Shown piece after piece: positions 1 to 64,000 of a stretch of 64,000 bases of DNA. The stretch is from the NCBI RefSeq assembly GCF_000526215.1, contig NZ_JAFQ01000004.1:8122001-8186000 (forward strand), given 5' to 3'. This stretch comes from Nocardia sp. BMG51109. Lineage in GTDB: Bacteria; Actinomycetota; Actinomycetes; Mycobacteriales; Mycobacteriaceae. Within the stretch, counting starts at the first letter, position 1. Each line of letters opens with the position of its first letter. Made by a program: the position numbers and the translations under genes. The notes under the pieces are model-generated. The model saw only the letters and a list, made by a program, of their open reading frames with translations. It ran no database searches and was not told where the DNA came from.

Positions 1-927
1 AACGGGGTAGTAGGCGCCGGTGCCGACCTGCCGGGCGCGCAGTTCCTCGCGCACACCGTCCCTGCTGATCCCGTCGGGCACCCGCACGCTGTACTGGTGG
101 AAGACATGGTCGGCGGCCGGATCCACATGCGGCGCACGGACATTCGACAACACCGCGGAATACCGCCGGGCGAGATCACGACGGGCGGCGTTCCAGCGCG
201 CCAGATTCGGCAGCTGCACCCTGCCGATCGCGGCGGCGGACTCGGTCATCCGATTGTTGAATCCGACGATCTGATGCTGATAGGCCTGCCGGGCGCCTTG
301 GTTCCGCAGCAACCGCGCCCGGTCCAGCACGCCGGCGTCCGCCGAGACGATCATTCCGCCCTCGCCGGTGGTCATATTCTTGGTCGGATAGAAACTGAAT
401 GCGGCGAATGTTCCGAAACTACCGACCGGGCGGCCGCGCCAGGCCGCGCCGTGCGCCTGACATGCGTCCTCGAACAGCGCGACTCCGGCCCTCTCCGCCA
501 GCGAAGACAAGGCGTCCATATCGGCCGGATGGCCGAACAGGTGCACGATCAGAATGGCGGCGGTGCGCGGACCGATCAGCGCCCCGACCGATTCCGCCGA
601 GGCACAGTACGTCCGTTCGTCGATATCGCAGTAGACCGGCCGCGCCCCCGTCAATCGGACGGCGTTCACCGTCCCCGCATAGGTGAATGCCGGGACGATC
701 ACCTCGTCGCCCGGGCCGATCCCCGCGGCGAGCATGCCCAGGTGGAGTGCGCTCGTACCCGAGTTCACGGCCGCGCAGCCCCGCCCGGCGACGATCGCGG
801 AGAATTCGTTCTCGAATGCCGCGACCTCCTCACCCTGAACGAGCTTGCCGCTGCGGAGTACTCGGTCGACCGCGCGCCGTTCGGCCGCGCCGAGATTTAC
901 CACGGTCTGCGGAACAGAGTTGACCAT
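1..927 (-). CDS. DegT/DnrJ/EryC1/StrS-family PLP aminotransferase, 3' end cut by window edge
   Basis: The reading frame is open from an ATG at 927 to the window edge, giving 309 of the family's usual 370 or so residues; the C-terminus is missing. The start follows a good Shine-Dalgarno (GGAGG about 8 nt upstream). The fold is the aspartate-aminotransferase type used for nucleotide-sugar transamination. Visible marks are the PLP lysine K183 in SFYPTKNMTTGEGG, the EDACQAHGA segment with the PLP-pyridine aspartate, and VPAFTYAGTVNAV near residue 75. It is divergent from a second DegT gene 52 bp away, so the pair probably act in one amino-sugar or aminocyclitol route. Substrate cannot be read from the sequence. 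Family assignment is firm; the sugar role is inference. Confidence 0.9.
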   Translation of the reverse strand, partial: MVNSVPQTVVNLGAAERRAVDRVLRSGKLVQGEEVAAFENEFSAIVAGRGCAAVNSGTSALHLGMLAAGIGPGDEVIVPAFTYAGTVNAVRLTGARPVYCDIDERTYCASAESVGALIGPRTAAILIVHLFGHPADMDALSSLAERAGVALFEDACQAHGAAWRGRPVGSFGTFAAFSFYPTKNMTTGEGGMIVSADAGVLDRARLLRNQGARQAYQHQIVGFNNRMTESAAAIGRVQLPNLARWNAARRDLARRYSAVLSNVRAPHVDPAADHVFHQYSVRVPDGISRDGVREELRARQVGTGAYYPV

Positions 928-942
928 CGCGGTCCTCCAGGC

Positions 943-971
943 TTGAAAATAATCGAAGAAAAGACAATCAT
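943..971 (+). promoter_or_regulatory. Probable promoter of the second DegT gene
   Basis: TTGAAA (943-948), a 17-bp spacer and AATCAT (966-971) lie just before ATG 980, leaving only 8 nt, so the transcript would be leaderless. No Shine-Dalgarno precedes ATG 980 or the alternative in-frame ATG 992, which fits. The region is unusually A+T-rich for this DNA. Confidence 0.4.
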
Positions 972-979
972 TCTGATTC

Positions 980-2086
980 ATGGCACTGCCGATGACGAAT
1001 CCGAAAATCCGGCTCGCACAGCCAATCATGGGAGATTCGGAGCTGCAAGCCGTCCAACGAGTGCTGGCGTCCGGAATTCTCACGAATGGTCCGGAAACGG
1101 AGGCATTCGAGGAGGAATTCGCCCGGGCCCACAAAGTTCCGTACGCCGTGGCATTGTCGAACGGCACGGTGGCGCTGGCCGCCGTGCTGCTGGCCCACGG
1201 AATAGGTCCCGGCGATGAGGTCGTCGTGCCGTCCTTCACGTTCATCTCGACGGCCACCGCCGTGCTGCACGTCGGAGCGCTACCGGTATTCGCCGAGATA
1301 CACCCCGACACCCTGACCCTCGATGCCGGGCACGCGGCCGCCCTGATCACGTCGCGGACGAAGGCCGTCATCGCCGTCCACTACGCCGGCCAGGCCGCCG
1401 ATATGACCGAACTGCGGGCCGTCGCCGAGCGCGCCGGGGTCCTCCTGTTCGAGGATGCGGCCGAGGCGCACGGCGCGACCTACCGCGGCCGCCCGGTCGG
1501 GGGCCTGGCGGACGGCGGCATGTTCAGTTTCACGCCGACGAAGAACATCACGATGGGCGAGGGTGGGCTCATCACCACCCACGACGCGGGCTGCGCCCGC
1601 CGCCTGCGCCGGCTGCGCAATCACGGTGTCGCCGAAGGCATTCCCCGCACCTCGGTCGGTTACAACTGGCGGCTGTCCGAGATACAGGCGGCGGTGGGCC
1701 GGGCGCAGCTGCAGAAACTGAACGGCATACTGGAACGCAAACGAGCCAACGCCGACCTGCTGGCCGGCCTGCTGCACGCCGCGGATGTGGTCTTTCCGCC
1801 CGGCCGGTCCGACCGGACGCCCACCTTCATGCTGATGACGCTCCGGTCCGCCACCCGCCGCGACGCCCTCGTCGCCGGTCTGCTGGATCGCGGCATCGAG
1901 GCCCGGATCTACTTCCCGCCCGCCCACCTCGACGCGGTCTTCGCCGCCCGGGGAATCCGGCTGCCCCGGACCGAGCAGATCGCGAGCACCGTCTTCTCCA
2001 TTCCGTTCCATGCTCGGCTGACCGAGGACGAGCTGCGGCTGATGGCGTCGGAGATCACCGACCTCGCGCCCCGGCGCGCGGCCTGA
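980..2086 (+). CDS. DegT/DnrJ/EryC1/StrS-family PLP aminotransferase
   Basis: The complete protein is 368 residues, the normal family length. It should transfer an amino group, usually from glutamate, to a keto group on a nucleotide-activated sugar. K188 in FSFTPTKNITMGEGG is the Schiff-base lysine; EDAAEAHGATYRGRPVG carries the PLP-binding aspartate; VPSFTFISTATAV and GYNWRLSEIQAAVG are typical family blocks. It resembles the divergent DegT protein to its left, so two successive or paralogous transaminations are possible. ATG 980 is preferred because a promoter ends 8 nt upstream; ATG 992 is an alternative. Its stop lies 10 bp from that of the convergent formyltransferase. No sugar 4,6-dehydratase or glycosyltransferase is present in the window, so the substrate is unknown. 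Confidence 0.9.
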   Translation: MALPMTNPKIRLAQPIMGDSELQAVQRVLASGILTNGPETEAFEEEFARAHKVPYAVALSNGTVALAAVLLAHGIGPGDEVVVPSFTFISTATAVLHVGALPVFAEIHPDTLTLDAGHAAALITSRTKAVIAVHYAGQAADMTELRAVAERAGVLLFEDAAEAHGATYRGRPVGGLADGGMFSFTPTKNITMGEGGLITTHDAGCARRLRRLRNHGVAEGIPRTSVGYNWRLSEIQAAVGRAQLQKLNGILERKRANADLLAGLLHAADVVFPPGRSDRTPTFMLMTLRSATRRDALVAGLLDRGIEARIYFPPAHLDAVFAARGIRLPRTEQIASTVFSIPFHARLTEDELRLMASEITDLAPRRAA

Positions 2087-2096
2087 GTCCCGGCGG

Positions 2097-2954
2097 CTAT
2101 TCCCCGAGATACTCGACGCAGAGAAGACCATCGGCGCACGAGACGACCGCCACCTCCTTCGTCTCCGCGAGAATCGCACCGATCGGATTCCGGCCGGGCC
2201 GGCCGATATCGGGCAGCGGGTAGGCGTTTCGCACGGACCGGCCGCGAACAGTGGGCAGCTGGTGACCGGGGAAGACCATGGCGAGAATTTCGGCGCGGAC
2301 CACCGCGGTGGGGCGTGCGAAGTCGGTGATCTCGGTCGCGCCGAAGTCCACATCGGCGCGCCGGTGGGCGGCCGTCCCGGGGTCCGCCTGCGGAACCGCC
2401 GCGTAGGTGCCGTCGAGCACGGCCCGAGCGTGCGCGGCGAGCAGTTCGAAGGCGTGGTCCTGAAACATCTCGAATATGGCACCGGCGGACGTGAACTCCG
2501 GGAGCGGAAACGATCGTGCGGCAATGATCGGGCCCTCGTCCACACCCCGGGTCATGACGTGCAACGTTACTCCCGCAGTCTTTTCCCTGCCGATGACCGG
2601 CCAATAGCAAGTGAGACTCCCCCGGTGACGCGGCAGCAACGAAAAATGCAGGTTCACGGCCCGCGCACCGCCGAGTTCGGGCATCCGGACAATCGCCGGA
2701 TATTGCAGGGATACCAGCAGATCCGAGGGCCCCGAGCCGATTTCGGAGAGGTTCTCATGGATCGGCCAGCCGTTGTCCAGGGCCGCACGGCGCAGCGACG
2801 GCCGGCCGCCGTCGGAGCTGCCGCCGGTACCGTTGTCGCCCTGCGCGACAAGACATTCGAGGGAGGCGTCGTCTCGCGTGACCCGCGCCAGGAGGTCGAA
2901 CAGATGCGCGCCCCGGACGGCCAGTCGCCCGCGACCGGCGATGACAATTTTCAT
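2097..2954 (-). CDS. Formyltransferase-family protein (probable sugar or amine N-formyltransferase)
   Basis: This 285-residue protein has the 10-formyltetrahydrofolate transferase fold of PurN, Fmt and sugar N-formyltransferases. The catalytic triad is visible: N101 and H103 in NLHFSLLPRHRG and D139 in GVDEGPII. The N-terminus MKIVIAGRG starts the Rossmann-like domain. The frame stays open upstream, but ATG 2954 is chosen because GAGGAG lies about 9 nt before it and the upstream extension is basic and low-complexity. Next to two aminotransferases, the natural reading is that it formylates the amino group they install. It is too short and the wrong context for housekeeping Fmt, although a PurN-like role is not formally excluded. 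Confidence 0.8.
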   Translation of the reverse strand: MKIVIAGRGRLAVRGAHLFDLLARVTRDDASLECLVAQGDNGTGGSSDGGRPSLRRAALDNGWPIHENLSEIGSGPSDLLVSLQYPAIVRMPELGGARAVNLHFSLLPRHRGSLTCYWPVIGREKTAGVTLHVMTRGVDEGPIIAARSFPLPEFTSAGAIFEMFQDHAFELLAAHARAVLDGTYAAVPQADPGTAAHRRADVDFGATEITDFARPTAVVRAEILAMVFPGHQLPTVRGRSVRNAYPLPDIGRPGRNPIGAILAETKEVAVVSCADGLLCVEYLGE

Positions 2955-3004
2955 GTGCGAAGAACTCCTCGATACCGGCCGATTCTTGTGACATTTTCGC
3001 CGTG

Positions 3005-3033
3005 GTGAAACGATACGACGAAGTCTCGATAAT
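3005..3033 (+). promoter_or_regulatory. Probable promoter of the dioxygenase-carbamoyltransferase pair
   Basis: GTGAAA (3005-3010), a 17-bp spacer and GATAAT (3028-3033) match the vegetative consensus at 4/6 and 5/6. The start site would be near 3040, with GGAGA at 3050-3054 before ATG 3062. An in-frame start at 3002 exists but overlaps this promoter and would add 20 residues unlike the family N-terminus. Confidence 0.5.
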
Positions 3034-3061
3034 AGGATCGAAATATATAGGAGACTCGGGC

Positions 3062-3973
3062 ATGAGCGAATCCCTGACGACAGCGCAGCGGGCCGCGTAC
3101 GAGCGAGACGGTTTTCTCGTCCTCGAGAATGTCGTATCGATACGAGCACGCAACCGGGTGATCGCGCTTTTTCGGGAGATCGTCGACGAATTCGCGCGTG
3201 CCATGGTCCGCGACGGCGAATTGTCGCGGCTGTACGAGGAGCTGCCCTTCGACAGGCGCTGGGCCGCGATCCGGGCCGAGGTCCCGGCGTCCAGGCCGAT
3301 CGTCTGGCGTCGGATCCTCATCGATCCCGCCGTCTACGACCTGTGGTTCGAGCCCGGCCTGCTCGGCGCGGCACAGTCGATCCTGGGCCCGGAGATCCGG
3401 GCCTACCACCTGTTCAACGGCCGGCCCCGAGAACCCCGCGATCGGCGGCAGACCATCGACTGGCATCAGGACGCGTTCAACAGCGACTCCTGGGACGAGG
3501 CCGACAGCCGGATACTGACCTGCTGGATTCCGCTCGTGCCCGTCGACGCCGAGTCCGGCTGCCTAGCCGTCGTGCCCGGATCGCATCGGCACGGAGTGCT
3601 GCCCAAGATCACCGACGAGTACGGGATCACCAGGCTGCGAGAGCCGTTGGCGCACACCGGAGAACCGGTACCGCTGCGGCCGGGGGACGCGCTGCTGTTC
3701 GACGATCTGGTCCTGCACCGATCTCTCGACAACGTCTCCGACCGGGTGCGCTGGAGTATCGATATCCGGTTCGCCTCGGACGATCCGGCCCATCGGGCCA
3801 AGTCCCCGGGCGGATTCCGCGTCTCGTCCGCAGGGCAGCCGCCGGAAACGTTCGAGCAGTGGGCCGCCAAGTGGGACCCGAAGACCGGTGTCATGCGGCG
3901 GCACCTGCGCCGGCTGGATCTGTACGCCCGCTCCCTCGACAGCCGCGAACGCCGGGACGTGCGGAGTTACTGA
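3062..3973 (+). CDS. Phytanoyl-CoA dioxygenase (PhyH) family Fe(II)/2-oxoglutarate oxygenase
   Basis: This 303-residue protein belongs to the PhyH family, non-haem iron enzymes that hydroxylate or otherwise oxidise a bound substrate using 2-oxoglutarate and oxygen. The iron-binding HxD is in TIDWHQDAFNSD around residue 140; the distal His is in LHRSLDNVSDRVRWSID, which also carries the Arg that usually salt-bridges 2-oxoglutarate. The N-terminal AAYERDGFLVLENVV is the standard PhyH opening. GGAGA precedes ATG 3062. The carbamoyltransferase gene begins 5 bp after its stop, so the two are almost certainly co-transcribed: a plausible pair installs a hydroxyl and then carbamoylates it. That link is inference from position. 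Confidence 0.85.
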   Translation: MSESLTTAQRAAYERDGFLVLENVVSIRARNRVIALFREIVDEFARAMVRDGELSRLYEELPFDRRWAAIRAEVPASRPIVWRRILIDPAVYDLWFEPGLLGAAQSILGPEIRAYHLFNGRPREPRDRRQTIDWHQDAFNSDSWDEADSRILTCWIPLVPVDAESGCLAVVPGSHRHGVLPKITDEYGITRLREPLAHTGEPVPLRPGDALLFDDLVLHRSLDNVSDRVRWSIDIRFASDDPAHRAKSPGGFRVSSAGQPPETFEQWAAKWDPKTGVMRRHLRRLDLYARSLDSRERRDVRSY

Positions 3974-3978
3974 CGACC

Positions 3979-5772
3979 ATGACGCCACCGAAGACCAAGA
4001 CGACATCCGCTACCCGCATCGATCCCGTACCGGCCCGGGAACGACTCTATCTCGGCATCATGACCGGACCGCACGATCCGTCCGCGGCCGTCGTCCGGAA
4101 CGGCCGGGTGCTGGCGCTCGCCGACGAAGAACGGTTCAACCGGCACAAGCATGCGTTCGGCAGCTTCCCGATCAACGCCGTCCGGTACTGCCTGGACGCG
4201 GCGAAGGCCGACCTGCCCGATATCCACCGGATCGCCGTGCCGTGGGATGTCACGGGGTACAGCGACGGCCGCATCGCCGCCTTCTACCGGCGCATGAACG
4301 ACACGGAACCGGTCGACGCCGCGACGAAGGACTGGCAGCGGCGGCAGTTGTCCCTGTTCGGCCGCGACAACCTGGAGGCGCTGTTCGGGCGGGAGCTCGG
4401 GCGGACGTTCGGTGCGCGTGCCGTCCCCGAGATCGTCGGCACCGGGCATCACTACACCCATGCGTTCCAGGCCGGGCACGAAGGCCCGTTCACGGACGCC
4501 GTCGTGGTGGTCCTGGACGGCTCCGGCGACACCCACACCGGAACCGTCTGGCTGAAAACGGGACCGGACCTCGCGCTGCTGCGCGAGATCGAGATGCCGC
4601 ACTCGCTCGGCTGGTTCTACGCCGCGATCACCGAGTATCTCGGATTCGACTCCTCCGACGGCGAATACAAGGTGATGGGCCTGGCCGCGTACGGCCGGCC
4701 CGATCCCGGGCTCGACGCGCTCGTCGGCACGGTGCTGTACCCGGCCGGCAACGGCATCGACTACCGCCTCGCGACCGAGTTCATCCACTACGGTCGGCAC
4801 ACGTACTCCGGGCGGTTCACCGATCGGCTGGCCGAACTGTTCGGACGGCCACCGCGATCTCGCCGGGAGCCGGTCGAACAGTGGCACCGGGATCTCGCGC
4901 TCGCCGCGCAGACCGCCACGGAACGGGCGGCGTGCCGGCTCGTGTCCTGGGCGGTGCAGGAAACGGGGGTGCGCACCGTGTGTGTGGGCGGCGGTGTCGC
5001 GATGAACGTGAAGGCGAACGCCGCGATCGCGGCGTTGCCCGAGGTGGCGGGCCTGTTCGCCCATCCGGGCTGCGCCGACAACGGTGCCGCCGCCGGAGCG
5101 GCGCTGGCCGCGTGGCACGCCGACACCGGTGCGCTGCCGCAGCCGTTGCACTCGGTGGCCCTGGGTCCCGAATATTCGGCGGCCGAGATCGCCGACATCC
5201 TGCGCAGCGTGCGAACGACGTTCGAGCACCCGGACGACGTGGCGCCGGTGATCGCGCGAGATCTCGCTCGCGGCGCGGTCGTCGGCTGGTTCTGCGGACG
5301 CATGGAGGCCGGGGCGCGGGCGCTCGGGCATCGCAGCATTCTCGCCGATCCGCGCACAGCGGCCATGCGCGATCGAGTCAACGCGGTGATCAAGCACCGC
5401 GAACCGTGGCGGCCGTTCGCGCCGTCGATCCGGGCAGAGGACTCCGATCGCTACGCCGACCACACCGGAGATCTCCGATTCATGATGATGTCCGTCCGCG
5501 CGAACGACCGCCTCCGTGCCGACGCACCCGCCGTCGTGCACGTCGACGGAACCTCCCGTGTTCACCGAGTGGTGGGCGCGGACAATCCCGGCCTGCACCG
5601 CCTGCTCACCGAGTTCGGCCGGATCACCGGTGTTCCCATCCTGCTCAACACGTCCTTCAATCTCGCGGGTGAACCGATCGTCTGTACTCCGCTGGACGCG
5701 CTGCGCACCTTCTACGCCTCGGGAATGGACATTCTCGTGCTCGAGCAGCTCGTCGTGCGGAAGTCCGTCTGA
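3979..5772 (+). CDS. O-carbamoyltransferase, NodU/CmcH family
   Basis: This 597-residue protein is a full-length carbamoyltransferase. The family uses carbamoyl phosphate and ATP, through a carbamoyl-adenylate, to carbamoylate a hydroxyl on a sugar or natural product. The Kae1-like N-terminal domain shows PHDPSAAVV, DEERFNRHKHA, GHHYTHA and VLDGSGDTHTG; GGGVAMNVKANAAI follows near residue 340. The C-terminal YrdC-like part has GRMEAGARALGHRSILADPR, IKHREPWRPFAPSI and NTSFNLAGEPIV. The longer frame open upstream overlaps the dioxygenase gene; ATG 3979 aligns with the family start, 5 bp after that gene's stop, with GGAG about 12 nt upstream. It probably decorates a product of this cluster; which hydroxyl is unknown. 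Confidence 0.93.
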   Translation: MTPPKTKTTSATRIDPVPARERLYLGIMTGPHDPSAAVVRNGRVLALADEERFNRHKHAFGSFPINAVRYCLDAAKADLPDIHRIAVPWDVTGYSDGRIAAFYRRMNDTEPVDAATKDWQRRQLSLFGRDNLEALFGRELGRTFGARAVPEIVGTGHHYTHAFQAGHEGPFTDAVVVVLDGSGDTHTGTVWLKTGPDLALLREIEMPHSLGWFYAAITEYLGFDSSDGEYKVMGLAAYGRPDPGLDALVGTVLYPAGNGIDYRLATEFIHYGRHTYSGRFTDRLAELFGRPPRSRREPVEQWHRDLALAAQTATERAACRLVSWAVQETGVRTVCVGGGVAMNVKANAAIAALPEVAGLFAHPGCADNGAAAGAALAAWHADTGALPQPLHSVALGPEYSAAEIADILRSVRTTFEHPDDVAPVIARDLARGAVVGWFCGRMEAGARALGHRSILADPRTAAMRDRVNAVIKHREPWRPFAPSIRAEDSDRYADHTGDLRFMMMSVRANDRLRADAPAVVHVDGTSRVHRVVGADNPGLHRLLTEFGRITGVPILLNTSFNLAGEPIVCTPLDALRTFYASGMDILVLEQLVVRKSV

Positions 5773-5802
5773 CAGAACCGAATCCGGCCGGCGCGAGCGA
5801 CA

Positions 5803-6885
5803 TCACTCCCGCGTTGCCTGGCGGTCCTCGAGCCTGCGGGCGAACTGCTGCCACGCCTGGGCGCAGCGGCGGGCGCCCTCGGCGACCGCGGCGACGGAAT
5901 GCGGCGGAACATTCTCGATGAGACGTTCCCAGGCCGGCGCGCCGATCATCTGGCTGTGCAGCAGCCTCAGGAGGGTTCTACCCTCGTCGTTGAACCGGAG
6001 CGCCGGATCCCGCGCCAGCACACCGAATTTCGCCTTCCACCCCGGCGCCACCGTCAAGGCGTCGTTCGTCTCCAACGGCCTGCCACCGGACGGATCCTCA
6101 TCCGTGTCGCCGGTGCCGTCGCCGCGCACCGGGCCGCGGCCTCGCTCCCGGGTGGCCTCCTCGCCGCGGCGTAGTCGTTCCCGGACGTCCCTGGCGGTAT
6201 TCAGCGAGATCCCCGCCTTCTCCGCCACATCACGCAGCGGAGCGTCCATGTCCTCCGCGAACAGCGTGCCCGCTCGAATACGGCCCTCCGCGGCGTTGAC
6301 CGGCCGCCTGCGGCCGTCCCGGCCGATCCGGTAGTTCGGCTCCGGAAATTCGGCGATCGTTCGCCGGCGCATCGCGGCGACGGTCTTGTCCGAGATTCCC
6401 GTGGCCGCGGCGATCGCCTGGTCCGACAGTTCGGGAGACGACTCGAGGACGCGCGTCGCGGCGGCGGCGCGGTCCGCCGCGGACAGCGGCAGCCCGTGGG
6501 CGGTGTTCAACCGCACCGCCAGGAGGAACGCGTCCTCGTCACCACCGTCGAAGAAATGGACCGCTATGTGGTCCTCTCCGCGCAGCGCGGCGGCCCGGAG
6601 CCGGTGCATGCCGTCGATGACCCGCATGGTCGACCGCTGCACGACGATCGGCGGCAGCGGCCCCTGCACCTCCGAGAGCATCCGCGCGTGCGCCGCATTC
6701 ACGCCTTCGGACCGGGGCGAGTCGGCTTCCCGCAACGCGGTAGTCGACACCGTTTCCACCGGGTGCAGAGCTCCCACATCTTCCACCGAGCGCGGAGCTC
6801 CCACATCGTCGCCGCCCGAGGTCGCCGTACCCGAGAGGTGCGCAGCCGCGGTGGGCACCTCGCCATCCTCGACCGAAACCGTCAT
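5803..6885 (-). CDS. StrR-like pathway-specific transcriptional activator (ParB-fold plus HTH)
   Basis: This 360-residue protein resembles the StrR/NovG family of activators of antibiotic and aminosugar clusters. The ParB/Srx-like part reads IVVQRSTMRVIDGMHRLRAAALRG, then HFFDGGDEDAFLLAV and the conserved NTAHGLPLSAADR. A helix-turn-helix follows at SDQAIAAATGISDKTVAAMRRR, with a second HTH-like stretch, LRDVAEKAGISLNTARDVRERL. ATG 6885 is chosen over the further upstream 6963 because GGAAGGACGGAAG directly precedes it. It lies 30 bp from the convergent carbamoyltransferase stop. It is the only obvious pathway-specific regulator left of the PKS, so it may control the left block, the PKS or both. 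I did not find a convincing StrR-type palindrome, but I did not search exhaustively. Confidence 0.85.
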   Translation of the reverse strand: MTVSVEDGEVPTAAAHLSGTATSGGDDVGAPRSVEDVGALHPVETVSTTALREADSPRSEGVNAAHARMLSEVQGPLPPIVVQRSTMRVIDGMHRLRAAALRGEDHIAVHFFDGGDEDAFLLAVRLNTAHGLPLSAADRAAAATRVLESSPELSDQAIAAATGISDKTVAAMRRRTIAEFPEPNYRIGRDGRRRPVNAAEGRIRAGTLFAEDMDAPLRDVAEKAGISLNTARDVRERLRRGEEATRERGRGPVRGDGTGDTDEDPSGGRPLETNDALTVAPGWKAKFGVLARDPALRFNDEGRTLLRLLHSQMIGAPAWERLIENVPPHSVAAVAEGARRCAQAWQQFARRLEDRQATRE

Positions 6886-7458
6886 CTTCCGTCCTTCCGA
6901 TTGCCTGGCCGACCCCGCGACGTCGCGCACGCCCACCTGGGCGTCCTCGCGAACATGAAGCAAGCGAATCCAGTGACGTCCCCCAGAAAGCTCAGGCTGT
7001 CATCCCGGCAGACCACCGTCATCGGTCGATCGACCTATCCCCTCCAGGGGCCGCGACACGCGGGACTGTCGAGCCAGCGGCTCTGTCCCACCAGGGCTGT
7101 TCGGCCCACGCGGGTGTCCGGTGGTGGCGCAGATTTCCGGTGCCGCTCGGGATTACGGACAGTGACCGTCGAGTTCGCGCTCGTCGATCGCGGTGATCCG
7201 GTGCCCGTCCGGCTGCGTGACGGCCTGAGACCGCCGTCCGGCAGCTGAGGCCGGCACCACGCGGTTGGGCCGGTTCTCACCGGTCCGCGACGGCGAACTC
7301 CGGAAAGCAACACGCCGTGCCACCACCGAGTATTCATACCGGTTGGTTCCTAGGATGGGGCTGCTGTGCCCGGTTGCCGGGGCCGCACAGTCCGGCGCCC
7401 GGGACTTTCTACCTGTCGACGCTGTCTCACGGATCGTTCGGAGAACACAGGAGAGACA
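6886..7458. other. Intergenic region with no convincing gene
   Basis: About 570 bp separate the divergent StrR-like gene and the GH17-like gene. Short open frames on both strands here are Arg/Pro/Ser-rich and lack ribosome sites or family motifs. A possible -10 element TAGGAT sits at 7351-7356 upstream of the GH17 gene, without a good -35. I see no RNA gene or mobile element. Confidence 0.5.
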
Positions 7459-8445
7459 ATGCCTCGGAGTTCTGCGCGGATCGTTGCTTCTGCCGCCACG
7501 GTGCTTTTCGTGACGGGACTTGCGCTCTGGTCGCCGGTGGCGGAGGCCGCGCCGGATGCTCCGCCTCCGGGATATGTTCTCGGCGTCGAGAAACCGGATG
7601 GGCGCTGTAAGAAGATGGCCGACTACGAGGCGGATCTCGGTGTGCTGAAGCCGGTTGCCGGAATGGTTCGCATCGAGTCCGCGTCCAACTGCAATGCCGC
7701 GGTCACCCTGCTGCCCGTCGCGAAAAAGACGGGCACGAAGGTGTTCATCGGTGCGACGCCGGAGGATGCGTCCGAAACCCGGCCGGGCGTGTGGGACAGT
7801 CCGCCGGCCGACAGCGGCTCGCCGTTCGAGGCGGATATGTCGGCCCTGGCGGCGGCGATACCCGGCAACGAGAGCGCGGTGGCGGCGATCATCGTCGGCA
7901 ACGGCGCGCTGTACCGGGGCGTATCGACCGGCGCGGAGCTGGCCGACAAGGTCGGTACGGTCGCATCGAAGTTCCCCGCCGTTCCGGTCGGCGTCGCCGA
8001 TGCGTGGAGCAAGTGGGCCGACGGCACCGCGGACCCCGTGCTCGCCCGACCGCTGGACTACGCACTGATCGCCGCGTTCCCGTATTGGGAAGGCAAGGCC
8101 GTGAGCGAGGCGACGCCGGTGTTGCTCGATGACGTCGCCCAGGCCACGGCGCACATCCAGGCCGACGGCCGGGAGTCGGTGAAGACCGTCGTCGAGACCG
8201 GCTGGCCTTCCGACGGCGGAGAAAGCCATGGCAATGCGAAGGCAGGGACGGAGAACCAGGAACGGTACTTCCGTGAATCCATCATGGGCCTGATCAATTG
8301 GGGCACACCGTGTCTGGTCTTCGAGGCCTTCGACGAAGCACGGGAGCCGTTTGTCGCCGACAGCACCGGAAGCCCCTCGGGTACCACGCACTGGGGCGTC
8401 TTCACGTCCGACGGGAAGGCGAAGTTCGACCTCTCCGCATCGTGA
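7459..8445 (+). CDS. Secreted GH17-like protein lacking the expected acid/base glutamate
   Basis: This 328-residue protein begins with a signal peptide: RIVASAATVLFVTGLALWS is the hydrophobic core, with likely cleavage after AEA. The mature part resembles glycoside hydrolase family 17 (beta-1,3-glucanases, Bgl2/Scw-like): CKKMADYEADLGVLKPVAGMVRI at the front, and VVETGWPSDG with nucleophile E246. The second hallmark, normally GNE.LYR with the proton-donating Glu, reads GNGALYR here, with Gly149 (GGC at 7903-7905). It may therefore be a non-catalytic glucan binder or a crippled enzyme. ATG 7459 follows AGGAGAGACA and defines the signal peptide; a longer upstream frame has none. It stands alone, so a link to the neighbouring clusters is not evident. 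Confidence 0.8.
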   Translation: MPRSSARIVASAATVLFVTGLALWSPVAEAAPDAPPPGYVLGVEKPDGRCKKMADYEADLGVLKPVAGMVRIESASNCNAAVTLLPVAKKTGTKVFIGATPEDASETRPGVWDSPPADSGSPFEADMSALAAAIPGNESAVAAIIVGNGALYRGVSTGAELADKVGTVASKFPAVPVGVADAWSKWADGTADPVLARPLDYALIAAFPYWEGKAVSEATPVLLDDVAQATAHIQADGRESVKTVVETGWPSDGGESHGNAKAGTENQERYFRESIMGLINWGTPCLVFEAFDEAREPFVADSTGSPSGTTHWGVFTSDGKAKFDLSAS

Positions 8446-8557
8446 TGCCCGGCGGCGAATTCCGGCCACCGTAGCCGCAGGTTCCGCGGCGGCCTCGGTG
8501 ACGCGATGATCCGCTGCTACTATGACAGCCGTCGCGGATGAATAACGGGGAGGTCAC

Positions 8558-8713
8558 ATCATCACAGCGCCAGCAGTCCTCATCCTGGCCGCCATCGCGC
8601 TGATCGCAGCGTTCCCTCTGGTGCTGCGCTCGGTCAGATCCGGCTCCGTCCGCATCGATGTCGAGCCCCGCGACACCGTCCCGAAACCCGGCGACGACGC
8701 ATCCGAGCAATAA
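8558..8713 (+). CDS. Possible 51-residue membrane peptide with an ATC start codon
   Basis: A strong Shine-Dalgarno GGGGAGG (8547-8553) and a -10-like TACTAT (8518-8523) precede a frame that encodes one N-terminal hydrophobic helix (PAVLILAAIALIAAFPLVL) and then a charged tail ending in DDASEQ. The frame is closed upstream by TAA at 8543 and contains no ATG, GTG or TTG in the right place; translation would have to begin at ATC 8558 or ATC 8561. The amino-acid make-up looks like a real membrane peptide and unlike the shadow frames nearby. Either it uses a very rare start codon, or it is a dead or mis-sequenced gene. Function unknown. Confidence 0.35.
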   Translation: MITAPAVLILAAIALIAAFPLVLRSVRSGSVRIDVEPRDTVPKPGDDASEQ

Positions 8714-8756
8714 GCGGCGGCAGCCGCTGTCGCGTCGGCCGTTCCGGCCGCAGCCC

Positions 8757-11700
8757 TCAGCCCACCTCCGAGTTGTAGATCTTGTCGACCTCGGCGGCGT
8801 ACTGCTTGAGAATGACGCTGCGTTTGAGGGACATCTTGGGAGTGAGTTCGCCGGCCTCGGTGGTCCAGTCGGTGGGGAGGATGCGGAACTTCCGGATCGA
8901 CTCCGCGCGTGAGACTTTCGTGTTGGCCTCGGTGACGGCGGACTCGATCTCGGCGTAGAGCGCGGAGTTGTCGATCAGGTGATCGGCCGAGAGGTCGGCG
9001 GACAGGCCGTTGCGTTCCTTCCAGCCGGTCAGGGTTTCGGCGTCCAGGGTGATGAGGGCGCCGATGAACGGCTTGCCGTCGCCGACGACCATGCACTGAC
9101 TGATCAGCGGGTTCGCCCGGAGGGAGTCCTCCAGGACCATCGGGGAGACGTTCTTGCCGCCCGCGGTGACGATGATTTCCTTCTTGCGGCCGGTGATGGT
9201 GACGTAACCCTGCTCGTCGATGGTGCCGAGGTCGCCGGTGCGGAACCAGCCGTCGGTGAAGCCCTCCTCGTTGGCGGTGGCGTTGTTGCGGTACCCCTCG
9301 AACACGACCGGGCCGCGCACCAGCAGTTCACCGTCGTCGGCCACCCGCACGGTGTGCCCGGGGATCGGGCGGCCGACCGAGCCGATGCGCTGATGCGCGG
9401 CGTTGTTCACCGTGATGGCGGCCGTCGTCTCGGTGAGACCCCAGCCCTCGTAGACCGGGATGCCGGCGCCGCGGAAGAAGTGCCCCAGCCGCTCGCCGAG
9501 CGGTCCGCCCGCGGAAACCGCTGTGCCGCAACGGCCGCCGATCGCCGATCGCAGCCGGGCGTAGACGAGCCGGTCGAAGAGGGCATGCCGCGCCTTCAGG
9601 GCGATCCCGGGGCGGCCGTTGTCGAGCGCCTTACTGTAGGCGATGGCGGTCGCGGCGGCGGCGTCGAAGATGCGGCCCTTGCCGCCGTCGTGGGCGCGCT
9701 GCCGGGCGCTGTCGTACACCTTCTCGAAGACGCGCGGGACCGCCGTGAGGAAGTCGGGCCGGAACGCGGCGAACTGCTCGACCAGGGTGCTCCAGTCCGC
9801 GGTGTGCGCGACGACGACCTTGCCGTCGAAGGCGACCGACGTGACCAGCTGGGCGAAGATGTGCGCCATCGGCAGGAACACCAGCGTCCGGTTGCCCTCG
9901 AAGAACACTCCCTCGAAGACGGAGTAGAGGATCACCGACTCCGCCTTCAGATTCGCGTGGCTCAGCGGCACGCCCTTCGGCTTCCCCGTGGTGCCCGAGG
10001 TGTAGATCAGCGTCGCCGGCGCGGCCGAATCGACGAGTGCCCGCCGATCGCGCAGCATATCGTCGGAGACACCCGCACCGCGGGCGCGCAACTCGTCGAC
10101 GGCCCCGGACTCCAGTTGCAGGGTCTCCACCAAACCCGGTAGGCCGTCCTCGATTTCGGCGACGAGGGCCCGATGCGCGGGCGTCTCGACCACGAGCAGG
10201 CTGGTGCCGGAATCCTCGAGGATCCACTTCGTCTGCTCGGCGGACGAGCTGTCGTAGATCGCCACCGTACAGCCGCCGACCGCCCAGACGGCGTACTCGA
10301 GCACGGTCCACTCGTAGCGGGTCGACGCCATGATCGCCACCCGGTCGCCGGCCTCCACGCCGGAGGCGATGAGCCCCTTGCCGACCGCCGACACGGTGGC
10401 GGCGAACTCGGCGGCGGTCACGTCGCGCCAGACCGCCCGGCCGGTCGCCACCTGGAAGACGACCCGGCCCGGCTCCTCCTCGCCGTAGGCGAACACGTTG
10501 TCCGCCATGGAGATATCTGCGGGGACGGAATAGTCCGTCGGAACCCCGAACTCGCGCGTCATGACGGCCTGTGCCTCCTGCGTCTCGAAGCTGTAGTCAT
10601 CGATGGGGAAATGCCTGCTGTGCCAGAGGGCTTCGAGGAACGACGACGGCCGGATGTACGGCATATCGCCCTGGGAGTTCACGTAATACGTGCGAAGGCC
10701 CCGATTCTGGACGTTGTAGTAGTGCTTGATCACGCGGCCGCGCCGCCGCACCTGAGCGTGGTATGCGACGTGTGCGGAGCGCCGCACCTCGACGACCCCG
10801 GCACCGCGGACGCGAGCCTCGCGGAGTACCCGAATCACATGGTGCGCAGCGGCTTCCACGAGCGTGTGCCATCCGGTGCCGGTCCACGAGTACGGCCCGG
10901 CGAGCATCCACCGGTTCGGCAGGCCGGGAATCGCCACGCTCTCGTACGCCTGCAATCCCTCGGTGGCGAACAGGTGCGAGAGGTCGAATCCGTCCCGCCC
11001 GACGACGGCGCCGGGACGGTAACTCTCGGGGTCGGAGAACATTTCGTAGCCGGTTGCCAGCACCACCACGTCGTACGGGCGCTCGACACCGTCGACGGTC
11101 CGGATTCCGGCCGGCGTGATGCGGTCGATGCCCTCGGTGATCAGGCCGACGTTGTCGCGGTTGAAGGTCGGCAGATAGGTTCTCGACGCGGTGGGCCGCT
11201 TACCCATCGGGCCGTAGGACGGCACCAGCTTCTCGGCGGTCTCCGGATCGTCGACCACGCTGTGCACGTAATTGCGGTACGCGCGAATGGATCTCGCGTC
11301 GACCACGGCGACGATCGGTTTCGCGAGCGCCAGCGGGGCGCTGCTGAGAAATCGGGTTGCCACCTCGACGCCGGACAGCATAATACCGTGCAGCAGCGCG
11401 GCGAAACCGGGTATTCGCAGCGCCCGCTGAAACCGCGGGGAAAGCTCGATGTCCTTCTTGCGCAGGCACCATGCGGGCGTGCGCTGATAGACGTCGAGAT
11501 GCGCCACCTCGGGGGCAATGGACGGGGTGATCTGCACCGAGCTGGCGCCGGTTCCGATGACCGCCACCCGTTTTCCGGACAAATCGTAGGAATGGTCCCA
11601 CTCCGACGGCCGGAGAATCTTGCCGCCGAATTCCTCCACACCGTCGAGGCCGACCCCGATCTTGGGCCGCAGGAATGCGCCCACGGCACTGATCACGAAC

Positions 11701-12086
11701 CGGGCGGTCAGGGTGCGTCCGTCGGCCGTATGCAGTTTCCAGTGCCCGCCGGCCTCGTCCCAGACCTCCCGGACGATATCGGCATGAAAAATGAAGTGCG
11801 GGTAGAGGTCGTGGGCGCGAGCGACATTCTCGTGATAGGCCTTCACCTCGCCCCCGCGGGCGAACAGATGGGACCAGTCCGCTTTCTTGGCGAAGGAGTA
11901 CTGATACGCCACGGACGGAATATCCACTCCGATACCGGGATACGTGTTGTCGCGCCAGCTACCACCGACGTCACCGGCACGCTCGACGATCGCGAAATCC
12001 GTTATCCCGCTTCGCTTCAGCAGCGCGCCGGCCCCGATACCGCCCGGGCCGGCCCCGATGACCACAATCTCGTGATCAACTCTCAT
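8757..12086 (-). CDS. Fusion of Baeyer-Villiger-type flavin monooxygenase and long-chain acyl-CoA ligase
   Basis: One uninterrupted frame of 1109 residues joins two enzymes. Residues 1-520 are a class B flavoprotein monooxygenase: FAD site VVIGAGPGGIGAG, NADPH site VAVIGTGASS, and the Baeyer-Villiger fingerprint FxGxxxHxxxWD, seen here as FGGKILRPSEWD with Arg159 in place of His. From about residue 520 follows a FadD15-like AMP-forming ligase: IYTSGTTGKPKGVPLSH, YEGWGLTETTAA, WFRTGDLG, GRKKEIIVTAGGKN and the C-terminal lysine in TPKMSLKR. ATG 12086 has GGAGCAGAG upstream; an extension to 12182 lacks support. Expected chemistry is oxidation of a ketone or related carbonyl and ATP/CoA activation of a carboxylate. 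It is divergent from the KSIII-thioesterase pair, so the three may share a substrate. Confidence 0.88.
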   Translation of the reverse strand: MRVDHEIVVIGAGPGGIGAGALLKRSGITDFAIVERAGDVGGSWRDNTYPGIGVDIPSVAYQYSFAKKADWSHLFARGGEVKAYHENVARAHDLYPHFIFHADIVREVWDEAGGHWKLHTADGRTLTARFVISAVGAFLRPKIGVGLDGVEEFGGKILRPSEWDHSYDLSGKRVAVIGTGASSVQITPSIAPEVAHLDVYQRTPAWCLRKKDIELSPRFQRALRIPGFAALLHGIMLSGVEVATRFLSSAPLALAKPIVAVVDARSIRAYRNYVHSVVDDPETAEKLVPSYGPMGKRPTASRTYLPTFNRDNVGLITEGIDRITPAGIRTVDGVERPYDVVVLATGYEMFSDPESYRPGAVVGRDGFDLSHLFATEGLQAYESVAIPGLPNRWMLAGPYSWTGTGWHTLVEAAAHHVIRVLREARVRGAGVVEVRRSAHVAYHAQVRRRGRVIKHYYNVQNRGLRTYYVNSQGDMPYIRPSSFLEALWHSRHFPIDDYSFETQEAQAVMTREFGVPTDYSVPADISMADNVFAYGEEEPGRVVFQVATGRAVWRDVTAAEFAATVSAVGKGLIASGVEAGDRVAIMASTRYEWTVLEYAVWAVGGCTVAIYDSSSAEQTKWILEDSGTSLLVVETPAHRALVAEIEDGLPGLVETLQLESGAVDELRARGAGVSDDMLRDRRALVDSAAPATLIYTSGTTGKPKGVPLSHANLKAESVILYSVFEGVFFEGNRTLVFLPMAHIFAQLVTSVAFDGKVVVAHTADWSTLVEQFAAFRPDFLTAVPRVFEKVYDSARQRAHDGGKGRIFDAAAATAIAYSKALDNGRPGIALKARHALFDRLVYARLRSAIGGRCGTAVSAGGPLGERLGHFFRGAGIPVYEGWGLTETTAAITVNNAAHQRIGSVGRPIPGHTVRVADDGELLVRGPVVFEGYRNNATANEEGFTDGWFRTGDLGTIDEQGYVTITGRKKEIIVTAGGKNVSPMVLEDSLRANPLISQCMVVGDGKPFIGALITLDAETLTGWKERNGLSADLSADHLIDNSALYAEIESAVTEANTKVSRAESIRKFRILPTDWTTEAGELTPKMSLKRSVILKQYAAEVDKIYNSEVG

Positions 12087-12195
12087 CTCTGCTCCGTCCG
12101 AGGTCGCATCACCCGTGCCGATTCGCCGGAAGTTTATCGTTTCGCGGCGCACCCGTCGATGCACTCGATTGCACACGCGCACAGCGCAATCGGAT

Positions 12196-12228
12196 GTGTT
12201 GACAACACCGAAGAAGCCGAAATAGCGT
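12196..12228 (+). promoter_or_regulatory. Promoter of the KSIII-thioesterase operon with embedded palindrome
   Basis: TTGACA (12199-12204) and TAGCGT (12223-12228), 18 bp apart, form a plausible vegetative promoter upstream of ATG 12285. The -35 lies inside a perfect 13-bp palindrome GTGTTG-A-CAACAC (12196-12208), a natural repressor site. No particular regulator can be assigned. Confidence 0.5.
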
Positions 12229-12284
12229 CACGTCATCTGTCGGGCCCGGCCAGGGACCATCGCTGAGCACACTAAGGGGACATC

Positions 12285-13322
12285 ATGCCCGTTGACATCG
12301 CGCCGACACAGACACCCACACTCCCCCACACCGCAATTCTGGGGCTGGGCGTCTACCGTCCCGGCAAGGTGGTGACCAACGACGAGATCGCCGTGCGGCT
12401 GAATTCCAGCGACGAATGGATTCAGCAGCGCTCCGGAATTCGCAGTCGCCGGTATTGCGAGGAGGAGGAGACGCTGTTCGATATCAGCGTGGCGGCCGCG
12501 CAGCAGGCGATGAAATCCGCCGGTGTGGGACCGGAGGATATCGATTGCCTGGTGTTGGCCACGATGACGCACCAGTTCATCACGCCGGCCGCGGCGCCGT
12601 TGATCGCCACCCAGCTGGGCATCGAGAACGCGGCGGCGTTCGATCTCATCAATGCCTGCGCCGGTTTCTGCGCCGGGCTGACCCTGGCGTCCGATATGGT
12701 GCGCGCCGGCACGATGCGAAAGGTTCTGGTCATCGGCGCCGAGAAGTTCGGCGATCTGGTCGACATGGACGACCGGTCGACGGCGTTCCTGTTCGGTGAC
12801 GGCGCGGGCGCGGTCGTGGTCGGGCCGTCCGAGGATGTCGGCATCGGCCCGACCGTCTGGGGTTCGGACGGCACCAACTGGACGATGCTCGGACAGGACA
12901 AGGGCTTCTTCGACTGGGCACGGGAGGTGCAGGAGGTCGGCCGCGAGGCCAAGCGCCCGTACTTCACGATGAACGGCCCGGCCCTGTTCCGGTGGGCGGT
13001 GGGGTCGGTGGAGAAGATCTGCCGGGAGGCCCTGGACCGCGCCAAGGTGCCGATCGAGGACCTCGACGCCCTGATCCTGCACCAGGCCAACGGCCGCATC
13101 ACCGAGGCGGTGGCGCGGATGCTGAACGTACCCGACGACTGCACCGTCGCCAACGACATCGTCGAGCAGGGGAACACCTCGGCGGCCTCGGTTCCGCTGG
13201 CGATGGAGGGCGTGCTGCGCGACGGCACCGCGAAACCCGGCGATGTCGCCCTGCTCATCGGGTTCGGCGCGGGACTCACGTACACCGCGCAGGTGGTCAA
13301 GCTGCCGGGCGTACCGCAGTGA
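12285..13322 (+). CDS. Beta-ketoacyl-ACP synthase III (FabH-like)
   Basis: This 345-residue protein has a complete ketosynthase III active site: Cys in INACAGFCAG near residue 127, His in ILHQANGRI near 267 and Asn in EQGNTSAASVP near 296. The opening AILGLGVYRPGKVVTNDEIA and SSDEWIQQRSGIRSRRY are typical of FabH. The enzyme normally condenses an acyl-CoA with malonyl-ACP; relatives also act as acyltransferases in natural-product pathways. AAGGGG precedes ATG 12285. Its stop overlaps the GTG start of the acyl-ACP thioesterase by four bases (GTGA), which implies translational coupling. The PKS has its own KSQ loading module, so this KSIII is not needed to prime it. It more likely makes a separate short acyl chain. 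This is inference. Confidence 0.9.
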   Translation: MPVDIAPTQTPTLPHTAILGLGVYRPGKVVTNDEIAVRLNSSDEWIQQRSGIRSRRYCEEEETLFDISVAAAQQAMKSAGVGPEDIDCLVLATMTHQFITPAAAPLIATQLGIENAAAFDLINACAGFCAGLTLASDMVRAGTMRKVLVIGAEKFGDLVDMDDRSTAFLFGDGAGAVVVGPSEDVGIGPTVWGSDGTNWTMLGQDKGFFDWAREVQEVGREAKRPYFTMNGPALFRWAVGSVEKICREALDRAKVPIEDLDALILHQANGRITEAVARMLNVPDDCTVANDIVEQGNTSAASVPLAMEGVLRDGTAKPGDVALLIGFGAGLTYTAQVVKLPGVPQ

Positions 13323-14101
13323 GTGGCAATACCGCCGCTCCCGAGGAGCACCTGTCGACCGTCGGGTTCCGGCTCGCGCCGTTTCCCGACGGCGCCGAGG
13401 TGTTCGAGACGAGCTGGCCGGTTCGGTTGGGCGACACCGACTCCGACGGCCGCCTGCGGTTGGACGCGGTGGCGCGGTATCTCCAGGACGCCGCCTACGA
13501 CAATCTGAAGACGGCTCCCGAGGGCCGTCTGCATCAGGCCTGGCTGATCCGGCGCACCGTCATGGATGTGCTGGGCCCCATCGAATTCGGTGAGCAGGTG
13601 CGGTTGCGGCGCTGGGCCGGTGGGCTGTCGGAGCACTGGGTCGACGTGCGGGTGCGGCTCGACGGCGAGAACGGCGGCGTCATCGACACCACGTCCTTCG
13701 GGATCCACATCGACCCCGTGGCGGGGCGGCCTGCCCGGATGACCGACCGCTTCAAGGCGCCGATGCTGGCCCACACCACCGACCATCGGCTGCGGTGGAA
13801 GGCGATGCTGCGCGAGTTCCCCGGCGCCGCGGCGGACGAGACGCATCCGTTTCCGTTGCGGGTCACCGATTTCGATTGGCTGCGCCACGTCAACAACGCG
13901 GTGTACTGGGAGGTGGTCGAGGAGCATCTGCCGTCCTGGGCCGCTGCGGGCCCCTACCGCGGTGTGGTGGAACACGTCGGTGCCGTCACCGCGGGGGACA
14001 AGGTGGAGGTGCGGAGCACGGATGCCGGCTCCGCACGACGGATTCAGGTCGAGGTCGACGGTACGGCGCGGGCGCTGGCCCTGATCGAGCCGATCGGCTG
14101 A
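13319..14101 (+). CDS. Acyl-ACP thioesterase (FatA/FatB-like double hotdog)
   Basis: The protein has 260 residues from a GTG start that overlaps the KSIII stop (GTGA). It matches the acyl-ACP thioesterase family, two hotdog folds in tandem: FETSWPVRLGDTDSDGRL with ARYLQDAAYDNL in the first half, then FPLRVTDFDWLRHVNNAVYWE in the second, where HVNN marks the canonical hotdog helix entrance. It would hydrolyse an acyl-ACP to a free acid. Together with KSIII it could build and release a short or modified fatty acid for the divergent ligase. It could also serve as an editing or release thioesterase for the PKS, which has none of its own, but it is not in the PKS operon. A longer upstream frame exists only as a shadow inside the KSIII gene. 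Confidence 0.85.
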   Translation: MSGNTAAPEEHLSTVGFRLAPFPDGAEVFETSWPVRLGDTDSDGRLRLDAVARYLQDAAYDNLKTAPEGRLHQAWLIRRTVMDVLGPIEFGEQVRLRRWAGGLSEHWVDVRVRLDGENGGVIDTTSFGIHIDPVAGRPARMTDRFKAPMLAHTTDHRLRWKAMLREFPGAAADETHPFPLRVTDFDWLRHVNNAVYWEVVEEHLPSWAAAGPYRGVVEHVGAVTAGDKVEVRSTDAGSARRIQVEVDGTARALALIEPIG

Positions 14102-14139
14102 CCGCTCTCGGGTGCCGGGAAGCCCATCGTGCGCCGAGG

Positions 14140-15456
14140 CTACCGTGTGCCGACGAGTCGGCGGGCTGCCTCGGCACCCGAGCGGAACGCCGCCTCGATC
14201 GGGGCGCCGCGCATGTAGTCTCCCGCGAGTTCCAGTCCGGGTGCGTCGCGCACCTCCGCCCGCACATTCTTCAGGAATTCGCCGTGGTACGGCAGATACG
14301 CGCAGTACGCCGCGTCCCACACCTTGCTCACCGAGCGGACGCGCTCGATCTGCCCGATGCCCAGCAGCCCCTTGACCCGGGCCTCGGCGTCGTCGATCCA
14401 TTCGTCGAGCCGGCCCTCCGACAGCCCGGAGCGAGCCGCCCTGCCGCTGAAGGTGTACCGGGCGATGTGCAGGTCGTCGACCCCGTAGGCGCCGACGTTG
14501 CTGCACGGTCCGTCGTCGAGCAGGATGGCCCGCACATCCGAGGTGAAGAACGGGCGATCGTATTCGACCAGCGCGACGGCCGCGGGGAAGTAGCGGACGT
14601 TCATCAGCAGGTTGCTCAGCTCGGCCATGGTGCCCTTCACGATGTCGGCCGCCGCGTGCGCGGGCGCCGCGAGCACCACGCCGTCGTAGTCGCGTTCACG
14701 CACGGGGCCACCGTTTTCCGATACCTCGAGCCCGCTCACGCGGCCGTCCCGCACGATCAGGCCCTCCACGCTCGAGTTCGCCAGAACCGAAACCCGTTCT
14801 CCCAGTGCGTCGATGACCGGGGCGATGCCGTCGGTCAGCTGATCGTAGGTGTCCATCAGCATGCCGAGATTGGTGCCGAACGTGCCGAGATACACCTCGT
14901 CCGGTTCGGCGCCGTTCATCCGGACGGTCACGGCGCGGAACATGTTGCGCTGGATGGCCGGGCCGAAATGCTCGCTCAGCGGCTTGTGGTCGTTGCGGGC
15001 GCCCAGCTTGGTGAACGTCTCGGAGCCGAGAAACCTGTTCTCCTCCTTGGAGCGCACCCGCAGCGCCAGCGAGGCCGTCTTGCCCAGATCCGAGACGGCC
15101 GCCATCTGGCGCAGCCGCTGCAACCGGCCGAGCACGGTCTGATCGCTGTCGTAGGTCAGCAGCTTGCCGTCGATCACCCGGGAGGTGTTGATGCCGAACG
15201 GTTCCAGCCGCGGGTTCCCGAGATCGGCGAGGAATTCCCGGATCGCGGAATACTTCTTGCCCATGTTCTTGCCGCCCATCATCACCCGGCGGTCGCCGAG
15301 CCGATCGAGCCCCATCCGGCCGCCCAGGAGCTGGTCGCGCTCGATGAGATCCACCCGGCAGCCGGCCTTCTGGAGATGGAAGGCGGCGGCCAGGCCGGCG
15401 ATCCCGGCGCCGACCACGGCGACCTGCTTACCGGCACTGCTGTTCTGCGTGCTCAT
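14140..15456 (-). CDS. FAD-dependent amine-oxidase/protoporphyrinogen-oxidase-like oxidoreductase
   Basis: This 438-residue protein begins, after ten residues, with the FAD-binding VAVVGAGIAGLAAAFHLQKAG and the following acidic strand end DLIERDQLLGGRMG. It ends with LELAGDYMRGAPIEAAFRSGAEAARRL, the C-terminal FAD signature of amine-oxidase/phytoene-desaturase-like enzymes. AAAGGAA lies before ATG 15456. It is the last gene of the minus-strand operon, 53 bp after the AfsA-like gene, so a role late in product formation fits, such as desaturation, aromatisation or oxidation of the released lactone. The substrate cannot be told from sequence; the catalytic middle does not point to a specific known enzyme. 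Confidence 0.75.
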   Translation of the reverse strand: MSTQNSSAGKQVAVVGAGIAGLAAAFHLQKAGCRVDLIERDQLLGGRMGLDRLGDRRVMMGGKNMGKKYSAIREFLADLGNPRLEPFGINTSRVIDGKLLTYDSDQTVLGRLQRLRQMAAVSDLGKTASLALRVRSKEENRFLGSETFTKLGARNDHKPLSEHFGPAIQRNMFRAVTVRMNGAEPDEVYLGTFGTNLGMLMDTYDQLTDGIAPVIDALGERVSVLANSSVEGLIVRDGRVSGLEVSENGGPVRERDYDGVVLAAPAHAAADIVKGTMAELSNLLMNVRYFPAAVALVEYDRPFFTSDVRAILLDDGPCSNVGAYGVDDLHIARYTFSGRAARSGLSEGRLDEWIDDAEARVKGLLGIGQIERVRSVSKVWDAAYCAYLPYHGEFLKNVRAEVRDAPGLELAGDYMRGAPIEAAFRSGAEAARRLVGTR

Positions 15457-15509
15457 GTGTGAAATTCCTTTCGGTTCAGGGTTTTTCGGCCCTGGTACTG
15501 CGGCTGGTA

Positions 15510-16487
15510 CTACGGCGAGTAGGGCGAGACTTCGACGCGGCTCTCGGCGATCCGAGTGCCGAACTGGAACATCTCGATGTCGACGTGCGCGTCGCCGAAA
15601 TCCGGGTCGTGGTCGACGCGGCAGGACAGTTCGACGGCCGCGTCCAATTCGGCGAAACCGCTGAACTTTCCGGTGACCGCGGTCGCCATGGCCACCGGCG
15701 ACTCCAGCGCGCCCGCCTCGCAGGCCACGATGAGCGAAGCCTGCCGGAAGCCCTCGAGCATCAGCGGCCCGGGGACGTGGTCGTATTCGTGATCGAAGAA
15801 CGACGGGTGCCGCCGGTTCACCACCAGCGGCAGCACCTGTCGCGAATCCGCCTCGGCGCGAGGGGAACCCACGACGACGTTGCGCGGGTCGCGCCGTCCG
15901 ACCCGCTGCGGGTCGACCGGCTCGGCGACCGGAGCCGCGTCGGCTTCCCGATCGGCCTGCTGGTGCCGGCGGAACTGCTCGTACGCCTCCGGCGGGAAGG
16001 CGATGCCGCCGCCGCGCACGATCATCGCCAGGGCGTTGCCGACCGTCACGGTCGCGGCGAACGTGTGTTCCACGAAGTACTCTCGGCCCGCCGAGCGGTC
16101 CATGCGCAGCCGCACCACGCCCTCCAGCGGTTCGATGCCCTGCTCCCGGAAGGCGCTCTGATCCTCCACCTCGATCTCCAGCCGCTGCAGGCTGAGCGAC
16201 GTGCCGCGCGGCGCCTGCAGATGGCGGTGGCCGATGACCGTCATGGCCTGGCGAACGGCCTCGACCGCGGCGAACGGGTCGTGATAGTCGGCGAGGCGGT
16301 CGAACCACAGCGAGTGGGCGCGCGGAATCTGCATGGCGGCAAGGAATTCCTCCGTGCCGACCTGTGCGGTGTCGGCCACGAAAACCTCACCCAGGCTGCG
16401 CCGATGGGCCTGCCAGCACGGGACGGTCTGCGCGAAGCTCAGGTCGCCGTGCTGGGCGGCGGGTGCGGTGAGCAGGTCTTCGGTCAT
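15510..16487 (-). CDS. AfsA-type beta-ketoacyl transferase (double hotdog), probable polyketide-releasing butenolide synthase
   Basis: This 325-residue protein has the two AfsA hotdog repeats. The first carries HSLWFDRLADYHDPFAAVEAVRQA, the second HPSFFDHEYDHVPG followed by LMLEGFRQAS; the paired Glu-xx-Arg-Gln motifs are the conserved AfsA residues. AfsA transfers a beta-ketoacyl group from a thioester to dihydroxyacetone phosphate, which then closes to a butenolide. GGAGG precedes ATG 16487. The gene starts 28 bp after the stop of the last PKS module, a thioesterase-less KS-AT-ACP that would leave a beta-ketoacyl-ACP. Release of the polyketide as an acyl-butenolide is therefore my preferred role. 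The alternative is ordinary gamma-butyrolactone signal synthesis, but no adjacent ArpA-type receptor or butenolide reductase is seen. Confidence 0.85.
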   Translation of the reverse strand: MTEDLLTAPAAQHGDLSFAQTVPCWQAHRRSLGEVFVADTAQVGTEEFLAAMQIPRAHSLWFDRLADYHDPFAAVEAVRQAMTVIGHRHLQAPRGTSLSLQRLEIEVEDQSAFREQGIEPLEGVVRLRMDRSAGREYFVEHTFAATVTVGNALAMIVRGGGIAFPPEAYEQFRRHQQADREADAAPVAEPVDPQRVGRRDPRNVVVGSPRAEADSRQVLPLVVNRRHPSFFDHEYDHVPGPLMLEGFRQASLIVACEAGALESPVAMATAVTGKFSGFAELDAAVELSCRVDHDPDFGDAHVDIEMFQFGTRIAESRVEVSPYSP

Positions 16488-16515
16488 CTCATCCTCCGAG
16501 GGGTGTTCGGCTCCA

Positions 16516-19500
16516 TCAGACCGTGACGCGGTCCCGGTCCATTTCCGTGTCGATCAGTTCGGCCAGGGCGCGCGTGGTCGGATTGGCCAGGAAGCTCGCC
16601 AGTTCGAGGACCATGCCGGTGCTGTTGTTCAGTCTGTTCCGCAGTTCGAACACCGACAGCGAGGTGAGACCGGTCTCCATGAGCGGAACGTCCACGTCGA
16701 CCTCGCCCGAATCGACCATCATCTCCTGGAGCTGGCCGCGCAGCATCGCCAGCACGAAATCCGTTCTCTCGCTCTGCGGCAGCGCGTCGCGGTCCGCGCG
16801 GAACCGCGCCGCGGCATCGGGGTCGATCTCGGAATCGGTTTCCGTATCGCAGATCTCGGTGCCGACGGTGGAGGTCGACACGGTCATCTGGATGCCGCGC
16901 CAATAGGTGCGGTGCTGGAAGGCGTAGGTGGGCAGGTCCACCGTGCGCGCCCCGGTGCCGTCGAAGACCGCCGCCCAGTGCACGCCGGCGCCGCGGACCC
17001 ACGCCTCGGCCAGCGCGCGCATCAGGCCGAGGGATTCGTCCTTGCCCGGCGGCAGCGTCGGGATCGCGACACACCGGCTGTCGGTGAGGCATTCGTAGCT
17101 CATGCCGGACAGCACGTCGCCGGGGCCGAGCTCGAGGACCGTGTCGACGCCCGCGGCGAGCAGGGATCGGACGCAGTCGTGGAACAGCACCGCCTGCCGG
17201 GCCTGGCGCGCCCAGTAGTCCGGGGTGCGGATCTCCTCCGGGTCGGCGAGCACGCCGGTGACGTTGGACAGCAACGGAATCGACGGCGCGTGCAGCGTCG
17301 CCTCGCCCACGACCTTACGGAACTCGTCGAGCATGGGGTCCAGGTGCGGCGAGTGGAACGCGCGCTGCACCCGCAGTCGCTTGATGCGGCGGCCGCGCTT
17401 GCGCCAGCTCTTGGCGAGTTCGATGACGGCGTCCTCGTCACCGGAGACGACGGTCGAGTTCGGTCCGTTGTTCGCCGCGATCGAGACCCGGCCGTCGTAG
17501 TCGCCCAGCGACTCCGAGATCTCGTCGAACGACGCGCGCACCGAGGCCATCGCACCCGGCCGCAGCCGCTGCATCAGGCGTCCCCTGGCCGCGACCACGG
17601 CAGCGGCGTCGTCGAGGCCGAACACGCCGGCGATATGCGCGGCGGACAGCTCGCCGATCGAGTGGCCGACCAGGAAATCGCCGGTGACACCCCAGGATTC
17701 GAGCAGCCGGTACAGCGCCACCTCGACCGCGAACAGCGCGGGCTGGGCGAATTCGGTGTCGTCCAGCGCGTCCGGGGCGTCGTCGAAGACGATCTCGCGC
17801 AGCGGCCGGTCGAGATGCGGCGCGAACGCGGCGCAGATCTCGTCGAATGCCGCGGAGAACCGCGGGAAGGCGTCGTAGAGCTGCCGTCCCATGGCCGGCA
17901 GCTGGCTGCCCTGCCCCGGGAACATCAGGGCCACGGTCGTCTTCTCCCCCGCCACGGTGGCGGCGACGGCCGACGCGGACGTCGTGCCCTCGGCGACCGC
18001 GGTCAGCGCGTCCCGCAACGCGTTCGGCGAATCCGCGAGCAGCACGGCCCGGTGGTCGAACGCGCCGCGGGTCGTGGCCAGCGACAGACCCATGTCGGCG
18101 AGGTCGGGCGCCGGATCGGCCGAGATGCGGGTGAGCAGCCGCTGCGCCTGGCCGCGCAGCGCGCGGGCGGTCTTGCCGGACAGCACGCACGGCGTCATCG
18201 CGGGCAGGCGGGCCTGCGCGAGGGCCGGATCGGCCGGCAGCTCCACCACATCGGGATCGCATTCGACGATGACATGAGCGTTGGTTCCGCTGAACCCGAA
18301 CGACGACACGGCTGCCCGGCGCACCCGGCCCGGATTCGGCCACGGCATCGACTCGGTGGCCAGCCGGATCTCGCCCCGGGACCAGTCGACGTGCGTCGAC
18401 GGCTCGTCCACGTGCAGCGTCTGTGGCACGACGCCGTGCCGCATCGACAGGACCATCTTGATGATGCCCGCGACGCCCGAGGCCAATTGGGTATGCCCCA
18501 TATTCGATTTGATGGATCCGAGCACCAGCGGCTGCGCGCCCTGGCGCTGCCCGTAGGTCGCGAGCAGGGCCCGCGCCTCGATCGGATCGCCCAGCATGGT
18601 GCCGGTGCCGTGGCCGTCCACCACGTCGACCGCCGACGCGGGCAGTCCGGCGTCGTCCAGGGCCTGGCGGATTACCCGTTGCTGCGCAAGGCCGTTCGGT
18701 GCGGTCAGGCCGTTCGACGCGCCGTCCTGGTTCAGCGCCGAGCCGCGCAGCACGCCCAGGATGCGCCGGCCGTTGCGCTGAGCGTCCGACAGGCGTTCCA
18801 GCGCAAGGATTCCCACGCCCTCCGACCATGCGGTGCCGTCGGCGGCCGTCGCGAACGCCTTGCAGCGGCCGTCGGGGGACAGCGCGCCCTGCCGCGAGAA
18901 GATCACGTACAGGCCCGGAGTCGGCATGATGGTCACGCCGCCGGCCAGCGCCAGCGAACACTCCCCCGACCGCAGCGCCCGGACGGCCTGGTGGATCGCC
19001 ACCAGCGACGAGGAGCAGGCGGTGTCCACGGCGACGGCCGGGCCCTCCAGGCCGAGCAGATAGGAGATACGGCCGGTCAGAATGCTGGGCGTATTGCCAA
19101 GGAACGCATAGGTTTCCGCGCCGACCGTCTCCTGATCGGCCAGCTCCGACCAGCCCGCGTAACCGTAGTGACCGCAGCCGATGAAGACGCCGGTGTCGGT
19201 GCCGCGCAACGAGGTCGGGTCGATCCGCGCCCGCTCGACCGCCTCCCAGCCGACCTCCAGCACGAGGCGCTGCTGCGGATCCATCATCAGCGCCTCGCGC
19301 GCCGAGATGCCGAAGAAGCCCGCATCGAATTCGGCGGCGCCGGTGAGGAACCCGCCGTATCCGACGGTCGGCATGGTGGGGTCGGCGGTCAGGTCGGCCG
19401 CGCTCGGCCAGCCGCGCTCGGCCGGGAATTCGGAGACGACGTCGCGGCCGGAGGACACCATGTCCCACAGGTCCCCCGGCGAGTTCACCTCGCCCGGGTA

Positions 19501-19632
19501 CCGGCAGGCCATGCCCACGATCGCGATCGGCTCGGACAGCCGCGACTGCACGTCCTGCAATCGCTGCCTGGTCTCGTAGAGTTCGCGCGCCGCCTTCTTC
19601 AGGTATTTGCGGAGTTCCTCGTCACTGGCCAT
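16516..19632 (-). CDS. Type I PKS, final extension module 7 (KS-AT-ACP, malonyl, no thioesterase)
   Basis: The 1038-residue protein begins with a coiled-coil docking segment ([18 protein letters not shown]). The KS follows, with Cys206 in [17 protein letters not shown] and [12 protein letters not shown] Ser658 lies in GHSIGE, with RAFH at the specificity site, both malonyl-type. The ACP attachment Ser991 is in GLTSLS, where Thr replaces the usual Asp before Ser. There is no KR, DH, ER or TE, so the last unit should leave as an unreduced beta-ketoacyl-ACP. ATG 19632 is preferred over the in-frame GTG 19641 because GAGGTGG then sits at normal spacing. It lies 22 bp after the second PKS gene and 28 bp before the AfsA-like gene. 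Confidence 0.93.
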
Positions 19633-19654
19633 ATTTCCCACCTCGTGCGCTACG

Positions 19655-22600
19655 TCAGCTCATCTGATCGATGAACTCGAAAAGCTCGCCGTCGTCGGCG
19701 CCTTCCAATTTGTCGGCCATACCGCCGTCGTTCTCCCCTTCGAGTTCACGCAGGACGGCGCCGAGCCGGGTCGCTACTTCGGTGCGATCCCGCTCCCCCA
19801 AGGCCGCCGCGGCACAGCGCTGTGCCAGGGCCTCGATCTCGGACATGAGTTGGTCGGTCGGATTCTCGTCGGGGGCGATTTCCTGACGGATGTATTCGGC
19901 GAGGGCGGCCGGGGTCGGATACTCGAACATGGCCGCGGCCGACAGCATGATGCCCAGCGCCGGCCGGAGTCGATTGCGGAATTCCATGATTCCGAGCGAA
20001 TCGAAGCCTATCTCGTTGAACGGCTTGTGGGAACTGATCGCCTCCGCCGACTGATGACCGAGCACCGTCGCGGCGTGCGAGCGGATTACGCCCAGAATGG
20101 TTTCGATCTGCTGCTCGGGAGTCAGTCCGGTCAAGCGCACCCCGGATTCGGCGGTGACCGCGGCGCCGCCTTCCGCCACGGGCCGGGATCCGCGCGACAG
20201 TCCGCGCAGCACCGGCGGCAGATCCTCCGGGGCCAGGGCCGCGAGCGCCGCGCGGTCGATGTGCACCGCGACGGCCGCGGCGGTGCCGGTCTCCAGCGCC
20301 GTGTCGTAGAGCGCCATTCCCTCGGCGTCGGACAGGGGCAGGAAACCCTGGCGGCGCATGCGTTGCAGGTCCTGCTGTCCGAGGCGGCTGGCCATTCCGC
20401 TCTGCCGCCACGGGCCCCACGCCAGCGACAGCGCGGGCAGGCCGGCCAGGTGGCGGTTGCGGCACAGGGCGTCCAGGAAGGCGTTCGCCGCGGCGTAGTT
20501 GGCCTGTCCGGGACCGCCGAGGACGCCGGCGACCGAGGAATACACCACGAACGCCGACAGATCGAGATGTCCGGTGGCCTCGTGCAGATTCCATGCCGCG
20601 TCGACCTTCGGCCGGAACACCGTGTCGAGTTGTTCGGGTGTCATCGATTCGAACGTTCCGTCGGCGACGACACCCGCGGTGTGGATCACCGCGGTCAGGG
20701 GTCGCCGCACGGCGTCGATCAACGCCGTCACCGCGTTTCGGTCCGCCGTATCGCAGGCGACGATATCGACCTCGGCGCCGGATTCGGTCAGCTCGGCCGC
20801 GAGTTCGGCGGCGCCCTCGGCGTCGGGGCCCCGGCGGCTCGCGAGCACGAGGTGCCGCGCACCGTGCGCCGCGACGAGGTGGCGGGCGGCCGCGGCACCG
20901 AGACCGCCTGTCCCGCCGGTGATCAGCACCGTCCCTTCCGGATTCAGGGGCACCGGAATGGTGAGCACGTTCTTGCCGATGTGCCGGGCCTGGCTCATGA
21001 ATCGCAGCGCCTCCGGCATTTCCCGGATATCCCACGAGGTCACCGGAAGCGGTGGCAGTTCCCCGGATTCGAACAGGCAGGCCAGTTCGACCATGATCTC
21101 GTGGACCCGATCGGGATCGGCGCTCATCAGGTGGAAGTTGCGGTATTCCACGCCGGGGTGCCGGTCGGCGACCTCGGCCGGGTCGCGCAGATCGTTCACG
21201 CCCATGTCGAGGTAGCGTCCGCCGTCGGCGAGCAGCCGCAGCGAGGCGTCGACCAGTTCGCCGGCCAGCGAGGCCAGCACGACGTCCACGCCGCGTCCGC
21301 CGGTGCCGACCGAGAACTTCTCCTCGAATCCGGGGGTCCGCGAGTCGGCGATCCGATCGTCGCCGAATCCCATCTCCCGCAGCACCTTCCACTTCGGGGT
21401 GCTCGCGGTGACGTAGAGGTCCAGGCCGAGGTGGCGGGCCAGGTGCACGCCCGCCATGCCCACGCCGCCGGTGGCCGCGTGCAGCAGCAGCGACTCGCCG
21501 GGGCGGACCTTCGCCAGGTCCACCAGCCCGTAGAAGGCCGTCGCGTAGACCACCGGTGCGGCGGCGGCCTGCGCGAACGACCAGCCGGTCGGCATCGGGA
21601 CCACCATGCGCCGGTCCACCACGGCGGTGGAGCGGAGGCCCGGCATGAAGCCCATCACCCGGTCCCCGGGGGCGTACTCGGTGACGTCGGGGGCCACCTC
21701 GAGCACCACGCCGGAGCCCTCGCCGCCGATCGCGGCGTCGGCGTCGGGATACATGCCGAGCACGATCAGGGCGTCGCGGAAGTTCACGCCCACCGCGCGC
21801 AGCGAGATGCGCACCTGGCCGGGGTCGAGCGGGCGGTGCGCGTCCGGATCGTCGGCCAGCGCCAGGTTGTCGGCGGTGGTCGTGCCCTTCCCCAGCGGCG
21901 TCAGCCGCCACTCCGAGCCGCGGAGCCGTTCGACCGGGCCGACCACGTCGGACTCCTTGCGGGCCAGGCGGGCCACGTGCATGTCGCCGTGCCGCAGGGC
22001 TGTCTGCGGTTCGTCGACGTCCAGGGCTCGTTCGACGGCCTCGCGCAAGGGTGTGCGGTCGTCGATGTCGACCAGGACGATGCGGCCGGGGGCTTCGTGC
22101 TGGGCGCTGCGGAGCAGGCCCCAGACCGCGGCACCGGTGAGATCGACCTGTTCCGAGGGATGGACGGCCACCGCGCGCTGGGTCACCACCACGACCCGTG
22201 CGGCCGGGGTGTCGCCGGACAGCCGCGACCGGACGTGTGCCAGCAGGTCGCCGACCCGGCCTCGCAGTGCGGTCGCGAACTCGATGTCGTTGTGCGACCC
22301 GGTGATTCGCAGTACCGCCGCGGCGCGGCCGTCGGCCGGTTCCACGATCTCGGTCTTCGGTCCCGAGCCGTTGCCGCTCCCGTTCACCGCCGGAGTGGTC
22401 CAGCGATAGGAGGCCGCTTCGGGTTCGGTGTCGAGCCGGGTCCATTCCAGGTCGAACAGGGGGGCACTGCGCCGACTGTCCAGCTGGTTCGGCGAGAGTG
22501 GCCGTGCGACAAGTTTTCTCACGGAGACCACGGGTTCACCGGCGTCCGACGCGGCCGTCACCGAGACCGACGTGTCGGAGGTTTGTGTGATCCGCACCCG

Positions 22601-25600
22601 CAGCCGGGTGGCGCCGGCCGCGTGGAAGTTCACGCCCTCCCAGGAGAACGGCAGCATCGTCCGGTCGTCGTCGCGGCCCAGCACGAGGGCGTGCAGGGCG
22701 GCGTCGAACAGCGCCGGGTGCAGGACGAATCGGTCGTCGCGGTCGGTGTCGCGGAGGGTGACCTCGGCGAAGATGTCCTGGCCGCGTCGCCAGCAGGCGC
22801 GCAGTCCCCGGAAGGCGGGTCCGTATCCGAAACCGTTGTCGCTCAACGTCTCGTAGAGGCCGTCGACCGGGACGGGCTCGGCCGCCGCCGGTGGCCACTC
22901 CGGCAGCTCGGGCGCGGGCGGCGTGGCGGCCGTGAGAATGCCCTTGGCGTGGGTCGTCCAGGGTTCGTCGGCGGCGCCGTCGCCCGCGCGGGAGTAGATA
23001 CCGGCAGTCCGGCGACCGTCGGTGTCGCCGCCGTCCACGACGACCTGGATCTGCACGGCCTCGACCGGGGGCAGCACCAGGGGTGCCTCGAGGGTGAGTT
23101 CTTCGAGTCCGCCGCAACCGGTTTCGTCGCCGGCGCGGATCACCATCTCGACCAGGGCGGTGCCGGGCACCAGGACGGTGCCCTGGATGGCGTGGTCGGC
23201 CAGCCACGGGTGAGTGCGCAGGGACAGTCGTCCGGTGAGGATCAGGCCGCTGGAGTCGGCGGTCGCGAGGAGGCCGCCGAGCAGCGGGTGATCGATTCTG
23301 TTCAACCCGGCCGCGGCGGCGTCGGGGTCGTCCGCGGGGGCTTCCAGCCAGCACCGCTGGCGTTGGAAGGGGTAGGTCGGCAACGGGATTCGGCGGTGGT
23401 TACCGGGGTAGAAGGCGTTCCAGGACACCGGGACTCCGGCCGTCGAGAGCTGTGCCAGGGCCGAGACGACCGTGTCGACGGCGGGGGCCTTGGTGCGCAG
23501 AGTTGTCGTACACCACGGCTGGTGCGATTCTCCGGTCACGCACTCCTGGATCAGCGCGGACAGCGCGCCTCCGGGACCCGTTTCGACGAACCCGCCGACT
23601 CGCTGCTGCTCGAGCCACCGCACGCTGTCGGCGAACCGCACCGGCTCCCGCACATGCCGCACCCAGTACCCGGGGTCGGTGTGGTCGGCATCCGCGGAAC
23701 CCGTCAGATTCGACACGATCGGGATGCGAGGCTCCTCGAACGCCAATCCCGCAGCTAGCGTGGCGAACTCGGCCAGCATCGGCGCCATGTGCGGGGAATG
23801 GAAGGCGTGGCTGACCGGCAACCGCTTGGTCTTGCGATCCGCGAACTCGGCCGCGATCCGTGCCACCGCGCCCTCGTCACCGGAGATCGTCACCGACTCC
23901 GGGCCGTTGATCGCCGCTATGGCCACCTCGTCCTCGTGCCCGGCCAGCACCGCAAGCACCTCGTGTTCGGCGGCGGCGAGCGCCACCATGGCGCCGCCGG
24001 TCGGCAAGGCCTGCATCAGCCGGCCGCGCGCCGCCACCAGCGCACACGCATCCCGCAGCGACAGCACACCGGCCACATGCGCCGCGGTCAACTCCCCGAT
24101 CGAATGTCCCAGCAGATAATCCGGCCGGACACCCACATGCTCGAACAACCGGAACAGCGCCGCACCGACCGCGAACAGCCCGGACTGCGCGAAGACCGTC
24201 TGGTCGACCAAATCCGCGAGGTCCGATCCCGGTTCGGCGAAGACCACATCGCGAACCGGGGCAGCCACATGGCCGGCCAGCTCCGCGTCCAAGCTCGCAC
24301 AGATCTCGTCGAACGCCTCTCGGAACACCGCCGACGACTCGTAGAGGTCGCGGCCCATACCGGCCCACTGCGAACCCTGACCGGGGAACACGAACACCAC
24401 TGCGCCCGAACCGGTTGCGGCGGTGCCGTGGACGACGCCGGGTGCCTCCTCGCCCTGCGCCAGCGCCGACAATCCGGCCAGCAGGTTGTCGCGGCCACGG
24501 CCCCAGACGATCGCGCGATGCTCGAACAGCTTGCGGCCGTTCAGCAGCGACCAGCCGATATCGGTCGCGGACGCTTCCCGATCCTCGCCCGCGAACGCGG
24601 CGAGCCGTTGCGCCTGAGCCCGCAGTGCCGGCGCGCTGTGTCCCGAGAGAACCCACGGAACCATGCCGGCGTCGAACGCGGGCCGCGGATTGATTGCCGA
24701 GGCGGGGGTTTCGACCGGCGGCGCTTGCTCGAGGATGACGTGGGCGTTGGTGCCCGAGATGCCGAACGACGACACCCCGGCACGCCACGGCCGATCCACC
24801 TCCGGCCACGACCGCGCCTCGGTCAGCAGCTCCACCGCGCCGTCGGTCCAATCCACCTGTGGTGTCGGCTCGTCCACATGTAGCGTCTTCGGCAGGCTCC
24901 CGGCACGCATCGCCATGACCATCTTGATCACACCCGCCACACCGGCAGCGGCCTGGGAATGGCCGATATTGGATTTCAGCGAACCCAACCAGAGCGGACT
25001 GTCCGGCGAACGATCCCGGCCATAGGTCGCCAGCAGAGCCTGCGCCTCGATCGGATCGCCCAATGTCGTTCCCGTGCCGTGCGCTTCGACCGCGTCGACC
25101 TCGGTGGGTGAGAGTCCCGCGTTGGCCAGCGCCTGCCGGATCACCCGCTGCTGCGACGGACCGTTCGGCGCCGTCAGGCCGTTGCTCGCGCCGTCCTGGT
25201 TGACCGCGCTGCCCCGCAGCACCGCCAGCACCGGATGGCCGTTGCGGCGGGCGTCGGAAAGGCGTTCCAGCAGAATGATTCCCGCGCCTTCGGACCATCC
25301 CGTGCCGTCCGCGGCCGCGGCGAAGGACTTGCATCGCCCGTCGGGGGACAGTCCGCGCTGCCGGGAGAATTCCACGAACAGCCCCGGAGTCGCCAATACC
25401 GTCACGCCACCGGCCAGCGCCAGCGAGCACTCACCGGACCGCAGCGAGTTCGCCGCGAGATGCATGGACACCAGCGACGACGAGCATGCCGTATCCACCG
25501 TGACCGCCGGGCCCTCGAACCCGAACGAGTACGCCACCCGCCCCGACACCACGCTGCCCGCATTGCCGCTGCCCCAGAATCCCTCGATCTCCGCGGGAAG

Positions 25601-26015
25601 GCCGGTCGAGGAGAACCGTGACGCGTAGTCGGCGTACATCACGCCGGCGAAGACGCCGGTCTGGCTGCCCTTCAGGGTCGAGGGATCGATGCCCGCCCGC
25701 TCGAACACCTCCCAGGACGTCTCCAGCAGCAACCGCTGCTGCGGATCGGTCGCCAATGCCTCGCGGGGCGACATCCCGAAGAAGCCGGGATCGAAATCGG
25801 CCGCGTCGTAGACGAATCCGCCGTCGCGCACATACGACTTCCCGGTGGTCTCGGGGTCCGGATCGAACAGCCCGTCCACGTCCCAGCCGCGGTCGGAGGG
25901 CCACGGCCCCACCGCATCCCGGCCGGACGCCACCAGATCCCACAGGGCCTCCGGCGAGGTCACGCCGCCCGGATAGCGGCACGCCATCGCGACGATCGCG
26001 ATCGGTTCGTCGGCG
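19655..26015 (-). other. PKS module 6: KS-AT(malonyl)-DH-ER-KR-ACP
   Basis: KS Cys3711; AT Ser4172 in GHSIGE with HAFH (malonyl); DH His4475 in [12 protein letters not shown] near 5047 with [15 protein letters not shown] near 5232 with VAD where other modules have LDD, keeping the diagnostic Asp; ACP Ser5540 in [12 protein letters not shown]. The part after the DH differs clearly in wording from all other modules. Full reduction to methylene is expected. Confidence 0.85.
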
Positions 26016-29000
26016 GCGGCCGCCGGCACCGCGGCCGGTGTCGGTGCGGCCGAATCGGTTCCGCTGATCTCCTCGACCAGGTGCCGGGCCAGTGCGCGCG
26101 GGGTCGGGTAGTCGAAGACCGCGCTGGCGGGCAGTTTCACGCCGGTCGACGCCGACAGCCGGTTGCGCAGTTCGACGCCGGTCAGCGAGTCGAAACCCTG
26201 GTCGGTGAAGGCGCGGTCGACGTCGATGCCCGAGGCGTCGGGGTGGCCGAGCACGACCGCGCCGTCTCCGCGCACCAATGCCAGGGCGTGCGCATGGCGT
26301 TCGTCCTCCGCCATACCGAGCAACCGCTGCACCCACCCGCCGTCGGCCGATGCCGTGCCCGCCGCAGTTCGGCGGGTCCGGCTCCGGACCAGCCCGCGCA
26401 CGACCGACGGGACGATATCCGTGGCGGTCCAGGCCGTCGGGTTCAGCCGGGCGGTCACCAGCGCGGCCTCGTCGGCGGTGAGGGCGGCATCGAACAGCGC
26501 CAGGCCGTCCCGGACGGTCATCGGGGCGATTCCCGCTCGCCGCATGCGCACCAGGTCGGCGTCGCGCAGGCCGCCGGTCATCGCGCTGGCGCTGTCCTGT
26601 TCCCACAGGCCCCACGCCATCGATACGGCCGGCAGCCCGAGCGATCGGCGATAGCCCGCGAGGGAGTCCAGGAAGACGTTCGCGGCCGCGTAATTGGCCT
26701 GTCCCGCACCGCCGATGGTCCCGGCGATGGACGAGAACAGCACGAACGCCCGCACATTCGCGGTTCGGGTGAGTTCGTGGAGATTCCACGCACCCGCGAT
26801 CTTGGGCGCCAGTACCCGATCGAGGTGCTCGGGCGTCATCGACTCGAATACCGCATCGTCGAGAACTCCCGCCGCATGCACGACCCCGGTCACCGGCACC
26901 CCGGTCAGAACGCGGCCGAGCGCCTCCCGATCGGCCACATCGCAGGCGGCGACCTGGACCTCGGCGCCCAGTTCCGTCAGCTCCGCGACCAGATCCGCGA
27001 CATCGGCCGCCCGGCCGCCACTGCGGCTGATCAGCAACAGGCCGCGGACGTCATGGGCGCAGACCAGGTGCCGGGCCACGACCGCGCCGAGCCCGCCGGT
27101 GCCACCGGTGATCACCACGGTGCCGTCGCCCCAGGACGCCGGCTCGGAGACCCGCTCGCCGCCGCGGCGGGCCAGCCGCGGCGCCGACATGTCGCCGCGA
27201 CGGATCCTGATCTCGGTCTCCGGTGCGACCGCCGCCGCGGGCAGCGCCGCCCAGGACTCGTCGGCGTCGTCGATGTCCACCAGGGCGATCCGGCCCGGAT
27301 TCTCCGTCTGTGCCGAGCGGATCAGGCCCCGCACCGGCGCCGACAGCAGGCCCGGCAGGTCGTCCGCCGCGCCACGGACGACGACGAGTAGACGCGATTC
27401 GGCGAACCGTTCGTCGGCCAACCATGCCTGCACCGAGGACAGCGCGTCCCCGGTCACCCGCCGCGCCCCGTCGATCGTCTCCTCGGCGGGGTCCGCGCAG
27501 AACACGAGGACGTCCGGAACCGGTTGTCCCGCCTCGATATCCGACCGGAGACCGGTGAGATCGGCACTGGTCTGCGCGGCGATCCGGGACAGCTCGGGAT
27601 TGAACGGCCGTTCCCCGACTGCCGCCCAGCGCGTGTCGGCGGCGGGCGTGGCAGCGGGGACGGGGAGCCAGTCGGTGTGCAGCAGGCTCTCGCGGACGAT
27701 GTCGCCGCCCTGCCGGAACTGCTCCGGGGATACCGTTCGCACCGTGAGGTTTTCGACGGTCGCGACCGGACTGCCGGCCTGATCGGCCACCAGGATCGAC
27801 ACGGTGTCGTCGCCGGTCACCGTGAGCCGGGCCCGCAGTGCCACCGCGCCGGTGGCGTGCAGCGACACGCCTCGCCACGAGAACGGCAGGCCCGCGACCG
27901 CGCCACCCGCGGCGCGGAACCCGTTCAGCACCAGCACCTGTAGCGCCGCGTCGAACAGCGCCGGATGCAGCCCGAACCGGTCGACGTCGTCGCGGGCGGT
28001 TTCCGGCAGTGCGACCTCGGTGTAGAGCCGGCCGTCGCGCCGCCAGACCGCTTGCAGGCCTTGGAATGCCGGGCCGTACTCGAAACCGCCCGCGGCCATC
28101 TCGTCGTAGGCGGCGTCGAGATCGAGCGGGTCCGCGTCGGCCGGCGGCCATGCCGTCAGGTCGTCCGGCGCGCCGATCGGCGCCGTGGCGACGAGGACAC
28201 CGCCGGCGTGGCGGACCCATCCCGCGGCGCCGCCGGTCCGGGCGAACACCGTGACGGTCCGGTGCCCGCCGCGGTCGGCATCGACGACGACCTGGATCTG
28301 CACGTCCCCCGCCGGAGGTATCACCAGCGGCGCCTCCATCGTGAGTTCTTCCACACTGCCGCAACCGGTTTCGTCACCGGCACGCACCACCATCTCCAGC
28401 AGTGCGGTGCCGGGGACGATCACGGTGCCGTGCACGGCGTGGTCGGCCAGCCACGGATGGGCGCGCAGAGACAGCCGTCCGGTGAGGGTCAGTCCGTCGG
28501 AATCGGCGGCGGTCAGGGCCGCGCCCAGGAGCGGGTGATCAATGGCGTCCAGTCCCGCCGCGGCGGCGTCCGCCTCGGCCGCGGGCACATCCAGCCAGTA
28601 CGGCTGCCGCTGGAACGCGTACGTCGGCAACGGCACCGAGCGGACGGAGCGGCCGGCGAACAGGACATCCCAGTCGACCGGGACTCCCCAGGCCGACACC
28701 TGAGCCAGCGCCGAGAGGAAGCGGACCGGGCCGCCCTCGTCGCGGCGCAGCGTGCCGACGACCTTCGCGGGACCGTCGAGGGCCTCGAGCGTCTCCTCGA
28801 TGCTCGCGGTCGACACCGGGTGCGGGCTCATTTCGATGAAGCAACGCATGCCCTGCTCGGCCAGCAATGCGGTCGTGTCGTGGAACCGCACCGGCTGCCG
28901 CAGGTTCGTGAACCAGTAGTCCGCGCTCAGGTTCACCGTATCCAGAAGCTCGCCGGTGACGGTCGAACAGAACGGGATGTCCGACGTCACCGGCACGATT

Positions 29001-32000
29001 CCGGCGAGGTCGTCCAGCAGCCGCTCGCGAACAGCGTCCACCTGCGGCGAATGCGATCCGTAATCCACCGGAATCCGCCGGACCCGAACCTCATCGGCCG
29101 ACAACGCGTCGAACAGCTCGTCCAGCGCGGCACTCTCACCCGAAACCACCACCGTCGCCGGACCGTTCACCGCAGCGACCGCGATCCGCTCGGACCAGCG
29201 ACCGAGATACGCCTCCACCCGGTCCCGCGGCAACGACACCGACATCATCCCGCCCGTACCCGCCAGCACCGTCAACGCACGGCTCCGCAACGCCACCACC
29301 CGGGCCGCGTCCTCCAAAGACAGTGCGCCGCAGACGTATGCGGCAGCAATCTCACCCTGCGAATGACCGACCACCGCAGCCGGACGCACACCACACGCCT
29401 GCCACACCCGCGCCAGCGACACCATCACCGCGAACAACGCCGGCTGGACGACATCCACACGGTCGAGCGACGCCGCACCCGGGGCATCCGTCAGCACATC
29501 CGCCAGCGACCACTCCACGAACGGCGACAACGCCTCCTCACACCGCCCGATCTCCGCGGCGAACACCGGCGACGACACCAGCAACTCCCGGCCCATGCCG
29601 ACCCACTGCGAACCCTGACCGGGGAACACGAAAACGACGCCCCCGGAACCGGACCCCGCCACACCACGGACAACGTTCGCCGCTTCTCCGCCTCCAGCAA
29701 CCGCCGCCAACCCGGCCAGCAGATCCTCCCGGTCAGCACCGCACACGACCGCCCGATGCTCGAACAGCTTGCGGGTGGAGACCAACGACCAGCCCACATC
29801 GGCCGCGGACAGCCCCGCGTCCGCGTCGACGACCGACGCCAACCGCTGCGCCTGCCCCGCCAGCGCCGCCGCGCTCCGGGCCGAGAGCACCCACGGCACG
29901 GCCGCCGTATCCGGCGCGAACACCGGCTCGACAATCATGGTGCCGGGGACGACCTCGGGCTCGGCCGCCGTGCCGGACGGCGCCTGCTCGAGGATGACAT
30001 GGGCATTGGTGCCCGAAATGCCGAACGACGACACCCCGGCACGCCACGGCCGCTCGACCTCCGGCCACGACCGCGACTCGGTCAGCAGTTCCACCGCGCC
30101 GGCCGACCAATCCACCTGCGGTGTCGGCTCGTCCACGTGCAGGGTCTTCGGCAGGACGCCTGCCCGCATGGCCATGACCATCTTGATCACACCCGCCACA
30201 CCAGCGGCCGCCTGCGCATGACCGATATTCGATTTCAGCGAACCCAGCCACAGCGGATTGTCCGGCGCACGGTCGCCGCCGTACGCCGCCAGCAGGGCTT
30301 GCGCCTCGATCGGATCGCCCAGTGTCGTTCCCGTGCCGTGCGCTTCGACCGCGTCCACGTCGGCGGGCGCGACTCCGGCATTGGCCAGCGCCTGCCGGAT
30401 CACCCGCTGCTGCGACGGACCGTTCGGAGCCGTCAACCCGTTACTCGCACCGTCCTGATTGACCGCGCTGCCCCGCAGCACCGCCAGCACCGGATGGCCG
30501 TTGCGGCGAGCGTCCGAGAGTCGTTCCAGCAGCAGCACTCCGGCGCCCTCGGACCACCCGGTGCCGTCGGCCGCCGCGGCGAACGACTTGCACCGACCGT
30601 CGGAGGCCAGGCCCCGTTGTCGCGAGAACTCCACGAACAGGGCCGGAGTCGCCAGCACCGTCACACCACCGGCCAGCGCCAGCGAACACTCACCCGACCG
30701 CAGCGAGTTCGCCGCGAGATGCATCGACACCAGCGACGACGAACACGCCGTATCCACCGTGACCGCGGGGCCCTCGAATCCGAACGAGTACGCCACCCGC
30801 CCCGACACCACGCTGCCCGCGCTGCCGCTCCCCGAGAATCCCTCCATTTCCGGCGGAAGCGACCCGGCGAACCGCGAGGAATAGTCGGCGTACATGACAC
30901 CGGTGAAGACCCCGGTCTGGCTGCCCTTCAGGGTCGACGGATCAATACCGGCCCGCTCGAACACCTCCCACGACGACTCCAGCAGCAACCGCTGCTGCGG
31001 ATCGGTCGCGGCCGCCTCGCGCGGCGACATCCCGAAGAAGCCGGGATCGAAATGTGCTGCGTCGTAGACGAATCCGCCCTCACGCACATACGACTTCCCG
31101 AGCGCGTCGGGATCCGGGTCGAACAGCGCCTCGGCATCCCAGCCACGATCGGACGGCCACGGCCCGACGGCGTCGCGGCCCGAGGCCACCAGCTCCCACA
31201 GCTCCTCCGGTGAGCTGACGCCGCCCGGATAGCGGCAGGCCATCGCCACGATCGCGATCGGCTCGTCGGTGCCCACCGCCACCGTGGCCGGGGTGGCCGG
31301 GGCCGCCGTGCCGCAGATCTCGTCGACGAGATGGTCCGCCAGCGCCCGCGGCGTCGGGTAATCGAAGACGGTGCTGGCCGGCAGCTTCAGGCCTGTCGAG
31401 GCGGACAGGCGGTTGCGGAGTTCGACACCCGTCAGCGAGTCGAAGCCCTGTTCGGTGAACGCGCGCTCGACATCGATGCCGGCGGAATCGCGGTGGCCCA
31501 GGACGACCGCCGCCTGCGCACGCACCAGATCCACGGCGCGCGAACGCCGTTCGGCCTCGGTGGACGCGATCAGTTGCTGCGCCCAGCCCGCACCGGCGGC
31601 GCCGTCCACGGCCGTCACGCGCCGCGTCCGGGCGCGGACCAGGCCGCGCAGCTTCGAGGGCACGGCATCGGCGCTCGTCCAGGCGGCGGCGTTCAGGCGC
31701 GCGGTGACGACCTCCGGCCTCCCGGCGGCCAGGGCGGCGTCGAACAGGGCCAGGCCCTCGGTGACGCTCATCGCCCGGACACCCGATCGCCGCATCCGCG
31801 CGAAATCGGCCTCGCGCAGGCCGCCGGTCATCGTACTGGCGCTGTCCTGCTCCCAGAGCCCCCAGGCCATCGAGACGGCGGGCAGGCCCAGCGACCGGCG
31901 ATGGGTCGCGAGGGCGTCCAGGAAGACGTTCGCGGCCGCGTAATTCGCCTGTCCCGCACCGCCGATGGCTCCGGCGAGGGACGAGAACAACACGAAGGCG

Positions 32001-35000
32001 GAGAGGTCCGGGCCACGGGTCAGCTCGTGCAGATTCCAGGCGCCCGCCACCTTCGGCGCCAGTACCCGATCCAGTTGCTCGGCCGTCAGCGAGGGGAAGA
32101 CCGCGTCGTCCAGCACGCCTGCCGCGTGGACGACGCCGGATACCGTCACCGGCGCCAGAGCCCGCTCCAGCGCCGCCCTGTCGGCCGCATCGCAGGCGGC
32201 CACCTCGACCTCGGCACCCAGTCCGGTCAGCTCGGCAACCAGATCCGCGACACCGGCCGCCCGGTCGCCGCTGCGGCTCATCAGCATCAGGCTGCGAACG
32301 CCGTAGTGGGACACCAGATGCCGGGCCACCACCGCACCCAGGCCGCCGGTGCCACCGGTGACGACCACGGTGCCGTCACCCCAGGACACGGGCTCGGGCG
32401 TCTCCGGCGCAGCGCCGCGGGTCAACCGGGGAGCCGACAGTTCGCCGCCGCGAATCGCGAGTTCGGTCTCGGCCGTCGTCGCGGCGGCGGGCAGCACGGC
32501 CCACGACTGCTCGGCCGCATCGATATCGATCACGAGGAACCGGCCCGGATTCTCGGTCTGTGCCGACCGGATCAAGCCCCGGGCCGGGGCGGACGCCAGT
32601 CCGCCGTCGGTGAGCAGCAACAGGCGCGAATCGCCGAAACGCTCGTCGGCGAGCCAGGACTGGGCGGCGTCCAGGACCGCGCGCGCCGTCGGGGCCGCCG
32701 CGTCCGGGTCGTCGATGCCGAGGCACGACACGACTACGACGTCCGGAACGTCCTGTCCCGCCGCACTATCGGATCGGACGGCGGCGACATCGGCATACGC
32801 CGTGGCCGTCACGCCGGACTGCGCCAGGCGCTCGAGAACCGGCGGCTCCGTGCCGACCACCGCCCAGCGGTCGCGTCCGTCGGATACCGCCGGGACCGCG
32901 ATCGGTACCCATTCGGTGTGCAGCAGTGCGTCGGCGACGATATCGCCGCCCTGCCGCAGTTGTTCCGGGGAAATCGGCCGGGCGGTGAGCGATTCGGCCG
33001 TCGCGACCGGGGCGCCGGACTGGTCGGCGAGGAGGATCGAGACGGTGTCGTCACCGGTCACCGTCAAGCGCACCCGCAGTGCGGCGGCGCCGACCGCGTG
33101 CAGGCCGAAGCCCTGCCAGGAGAACGGCAGACGGCCGCCTTCCCCGTCGCCCGGACGGAATCCGGTGAGTACCAGCGGATGCAGCGCGGCGTCGAACAGC
33201 GCGGGATGCAGGCCGAAGCGCTCGACCTCATCGCTCGCCGAATCCGGCAGCGCCACTTCGGCATACACGACATCGTTCTGCCGCCACGCCGCCCGCAGGC
33301 CACGGAAGACCGGGCCGTATTCGAAACCGCTCTCGGCCATGCGCTCGTACGCGGACTCCAGGTCCACCGGCCGCGCGCCCGCCGGCGGCCACACGTCGAG
33401 GGTGTCGCCGGCGAGCGGAACCGTTGTGCCGGTGAGGATGCCGCTCGCGTGCCGGGTCCACTGCGGTACGCCCTCGGTGCGCGCGTACACGCCGACCTGG
33501 CGGCGCTCGTCGGCGCCGGGACGGTCCACGACGACCTGGATCTGGACCGCACCTCCCGCGGGGATGATCAGCGGTGTTTCCAGGGTCAGTTCTTCGACTG
33601 TGCCGCAACCGATCTCGTCTCCGGCGCGGACGACCATCTCCAGCAGGCCGGTCCCGGGCACCAGCACCGTGCCCGCGACCGCGTGATCGGCCAGCCACGG
33701 GTGCGTCCGCAGCGACAACCGGCCGGTCAGGATGACCGCGTCGCTGTCGGCGGCCACCACCATCGCCGCCAGCAAGGGGTGGTCGATAGTGTCCAGCCCG
33801 GCGGCGGAGGCATCGGCGCCGACCGTCATATCGAGCCAGTACCGCTGGCGCTGGAACGCGTAGGTCGGCAACTCCACTCGACGGGTGGCCCGCCCCGAGA
33901 AGACCGCGTCCCACTCGACGGGAACGCCCCGCACCGACACCTGCGCCAGTGCCGACACGAACCGGCCCACGCCGCCCTCGTCGCGGCGCAGCGTGCCCAC
34001 CACTCCCGCTCGCGCGGCCGCGCCCAGGTCGTCGAGGGTTTCCTCCACGCCGGACGTGGCCACCGGGTGCGGGCTGACCTCGACGAAGCAGCGCATACCC
34101 TGTTCGGCCAGCGCGCGCGTGACGTCGTGGAACCGCACCTGACTGCGCAGGTTGGTGTACCAGTAGCCGGCGTTCAGATCGGCCGTGTCCAGCACGTCAC
34201 CGGTCACGGTGGAGTGGAACGGGATCTCCGTCGAGACGGGCGTGATGCCGGCGAGATCGCGCAGCAGCTGCTCCCGGATCGGCTCCACCTGGGGCGAGTG
34301 CGACGCGTAGTCCACCGGGATGCGGCGGACCCGGATCCCGTCGGCCGACAGCGCCTCGAATGCTTCATCCAGTGCGACCTGTTCGCCGGAGACGACGACC
34401 GAGGTCGGCCCGTTCACCGCCGCGATCGCCAGCCGGCCTTCCCAGCGGGCGAGGTACGGTTCGGCGTCGGCGGGCGACAGCGATACCGAGAGCATGCCGC
34501 CGGTGCCCGCCAGGGCCGTCAGGGCGCGGCTCCGCAACGCCACCACACGGGCGGCATCGTCCAAAGGCAGTGCGCCACACACGTATGCCGCGGCGATCTC
34601 GCCCTGGGAATGGCCGACCACCGCGGCCGGCTGCACGCCGCAGGCCTGCCAGACCCGCGCGAGCGACACCATGACGGCGAACAGCACCGGCTGCACGACA
34701 TCGACACGGTCCACCGACGCGGCGCCCGGCACATCGGTCAGCACCTCGGTCAGCGACCAGTCCACGAACGGCGACAACGCCTCCTCGCACCGGGCGATCT
34801 CGGCGGCGAACACCGGCGACGACACCAGCAGCTCGCGACCCATGCCGACCCACTGCGAACCTTGCCCCGGGAAGACGAAAACCACACCCCCGGAACCGGA
34901 CCCGGCCGAACCACCGACCACATTCGGCGCTTCCTCACCTTCGGCAACCGCCGCCAACCCGGCCAGCAGTTCGCCTCGGTCACTGCCGCAGACGACGGCT

Positions 35001-36616
35001 CGATGCTCGAACAGCTTGCGGCCGTGCAGCAACGACCACCCGACATCCACCGGCGACAACCCCGGATCGGCCTCGACGAACGACCGCAACCGCTGCGCCT
35101 GCTCTGCCAGCGCTTCCGGACCACGAGCAGAAAGCACCCACGGCACGACCTCGGTGTCGAATACGGGCGCAAGGCCGGAATCCGGTTCCCCGCCGCCAGT
35201 TTCGGCCTCGGGGGCTTCAAGGTCCTCGGGGGCCTGTTCGAGGATGATGTGGGCATTGGTGCCGGAGATGCCGAACGACGACACGCCCGCCCGCTGGGGA
35301 TGTTCCGATTCGGGCCACGGCCGCGACTCGGTGAGCAGCTCGACCGCGCCCTCGGTCCAATCCACCTGCGGGCTCGGCTCGTCCACATGCAGGGTCTTCG
35401 GCAACACACCGGCCCGCATCGCCATGACCATCTTGATCACACCCGCCACACCAGCGGCCGCCTGGGAATGACCGATATTCGATTTCAACGAACCCAGCCA
35501 CAACGGGTTCTCGGGCGAACGATCCCGGCCATAGGTCGCCAGCAGAGCCTGCGCCTCGATCGGATCGCCCAATGTCGTTCCCGTACCGTGCGCTTCGACG
35601 GCATCGACCTCGGCGGCGGACAGGCCCGCGTTGGCGAGCGCCTGCCGGATCACGCGCTGCTGCGACGGACCGTTCGGCGCGGTCAATCCGTTGCTCGCGC
35701 CGTCCTGATTGACCGCGCTGCCGCGCATGACCGCCAGCACCGGATGCCCGTTGCGCCTGGCATCCGAAAGACGCTCCAACAGAACGACACCCGCACCCTC
35801 GGACCAGCCGGTGCCATCGGCCGCGGCAGCGAAAGACTTGCAGCGCCCGTCGGGAGACAGCCCCCGCTGCCGGGAGAACTCCACGAACAGCCCCGGAGTC
35901 GCCAGCACCGTCACACCACCGGCCAGCGCCAGCGAACACTCGCCGGACCGCAGCGAACTCGCGGCCAAGTGCATCGTCACCAGCGACGACGAGCATGCCG
36001 TATCGACGGTGACCGCGGGGCCCTCGAATCCGAACGAATACGACACCCGCCCCGACACCACGCTCGCCGCGGTGCCGCTCCCCCAGAATCCCTCGATCTC
36101 CGCGGGCAGACCGACACCGGCGAACCGCGATCCGTACTCCCCGTACATCACGCCGGCGAAGACGCCCGTGGCGCTGCCCTTCAACGTCGACGGATCGATG
36201 CCCGCCCGCTCGAACGCCTCCCAGGACGTCTCCAGCAGCAACCGCTGCTGCGGATCCGTCGCCAATGCCTCGCGCGGCGACATCCCGAAGAAGCCGGGAT
36301 CGAAATCGGCCGCGTCGTACAGGAATCCGCCGTCACGCACGTACGACTTGCCCGGCGCGTCCGGATCCGGATCGAACATTCCGTCGACGTCCCAGCCGCG
36401 GTCGGACGGCCACGGCCCGACGGCGTCGCGGCCCGAGGCCACCAGATCCCACAGCTCCTCCGGCGAGTTCACGCCGCCCGGATAGCGGCACGCCATCGCC
36501 ACGATCGCGATCGGCTCGCGGCTCTCCTCCTCGAGCTCACGCAGCCGACCGCGGGTCTTGACGAGGTCCGCGGTTACGCGCTTGAGGTAGTCGCGCATCT
36601 TTTCGGTCTCGGACAT
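19655..36616 (-). CDS. Type I PKS, extension modules 4-6
   Basis: The 5653-residue protein reads: docking coiled coil; module 4 KS-AT-DH-KR-ACP; module 5 KS-AT-DH-KR-ACP; module 6 KS-AT-DH-ER-KR-ACP; C-terminal docking tail with [13 protein letters not shown]. Modules 4 and 5 should add methylmalonate and leave alkenes; module 6 should add malonate and fully reduce. The N-terminal helix ([20 protein letters not shown]) and the C-terminal acidic tail match DEBS-type class 1 docking elements, so it should sit between the first and third PKS proteins. ATG 36616 is preferred over the in-frame ATG 36622, because GGAAGAGG directly abuts the latter. It starts 35 bp after the first PKS gene. Confidence 0.95.
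26015..31265 (-). other. PKS module 5: KS-AT(methylmalonyl)-DH-KR-ACP
   Basis: KS Cys1958; AT Ser2419 in GHSQGE with YGSH, a methylmalonyl-like variant; DH His2726 in [10 protein letters not shown] and Asp in LFDAALQ; KR near 3174 with LDD; ACP Ser3477. The expected outcome is an alpha-methyl alkene extending the conjugated system of module 4. Part of its AT region is base-identical to that of module 3. Boundaries are approximate. Confidence 0.85.
29102..29502. repeat. Copy A of a 401-bp repeat in module 5 AT
   Basis: By direct reading, these bases are identical to 40027-40427 in module 3. They encode the AT segment around [20 protein letters not shown]. The first differing bases are 29101 and 29503. 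This is most simply recent gene conversion or duplication between modules. Confidence 0.8.
31265..36616 (-). other. PKS module 4: KS-AT(methylmalonyl)-DH-KR-ACP
   Basis: Key residues within the second PKS protein: KS Cys208; AT Ser670 in GHSQGE with YASH (methylmalonyl); DH His978 in [10 protein letters not shown] and Asp in LFDAALH; KR near 1422 with TGGTGGLG and LDD (B-type); ACP Ser1727 in GFDSLTG. All active-site motifs are intact, so the expected outcome is an alpha-methyl alkene. Boundaries are approximate. Confidence 0.85.
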
Positions 36617-36651
36617 CTGCATCCTCTTCCCAGACGGAAACGCCGCCGCCG

Positions 36652-39600
36652 CTAGTCTTTTCCGAGCTGTTCGTCGATGAAGTCGTACAGGTTGTCGTCC
36701 TCGGCGCCGTCGATCCATTCGATGTTCTGTTCCGCGGCGCCCGGCCGGTCCTGCAGCCGCGACAGGAGGGTCTTCAATCTCGCCTCCACCGAACCGATCT
36801 CGGAACTTCCGGCGGGGATCGACACCATGTCGGCCTCCAGCCGATCGATCGTGCGCAGGACGACGCCGATACCCGTTTCGCTGGAGATCCGGCCGATCAG
36901 GTGCCGCACCATGGCCCGCACGGTCGGATGGTCGAAGACCGCGCTGGCGGGCAGCGCGAGCCCGGTGGCCGCGGTCAGCCGGTTGCGCAGTTCGACACCG
37001 GTCAGCGAGTCGAAACCCTGCTCGGTGAAGGCGCGATCGATATCTATCCCGGACGGGTCGGGGTGGCCGAGCACGACGGCCACCTGGCCGCGCACCAGAT
37101 CCAGCACCCGGGCCTCGCGATCGGATTCGGTGAGTGCGGCCAGCTGCTGCCCCCAGTCCTGGCCGTTGCCGGTCGTGGCGGCCGGTACGGCGGTGGTGCG
37201 GCGGGTTCGGCCGCGGACCAGGCCGCGCAGCACCGAGGGCACCGTTGCCGCCGCGTCGGCGCCGCTCCAGGCCGCCGAGTTCAGCCGTGCGGTCACCACT
37301 GCGGCCTCGCCGGCGGTGAGGGCGGCATCGAACAGCGTGAGCCCGTCCGACACGGTCAGCGGCGCAATTCCCGTCCGCCGCATCCGGGCCAGGTCCGCGT
37401 CGCTCAGGCCGCCGGTCATGCCGCTGGCGCTGTCCTGTTCCCAGAGCCCCCACGCCATCGACACCGCGGGCAGGCCCAGCGACCGCCGGTAGGCCGCCAG
37501 GGCGTCCAGGAAGACGTTCCCGGCCGCGTAATTCGCCTGTCCCGCACCACCGATGACGCCGGCCAGCGACGAGAACACCACGAACGCCTCGACATTCGCG
37601 GTTCGGGTGAGCTCGTGCAGGTTCCACGCGCCCGCGACCTTCGGCGCCAGCACCCGATCCAGTTGTTCGGCCGTCAGCGACTGGACCACGGCATCGTCGA
37701 GAACGCCGGCCGCGTGCACGACGCCGGTCACCGGCACCCCGGACAGAACCTGTTCGAGCGCCTCGCGATCCGCCACATCACAAGCGGCGACCCCGACCTC
37801 CGCGCCCGCATCGGCCAGCTCCGCGACCAGTTCCGCGACCCCGGAGCCGCGCTCACCGCTGCGGCTGACCAGCAGCAGGCGGCGAACGCCGTGGCCGGAC
37901 ACCAGATGCCGGGCCACCACCGCGCCCAGGCCGCCGGTGCCGCCCGTGACGACCACCGTGCCGTCACCCCACGACACCGGTTCGGCCGCCTCGGGATCCG
38001 TGCCGCCGTGCCGGGCCAGCCGTGGCGCCGACAGCTCACCACCGCGAATCCTGACCTCGGTCTCCTGCGCCGCCGCCGCGGAAGGCAGTGCCTCCCAGGA
38101 CTCTTCGGCCTCGTCGATGTCGACCAGGACGATCCGGCCCGGATTCTCGGTCTGCGCCGAGCGGATCAGCCCCCGCACCGGAGCGGCGAGGAGTCCGGGC
38201 AGCCCCCCTGCTCCGCGGGTCAGCACCAGCAGGCGCGACTCGCCGAACCGCTCGTCGGCCAGCCAGCCCTGGAGCGACGCCAGCGCATCGGCGGTCACCC
38301 GGCGTGCCGCCTCGACCGAGTCGCCGCCCGGATCCACGCAGAACACCACGACATCCGGAACTGCCTGTCCCGCACCGATGCCCGCCTGAACGTCGGCGAA
38401 GTCGGTGCACGCGGAGACCGTCTGCGACACACCCGCCAATCGCTCGGCGGCGGCCGACGCCTCGCTCGGAGTCGCGACCACGACCCAGGCGGCGGTGTCG
38501 GCGGCCTGGTGCGGGGCCGGGACCGGCAGCCAGTCGGTGCGCAGGAGTGCGTCGGCGACGACGGAGCGGTCCGCCTGGAGAGTCGTGGGCAGCGGTCGCA
38601 CGGTCAGGGTGTCGACGGTGGCGACGGGGGCGCCGGTCTGGTCGGCCACCAGTATCGAGACGGTGTCGTCGCCGGTCACGGTCAATCGCACCCGCAGCGC
38701 CGCCGCGCCCGTGGCGTGCAGGGCGAAACCCTGCCAGGAGAACGGGAGCCTGGCCCGCACCGGACCGGGTGCGGGGGCATGTCCATTGCTGTTGCCGTTC
38801 CCATTGCCATTACCGTTGCCGCTCGCGGGCTCGGTTCCGGTCAGCGCGAGGGCGTGCAGGGCGGCGTCGAACAGCGCCGGGTGCAGCCCGAACCGCTCGA
38901 GGTCGGCCCGGGCCGAATCCGGCAGCGCCACATCGGCATACAGCTGGTCGCCCTGGCGCCATGCCGCCCGCAGGCCCTGGAACGCCGTCCCGTACTCGAA
39001 CCCGGCGTCGGCCATCGCGTCGTAGAGGGCGTCGACGTCGACCGGTTGCGCGCCCGCGGGGGGCCACGCCGCCAAATCCTCACCGTCGGTCATCGCGGTC
39101 GCCTCGCCGAGGGTTCCGCTCGCGTGGCGGGTCCACTCCGAGGCGCCCTCGGTGCGCGCGTACACGCCGACCCGGCGGCGGCCCGCGGTGTCGGGCTGCT
39201 CCACGGTGACCTGCACCTGCACGGATCCGGCCGCCGGAATCACCAGCGGCGCTTCCAGCGTCAGTTCTTCGATGGCGCCGCATCCTGTTTCGTCGCCCGC
39301 GCGGACGACCATCTCCAGCAGTCCGGTCCCCGGCACCAGCACCGTTCCGGCGACGGCGTGGTCGGCCAGCCAGGGCTGGGTCCGCAGCGACAACCGCCCC
39401 GTGAGGGTGACGCTGTCGGATCCGGCGGCCACCAGCGCGGCACCGAGCAGCGGATGATCGACGCCATCGAGGCCGGAGGCGGCCGCGTCCGCACCCACCG
39501 TCATATCGAGCCAGTACCGCCGCCGCTGGAAAGCGTAGGTCGGCAACGGCACCCGCCGCACGGACCGTCCGGCGAACAGAGCGTCCCATTCCACCGGCAC

Positions 39601-42600
39601 GCCCCGGACCGACACCTGCGCCAGCGCGGACACGAACCGGCCGACGCCGCCCTCGTCGCGGCGCAGCGTGCCCACGACACCGGCCCGGGGACCGGTCGTG
39701 GCAAGCGCGTCCAGCGTCTCCTCCACGCTCGCGGTCGCTACCGGGTGCGGGCTCATTTCGATGAAGCAGCGCATGCGCTGTTCGGCCAGTACCTGCGTGA
39801 TGTCGTGGAACCGCACCGGCTGCCGCAGGTTCGTGAACCAGTAGTCCGCGTCCAGATTCGCCGTGTCCAGCAGGCCGGCGGTGACGGTCGAGTAGAACGG
39901 GATATCCGAAGCGAGCGGCGCGATTCCGGCCAGATCCCGCGCCAGCTGTTCACGGATCGGCTCCACCTGGGGCGAATGCGATCCGTAATCGACCGGAATC
40001 CGGCGCACCCGGACCTCATCGGCCGTCAACGCGTCGAACAGCTCGTCCAGCGCGGCACTCTCACCCGAAACCACCACCGTCGCCGGACCGTTCACCGCAG
40101 CGACCGCGATCCGCTCGGACCAGCGACCGAGATACGCCTCCACCCGGTCCCGCGGCAACGACACCGACATCATCCCGCCCGTACCCGCCAGCACCGTCAA
40201 CGCACGGCTCCGCAACGCCACCACCCGGGCCGCGTCCTCCAAAGACAGTGCGCCGCAGACGTATGCGGCAGCAATCTCACCCTGCGAATGACCGACCACC
40301 GCAGCCGGACGCACACCACACGCCTGCCACACCCGCGCCAGCGACACCATCACCGCGAACAACGCCGGCTGGACGACATCCACACGGTCGAGCGACGCCG
40401 CACCCGGGGCATCCGTCAGCACATCCGTCAGCGACCACTCCACGAACGGCGACAACGCCTCCTCACACCGGGCGATCTCCGCGGCGAACACCAGCGACGA
40501 CGCCAGCAGCTCGCGTCCCATGCCGACCCACTGCGACCCCTGACCGGGGAACACGAAAACGACGCCCCCGGAGCCGGTTCCGGCCAGCCCCCGGACGACA
40601 CCGGCCGAATCCTCCTCTCCGGCAACCGCGGACAGACCGGCCAGCAGATCTTCCCGCCGGTCACCCCACACCACCGCGCGGTGCTCGAACGCGGTACGAC
40701 TGTGTGCGAGCGACCATCCGACATCGACCGGCGACAACTCTGGATCGTCCTCGAGCATCGACCGCAACTGCCGCGCCTGGTCGGCCAGTGCGGCGGAGGT
40801 GCGGGCCGAAACCATCCACGGCACGACCTCGGTGTCGAACACCGGCTCGACAACGGTTCGGGCCGAGGCATTCTGGCTCTCCGGCGCTTGCTCGACGATG
40901 ACGTGCGCGTTGGTTCCGGAGATCCCGAACGACGACACCCCCGCGCGACGCGGATACTCCGCCTCGGGCCACGGCCGCTGCTCGGTCAGCAGCTCGACCG
41001 CGCCGGAGTCCCAATCCACCTGCGGCGTCGGCTCTTCCACGTGCAGCGTCTTCGGCAATACGCCGGCGCGCATGGCCATGACCATCTTGATGACGCCGCC
41101 CACACCGGCCGCGGCCTGCGTGTGGCCGACATTGGATTTCAGCGACCCCAGCCACAGCGGCCGCTCGGCCGGCCGGACCGCACCGTAGGTGGCGAGCAGG
41201 GCCTGCGCCTCGATCGGATCGCCGAGAGTCGTTCCCGTGCCGTGTGCCTCGACCGCGTCCACCTCGGCGGCGGAGACGCCCGCGTTGGCCAGCGCCTGCC
41301 GGATCACCCGCTGCTGCGACGGACCGTTCGGCGCGGTCAGGCCGTTGCTCGCACCGTCCTGGTTGACCGCGCTGCCCCGGAGCACCGCCAGCACCGGATG
41401 GCCGTTGCGGCGAGCGTCCGAGAGTCGTTCCAGCAGCAGCACTCCGGCGCCCTCGGACCACCCGGTGCCGTCCGCCGACGCGGCGAACGACTTGCACCGG
41501 CCGTCGGGCGCCAGGCCGCGCTGCCGGGAGAACTCCACGAACAGACCGGGCGTCGCCAGCACGGTCACACCGCCGGCCAATGCCAGCGAGCATTCGCCCG
41601 ACCGCAGCGCCCCGGCCGCCAGATGTATCGCCACCAGCGAGGACGAGCACGCGGTATCCACCGTAACCGCGGGGCCCTCGAAGCCGAACGAGTACGCCAC
41701 CCGGCCGGTGACCACGCTCGCCGGCGTACCGCTGCCCCAGAAGCCCTCCATCTCCGGGGGCAGTCCGACACCCGAGAACCGAGAACCGTACTCCGCGTAC
41801 ATCACACCGGCGAAGACACCGGTCGGGCTGCCCTTCAGGCTCGCCGGGTCGATTCCCGCGCGCTCCAGCGCCTGCCAGGAGGTCTCCAGCAGCAGGCGCT
41901 GCTGGGGATCGGTGGCCAGGGCCTCACGCGGTGACATGCCGAAGAAATCGGGATCGAAATCGGCCGCGTCGTAGACGAATCCGCCTTCGCGGGCATAGGA
42001 CTTGCCGGCCGCGTCCGGATCCGGATCGTACAGCCCGTCCACGTCCCAGCCGCGGTCGGACGGCCACAGCCCGATGCCGTCACCACCCGCGGCCAGCAGG
42101 TCCCACAGATCCTCCGGCGAGGCCACCCCGCCCGGATACCGGCAGGCCATGGACACGATGGCGATCGGTTCGTCGGCGGCCGCCGAGGCCGCCGCGACCG
42201 CGACCCGTGCCGTGCCGGTTCCGCAGATCCGGTCGACCAGGTGACCGGCGAGGGCGCGCGGGGTCGGGTAGTCGAACACCGTCGTGGCCGGCAGCGTGAT
42301 TCCGGTGGCCGCGGCCAGCCGGTTGCGCAGTTCGACGCCGGTCAGCGAGTCGAAACCCTGCTCGGTGAACGCGCGCTCGACGTCGATGCCGTTCGGGTCG
42401 GTGTGGCCGAGCACGACGGCGACGTGGCCGCGAACGAGTTCCACGGCGCGCGGTTCCCGATCGGGCTCGGCGAGCGCGGTCAATTGCTCTGCCCACGAGC
42501 CGCTTCCGGTCGCCTCGGCGGCGGTGCGCCTGGTGCGGGCGCGGACCAGGCCCCGCAGGATCGACGGAACCTGTGCCGCATCGTCCCACACCGACGCGCT

Positions 42601-45600
42601 CACCCGCGCGGTCACCACCTCGGGCTCGCCGAGGGTGAGTGCGGCATCGAACAGCGTCAGACCGTCGGAGACCGCGAGCGGCGCGATTCCGGCCCGCCGC
42701 ATCCGCGCCCGATCGGCGTCACGCAGGGCGCCGGTCATGCCGCCGGCCTGTTCCCACAGTCCCCAGGCCATCGACACCGCGGGCAGCCCGAGGGCATGGC
42801 GGTGGGTCGCGAGGGCGTCCAGGAATCCGTTCGCCGCCGCGTAATTCGCCTGTCCCGCACCGCCGATGACGCCGGAGACGGACGAGAACAGCACGAAGGC
42901 GGCCACGTTCGCGCCGCGCGTCGACTCGTGCAGGTTCCACGCGCCCGCGATCTTCGGCGCCAGCACCCGTTCCAGCTGTTCGGGTGTCATCGAGGCCGCC
43001 ACCGCGTCGTCCAGGACGCCCGCGGCATGGACGACCCCCGTCACCGGTGCCGATGCGGGCACCCGGGCCAACGCCTGTTCCAGCGCCGCTCGATCGGCCA
43101 CGTCGCACGCGGCGACCTCCACCCGGGCACCCCGCTCGGTCAGCTCGGTCACCAGCTCGGCGACGCCGGCTCCCTGGTCACCGCTGCGGCTGATCAGCAG
43201 CAGGTTGCGGACGGCGTGCGCGGCGGTCAGGTGCCGGGCGACGACGGCGCCCAGGCCGCCGGTGCCGCCCGTGATCACCACGGTGCCGTCGCCCCACGAG
43301 GCCTGCCCCGGTGTCCCGGGCCGTGCGCCACGGTCGCGGGTCAGCCGCGGGGCCGACAGTTCGCCACCGCGAATCCTGACCTCGGTCTCCTGCGCTGCCG
43401 CCGCGGAAGGCAGTGCCGCCCAGGACTCTTCGGCCTCGTCGATGTCGACCAGGACGATCCGGCCCGGATTCTCGGTCTGCGCCGAGCGGATCAGGCCCCG
43501 CACGGTGGCGGCCACCAGGCCCGCCGACTCCTCGGAGTTGGTGAGCAGCACCAGTGCCGATTCGGCGAGGCGCTCGTCGGCCAGCCAGGACTGGACCAGG
43601 CTCAGGACTCGGCCGGCCGCCCGGCGCGCCGCAGCCGCCGAGTCGCTGCCGCCGTCGATATCGGTGCACGGCACCGCGACGACATCCGGAATCCGTTGTC
43701 CGGCATCGATACTCGTCCGGAAGTCGGCGAACTCCGCGCACCCCGCCACCGTCACCCCGGCTCCCGACAGGCGGCTCAGGAGCGCCGGATCCTCGGAGAG
43801 CACAGTCCACTCGGCCTCCGCGGACAGCGTGGGGGCCGGCAGAGCCGGCCATTCCGTACGCAGCAGCGCTTCGGCCAGGACGGCCCGGCCCGGCCGCAGC
43901 TGGGTCTCCGGTATCGGGCGGACGGTCAGGGCGTCGACGGTGGCGACCGGGCGACCGTCGGGGTCGGTGAGCACGATCGAGACCGTGTCCGCGCCGGTCG
44001 CCGTCAGCCGAGCCCGCAGCGAAGTCGCCCCGGTGGCGTGCAGCGCGGCGCCCCGCCAGGAGAACGGCAGGCGCCCGGTCTCGCCCGCCAGCACCAGGAC
44101 GTGCAGCGCGGCGTCGAACAGCGCCGGGTGCAGGCCGTACCGCTCGATGTCCTCGCGCGCCGAATCCGGCAGTGCGACATCGGCATACAGGTCCTCGCCG
44201 TGCCGCCAGGCCGCCCGCAGTCCCTGGAATACCGGCCCGTAGTCGAATCCGCCGTCGGCCATGCGTTCGTAGGCGGTGTCGACATCGATCGGTTCCGCGC
44301 CCGTCGGCGGCCAGACCGCCGAGTCGCCGTCCCCTCCGACAGCGGCGGGCGGCACGTCGGCCAGGATGCCGCTCGCGTGCCGGGTCCACGTCGTAGTGTC
44401 CCCGGCGCGGGCGTAGACGCCGACCGGACGGCGGCCGCCCTCGGGCCGGTCCACAACCACCTGGACCTGCACGGCCCCGGATTCGGGCAGGGCGAGCGGA
44501 GTCTCCATGGTGAGTTCTTCGACGGCGCCGCAACCGATTTCGTCGCCGGCGCGGATCACCATCTCCATCAGGGCGGTGCCGGGCACCAGGACGGTGTCCC
44601 GGACGGCATGGTCGGCGAGCCACGGGTGGGTGCGCAGAGACAACCGGCCGGTCAGGATCACCGAGTCGGTACCGGCCGCCAGCGCGGATCCCAGCAGCGG
44701 ATGGTCGACCGTCTCCAGGCCGGCCTCGTCCGCTTGGGGGGCGGGGCTTTCCAGCCAGTAACGCCGGCGCTGGAAGGGGTAGGTCGGCAACGGGACTCGG
44801 CGGTGGTTACCGGGGTAGAAAGCGTTCCAGGACACCGGGACTCCGGCCGCCGAGAGCTGTGCCAGGGCCGAGACGACCGTGTCGACGGCCGGATCGGTGG
44901 TGCGCAGGGTCGTTGCGCACCAGGGCTGATGCGATTCCCCGGTCACGCACTCCTGGATCAGCGCCGACAGCGCGCCGCCCGGGCCCATCTCGACGAACCC
45001 GGCCACCCGCCGCTGCTGCAACCAGCGCACACTGTCGGAAAAACGCACCGGCTCCCGCACATGCCGCACCCAGTACCCGGGGTCGGTGTGGTCGGCGTCC
45101 GGGGAACCCGTCAGATTCGACACGATCGGGATGCGAGGCTCCTCGAACGCCAATCCCGCAGCGAGCGCGGCGAACTCGGCCAGCATCGGCGCCATGTGCG
45201 GGGAATGGAAGGCGTGACTGACCGGCAACCGCTTGGTCTTACGGTCCGCGAACCGCGCCGCGATCTCTTCCACCGCGGCCTCGTCGCCGGAGATCGTCAC
45301 GGAAGCCGGACCGTTCACAGCCGCCACGGCCACCCGGTCCTCGGCACCGGCCACCTGCGGGAGCACCTCGTCCTCGCCCGCCGCCACCGCGATCATCGCG
45401 CCGCCGGCCGGTAGCGCCTGCATCAACCGGCCGCGGGCCGCCACCAGCGCACACGCATCCCGCAGCGACAGCACACCGGCCACATGCGCCGCGGTCAACT
45501 CCCCGATCGAATGCCCCAGCAGATAATCCGGCCGGACACCCACATGCTCGAACAACCGGAACAACGCGACTCCCACCGCGAACAATCCGGATTGGGCGAA

Positions 45601-48600
45601 CACGGTTCGATCGACCAGTCCGGCCGGGTCCGAACCCGGCTCGGCGAGAACGACTTCCCGGACGGCGGCAGGCACGTGCCCCGCCAGGTTCGCGTCCAGA
45701 CCCGCGCAGACCTCGTCGAACGCCTCCCGGAACACCGCCGACGACTCGTAGAGGTCGCGGCCCATGCCGGCCCACTGCGAACCCTGACCGGGGAACACGA
45801 AAACCACCGGCCCCGAGCCGGATCCCGTCACACCACGAACGACACGCGGTGCCTCCGCACCCCGCCCGAGCGCGGACAGCGCCGCCAGCACTTCCTCGCG
45901 GCCGTCGCCCCACACCACGGCACGCTGTTCGAATACCTTGCGGGAGTTCAGCAGCGACCATCCGATATCCGCGATCGGCACCTCGTGGTCTGCCTCGACA
46001 AGTGCCGCCAACCGCTGCGCCTGTGCCGCCAGCGCTTCCGGGCTACGGGCGGAGATCAGCCACGGAACCACGCCGGCGCCGATGACCGACGGCTCGTCCT
46101 CGACCGGTGCCGCATCGACGATGTCGACCGCGGGCGCCTGTTCGAGAACGACGTGGGCGTTGGTGCCGGAAATACCGAACGACGAAACCCCGACTCGGCG
46201 TGGATGGTTCGCCTCGGGCCAGGCCCGGGACTCGGTGAGCAGTTCCACCGAACCGGTGGACCAGTCCACCTCGGCGGTCGGCTCGTCCACATGCAACGTC
46301 TTCGGCAGCACACCGGCCCGCATGGCCATCACCATCTTGATCACGCCCGCCACACCGGCGGCCGCCTGCGCATGACCGATATTCGATTTCAGCGAACCCA
46401 GCCACAACGGGTTGTCCGGCGCGCGGTCCCGGCCATAGGTTGCCAGCAACGCCTGCGCCTCGATCGGATCGCCCAGAGTCGTTCCCGTGCCGTGCGCTTC
46501 GACCGCATCGACCTCGGCGGCCGAGACGCGCGCATTGGCGAGAGCCTGCCGGATGACCCGCTGCTGCGACGGTCCGTTCGGCGCGGTCAGGCCGTTACTC
46601 GCGCCGTCCTGGTTGATCGCGCTACCGCGCATCACCGACAGCACCGGGTGCCCGTTGCGCCGGGCATCGGACAGCCGTTCCAGCAGAAGGACTCCCACGC
46701 CCTCGGCCCAGCCCGTGCCGTCCGCCGCGGCGGCGAAGGACTTACAACGCCCGTCGGGAGCCAGCCCCCGCTGGCGGGAGAACTCCACGTACAGGCTCGG
46801 TGTCGCGTAGATGGTGACGCCGCCCGCCACGGCGAGCGAGCACTCGCCGGCCCGCAGCGATCCCGCCGCGAGATGCATGGCCACCAGCGACGACGAACAG
46901 GCGGTGTCGACCGTGACCGCCGGGCCCTCGAACCCGAAGGAATACGACACCCGCCCCGACACCACGCTGGTCGAGCCGCCGGTGACCTCGTAACCCTCTA
47001 CCTGGTCGGCGCGATGACCCCGGGTCAGGTAGTGCTGATACATCACCCCGGCGAACACACCGGTCTGGCTGCCTCGCAGGCTCGACGGGTCGATTCCGGC
47101 CCGCTCGAACACCTCCCACGAGGTCTCCAGCAGCAACCGCTGCTGCGGATCGGTCGCCAGCGCCTCCCGCGGCGACAACCCGAAGAACGCCGGATCGAAA
47201 TCGGCCGCGTCGTAGAGGAATCCGCCCTCGCGCACATACGACTTGCCTATCGCGTCCGGGTCCGGGTCGTACAGCGCGTCGACGTCCCAGCCGCGGTCGG
47301 ACGGCCACGGCCCCATGGCATCCCGGCCCGAGGCCACCAGATCCCACAGGTCCTCCGGCGACGTCACGCCGCCCGGATAGCGGCAGGCCATCGCCACGAT
47401 CGCGATCGGCTCGTCGTCGGCGACCGACGCCGCGACCGGCGGCGGCACCGGCGCCGCCACCTCGGCGCCGCAGGCCTCCTCGACCAGGTGCCGCGCCAGG
47501 GCCCGGGGGGTCGGATAGTCGAAAACGGTACTGGCGGACAGGGTCAGCTTCGTGGCGGTGGTCAACCGGTTGCGCAGTTCCACGGCGGTCAGCGAGTCGA
47601 AACCCTGCTCGGTGAACGCGCGATCGGTGTCGATACCGGACGGATCGGGATGGCCGAGCACGATCGCCACGTGGTGACGGACGAACTCCAGTGCGTGGTC
47701 CTCGCGGTCGCCGACGGCGATTTCGACGAGTTGCCGCGCCCATCCCCCGGGTCCGGCGGCGGTGGGAACGTCGGCCGCGGCACGCCGGGCCCGGGTACGA
47801 ACGAGCCCCCGCACGATCGACGGCACCGGCCCGGAATCCTCCGAACCCGCCCAGACGACCGGGTTCAGCCGCGCGGTCACCGCCACGGGATCCTCACCGG
47901 CCAGGGCGGCATCGAACAGCGCCAACCCGTCGGAGACCGCGAGGGGGGTGATCCCCGACCGCCGCATCCGGGCCACATCGGCATCCCGCAGGGCGCCGGT
48001 CATCGCACTGGCGCTGGCCTGTTCCCACAGGCCCCACGCCATCGACACCGCCGGCAGGCCCAGCGACCGGCGATGCGACGCCAGCGCATCCAGAAAGACG
48101 TTGCCCGCCGCGTAGTTCGCCTGTCCGGCATTGCCGACGATGCCCGCGATCGACGAGAACATCACGAACGCGGCCAGATCCGCCGACCGCGTCAGCTCGT
48201 GCAGATTCCAGGCCCCCGCGATCTTCGGCGCGAGAACGCGTTCGAGCTGCTCGACGGTCAGCGATTGCACGACCGCGTCGTCGAGGACGCCCGCCGCGTG
48301 GACGACTCCGGTCACCGGAATCTCCGCCGGTACCCGTTCCAGGATCCGCGCCAGGTCCGCACGATCGGCCACGTCGCCGGCGGCCACCTCGACCCGCGCG
48401 CCGAGCCCGGACAGCTCGGCCACCAGTTCGGCGACACCCGCACCGCGGTCACCACTGCGACTGATCAGCAGCAGGCTGCGCACCGCGTAGGTGTCCACCA
48501 GGTGCCGGGCCACCACCGCGCCCAGGCCACCGGTCCCGCCCGTGATCACGACCGTCCCGTCGCCCCAGGGCCGAGGCATTTCCAGGATGTTCTTGCCGAC

Positions 48601-51600
48601 CCCCTTCGCCTGGCTCAGATACCGGAAGGCGTCGCGCGCGTACCGGACGTCCCAGGTCGTCAACGGGATCGGGTGCAGGATTCCGCGCTCGAACAGTGCC
48701 GACAGCTCCGCCAGCATCTGCTGAATGCGGTCGAGGTCCACCTCGAACAGGTCGAAGGTGCGATACAGGATGCCCGGGTAGCGTTCGCCGAGCTGCCCGG
48801 GGTCGCGAATGTCGGTCTTGCCGATCTCGATGAACCGGCCGCCGGGCGCCAGGGTGTCGAACGACGCGTCCACGAGCTCGTAGGCGAGCGAGTTGAGGAT
48901 CACGTCCACGCCGTGTCCGCCGGTGAGCGCGAGGAAGGCGTCCTTGAATTCGGTGGTGCGAGAGGAAGCCACGTGGTCGTCGGGCAGGCCGTTGTCGCGG
49001 AGGTACGACCACTTGGCCGGTCCGGCCGTGCCGAAGACGGTGGCGCCGAGATGCTGTGCGATCTGGGTGGCGGCCATGCCGACACCGCCGGCGGCCGCAT
49101 GGACGAGGACGGATTCGCCGGACCGCAGACCGGCCAGGTCCACCAGCCCGTAATACGCGGTCAGGAAGATGATCGGCGCCGACGCGGCCACCGCGAAGGA
49201 CCAGTCGCCCGGCATCCGGCAGAGCATCCGGTGATCGGTGACCGCGACCGGGCCGAATGCGCCGGTGAACATCCCCATCACGCGGTCGCCGGGAGCCAGG
49301 TTCGTCACCGCGGAGCCGACCTCGAGCACGATTCCGGCGCCCTCGGAGCCCAGCAGTGCGTCGCCGGGGTACATATCGAGCGCGATCAGGACGTCGCGGA
49401 AGTTCAACCCGGCCGCCCGGATACCGACACGGACCTGCCCGGACGCCAATTCGCCACTGCCGGAAGGCTGTACGAACCGGATGTTGTCGATGGTTCCCTT
49501 GTTCGGGATGTCCAGCCGCCACTCGGCCGCGGCCGGGGGCACCAGCGGCCGCCGGGTGGCGTCGCGGCGAGCCAATCTGGGGGCCGACAGTGCGCCGCCG
49601 CGGAGGGCGACCTCGGTCTCTCCCGTCATCGCCGCGGCCGGTACCGCCGCCCAGGAGCGATCGTCGTCGTCGACGTCCACCAGGACGAACCGGCCCGGGT
49701 TCTCCGTCTGCGCCGACCGGATCAGGCCACGTACCGCCGAGGCCACCAGGTCTGTCCCCGTTTCGTCCGCCGCCGCGACCGCGGAGCGGGTCAGCACCAG
49801 CAGCCGCGATGCGCCGAAACGCTGATCGGCGAGCCACGGCTGGACGAGCGCCAGCACCTCGCCCACCGCGTGGTGCGCGGTGTCCGGCGACATACTCTCG
49901 GTGCCCGGACACGACACCACCAACACAGTCGGAACCGGTTGTCCCGCATCAATGTTCGCCTGAACATCGGCAAGACCCGCATGCGCCGAGACCGAAACCC
50001 CGGCATGTCGCAACCGCTCGGCTATGGACGGCCGCTCGTCGGCGGGTTCCTCGGCGACCGGCGAACTCCCGGGGCACGAAGCCGTACCTGAAGCAGATGC
50101 CCCGGTCGGCGACGCGATTTCGCCTATCGGCGGATGTCCGCCTCCGGTCTCGATCACCGCCCACCCGGCCGTATCGGGTCGGTCCGGTGTCGCGATGGAT
50201 ACCCATTCGGTATGCAACAGGGCGTCGGCGACCGGATCGTGTGCGGTCCGGAAGGTCGCCGGCAGCGGTCGTACCGTCAGCCCGTCGGCCACCGCCACCA
50301 CGCCTCCGGAATGGTCGGCCACGACGACCGATACCGAATCCCCGCTGGTCGCCGCCAGACGCACGCGCAATGACACCGCACCGGTCGCGTGCAGAGACAC
50401 ACCCCGCCACACGAACGGCAGGCATCCGAACCCGTCGCCGGCCCCGAAACCGCTCAGTACCAGCACGTGCAACGCCGCGTCCAGCAGCGCCGGATGCACG
50501 CCGAACCGCTCGACCTCGTCCTGAGCCGAATCGGGCAGTGCGACATCGGCATACAGATCCTCGCCCTGCCGCCACGCCGACCGCAGACCTCGGAAGACCG
50601 GCCCGTACTCGAATCCGCCCTCGGCCATGCGCTCGTAAGCGCCGTCGACATCGATCCGCTCCGCATTCGCCGGCGGCCATACCGCCAACCCGTCCGCGGC
50701 GGCCGCATCGATCCCCGCCGCGGTCTCGGCGAGCACGCCACCGGCGTGCCGCACCCACTCCGCGGACCCTTCGACGCGGGCGAACACGCTCACCGCTCGG
50801 CGGCCGTCCGCGGCGGCGTCGACGACGACCTGAACCTGTACGGCGCCGGTCGGCGGGATCACCAGCGGCGCTTCCAGCATGAGTTCTTCGACGCCGCCGC
50901 AACCGGTTTCGTCACCCGCGCGGATCACCATCTCCAGCAGCGCGGTACCGGGCACGATGATCGTGCCGCGCACGGCGTGGTCGGCCAGCCACGGATGGGT
51001 GTGCGGCGACAACCGGCCGGTGAGGGTCAGCCGGTCGGAATCGGGGGCGAGCAGGGCTGCTCCCAGCAGCGGGTGATCGACGCTGTCGAGGCCGGACGCC
51101 CCGGCGTCGGCCTGTTCCTCGATGGCGGCGTCCAGCCAATACCGTTGCCGCTGAAACGCGTACGTCGGCAGCACCACCGAACGGACGGCGCGGCCGGCGA
51201 ACACCGCCTGCCACGCCACCGGCACGCCCTGGACCGACACCTGCGCCAGCATTGACAGGAAACGAGCCGGCCCGCCTTCGTCGCGGCGGAGGGTGCCGAC
51301 CACCGCGGGGCGGGCGGCGCCCGGCAGGCCGTCGAGAGTCTCCTCCACCGACTGCGTGGTGACCGGATGCGGACTGACCTCCAGGAAGCAATCCACCCCC
51401 TGCTCGGCCAGCGACCGGACGGTCTCGTGGAACCGCACCGGCTGCCGCAGGTTCGTGAACCAGTAGTCCGCGCTCAGGTTCACAGTATCCAGCAGTTCGC
51501 CGGTGACGGTCGAACAGAACGGAACATCCGACGCCACCGGCACGATTCCGGCGAGGTCGTCCAGCAGCCGCTCGCGGACGGCATCCACCTGCGGCGAATG

Positions 51601-54600
51601 CGATCCGTAATCCACCGGGATCCGGCGCACCCGGACCTCATCGGCCGTCAACGCGTCGAACAGCTCGTCCAGCGCGGTACTCTCACCCGAAACCACCACC
51701 GTCGCCGGACCGTTCACCGCAGCGACCGCGATCCGCTCGGACCAGCGACCGAGATACGCCTCCACCCGGTCCCGCGGCAACGACACCGACATCATCCCGC
51801 CCGACCCCGCCAGCACCGTCAACGCACGGCTCCGCAACGCCACCACCCGGGCCGCGTCCTCCAAAGACAGTGCGCCACACACATATGCGGCAGCAATCTC
51901 ACCCTGCGAGTGACCGACCACCGCAGCCGGTTGCACACCACACGCCTGCCACACCCGCGCCAGCGACACCATCACCGCAAACAACGCCGGCTGGACGACA
52001 TCCACACGCTCCAGCGACGCCGCACCCGGCGCATCGGTCAGCACATCCGCCAGCGACCACTCCACGAACGGCGACAACGCCTCCTCACACCGGGCGATCT
52101 CCCCGGCGAACACCGGCGACGACATCAACAACTCGCGGCCCATGCCGACCCACTGCGAACCCTGACCGGGGAACACGAAAACGACGCCCCCGGAACCGGA
52201 CCCCGCCACACCACGGACAACGTTCGCCGCTTCTCCGCCTCCAGCAACCGCCGCCAACCCGGCCAGCAGATCCTCCCGGTCATCGCCGCACACGACCGCC
52301 CGATGCTCGAACAGCTTGCGAGTGGAGACCAACGACCAGCCCACATCGACCGCCGACAACCCCGCGTCCGCATCGACAACCGACGCCAACCGCTGCGCCT
52401 GCCCCGCCAGCGCCGCCGCGCTCCGGGCCGAGAGCACCCACGGCACGGCCATCGTGTCCGGGCCGAACACCGGCTCGACAACCATGGTGCCGGGGACGAC
52501 CTCGGGCTCGGCCGCCGTACCGGACGGCGCCTGCTCGAGGATGACGTGGGCGTTGGTCCCCGAGATGCCGAACGACGACACCCCGGCACGCCACGGCCGA
52601 TCCACCTCCGGCCACGACCGCGCCTCGGTCAGCAGCTCGACGGCGCCGGTCCACTCCACTTTCGAGGTCGGCTCGTCCACATGCAGCGTCTTCGGCAACA
52701 CACCAGCCCGCATCGCCATCACCATCTTGATCACACCCGCCACACCGGCAGCCGCCTGCGCATGACCGATATTCGATTTCAACGAACCCAGCCACAACGG
52801 GTTCTCCGGCGCCCGATCACGGCCATAGGTCGCCAGCAGGGCTTGCGCCTCGATCGGATCGCCCAATGTCGTCCCCGTACCGTGCGCTTCGACCGCGTCC
52901 ACGTCGGCGGGCGCGACTCCGGCATTGACCAGCGCCTGCCGGATCACCCGCTGCTGCGACGGACCGTTCGGCGCCGTCAATCCGTTGCTCGCGCCGTCCT
53001 GATTGACCGCGCTGCCCCGCAGCACCGCCAGCACCGGATGGCCGTTGCGCCTGGCATCCGAAAGACGTTCCAGCAGAACGACACCGGCACCCTCGGACCA
53101 CCCGGTACCATCGGCCGCCGCAGCGAAAGACTTACACCGGCCATCGGAGGCCAGGCCCCGCTGTCGGGAGAACTCCACGAACAACCCCGGAGTCGCCAAC
53201 ACCGTCACACCACCGGCCAGCGCCAGCGAACACTCACCCGACCGCAACGAGCCCACGGCCAGATGCATCGACACCAGCGACGACGAACACGCTGTATCCA
53301 CCGTGACCGCCGGACCCTCGAACCCGAACGAATACGACACCCGCCCCGACACCACGCTGGTCGACGCGCCGGTGATCTCGTAACCGTCCACCTCGCCGAT
53401 CCGGTGCCCCCGGCCCAGATAGCGCTGATCCATGACGCCGGCGAACACACCGGTCGCACTGCCCCGCAGGCTCGACGGGTCGATTCCGGCTCGCTCCAGC
53501 ACCTCCCACGAGGTCTCCAGCAGCAGGCGCTGCTGCGGATCGGTCGCCAGCGCCTCGCGGGGCGACATGCCGAAGAAGCCGGGATCGAAATCGGCCGCGT
53601 CGTAGAGGAATCCGCCCTCGCGCACAGAGGACTTCCCGGAAGCGTCCGGGTCCGGATCGAACAGCGCGTCGGCGTCCCAGCCACGGTCGGACGGCCAGGG
53701 GCCCACCGTATCCCGGCCGGACGCCACCAGATCCCACAGCGACTCGGGCGAGGTGACCCCGCCCGGGTACCGGCATGCCATCGCCACGATCGCGATCGGC
53801 TCGTCCGCGGCGACCGCCACGGGCGTGCGCGCGGCCGAGGCGGATCCGCCGCAGATCTGGTCGACCAGATGTCCGGCCAGCGCGGTGGGTGTCGGGTAGT
53901 CGTAGACGAGGCCCGTTGCCAGGGCGAGCCCGGTCGCGGCGGACAACCGATTACGCAGTTCGACACCGGTGAGGGAATCGAAGCCCTGTTCGGTGAACGC
54001 CAGATCGTTGTCGATTCGGGACGGTTCGCGCCCGGCCACGACGGATACGTGCGAGCGGACCAGGTCCAGGGCACGGGCGTGCCGATCGGCTTCGGCCGTC
54101 GCGGCCAGCCTCGCCGCCCATTCCGAGCCGGTGGCCGGGGTGCCGGCGTCGGCGACGACCCGCCGGGAGGAGGCCGGAGCGGGAACGCCGTCGGTCGACG
54201 GTTCCGGAATCGTGTAGCCCGAATCTGCCTGCACGGCAGCGATTTCGGCGACGAAGTCGGGTGCGGCGGACAACGGCCGTACCGTCAGCCCCTCGGCCAG
54301 CGCCACCACACCGCCGGTGTGATCGGCCACCACCACCGACACCGAATCCGCCCCGGCCACGGTCAACCGCACCCGCAGCGACGCCGCGCCCGTCGCGCAC
54401 AGCGACACGCCTCGCCACGCGATCGGCGAAAACCCGAATCCGCTCACCACCAGTACGTGCAGCGCGGCATCGAACAGCGCGGGGTGCAGGCCGTACCGCG
54501 CGACGTCGGCGCGGGCCGAATCCGGCAGCGCCACATCCGCGTACAGGTCCCCGCCCTGCTGCCACGCCGCACGCAAGCCCCGGAACGCCGGACCGTACTC

Positions 54601-57600
54601 GAAGCCGGCCTCCGCCATGCGCTCGTACGCGGCATCGACATCGATCGTCTCCGCACCCTCCGGAGGCCAGGCCGCCAATCTGTTCTCGTCCGCGGGGACG
54701 ACCGGCGCCGCGTCGACCAGCACGCCGCCGGCATGGCGAACCCATTCCGGCTCGCCTTCGGCCCGAGCGAAAATGCCGACCGCCCGGCGACCGAGGGCGT
54801 CGGCGGCACTGACGACGACCTGGAGCTGGACGGTTCCGGCCGGGGGAACCACGAGCGGTGTCTCGGCGGTGAACTCTTCCACGGTCCCGCAACCGGTTTC
54901 GTCACCGGCGCGGATCACCGTGTCCAGCAGCGCGGTACCGGGCACGACGACCGTGCCCCGCACCGCGTGGTCGGCCAGCCACGGATGGGTCCGCAGCGAG
55001 AGCCGGCCGGTCAGCACCGTTTCGCGCGAGTCGGCCGAGATCAGCATCGCGCTCAGGAACGGATGGTCGACGGTGTCGAGCCCGACCGCGCCGGCATCGG
55101 CGGTGGCCGAGGGCTCGAGCCAATATCGTTGCCGCTGAAACGCATACGTGGGCAGCTTGACGACGCGGCCGCCGCGGCCGCCGAAGACGGAGGCCCAGTC
55201 GACGGATATGCCCCGCACCGAAATCTCGGCCAGCGCGGTGATGAATCGCTCCGGTCCGCCTTGATCGCGACGCAGAGTGCCGGCCACCGCGGGCCGGATC
55301 GTCGCGGGGAGACCGTCGAGGGTCTCCTCCACCGACTGCGTGGTGACCGGATGCGGACTGGCCTCCAGAAAGCAATCCACCCCCTGCTCGGCCAGCGACC
55401 GGACGGTCTCGTGGAACCGCACCGGCTGCCGGAGATTCGTGAACCAGTAGCCCGCGTCGAGGTTCGTCGTATCGAACAGCCCGGCGGTGACGGTCGAGTA
55501 GAACGGAACATCCGAAGCGAGCGGCGCGATTCCGGCGAGGTCGTCGAGCAGCCGCTCGCGAACGGCATCCACCTGCGGCGAATGCGACGCGTAATCGACC
55601 GGAATCCGACGCACCCGCACCTCCTCCGCGGACAGCGCGTCGAACAACTCGTCCAGGGCGGCCTGCTCGCCCGAAACCACCACGGTCGCAGGGCCGTTCA
55701 CCGCGCCGACCGCGATCCGCCCGGACCAGCGGCCGAGATATGCCTCCACCCGTTCCCGCGGCAGGGACACCGACAGCATTCCGCCCGTCCCCGCGAGGAC
55801 GGTCAACGCGCGGCTCCGCAACGCCACCACACGCGCCGCCTGATCCAAAGACAAAGCGCCACACACGTATGCGGCAGCGATCTCACCCTGCGAATGACCG
55901 ACCACCGCGGCCGGACGCACACCACACGCCTGCCACACCCGCGCCAGCGACACCATCACCGCGAACAGCACCGGCTGCACGACATCCACACGCTCCAGCG
56001 ACGCCGCGCCCGGGGCGTCGGTCAGCACATCCGTCAGCGACCAGTCGACGAACGGCGACAACGCCTCCTCACACCGCCCGATCTCCGCCGCGAACACCGG
56101 CGACGACATCAACAACTCCCGGCCCATGCCCACCCACTGCGAACCCTGACCCGGGAATACGAAAACCACTCCCCCGGAACCGGACCCGGCCGTCCCGCGA
56201 ACGACACCGGATGCCTCGCCGCCATCGGCGATCGCGGTCAACCGCGACAGCAGTTCTTCTCGATTGCCGCCGACGGCGATGGCCCGATGGTCGAACGCCG
56301 CCCGCGTGGTGGCCAGCGACCACCCCACGTCCACCGGCGACAGATCCGCCCCGGCCTCCAGGAACGACCGCAGCCGCTGTGCCTGCGCCGCCACCGCCTC
56401 CGCGCTCTTTCCGGACACCGGCCACGGCACCGTCTCGACATCGGGCGAGAACACCGGCACCACTTCGGTTTTCGCCGCCGGCGCCGGATCGGGCGTGGGC
56501 GCCTGTTCGAGAATGACGTGCGCATTCGTGCCCGAAATACCGAACGAGGACACGCCGGCCCGCCGCCGGCCGCCCTCCGGCCACGGCCGGGCCTCGGTCA
56601 GCAACTCCAATCCCAGCTCGTCGACCGGGATATCGGGATTGACCTGACGGAAATGCAGGCTCGGAACCAGCCGCCCGTGCCGGATGCACAGCGCGGTCTT
56701 GATCACTCCCGCGATTCCGGCGGCCGCCTCCAGATGACCGATACCGGTCTTCACCGAGCCGACCAGCAGCGGCCCGGACCGCCCGGCGGTTCCGACGGCG
56801 GCGCCGAGCGCCCGCGCCTCGACCGGGTCGCCGCGCCGGGTGCCCGTGCCGTGCAGCTCGACGTACTGAATCTCGTGGGGTTCGAGCCGCGCCGCCGACA
56901 ATGCGTCCCGGATGACGGCGCTCTGCGTTTCGATGCGCGGGGCGATCAGGGATTCCCCGTTGCCGTCGTTGTTGACCGCGGTGCCGCGCACGACGCAGTA
57001 GATGTCGTCACGGTCGGCAACGGCCTGGTCCAGCCGCTTCAGCACGACGATGCCGGCGCCCTCACCGCGCACATAACCATCGGCCGCCGCATCGAAGGTG
57101 GCGCATCGGGAATGCGGCGACAGCGCACCCATCGCCGCCATGATCGCCGAGAACTCGGGCGCCAGAATGAGATTGACGCCGCCGACGACGGCCGTGTCGA
57201 TATCGCCGTGGGCCAGGCTCTTACACCCGAGATCGAATGCGGTGAGCGACGACGATTGTGCCGTATCGACGGAAATGCTGGGACCACTGAAATCAAAGTA
57301 ATAGGAAACCCGATTCGCGATCAGTGCACGCGAGGTCGACATATAGGCGAAGGCATCCGAGACGGAGCCGTCGGTATAGCGCGAATAATCCCCGGTAGCC
57401 GCACCCATATATACGCCGACGCGTTCACCGCGCAGACTGTCCGGGAGAATATTCCCGTCCTCGAACGCCTCCCAGCACAGTTCCAGCAGAATCCGCTGCT
57501 GCGGATCGAGATACCTCGCCTCGGTGGCCGAGATCCCGAAGAAATCGGCATCGAATTCGTCGACCTCCCCGATGAACCCGCCGCGCCACAGATCCGAACC

Positions 57601-57768
57601 ATACGCACTGATCAGGCCCGGATCGCCCATCAAACGGAGCCGATCCGCCGAGGCGTTCGACACGGCCGAACGGCCGTTGTCGAGATTGGCCCAGAATTCG
57701 TCGATATTCGACGCGCCGGGGAACCTGCAGGCCATACCTACAATTGCCAGATCTCTGAATTCTCGCAT
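36652..57768 (-). CDS. Type I PKS, KSQ loading module and extension modules 1-3
   Basis: The 7038-residue protein starts the assembly line: loading KSQ-AT-DH-ACP, module 1 KS-AT-DH-ER-KR-ACP, module 2 KS-AT-DH-KR-ACP, module 3 KS-AT-DH-KR-ACP, then a helical C-terminal docking region ending [15 protein letters not shown]. The starter should be propionate from methylmalonyl-CoA. ATG 57768 is chosen because [18 protein letters not shown] begins the KS directly and GAAGAG lies upstream. In-frame starts at 57798 and 57864 add basic sequence without family resemblance. There is no N-terminal docking coil, as expected for the first protein. It heads an operon with the next two PKS genes, the AfsA-like gene and the FAD oxidoreductase, with gaps of 22-53 bp. 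Confidence 0.95.
38782..38820 (-). repeat. Gly-Asn dipeptide repeat in module 3
   Basis: Thirteen residues of alternating Gly and Asn (one Ser) lie inside the DH of module 3, after LFDAALH and before the final DH strands. They look like a flexible surface-loop expansion; the codons vary (AAC/AAT, GGC/GGT/GGG/GGA), so it is not a recent slippage product. Confidence 0.85.
40027..40427. repeat. Copy B of a 401-bp repeat in module 3 AT
   Basis: Partner of 29102-29502, same orientation, identical by reading. A slightly diverged third copy lies in module 1 near 51650-52100. Confidence 0.8.
42172..47420 (-). other. PKS module 2: KS-AT(malonyl)-DH-KR-ACP, DH motif altered
   Basis: KS Cys3624; AT Ser4087 in GHSIGE with HAFH (malonyl); DH motif HxxxGxxxxP reads [10 protein letters not shown], with Asp4391 (GAC, + strand 44596-44598) in place of Gly; the second DH motif LFDAALH is intact. 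KR near 4834 has LDD; ACP Ser5141. If the DH is inactive, this unit keeps a hydroxyl. Confidence 0.85.
47420..53805 (-). other. PKS module 1: KS-AT(methylmalonyl)-DH-ER-KR-ACP
   Basis: KS Cys1494; AT Ser1954 in GHSQGE with YGSH; DH His2264 in [10 protein letters not shown] and LLDAALH; ER near 2896 with [15 protein letters not shown] near 3079 with TGGTGGLG and LDD; ACP Ser3392. Complete reduction to a methyl-branched saturated unit is expected. Confidence 0.88.
53805..57768 (-). other. PKS loading module: KSQ-AT(methylmalonyl)-DH-ACP
   Basis: The KS active-site Cys is Gln171 (CAA at 57256-57258, DTAQSSSL), a KSQ decarboxylase. AT Ser626 in GHSQGE with YASH points to methylmalonate, giving a propionyl starter. 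A DH with His934 ([10 protein letters not shown]) and LFDAALH follows, but there is no KR, so the DH has no hydroxyl to remove. ACP Ser1265 is in GFDSLTG. The KSQ wording differs from the other KS domains. Confidence 0.9.
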
Positions 57769-57879
57769 AACACTCTTCACATAGGTGCGTCGTGACATGA
57801 CTCTGGGCGCGGATCGCCGCGAAATCAGTGGAAAACTCGATACCAAGAATTGGCGGGCATGCAACTAATTCACAGGGTC

Positions 57880-57907
57880 ACCCTACGCCAGCGGATAGGG
57901 GTGTCAA
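57880..57907 (-). promoter_or_regulatory. Promoter of the PKS operon
   Basis: On the minus strand TTGACA (complement of 57902-57907), a 16-bp spacer and TAGGGT (complement of 57880-57885) precede ATG 57768. The transcript would begin near 57873, with about 105 nt of leader. It is the best promoter match near the PKS start and would drive about 43 kb of co-directional genes. Confidence 0.55.
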
Positions 57908-57971
57908 CAGTCCGCAACCTGCACTGTCCGGCGACCGCGATTCCTCGAGCAGCCGCCGGATGTGCCGATTA

Positions 57972-57990
57972 TTGAACAGTTTTTGAACAG
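57972..57990. promoter_or_regulatory. Direct repeat TTGAACAG, 11-bp period, upstream of the PKS promoter
   Basis: TTGAACAG occurs at 57972-57979 and 57983-57990. Heptamers repeated every 11 bp are the arrangement bound by SARP activators, but no SARP gene is in the window and the site lies about 65 bp upstream of the -35, further than usual. It may serve another regulator. Confidence 0.35.
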
Positions 57991-58039
57991 CCGCGCGTCA
58001 CTCAGCTCGAACGATGCGGATTCGGCCGACTCGACAACC

Positions 58040-58094
58040 GCGGCGGCCGGGCGTGCAAGCGAGGATCTTCCTCACTTGCACGCCCGGCCGCCGC
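58040..58094 (-). terminator. Long hairpin terminator after the SDR gene
   Basis: Two 26-base arms (58040-58065 and 58069-58094) pair with one mismatch (58060 with 58074) around a 3-nt loop. It starts 18 bp after the SDR stop and lies before the PKS promoter, so it can stop SDR transcripts entering the PKS. No U-tract follows, as is common in actinomycetes. Confidence 0.75.
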
Positions 58095-58112
58095 CTCGGT
58101 GTGCGGATCATC

Positions 58113-59018
58113 TCACCGCGCCTGAAGCTCCTCGGGGAAGGCCACGCCGGTCGACTTCTCCGAAACGTCCCAGACCCGCTCCGCGAGAGTCATGTCCTGG
58201 GCCGCCGCGCTCCGGTCCACCAGGTCGGGATATCCACGCCATTGATACGGGCCGTCCGGCCCGACGTAGCTACCACTGGGAATGTCCTGACTGGCGGCGT
58301 ACAGGAGCGGCCGCGCGCCCGCCTTCGCGCTCTGCGCGACGAGCCGATTGGCGATCGCCATGGTGAAGTGCAGTATCCGGTCGCCGGAATGGCTCTGCAG
58401 GTTGGTGGCGGCATAGCCCGGATGCGCGTTCACCGACCGCACCGGCGACCCGGCCGCCTGTAGCCGGCGATGCAACTCGAGCCCGAACAGCAGGTTGGCC
58501 AGCTTCGACTGCCCGTAAGCTCCCGACCTGTCGTACGGCCGGCGCTCCCAGTTGAGGTCGTCGAGGTCGATCGCGCCGCGGCGGTGCGCCTGCGAGGAGA
58601 CCGTCACCACCCGGTCGGTGATGTGCGGCAGCAGCAGATTCGTCAGGGCGAAGTGGCCGAAATGGTTGACGCCCAACTGACTTTCGAAACCGTCGGCCGT
58701 CCTGCCCAGGGGGACCATCATGATGCCCGCGTTGTTGATCAGGACATCGATCTCCCCGGACCAGCCGTCGGCGAAGCGGCGCACCGACTCGAGATTGCCG
58801 AGATCGAGCGGGCGGACCTCGGTCTTGCCGTAGATGGTCGCCGCCGCGGCGGCACCGCGGTCGGGATCGCGGACGGCCAGCACGACGCGGGACCCGACCC
58901 TGGCCAGTTCGCGCGCGGCTACCAGCCCCAGGCCGCTGTTGGCACCGGTGATCACGACCGTACGACCGGCAAGGGAGGGGAGGTCGGATGCTGTCCATCG
59001 TGTTGTCGCCACGGACAT
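58113..59018 (-). CDS. Short-chain dehydrogenase/reductase (retinol-dehydrogenase-like)
   Basis: This 301-residue SDR has the NAD(P) site TGANSGLG, NNAGIM, the catalytic Ser in VTVSSQAHRRG and Tyr/Lys in YGQSKLAN. The C-terminal length and layout match the retinol-dehydrogenase-like SDRs common in actinobacteria. ATG 59018 is preferred: a promoter with correct spacing ends just upstream, and GTG 59030 falls inside an operator. It is divergent from a TetR gene and covered by two palindromic operators, so its expression is probably repressed by that TetR. The substrate is unknown; the hairpin behind it separates it from the PKS operon. Confidence 0.88.
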   Translation of the reverse strand: MSVATTRWTASDLPSLAGRTVVITGANSGLGLVAARELARVGSRVVLAVRDPDRGAAAAATIYGKTEVRPLDLGNLESVRRFADGWSGEIDVLINNAGIMMVPLGRTADGFESQLGVNHFGHFALTNLLLPHITDRVVTVSSQAHRRGAIDLDDLNWERRPYDRSGAYGQSKLANLLFGLELHRRLQAAGSPVRSVNAHPGYAATNLQSHSGDRILHFTMAIANRLVAQSAKAGARPLLYAASQDIPSGSYVGPDGPYQWRGYPDLVDRSAAAQDMTLAERVWDVSEKSTGVAFPEELQAR

Positions 59019-59019
59019 C

Positions 59020-59056
59020 AGTGTAGTCACTGACTACTTTGTAGGCAATGACTACA
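59020..59056 (-). promoter_or_regulatory. Promoter of the SDR gene overlaid by two 17-bp palindromic operators
   Basis: Near-perfect palindromes TGTAGTCA-C-TGACTACT (59022-59038) and TGTAGGCA-A-TGACTACA (59040-59056) have centres 18 bp apart. They cover a minus-strand promoter: TTGCCT (complement of 59043-59048), a 17-bp spacer and TACACT (complement of 59020-59025). ATG 59018 follows at once, so the mRNA is probably leaderless. The likely binder is the adjacent TetR protein. Confidence 0.7.
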
Positions 59057-59147
59057 TGATGAGAGGGTGTTCCCGAATGCCCGCTGATCAGCTCCGGAGC
59101 AGGTCAGACATCAGACCGGGGCGAATCCGGGCTACAGTGCAGTGGTC

Positions 59148-59822
59148 ATGAGCGTGCACCCGTCCAGACCCGTTCGGTACCAGCGTGGCGACCTGCGCCA
59201 CGCCGTCCTGGCACAGGCCGAGGTGGCGCTGCGCGCCACCGGTGTCCAGGGCCTCTCGCTGCGGCAAATCGCCCGCGACCTCGGCGTCAGCCATGCGGCG
59301 CCGAGCCGGCACTTCCGCGATCGCCAGGCGCTGCTGAACGCCCTCGCGCTCACCGGATTCGAGCGGCTCGGTACCGCATTCGACCGGGCCGTGGAGGCCG
59401 TGGCCGACCCGGCCGACACCGCGGCCGCCCCGGCCGCCGGAGCCGGCACTGCTACCGGGGCCGGCACTGCCACCGAAGCCGACACCGCCCGGCGCATCGA
59501 ACTCCTCGCCCGCACCTACCTGCGGTTCGCCGTGGAGAATCCCGCGCTCATCGATCTGATGTTCGCCCGCAAGCACGACTCGTCGGCCGAACTGCCGGCC
59601 GCGGCGGTGCGCGCCTTCCAGACCCCGCTCGCGGTGATCACGCAGGCACAGGAGCGCGGCGAGATCACCCCCGGCGACCCGACCACCATCGGACTGCTCG
59701 CGGTGGCCAACCTGCAGGGGCTGGTCAGCTTCGTCACGTCCGGGTTCGTCACCGCCGACCGCGCCGAAGAACTCGTCGCGGAGGTCACCAGCCAGCTGCT
59801 CAACGGGCTGCGCCCCCGTTGA
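59148..59822 (+). CDS. TetR/AcrR-family repressor
   Basis: The protein has 224 residues from ATG 59148 (GTG 59142 is an alternative). The N-terminal HTH is SLRQIARDLGVSHAAPSRHFRDRQALLNALAL, a clear TetR DNA-binding helix set; the remainder is an alpha-helical ligand domain. An Ala/Gly/Thr-rich insertion, AGAGTATGAGTATEAD, comes from two copies of an 18-bp unit and interrupts the first ligand-domain helices. No Shine-Dalgarno is visible; TACAGT at 59133-59138 may be a -10 giving a near-leaderless message. Divergent from the SDR and next to the tandem palindromes, it is the obvious candidate to bind them. It converges on the MFS gene with a 23-bp gap. Confidence 0.88.
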   Translation: MSVHPSRPVRYQRGDLRHAVLAQAEVALRATGVQGLSLRQIARDLGVSHAAPSRHFRDRQALLNALALTGFERLGTAFDRAVEAVADPADTAAAPAAGAGTATGAGTATEADTARRIELLARTYLRFAVENPALIDLMFARKHDSSAELPAAAVRAFQTPLAVITQAQERGEITPGDPTTIGLLAVANLQGLVSFVTSGFVTADRAEELVAEVTSQLLNGLRPR

Positions 59823-59845
59823 GCCGCGGCGGCGATCGCCGGTAG

Positions 59846-61294
59846 TCATCGGACGACAACCGAACCCGGCGCGGCGACCGGTTCCTCGGCCGCGAGCGGA
59901 CGGGCGGGGATGAGGACGGCGACGACCGAGCCGACGGCCAGCGCGGCCGTGGCGACCCACAGCGCGGGCACCATGCCGTCGACGAATCCCTGTCTGCTGG
60001 TGAGGCTTCCGGCGGCGGAGAAGACGCTGCCCAGCACCGCGATGCCGAGCACGGTACCGAGCTGGCGCATGGAGTTGCTGACGCCCGAGGCCACTCCGGC
60101 GAACCTCTCCGGAGCGTTGGCCAGCACGAGCCCGAACATCGGCGGGAAGAACAGGCCCATGCCGGCGCCGCAGACCACGAAGGCGGGCACGAGGCTCGTG
60201 TAGGCGACATCGGGCACGGCAATCGCTGCCAGCCAACCGATTCCGATGGTCTGTAGCACCAGCCCCCACACCACCACGGTGCGCGCGGCGATCCACCCGG
60301 TCAGCAGCCCCGCCAGCGGTGCGACGACGACCGGCGCCGCGGTCCACGGCAGCGAACGCACGCCGGCCTCCAGCGGCGAGTAGCCCTGCACGTTCTGCAG
60401 GAACTGCACGATCAGGAAGATCGCGCCGAACATCGCGAAGCCCATGATCAGGTACGCGGCATTCGTCGCGCTGAAGCCGCGGATGAGGAACAGCCGCATC
60501 GGCATCATCGGATCGGCGCCCTCGCGGTTGTCGAGGATGATCTCGTAACCGACGAACGCGACGAGGCAGACGCCGCCGGCGACCAAGGCGGACAACACAT
60601 TCACGCTCGTCCAGCCGTCGCCGTTGCCCCGGATCACGCCGTACACCACGGCGGCCAGTCCGATGCTGGCGAGTGCCGTGCCGACCAGGTCCAATTTCTT
60701 CGCCGGCCCGTGGGATTCGGCCAGCAGCAGGTACGTCATCGGGATGAGCACGGCGCCGATCGGCACATTGATCCAGAAGATCCATTGCCAGCTGGCGAGT
60801 TCCGTCACGACACCGCCGACCACCGGGCCGAGCGCGGCGGCCAGCCCCGACATGGCACTCCACCCGCCGATCGCCAGGGTCCTCCGCTCCGGCGATACCG
60901 CCGCCGACAGCATGGTGAGCGTCAGCGGCATGACGACGGCCGCGCCGACGCCCTGGACGGCCCGGGCCGCGATCAGCTCACCGATGGTGCCCGCCGACGC
61001 GCACGCCGCGGACGCACCCACGAATACCACCAGCCCACCGAGCAGCAACCGCTTGCGACCGAACCGATCCGCGACGGCCGCGCCCGTGAGCAGGAACGCG
61101 GCGAACGGCAGGGTGTAGGCGTTGACGGTCCATTCCAGGCCCTCGAGCCCGGCATTCAGGTCGCGCTGGATCACCGGCAGCGCATTGGTGACCACCAGAT
61201 TGTCCAGGCCGACCATGAATACGCCGATGCCCGTCACGATCAGGGCGCCGATGGCGCTGCCGTTCGTGACGCCACCGCCGTGGGTCTTTGTCAT
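59846..61294 (-). CDS. MFS drug exporter, DHA2 (EmrB/QacA) type
   Basis: This 482-residue, proton-driven multidrug exporter has about 14 predicted membrane helices. Typical marks are LDNLVVTNALPVIQRDL in helix 1 (motif D1-like), ADRFGRKRLLLGG between helices 2 and 3 (motif A) and GPVVGGVVTELASWQWIFWINVP (motif C and the DHA2 signature). ATG 61294 is preferred, with GGAGG about 9 nt upstream; the GTG at 61303 abuts that site. It follows a TetR gene on the same strand after 52 bp and is probably co-transcribed with and repressed by it. It may export a product of the neighbouring clusters, but this pairing is also common in non-cluster drug efflux. Confidence 0.9.
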   Translation of the reverse strand: MTKTHGGGVTNGSAIGALIVTGIGVFMVGLDNLVVTNALPVIQRDLNAGLEGLEWTVNAYTLPFAAFLLTGAAVADRFGRKRLLLGGLVVFVGASAACASAGTIGELIAARAVQGVGAAVVMPLTLTMLSAAVSPERRTLAIGGWSAMSGLAAALGPVVGGVVTELASWQWIFWINVPIGAVLIPMTYLLLAESHGPAKKLDLVGTALASIGLAAVVYGVIRGNGDGWTSVNVLSALVAGGVCLVAFVGYEIILDNREGADPMMPMRLFLIRGFSATNAAYLIMGFAMFGAIFLIVQFLQNVQGYSPLEAGVRSLPWTAAPVVVAPLAGLLTGWIAARTVVVWGLVLQTIGIGWLAAIAVPDVAYTSLVPAFVVCGAGMGLFFPPMFGLVLANAPERFAGVASGVSNSMRQLGTVLGIAVLGSVFSAAGSLTSRQGFVDGMVPALWVATAALAVGSVVAVLIPARPLAAEEPVAAPGSVVVR

Positions 61295-61346
61295 CGCCCC
61301 CACCCTCCTGCCTTCCTACGGCACGTCGTTCAGCCGGACGCCGGCG

Positions 61347-61889
61347 TCAGCTCCGGTCGGCCCAGTCCCGCAGCGCGAGCGCCAGATCGCCGCCGTGCTG
61401 ATACGGAATCTCGAAGGCCACCATCAAATTGGCCAGCAGGCCACGACTGAAGAACGTGAAAACCAATTCCGGATCCTCGTCGGCCTCGGAGAACAATCGC
61501 CACAATCCGGCAAGGCGGGCCCGGCCCCGATCCCGGACCACCGTATCCTCGACCGACAGCGCGAAGACGTGCAGCTGGAATTGCAACAGCGCCGTATCCT
61601 TCAACAGCATCCAATAACGGTCGCGAATTGCGTTGAGCGCTTCGACGCCCTCGAGACTTCCGGCCGCCTCCCGCAATTCCCGCTCGATATGGTCGAAACA
61701 ATACTCGATCGTCGCGCAGAAAATCGCGTGTTTGGTGGGGAACAGCCGGAACAGATAGGGCTGCGAGATACCCGCCCGATCCGCGATCACCTGGGTGGCC
61801 GTGCCGTGCAGGCCACCGCGCGCGAACTCGGTCAACGCCACCTCGACAACCTCGGCGCGGCGCTGTTCGGCGGTCTTCCGCTGAGCCAT
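61347..61889 (-). CDS. TetR-family repressor of the MFS exporter
   Basis: This 180-residue protein opens with RAEVVEVALTEFARGG, then the HTH TQVIADRAGISQPYLFRLFPTKHAIF. The ligand domain is short and helical. ATG 61889 has no Shine-Dalgarno; it lies directly after a promoter, consistent with a leaderless transcript. A 16-bp palindrome occupies the spacer of that promoter, implying autorepression and, through read-through, control of the exporter 52 bp downstream. I considered a butyrolactone-receptor role because an AfsA-like gene exists in the window, but found no sequence reason to prefer it. Confidence 0.88.
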   Translation of the reverse strand: MAQRKTAEQRRAEVVEVALTEFARGGLHGTATQVIADRAGISQPYLFRLFPTKHAIFCATIEYCFDHIERELREAAGSLEGVEALNAIRDRYWMLLKDTALLQFQLHVFALSVEDTVVRDRGRARLAGLWRLFSEADEDPELVFTFFSRGLLANLMVAFEIPYQHGGDLALALRDWADRS

Positions 61890-61896
61890 GCGACCG

Positions 61897-61925
61897 ATGG
61901 TAGCGAGTACTCACTAACAGGTCAA
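61897..61925 (-). promoter_or_regulatory. Promoter and operator of the TetR-MFS operon
   Basis: TTGACC (complement of 61920-61925), a 17-bp spacer and TACCAT (complement of 61897-61902) lead into ATG 61889. The palindrome TAGTGAGTACTCGCTA (complement of 61901-61916, one mismatch between arms) fills the spacer and touches the -10, the classic place for TetR autorepression. Confidence 0.65.
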
Positions 61926-61979
61926 CGGCGAGCATCGACACGCTCCCGATCACCGCCATCGCTGTGGTTCACTGAGGTC

Positions 61980-62825
61980 ATGGGGAGATCCAATGCGATA
62001 CATCTCGAGCCCACGTTCTCTCTGCGCCGTCTCGCCGGGGCGATCAACCCGCGCTCGCGCGTACCCATCGGCGGCAAGCGCATCCTGATCACCGGCGCCT
62101 CCTCGGGCATCGGCCGGGTCGCCGCGATGCGGTTCGCCGAGGCGGGTGCCGAGGTCGTTCTCGTCGCCCGCCGGGAGAACGAACTGGAGGAGTTGCGCGA
62201 CGACATCGTCGCGGCCGGCGGCCGGGCGGAATATCGCGCCTGCGATATCGCGGATACGGCGGATGTCGACAAACTCGTGCAGTGGGTGATCGACACCTTC
62301 GACGGTATCGATGTGCTGATCAACAATGCCGCTCGCTCGATCCGGCGGCCGCTCGTCGATTCGTTCGACCGCTTCCATGATTTCGAACGAACCATGTCGG
62401 TGAACTACTTCGGCGCCGTGCGCCTGACCATGGGTCTATTGCCTGCGATGCTCGATCGGAAAACGGGTCACATCATCAATGTCGGCACCTGGACGGTGGC
62501 CATCGATACCGCCCCCAGATTCGCTGCCTATCACAGCTCCAAGGTGGCGCTGGCGGGATTCGGGCGGTGCATCGAAGCCGAACTCGGCAACCGGGGAATA
62601 TATGTCACCGCCATCCATTATCCGCTGGTCAGCACGCCGATGAGCGCACCCACCGGCGATTTCGACAGGCTGGCGAAATTGACCCCGGAGGAGGCGGCGA
62701 CATGGCTCGTCCGGGCCGTCGAGACGCGTCCCACCGAAATGGTCCCGCGCTATGCGGCGCTCATGCGGATGATGGGCTATGTGGCCCCGCGCGCGCTGGA
62801 CAATTTCCTCCGCAACCGGACGTGA
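61980..62825 (+). CDS. Short-chain dehydrogenase/reductase with atypical active site
   Basis: This 281-residue SDR has the cofactor site ITGASSGIG, NNAARS and YHSSK with the catalytic Tyr and Lys. The residue that should be the catalytic Ser, 13 before the Tyr, is Trp in NVGTWTV, flanked by Thr on both sides; some actinobacterial SDR subfamilies may tolerate this. The N-terminal 30 residues before the Rossmann fold (RRLAGAINPRSRVPIGGK) are an extension. ATG 61980 is the only sensible start, with a close, weak GAGG. It is divergent from the TetR gene and convergent with the prenyl synthase gene (28 bp). The function is unknown. Confidence 0.8.
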   Translation: MGRSNAIHLEPTFSLRRLAGAINPRSRVPIGGKRILITGASSGIGRVAAMRFAEAGAEVVLVARRENELEELRDDIVAAGGRAEYRACDIADTADVDKLVQWVIDTFDGIDVLINNAARSIRRPLVDSFDRFHDFERTMSVNYFGAVRLTMGLLPAMLDRKTGHIINVGTWTVAIDTAPRFAAYHSSKVALAGFGRCIEAELGNRGIYVTAIHYPLVSTPMSAPTGDFDRLAKLTPEEAATWLVRAVETRPTEMVPRYAALMRMMGYVAPRALDNFLRNRT

Positions 62826-62853
62826 GGTCGGCTCGGCCCGGGCGGCGCGACCG

Positions 62854-63912
62854 TCAGCACGCCCGCCGCCCGACGAATTCCACCACCCGCACCAGTTCGG
62901 CCGCGGCGACCGGATCGATCGCGATCTCGTCGACGGCCGCCAGCGCGCGACGGAGATGCGTCCGCGTCTGAGCCCTGGCCACGGTGCGGCCGCCGGCCGC
63001 ACCGATCAGGTCCGCCGCGCGGCGCAGCGCCTCGTTTCCGCCCGCGGATGCCGTGATCGAGTGGATGATTCGCCGTGCCGTCGCCTCGTCGCCCGACAGC
63101 GCGGCGACCACCGGCAGCGTCTTCTTGCGTTGTCGCAGATCGCTGTACACCGGCTTGCCGGTGACCGCGGGATCGCCCCAGATGCCCAGGAGATCGTCGA
63201 CACCCTGAAACGCGATCCCCAGGTCGCGCCCCAGCCGGTCCATCGCGGCGACCGTCGGCGCGGGCGCGCCACCGAACAGGGCGCCCAGCGCCATCGCACA
63301 TCCCAGCAGCGCACCGGTCTTGCCCGCGGCCATCGCGTTGTACTGCTCGACGGTCACCGCCTCGGGCCCCAGCCACGGCCGGGCTTCGAAGGCGGCGTCC
63401 TCGGCCTGCCCGTTCACCGCCGCGATCAGGGTCGAGGACAGCATGCGCAACGCCGGCGGCACCGTCGCGGCCGGATTCCGCGCCACCTCGTCGATCGAGA
63501 GGGCGAGCAGCGCGTCCCCCACCAGGATCGCGGGTTCGACGCCGAACGACTTCCAGACCGTGGCGCGATGGCGGCGTCGCTCGTCGCCGTCCATGATGTC
63601 GTCGTGCACCAGCGAGAACATGTGCAGTAGTTCGACCGCCGCCGCGGCGGGTACACCCGACTCCGGCGGCGAACCGACCGCCTCCGCCGCCAGCACCGCC
63701 AGTGCGGGCCGAAGACCCTTGCCGCCGTTGCCGATCAGCCGAGTGCCGTCCACGGTGTTCCAGCCGAAGGCGAACCCGGCAACGCGGCCGAGATCGGGAT
63801 GCAGCCGCCCTACGGCCTCGGCCAGCGCCGGCGTCACCAATCGGCGGCAGCGCTCGAGCGTGTCGGGGAAGGCCGGCTCCGATGCGGCGTACCGCGTCTC
63901 GGGCTCCGTCAT
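62854..63912 (-). CDS. Polyprenyl diphosphate synthase (trans-isoprenyl, FPP/GGPP-like)
   Basis: This 352-residue protein has both aspartate-rich motifs, DDIMD in LVHDDIMDGDERRR and DDLLG in FQGVDDLLGIWGD, plus GGKGLRPALAVLAAEAV with the substrate-binding Lys and Arg. It condenses isopentenyl diphosphate onto an allylic primer. Helix D before the first motif reads AVELLHMFSLVHDD; chain length cannot be fixed confidently, but geranylgeranyl length is plausible. GAGG precedes ATG 63912. It starts 4 bp after the stop of the gene entering from the right, so it belongs to an operon continuing beyond the window and is probably unrelated to the PKS. Confidence 0.92.
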   Translation of the reverse strand: MTEPETRYAASEPAFPDTLERCRRLVTPALAEAVGRLHPDLGRVAGFAFGWNTVDGTRLIGNGGKGLRPALAVLAAEAVGSPPESGVPAAAAVELLHMFSLVHDDIMDGDERRRHRATVWKSFGVEPAILVGDALLALSIDEVARNPAATVPPALRMLSSTLIAAVNGQAEDAAFEARPWLGPEAVTVEQYNAMAAGKTGALLGCAMALGALFGGAPAPTVAAMDRLGRDLGIAFQGVDDLLGIWGDPAVTGKPVYSDLRQRKKTLPVVAALSGDEATARRIIHSITASAGGNEALRRAADLIGAAGGRTVARAQTRTHLRRALAAVDEIAIDPVAAAELVRVVEFVGRRAC

Positions 63913-63916
63913 GGCC

Positions 63917-64000
63917 TCAGCCGATCGCGGCCGGGACGGGACCGGGAACGCGCCGGGACGGGCGCATCACCAGCGGGCCCGGGCCGAGCGAGGCCCGCGG
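63917..64000 (-). CDS. C-terminal 27 codons of an unidentified protein
   Basis: An open frame enters from the right edge and stops at TGA (63919-63917), 4 bp before the prenyl synthase start, a spacing typical of co-translated genes. The visible residues end SRRVPGPVPAAIG, too short and proline-rich to assign. It is supported mainly by its tight spacing to the next gene. Confidence 0.45.
   Translation of the reverse strand, partial: PRASLGPGPLVMRPSRRVPGPVPAAIG

What the first reader, a model, noticed from the sequence alone, without database searches (positions are those of the whole stretch)
14140..19632. AfsA-type release of a modular polyketide as an acyl-butenolide
The sequence shows a last PKS module that is KS-AT-ACP with no reductive domains and no thioesterase, followed 28 bp later by a full-length AfsA homologue with both hotdog motifs. 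AfsA enzymes are known to transfer a beta-ketoacyl group from a thioester to dihydroxyacetone phosphate, and this module would present exactly a beta-ketoacyl-ACP. An AfsA-like domain has been proposed for butenolide formation in the Burkholderia product gladiofungin/gladiostatin (from memory). Here the enzyme would be free-standing and serve a cis-AT actinomycete PKS. The FAD enzyme last in the operon may finish the butenolide.
Basis: partly seen in the sequence, partly recalled or inferred. Interest (0 to 1): 0.88.

Follow-up and report, generated by a model that had tools for sequence, protein, structure and literature searches.

The report
Stand-alone AfsA polyketide release cassette
A Nocardia gene cluster appears to cut a long polyketide chain off its assembly line with a separate AfsA-type enzyme that makes a small lactone ring, and a flavin enzyme of unknown chemistry travels with it.

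Summary
A seven-extension-module cis-AT PKS ends in a separate KS-AT-ACP protein without thioesterase; a double-hotdog AfsA follows after 28 nt, then a PPOX/amine-oxidase-like FAD enzyme. The unit is conserved: 17 of 17 other Nocardia loci with AfsA at least 47% identical (one a paralogue in the same genome) have such a KS-AT-ACP directly before AfsA, with a malonyl-type AT and an unusual ACP motif (GLTSL). With AfsA beside other actinomycete PKSs they form one clade, apart from annotated ScbA/BarX genes. The paralogue cassette has a single module fed by a fatty-acyl-ligase-like protein. Best reading: AfsA condenses the beta-ketoacyl-ACP with DHAP and releases an acyl-butenolide phosphate, as shown in vitro for the gladiostatin PBS domain. 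New here: the enzyme is free-standing, the PKS is cis-AT, and in 37 Nocardia genomes the FAD gene was found only near AfsA (31 of 31) and never beside the same AfsA as a HAD phosphatase (69 AfsA rows: 26 FAD, 14 HAD, 0 both, 29 neither). The FAD enzyme may replace the phosphatase; its reaction is unknown. No activity or product was shown.

The parts
16516..19641 (-). Terminal PKS protein (extension module 7): docking-KS-AT(malonyl-type)-ACP, no reductive domain, no TE
   Evidence: Pfam; AT GHSIGEL/RAFHSP and ACP TGLTSL motifs; start GTG 19641 or ATG 19632
16552..16722 (-). ACP domain of the terminal module, motif GLTSL (Thr in place of Asp before the phosphopantetheine Ser)
   Evidence: PF00550 residues 974-1030; GLTSL in 17 of 17 related loci; GFDSL in the 14 other ACPs caught by the scan and in the window's other modules
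15510..16487 (-). Free-standing AfsA homologue (double hotdog): proposed chain-release phosphorylated-butenolide synthase
   Evidence: PF03756 two stretches; AF2 pLDDT 92.6; hotdog fold; clade
14140..15456 (-). FAD enzyme of the PPOX/amine-oxidase superfamily with an invariant GGKN motif, partner of AfsA
   Evidence: PF01593; alignment A3; fold; 31 of 31 family members within 25 kb of an AfsA
19655..36622 (-). PKS protein 2: modules 4 (DH-KR), 5 (DH-KR), 6 (malonyl-type AT, DH-ER-KR)
   Evidence: Pfam; motifs
36652..57864 (-). PKS protein 1: loading KSQ-AT-DH-ACP, modules 1 (DH-ER-KR), 2 (KR; DH without a HxxxGxxxxP match), 3 (DH-KR); start codon uncertain
   Evidence: Pfam; motifs (DTAQSSS in the loading KS)
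13319..14101 (+). Convergent acyl-ACP thioesterase (PF01643): considered as rival releaser; a homologue is in the fetched stretch of only 1 of the 17 other loci
   Evidence: Pfam (run on the frame from 12992); GTG at 13319 read
12285..13322 (+). KASIII/FabH-like gene next to the acyl-ACP thioesterase; membership of the cluster unclear
   Evidence: Pfam, NCBIfam
58113..59030 (-). SDR oxidoreductase upstream of PKS1, separated by a 26-nt-arm inverted repeat (58040-58094); weak candidate only
   Evidence: Pfam; repeat; its closest relatives mostly unlinked to AfsA

Best explanation
A chain-release cassette. Module 7 adds one malonyl unit without reduction and holds a beta-ketoacyl-ACP with a free alpha-CH2 (inferred from domains and motifs). 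The separate AfsA enzyme moves this acyl group to dihydroxyacetone phosphate; the ester closes by an intramolecular aldol (Knoevenagel) step to a 2-acyl-3-(phosphooxymethyl)butenolide, which frees the chain in place of a thioesterase (inferred from the gladiostatin PBS domain and AfsA). The FAD enzyme then works on this head group, probably where other AfsA systems use a HAD phosphatase (inferred from linkage only; reaction unknown). Predicted chain, from motifs: C17 backbone with four methyl branches, three double bonds, a hydroxyl (or fourth double bond) from module 2, two saturated carbons next to the keto group, plus the C3 unit. Step likelihoods: beta-ketoacyl-ACP substrate 0.9; AfsA release 0.8; DHAP as partner 0.75; FAD enzyme acts on the head group 0.6.
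For: Architecture. Conservation: 17 of 17 loci L037-L053 have a separate TE-less KS-AT-ACP protein ending -67 to +3 nt from the start of the AfsA match; last AT FHS-type (malonyl) and ACP GLTSL in 17 of 17. Graded series: own paralogue L044 has one PKS protein (ACP-KS-AT-ACP) plus an AMP-ligase-ACP (FAAL-like) gene after the FAD gene; L043 has two modules in the locus; the window has seven. Phylogeny: 45-row PKS-linked group, support 99/95 and 100/100, with KS or AT within 7 kb upstream in 44 of 45. No PF00975 TE nearby. FAD linkage 31 of 31. Precedent: PBS domain with DHAP in vitro (PMC7756379, passages) and afsA-domain deletion abolishing gladiofungin (PMC7756420, passages).
Against: No product or activity is known. 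The meanings of the AT, KSQ and ACP motifs are recalled, not computed. A Pfam AfsA hit cannot tell DHAP from another partner. No HAD phosphatase was found in the window with two HAD queries (other phosphatase families not searched), so loss of phosphate is unexplained unless the FAD enzyme or a housekeeping phosphatase does it; 29 of 69 AfsA rows have neither partner within 25 kb, so a linked partner is not obligatory. An acyl-ACP thioesterase lies 38 nt from the FAD gene, convergent. The ScbR-receptor test did not discriminate. L054, inside the group, has no adjacent PKS; L064, outside it, has a PKS-like KS (58%) 6.7 kb downstream.
Confidence: 0.78

Rival explanations
1. AfsA is a gamma-butyrolactone signal synthase that merely sits in the PKS operon and regulates it.
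For: AfsA family membership and a partial match to the ScbA/BarX model; signal synthases often lie beside PKS genes in Streptomyces (general knowledge); the one-module paralogue (L044) could make a signal-like acyl-butenolide.
Against: In 17 of 17 loci directly after a TE-less beta-keto module; below the ScbA/BarX equivalog cut-off; outside every group that holds the four annotated plasmid AfsA rows, three of them named ScbA/BarX, two of which (L119, L120) sit beside ScbR and SARP genes; no ScbR-type hit listed near it (not discriminating, since none is listed near the other Nocardia AfsA either).
Confidence: 0.12
2. The convergent acyl-ACP thioesterase (13319-14101) or another hydrolase releases the chain as a beta-keto acid, which decarboxylates or forms a pyrone.
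For: PF01643 gene 38 nt from the FAD gene; also near the cassette in L038.
Against: A homologue is in the fetched stretch (about -12 to +7 kb) of only 1 of the 17 other loci, while AfsA is in 17 of 17; no PF00975 TE nearby.
Confidence: 0.06
3. AfsA condenses the beta-ketoacyl-ACP with a different small ketose, or acts only as a hotdog thioesterase.
For: The 50 structure matches listed are hotdog thioesterases, dehydratases and other hotdog enzymes; other butenolide synthases, AvrD (xylulose) and MmyD (a pentulose, proposed), use other ketoses, though they are not called AfsA (PMC12593393, passages); no HAD phosphatase found in these loci.
Against: It keeps the residues that are invariant in all 50 aligned AfsA rows, PKS-linked or not (the window is itself one of the rows); 14 AfsA in other groups have a HAD phosphatase nearby, as expected for a DHAP product.
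Confidence: 0.1

Closest known systems
Gladiostatin/gladiofungin PBS (AfsA-like) release domain, Burkholderia gladioli (PMC7756379, PMC7756420: passages read)
   Same: AfsA-family enzyme at the end of a TE-less PKS whose last module is to deliver a beta-ketoacyl-ACP; acyl-butenolide release, condensation with DHAP shown in vitro
   Different: There a C-terminal domain of a trans-AT PKS, with a HAD phosphatase GlaP and an NADP-dependent oxidoreductase GlaG in the cluster (PMC10574677, passages); here a separate gene, cis-AT PKS, an FAD enzyme and no HAD phosphatase found, actinomycete
AfsA/ScbA/BarX gamma-butyrolactone synthases of Streptomyces
   Same: Full-length free-standing double-hotdog protein, same conserved motifs
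   Different: Substrate there is a fatty-acyl-type beta-ketoacyl thioester (recalled); two of the fetched named loci sit with ScbR and SARP genes; different place in the tree; score below the equivalog cut-off
SRB/SAB/methylenomycin-furan synthases with phosphatase partners (SrrX/SrrP, SabA/SabP, MmfL/MmfP)
   Same: AfsA plus a linked enzyme that processes the phosphorylated butenolide
   Different: Partner there is a phosphatase, with other enzymes (SabP; SrrP; MmfP as phosphatase recalled); here a PPOX-like flavoenzyme that was never found beside the same AfsA as a HAD phosphatase
Protoporphyrinogen oxidase/amine-oxidase flavoprotein superfamily
   Same: Fold and FAD-binding core (2ive/2ivd first, TM 0.71-0.80; PF01593)
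   Different: 21-22% identity; own family with invariant GGKN and other motifs; its 31 members in 37 Nocardia genomes all lie near AfsA

Membership tests
AfsA family (PF03756) | Two AfsA hotdog domains with conserved H/R/E/Q and HP..FxDHxxDHxPG...E..RQ motifs | tested here: met
   fold
AfsA family (PF03756) | Condenses a beta-ketoacyl thioester with DHAP | not testable with these tools
   needs an enzyme assay
ScbA/BarX gamma-butyrolactone synthase (NF041195 equivalog) | Score at or above the curated cut-off of 200 bits | tested here: not met
   179.2 bits
GBL signalling system (AfsA plus ArpA/ScbR receptor) | ScbR-type receptor gene next to AfsA | tested here: inconclusive
   no listed hit near the window, but none near the other Nocardia AfsA either; at most 75 candidates per genome were scored and the list is cut
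PBS-type PKS chain release (gladiostatin kind) | Terminal PKS module delivers beta-ketoacyl-ACP and lacks a TE | tested here: met
   by domain content:
PBS-type PKS chain release (gladiostatin kind) | AfsA is a C-terminal domain of the PKS | tested here: not met
   separate gene with a stop codon between, in the window and in 17 of 17 loci
PBS-type PKS chain release (gladiostatin kind) | HAD phosphatase in the cluster | tested here: not met
   no match in the window with two HAD queries; none of the 17 strong HAD matches within 25 kb of any of the 18 AfsA of this group
PBS-type PKS chain release (gladiostatin kind) | Release with DHAP shown | not testable with these tools
   needs an ACP-loading assay
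Tetronate release (FkbH/glyceryl-ACP and FabH-like enzyme) | FkbH homologue in the cluster | not tested
   no FkbH-specific search; none among the ORFs given to Pfam

The most novel reading that the evidence does not exclude
The FAD enzyme is a new kind of butenolide-processing enzyme: it takes the place of the phosphatase and removes phosphate from the AfsA product by flavin-dependent oxidation or redox-neutral elimination, giving a head group not seen in gladiostatin or in GBLs. KS-AT-ACP, AfsA and this enzyme form a portable off-loading cassette that evolution has attached to chains from one to seven modules across actinomycetes.
Probability: 0.33. Interest if true: 0.82.

Novelty: new variant of a known kind. 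Interest (0 to 1): 0.68.

Why it matters
In the passages read here, AfsA-type release is described as a terminal domain fused to the assembly line. A free-standing version working in trans on cis-AT actinomycete lines, with a recognisable ACP motif and a defined partner, would be easy to find by genome mining and to move between assembly lines. It would also mean that some AfsA genes annotated as signal synthases are PKS release enzymes (P0047 and P0055 of this group carry the ScbA/BarX name). The either-or pattern of FAD enzyme and HAD phosphatase makes the open question of how phosphorylated butenolides are elaborated directly testable.

Tried and rejected
ScbR receptor proximity: no listed hit near any AfsA of either kind, so it does not separate the readings. 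The SDR at 58113-59030: of its relatives at 65-69% identity only the one in G021 is linked to AfsA, while a different SDR (45-50%) sits before the PKS in six loci (L043, L046, L048, L050, L052, L053); not taken as a firm part. FabH (66%), acyl-ACP TE (51%) and FadD11-like (62%) matches recur near the cassette only in L038; other loci show only 25-28% FadD11 matches. A PDB sequence match for AfsA: none. Promoter/terminator scans: nothing. In the plasmid collection the only matches to the FAD enzyme are eight Aliiroseovarius records at 25%; the genes annotated 'FAD-dependent monooxygenase' near three of the four fetched plasmid AfsA are therefore not detectable relatives. Literature: the ten searches listed no actinomycete cis-AT PKS with AfsA release; the library is open-access only, one search listed 20 of 27 papers and one search listed 20 of 33, and the styrolide paper that PMC12304814 cites for a butenolide is not held. 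PMC3848822 holds only general butyrolactone remarks.

The FAD/HAD table rests on one FAD query and one HAD query and on genomes chosen because contexts had been looked at: FAD was searched in 37, HAD in 36 (without G018), and the 69 AfsA rows come from those 36. One row is a short fragment (G009:C62). Its Fisher p is not corrected for kinship. Three of the 17 strong HAD matches are unlinked: G044, G137, and G072, where the match is on another contig. One FAD-family gene (G044:C14:401477) has an in-frame stop. Three long-branch rows (L117, L115, L064) were kept in the tree and dropped in that, where the four annotated plasmid rows do not group together. Thioesterase absence was tested with PF00975 only.
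Full report
What is there. The window lies at 8,122,001-8,186,000 of contig C4 of an 8.79-Mb genome. The genus is Nocardia, inferred because contigs of its congeners have the same lengths as named Nocardia contigs. On the minus strand the order is PKS1 (57864 to 36652), PKS2 (36622 to 19655), PKS3 (19641 or 19632 to 16516), AfsA (16487 to 15510) and an FAD enzyme (15456 to 14140). Gaps are small: 28 nt between PKS3 and AfsA, 53 nt between AfsA and the FAD gene. Downstream, 38 nt away and convergent, is an acyl-ACP thioesterase gene with a KASIII gene before it.

The assembly line. Pfam and motif reading of each module give: loading KSQ-AT-DH-ACP (DTAQSSS); M1 DH-ER-KR; M2 KR with a DH without a HxxxGxxxxP match; M3, M4, M5 DH-KR; M6 DH-ER-KR; M7 KS-AT-ACP only. 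AT motifs read as methylmalonyl for loading, M1, M3, M4, M5 and malonyl for M2, M6, M7; these readings and KSQ are recalled rules. The predicted chain is a C17 backbone with four methyl branches, three double bonds and a hydroxyl (or fourth double bond), saturated next to an unreduced beta-keto group. A malonyl unit last matters, because the butenolide needs a free alpha-CH2.

Conservation of the terminal unit. A search of 150 Nocardia genomes with the AfsA protein gave matches in 91. Besides the window there are 17 full-length matches at 48-63%, nine at 40-44%, and the rest at 36% or less apart from one short 52% fragment; the tblastn gives slightly different figures, 47-61% and 39-44%. I fetched surroundings for 40 loci. 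In 17 of 17 loci of the top group (L037-L053, one of them a paralogue at 1.90 Mb in the same genome) a KS-AT-ACP lies directly before AfsA, as a separate protein whose stop codon is -67 to +3 nt from the start of the AfsA match. The last AT has the FHS malonyl-type motif and the ACP the motif GLTSL in 17 of 17; the 14 other ACPs that the scan caught in these loci read GFDSL. A DH-ER-KR module stands directly before it in 12 of 17; in L042 the locus is cut at a contig end inside the preceding module, L047, L049 and L051 have a DH-ER-KR module after AfsA instead, and L044 has none. AfsA is followed directly by the FAD gene in 14 of 17; in L047, L049 and L051 it is 16-17 kb away. In several named loci (for example L080-L083, L087, L088) the AfsA and FAD frames overlap at the stop and start codons.

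A graded series. The paralogue cassette (L044) has a single PKS protein, ACP-KS-AT-ACP, then AfsA, FAD and an AMP-ligase-ACP (FAAL-like) gene, so a fatty acid would be extended once and then released. L043 has two modules in the locus; the first begins with a docking-like stretch, so an upstream partner elsewhere is possible. The window has seven. The constant part is KS-AT-ACP, AfsA and FAD.

Wider distribution and phylogeny. One scan of the genome collection gave 40 loci: further Nocardia, a MAG, and Nonomuraea, Streptomonospora, Spongiactinospora, Microtetraspora, Frankia, Nocardiopsis, Kitasatospora, Yinghuangia and Streptomyces, mostly at 39-44%, with four at 26-32%. Of the 40, 35 have KS or AT on the same strand within 7 kb upstream (L078-L112); several are the same genomes as the G handles. 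In L055 a type II thioesterase-like gene lies between PKS and AfsA (read from sequence), and similar gaps are seen in its relatives. A tree of 63 AfsA proteins puts 45 on one side of a branch (99/95), with the window's group as 19 rows (100/99). A second tree of 64 rows, with four annotated plasmid rows added and three long branches dropped, repeats this (100/100 and 99/96), and none of the four falls among the 45. KS or AT lies within 7 kb upstream in 44 of the 45; L054 is the exception. Of the 14 contexts read outside this group none has a modular-PKS-like KS (40% or more) upstream; L066 has weak KS (31%) and AT (27%) matches upstream and L064 a 58% KS 6.7 kb downstream. Two annotated ScbA/BarX loci (L119, L120) sit beside ScbR and SARP genes.

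The AfsA protein. Double hotdog, AF2 pLDDT 92.6. No solved structure matches by sequence, and none of the 50 listed fold matches is called an AfsA; they are hotdog thioesterases, dehydratases and relatives. Twenty-five residues are invariant across 50 aligned AfsA proteins, the window being one of the rows. It scores 179 bits against NCBI's ScbA/BarX equivalog, below the cut-off of 200.

The FAD enzyme. PPOX/amine-oxidase superfamily by sequence and by a model with pLDDT 92.3. Its family shows invariant GGKN, FGxN and RYTFSG motifs in 21 rows. Searches of 37 Nocardia genomes found 31 family members; the weakest scores 318 bits, while in the 20 genomes searched with a loose threshold the next match scores 60.5. 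All 31 lie within 25 kb of an AfsA gene, 23 of them within 1.5 kb. It also pairs with AfsA where no modular PKS was seen in the fetched stretch (L067-L070; L066 has only weak KS and AT matches), so it most likely acts on the head group and not on the chain. A HAD phosphatase, the type present in the gladiofungin cluster (GlaP, PMC10574677), is near other AfsA: 14 of 17 strong HAD matches lie within 25 kb of an AfsA. No AfsA has both: of 69 rows in 36 genomes, 26 have FAD only, 14 HAD only, 29 neither, 0 both (Fisher p 0.0006, not corrected for kinship). I infer that the FAD enzyme takes over the fate of the phosphorylated butenolide. The 29 with neither show that a linked partner is not always needed. 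A flavoenzyme doing a redox-neutral elimination is proposed in methylenomycin biosynthesis (MmyE, PMC12593393, passages); it is an analogy, and no relationship was tested.

What is known. AfsA-type release was shown by in vitro condensation with DHAP for gladiostatin (PMC7756379, passages) and by domain deletion for gladiofungin (PMC7756420, passages). The latter lists end-standing AfsA domains in Gloeobacter, Paenibacillus and Ruminiclostridium. My searches (open-access papers only; listings, two of them cut) showed no report of a free-standing AfsA releasing a cis-AT actinomycete polyketide. That is not proof of absence.

Verdict. It works like PBS release but is not a member in the strict sense, since it is neither fused nor trans-AT and no HAD phosphatase was found. 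The product and both enzyme activities remain untested.

Noticed in passing
G000:C4:1897828-1917745 (L044): Second cassette in the same genome: ACP-KS-AT-ACP, AfsA, FAD enzyme, AMP-ligase-ACP (FAAL-like), with a divergent AMP-binding ligase; a simpler system for bench tests.
   Followed up: partly
window 8757-12182 (-): One 1141-aa frame joins a Baeyer-Villiger-type monooxygenase-like part (PtlE model) to a FadD11-like acyl ligase part; an unusual fusion.
   Followed up: no
window 36652-57864, loading module: Loading module is KSQ-AT-DH-ACP: a dehydratase domain without any KR in a decarboxylating loading module.
   Followed up: no
G021 (L038), G067 (L037), G013, G137, G044: Five clusters carry a second, more distant FAD-family copy (43-49%) about 11-23 kb upstream of AfsA; the G044 copy has an in-frame stop.
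   Followed up: partly
L067-L070: AfsA plus FAD pair with a divergent stand-alone acyltransferase and no modular PKS seen; L068 also has other flavoproteins, an aminotransferase, a carrier-protein-like gene and a KS: a different pathway using the same pair.
   Followed up: partly
window 980-5772: DegT/DnrJ aminotransferase, a formyltransferase-like frame (read from sequence only) and a carbamoyltransferase: possibly a separate tailoring or sugar cluster.
   Followed up: no
window 62854-63912 (-): Polyprenyl synthase resembling a family 2 encapsulin cargo protein (NF041169, 385.5 bits, below the cut-off of 450).
   Followed up: no
window 58040-58094: Near-perfect inverted repeat with 26-nt arms between the SDR and the PKS operon.
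   Followed up: no
L037-L053, last KS: The first catalytic His of the terminal KS lies in EGHGTGT in 17 of 17 loci (DGHGTGT in the window), against the usual EAHGTGT (recalled), which 7 of the 8 group-2 proteins listed keep.
   Followed up: no
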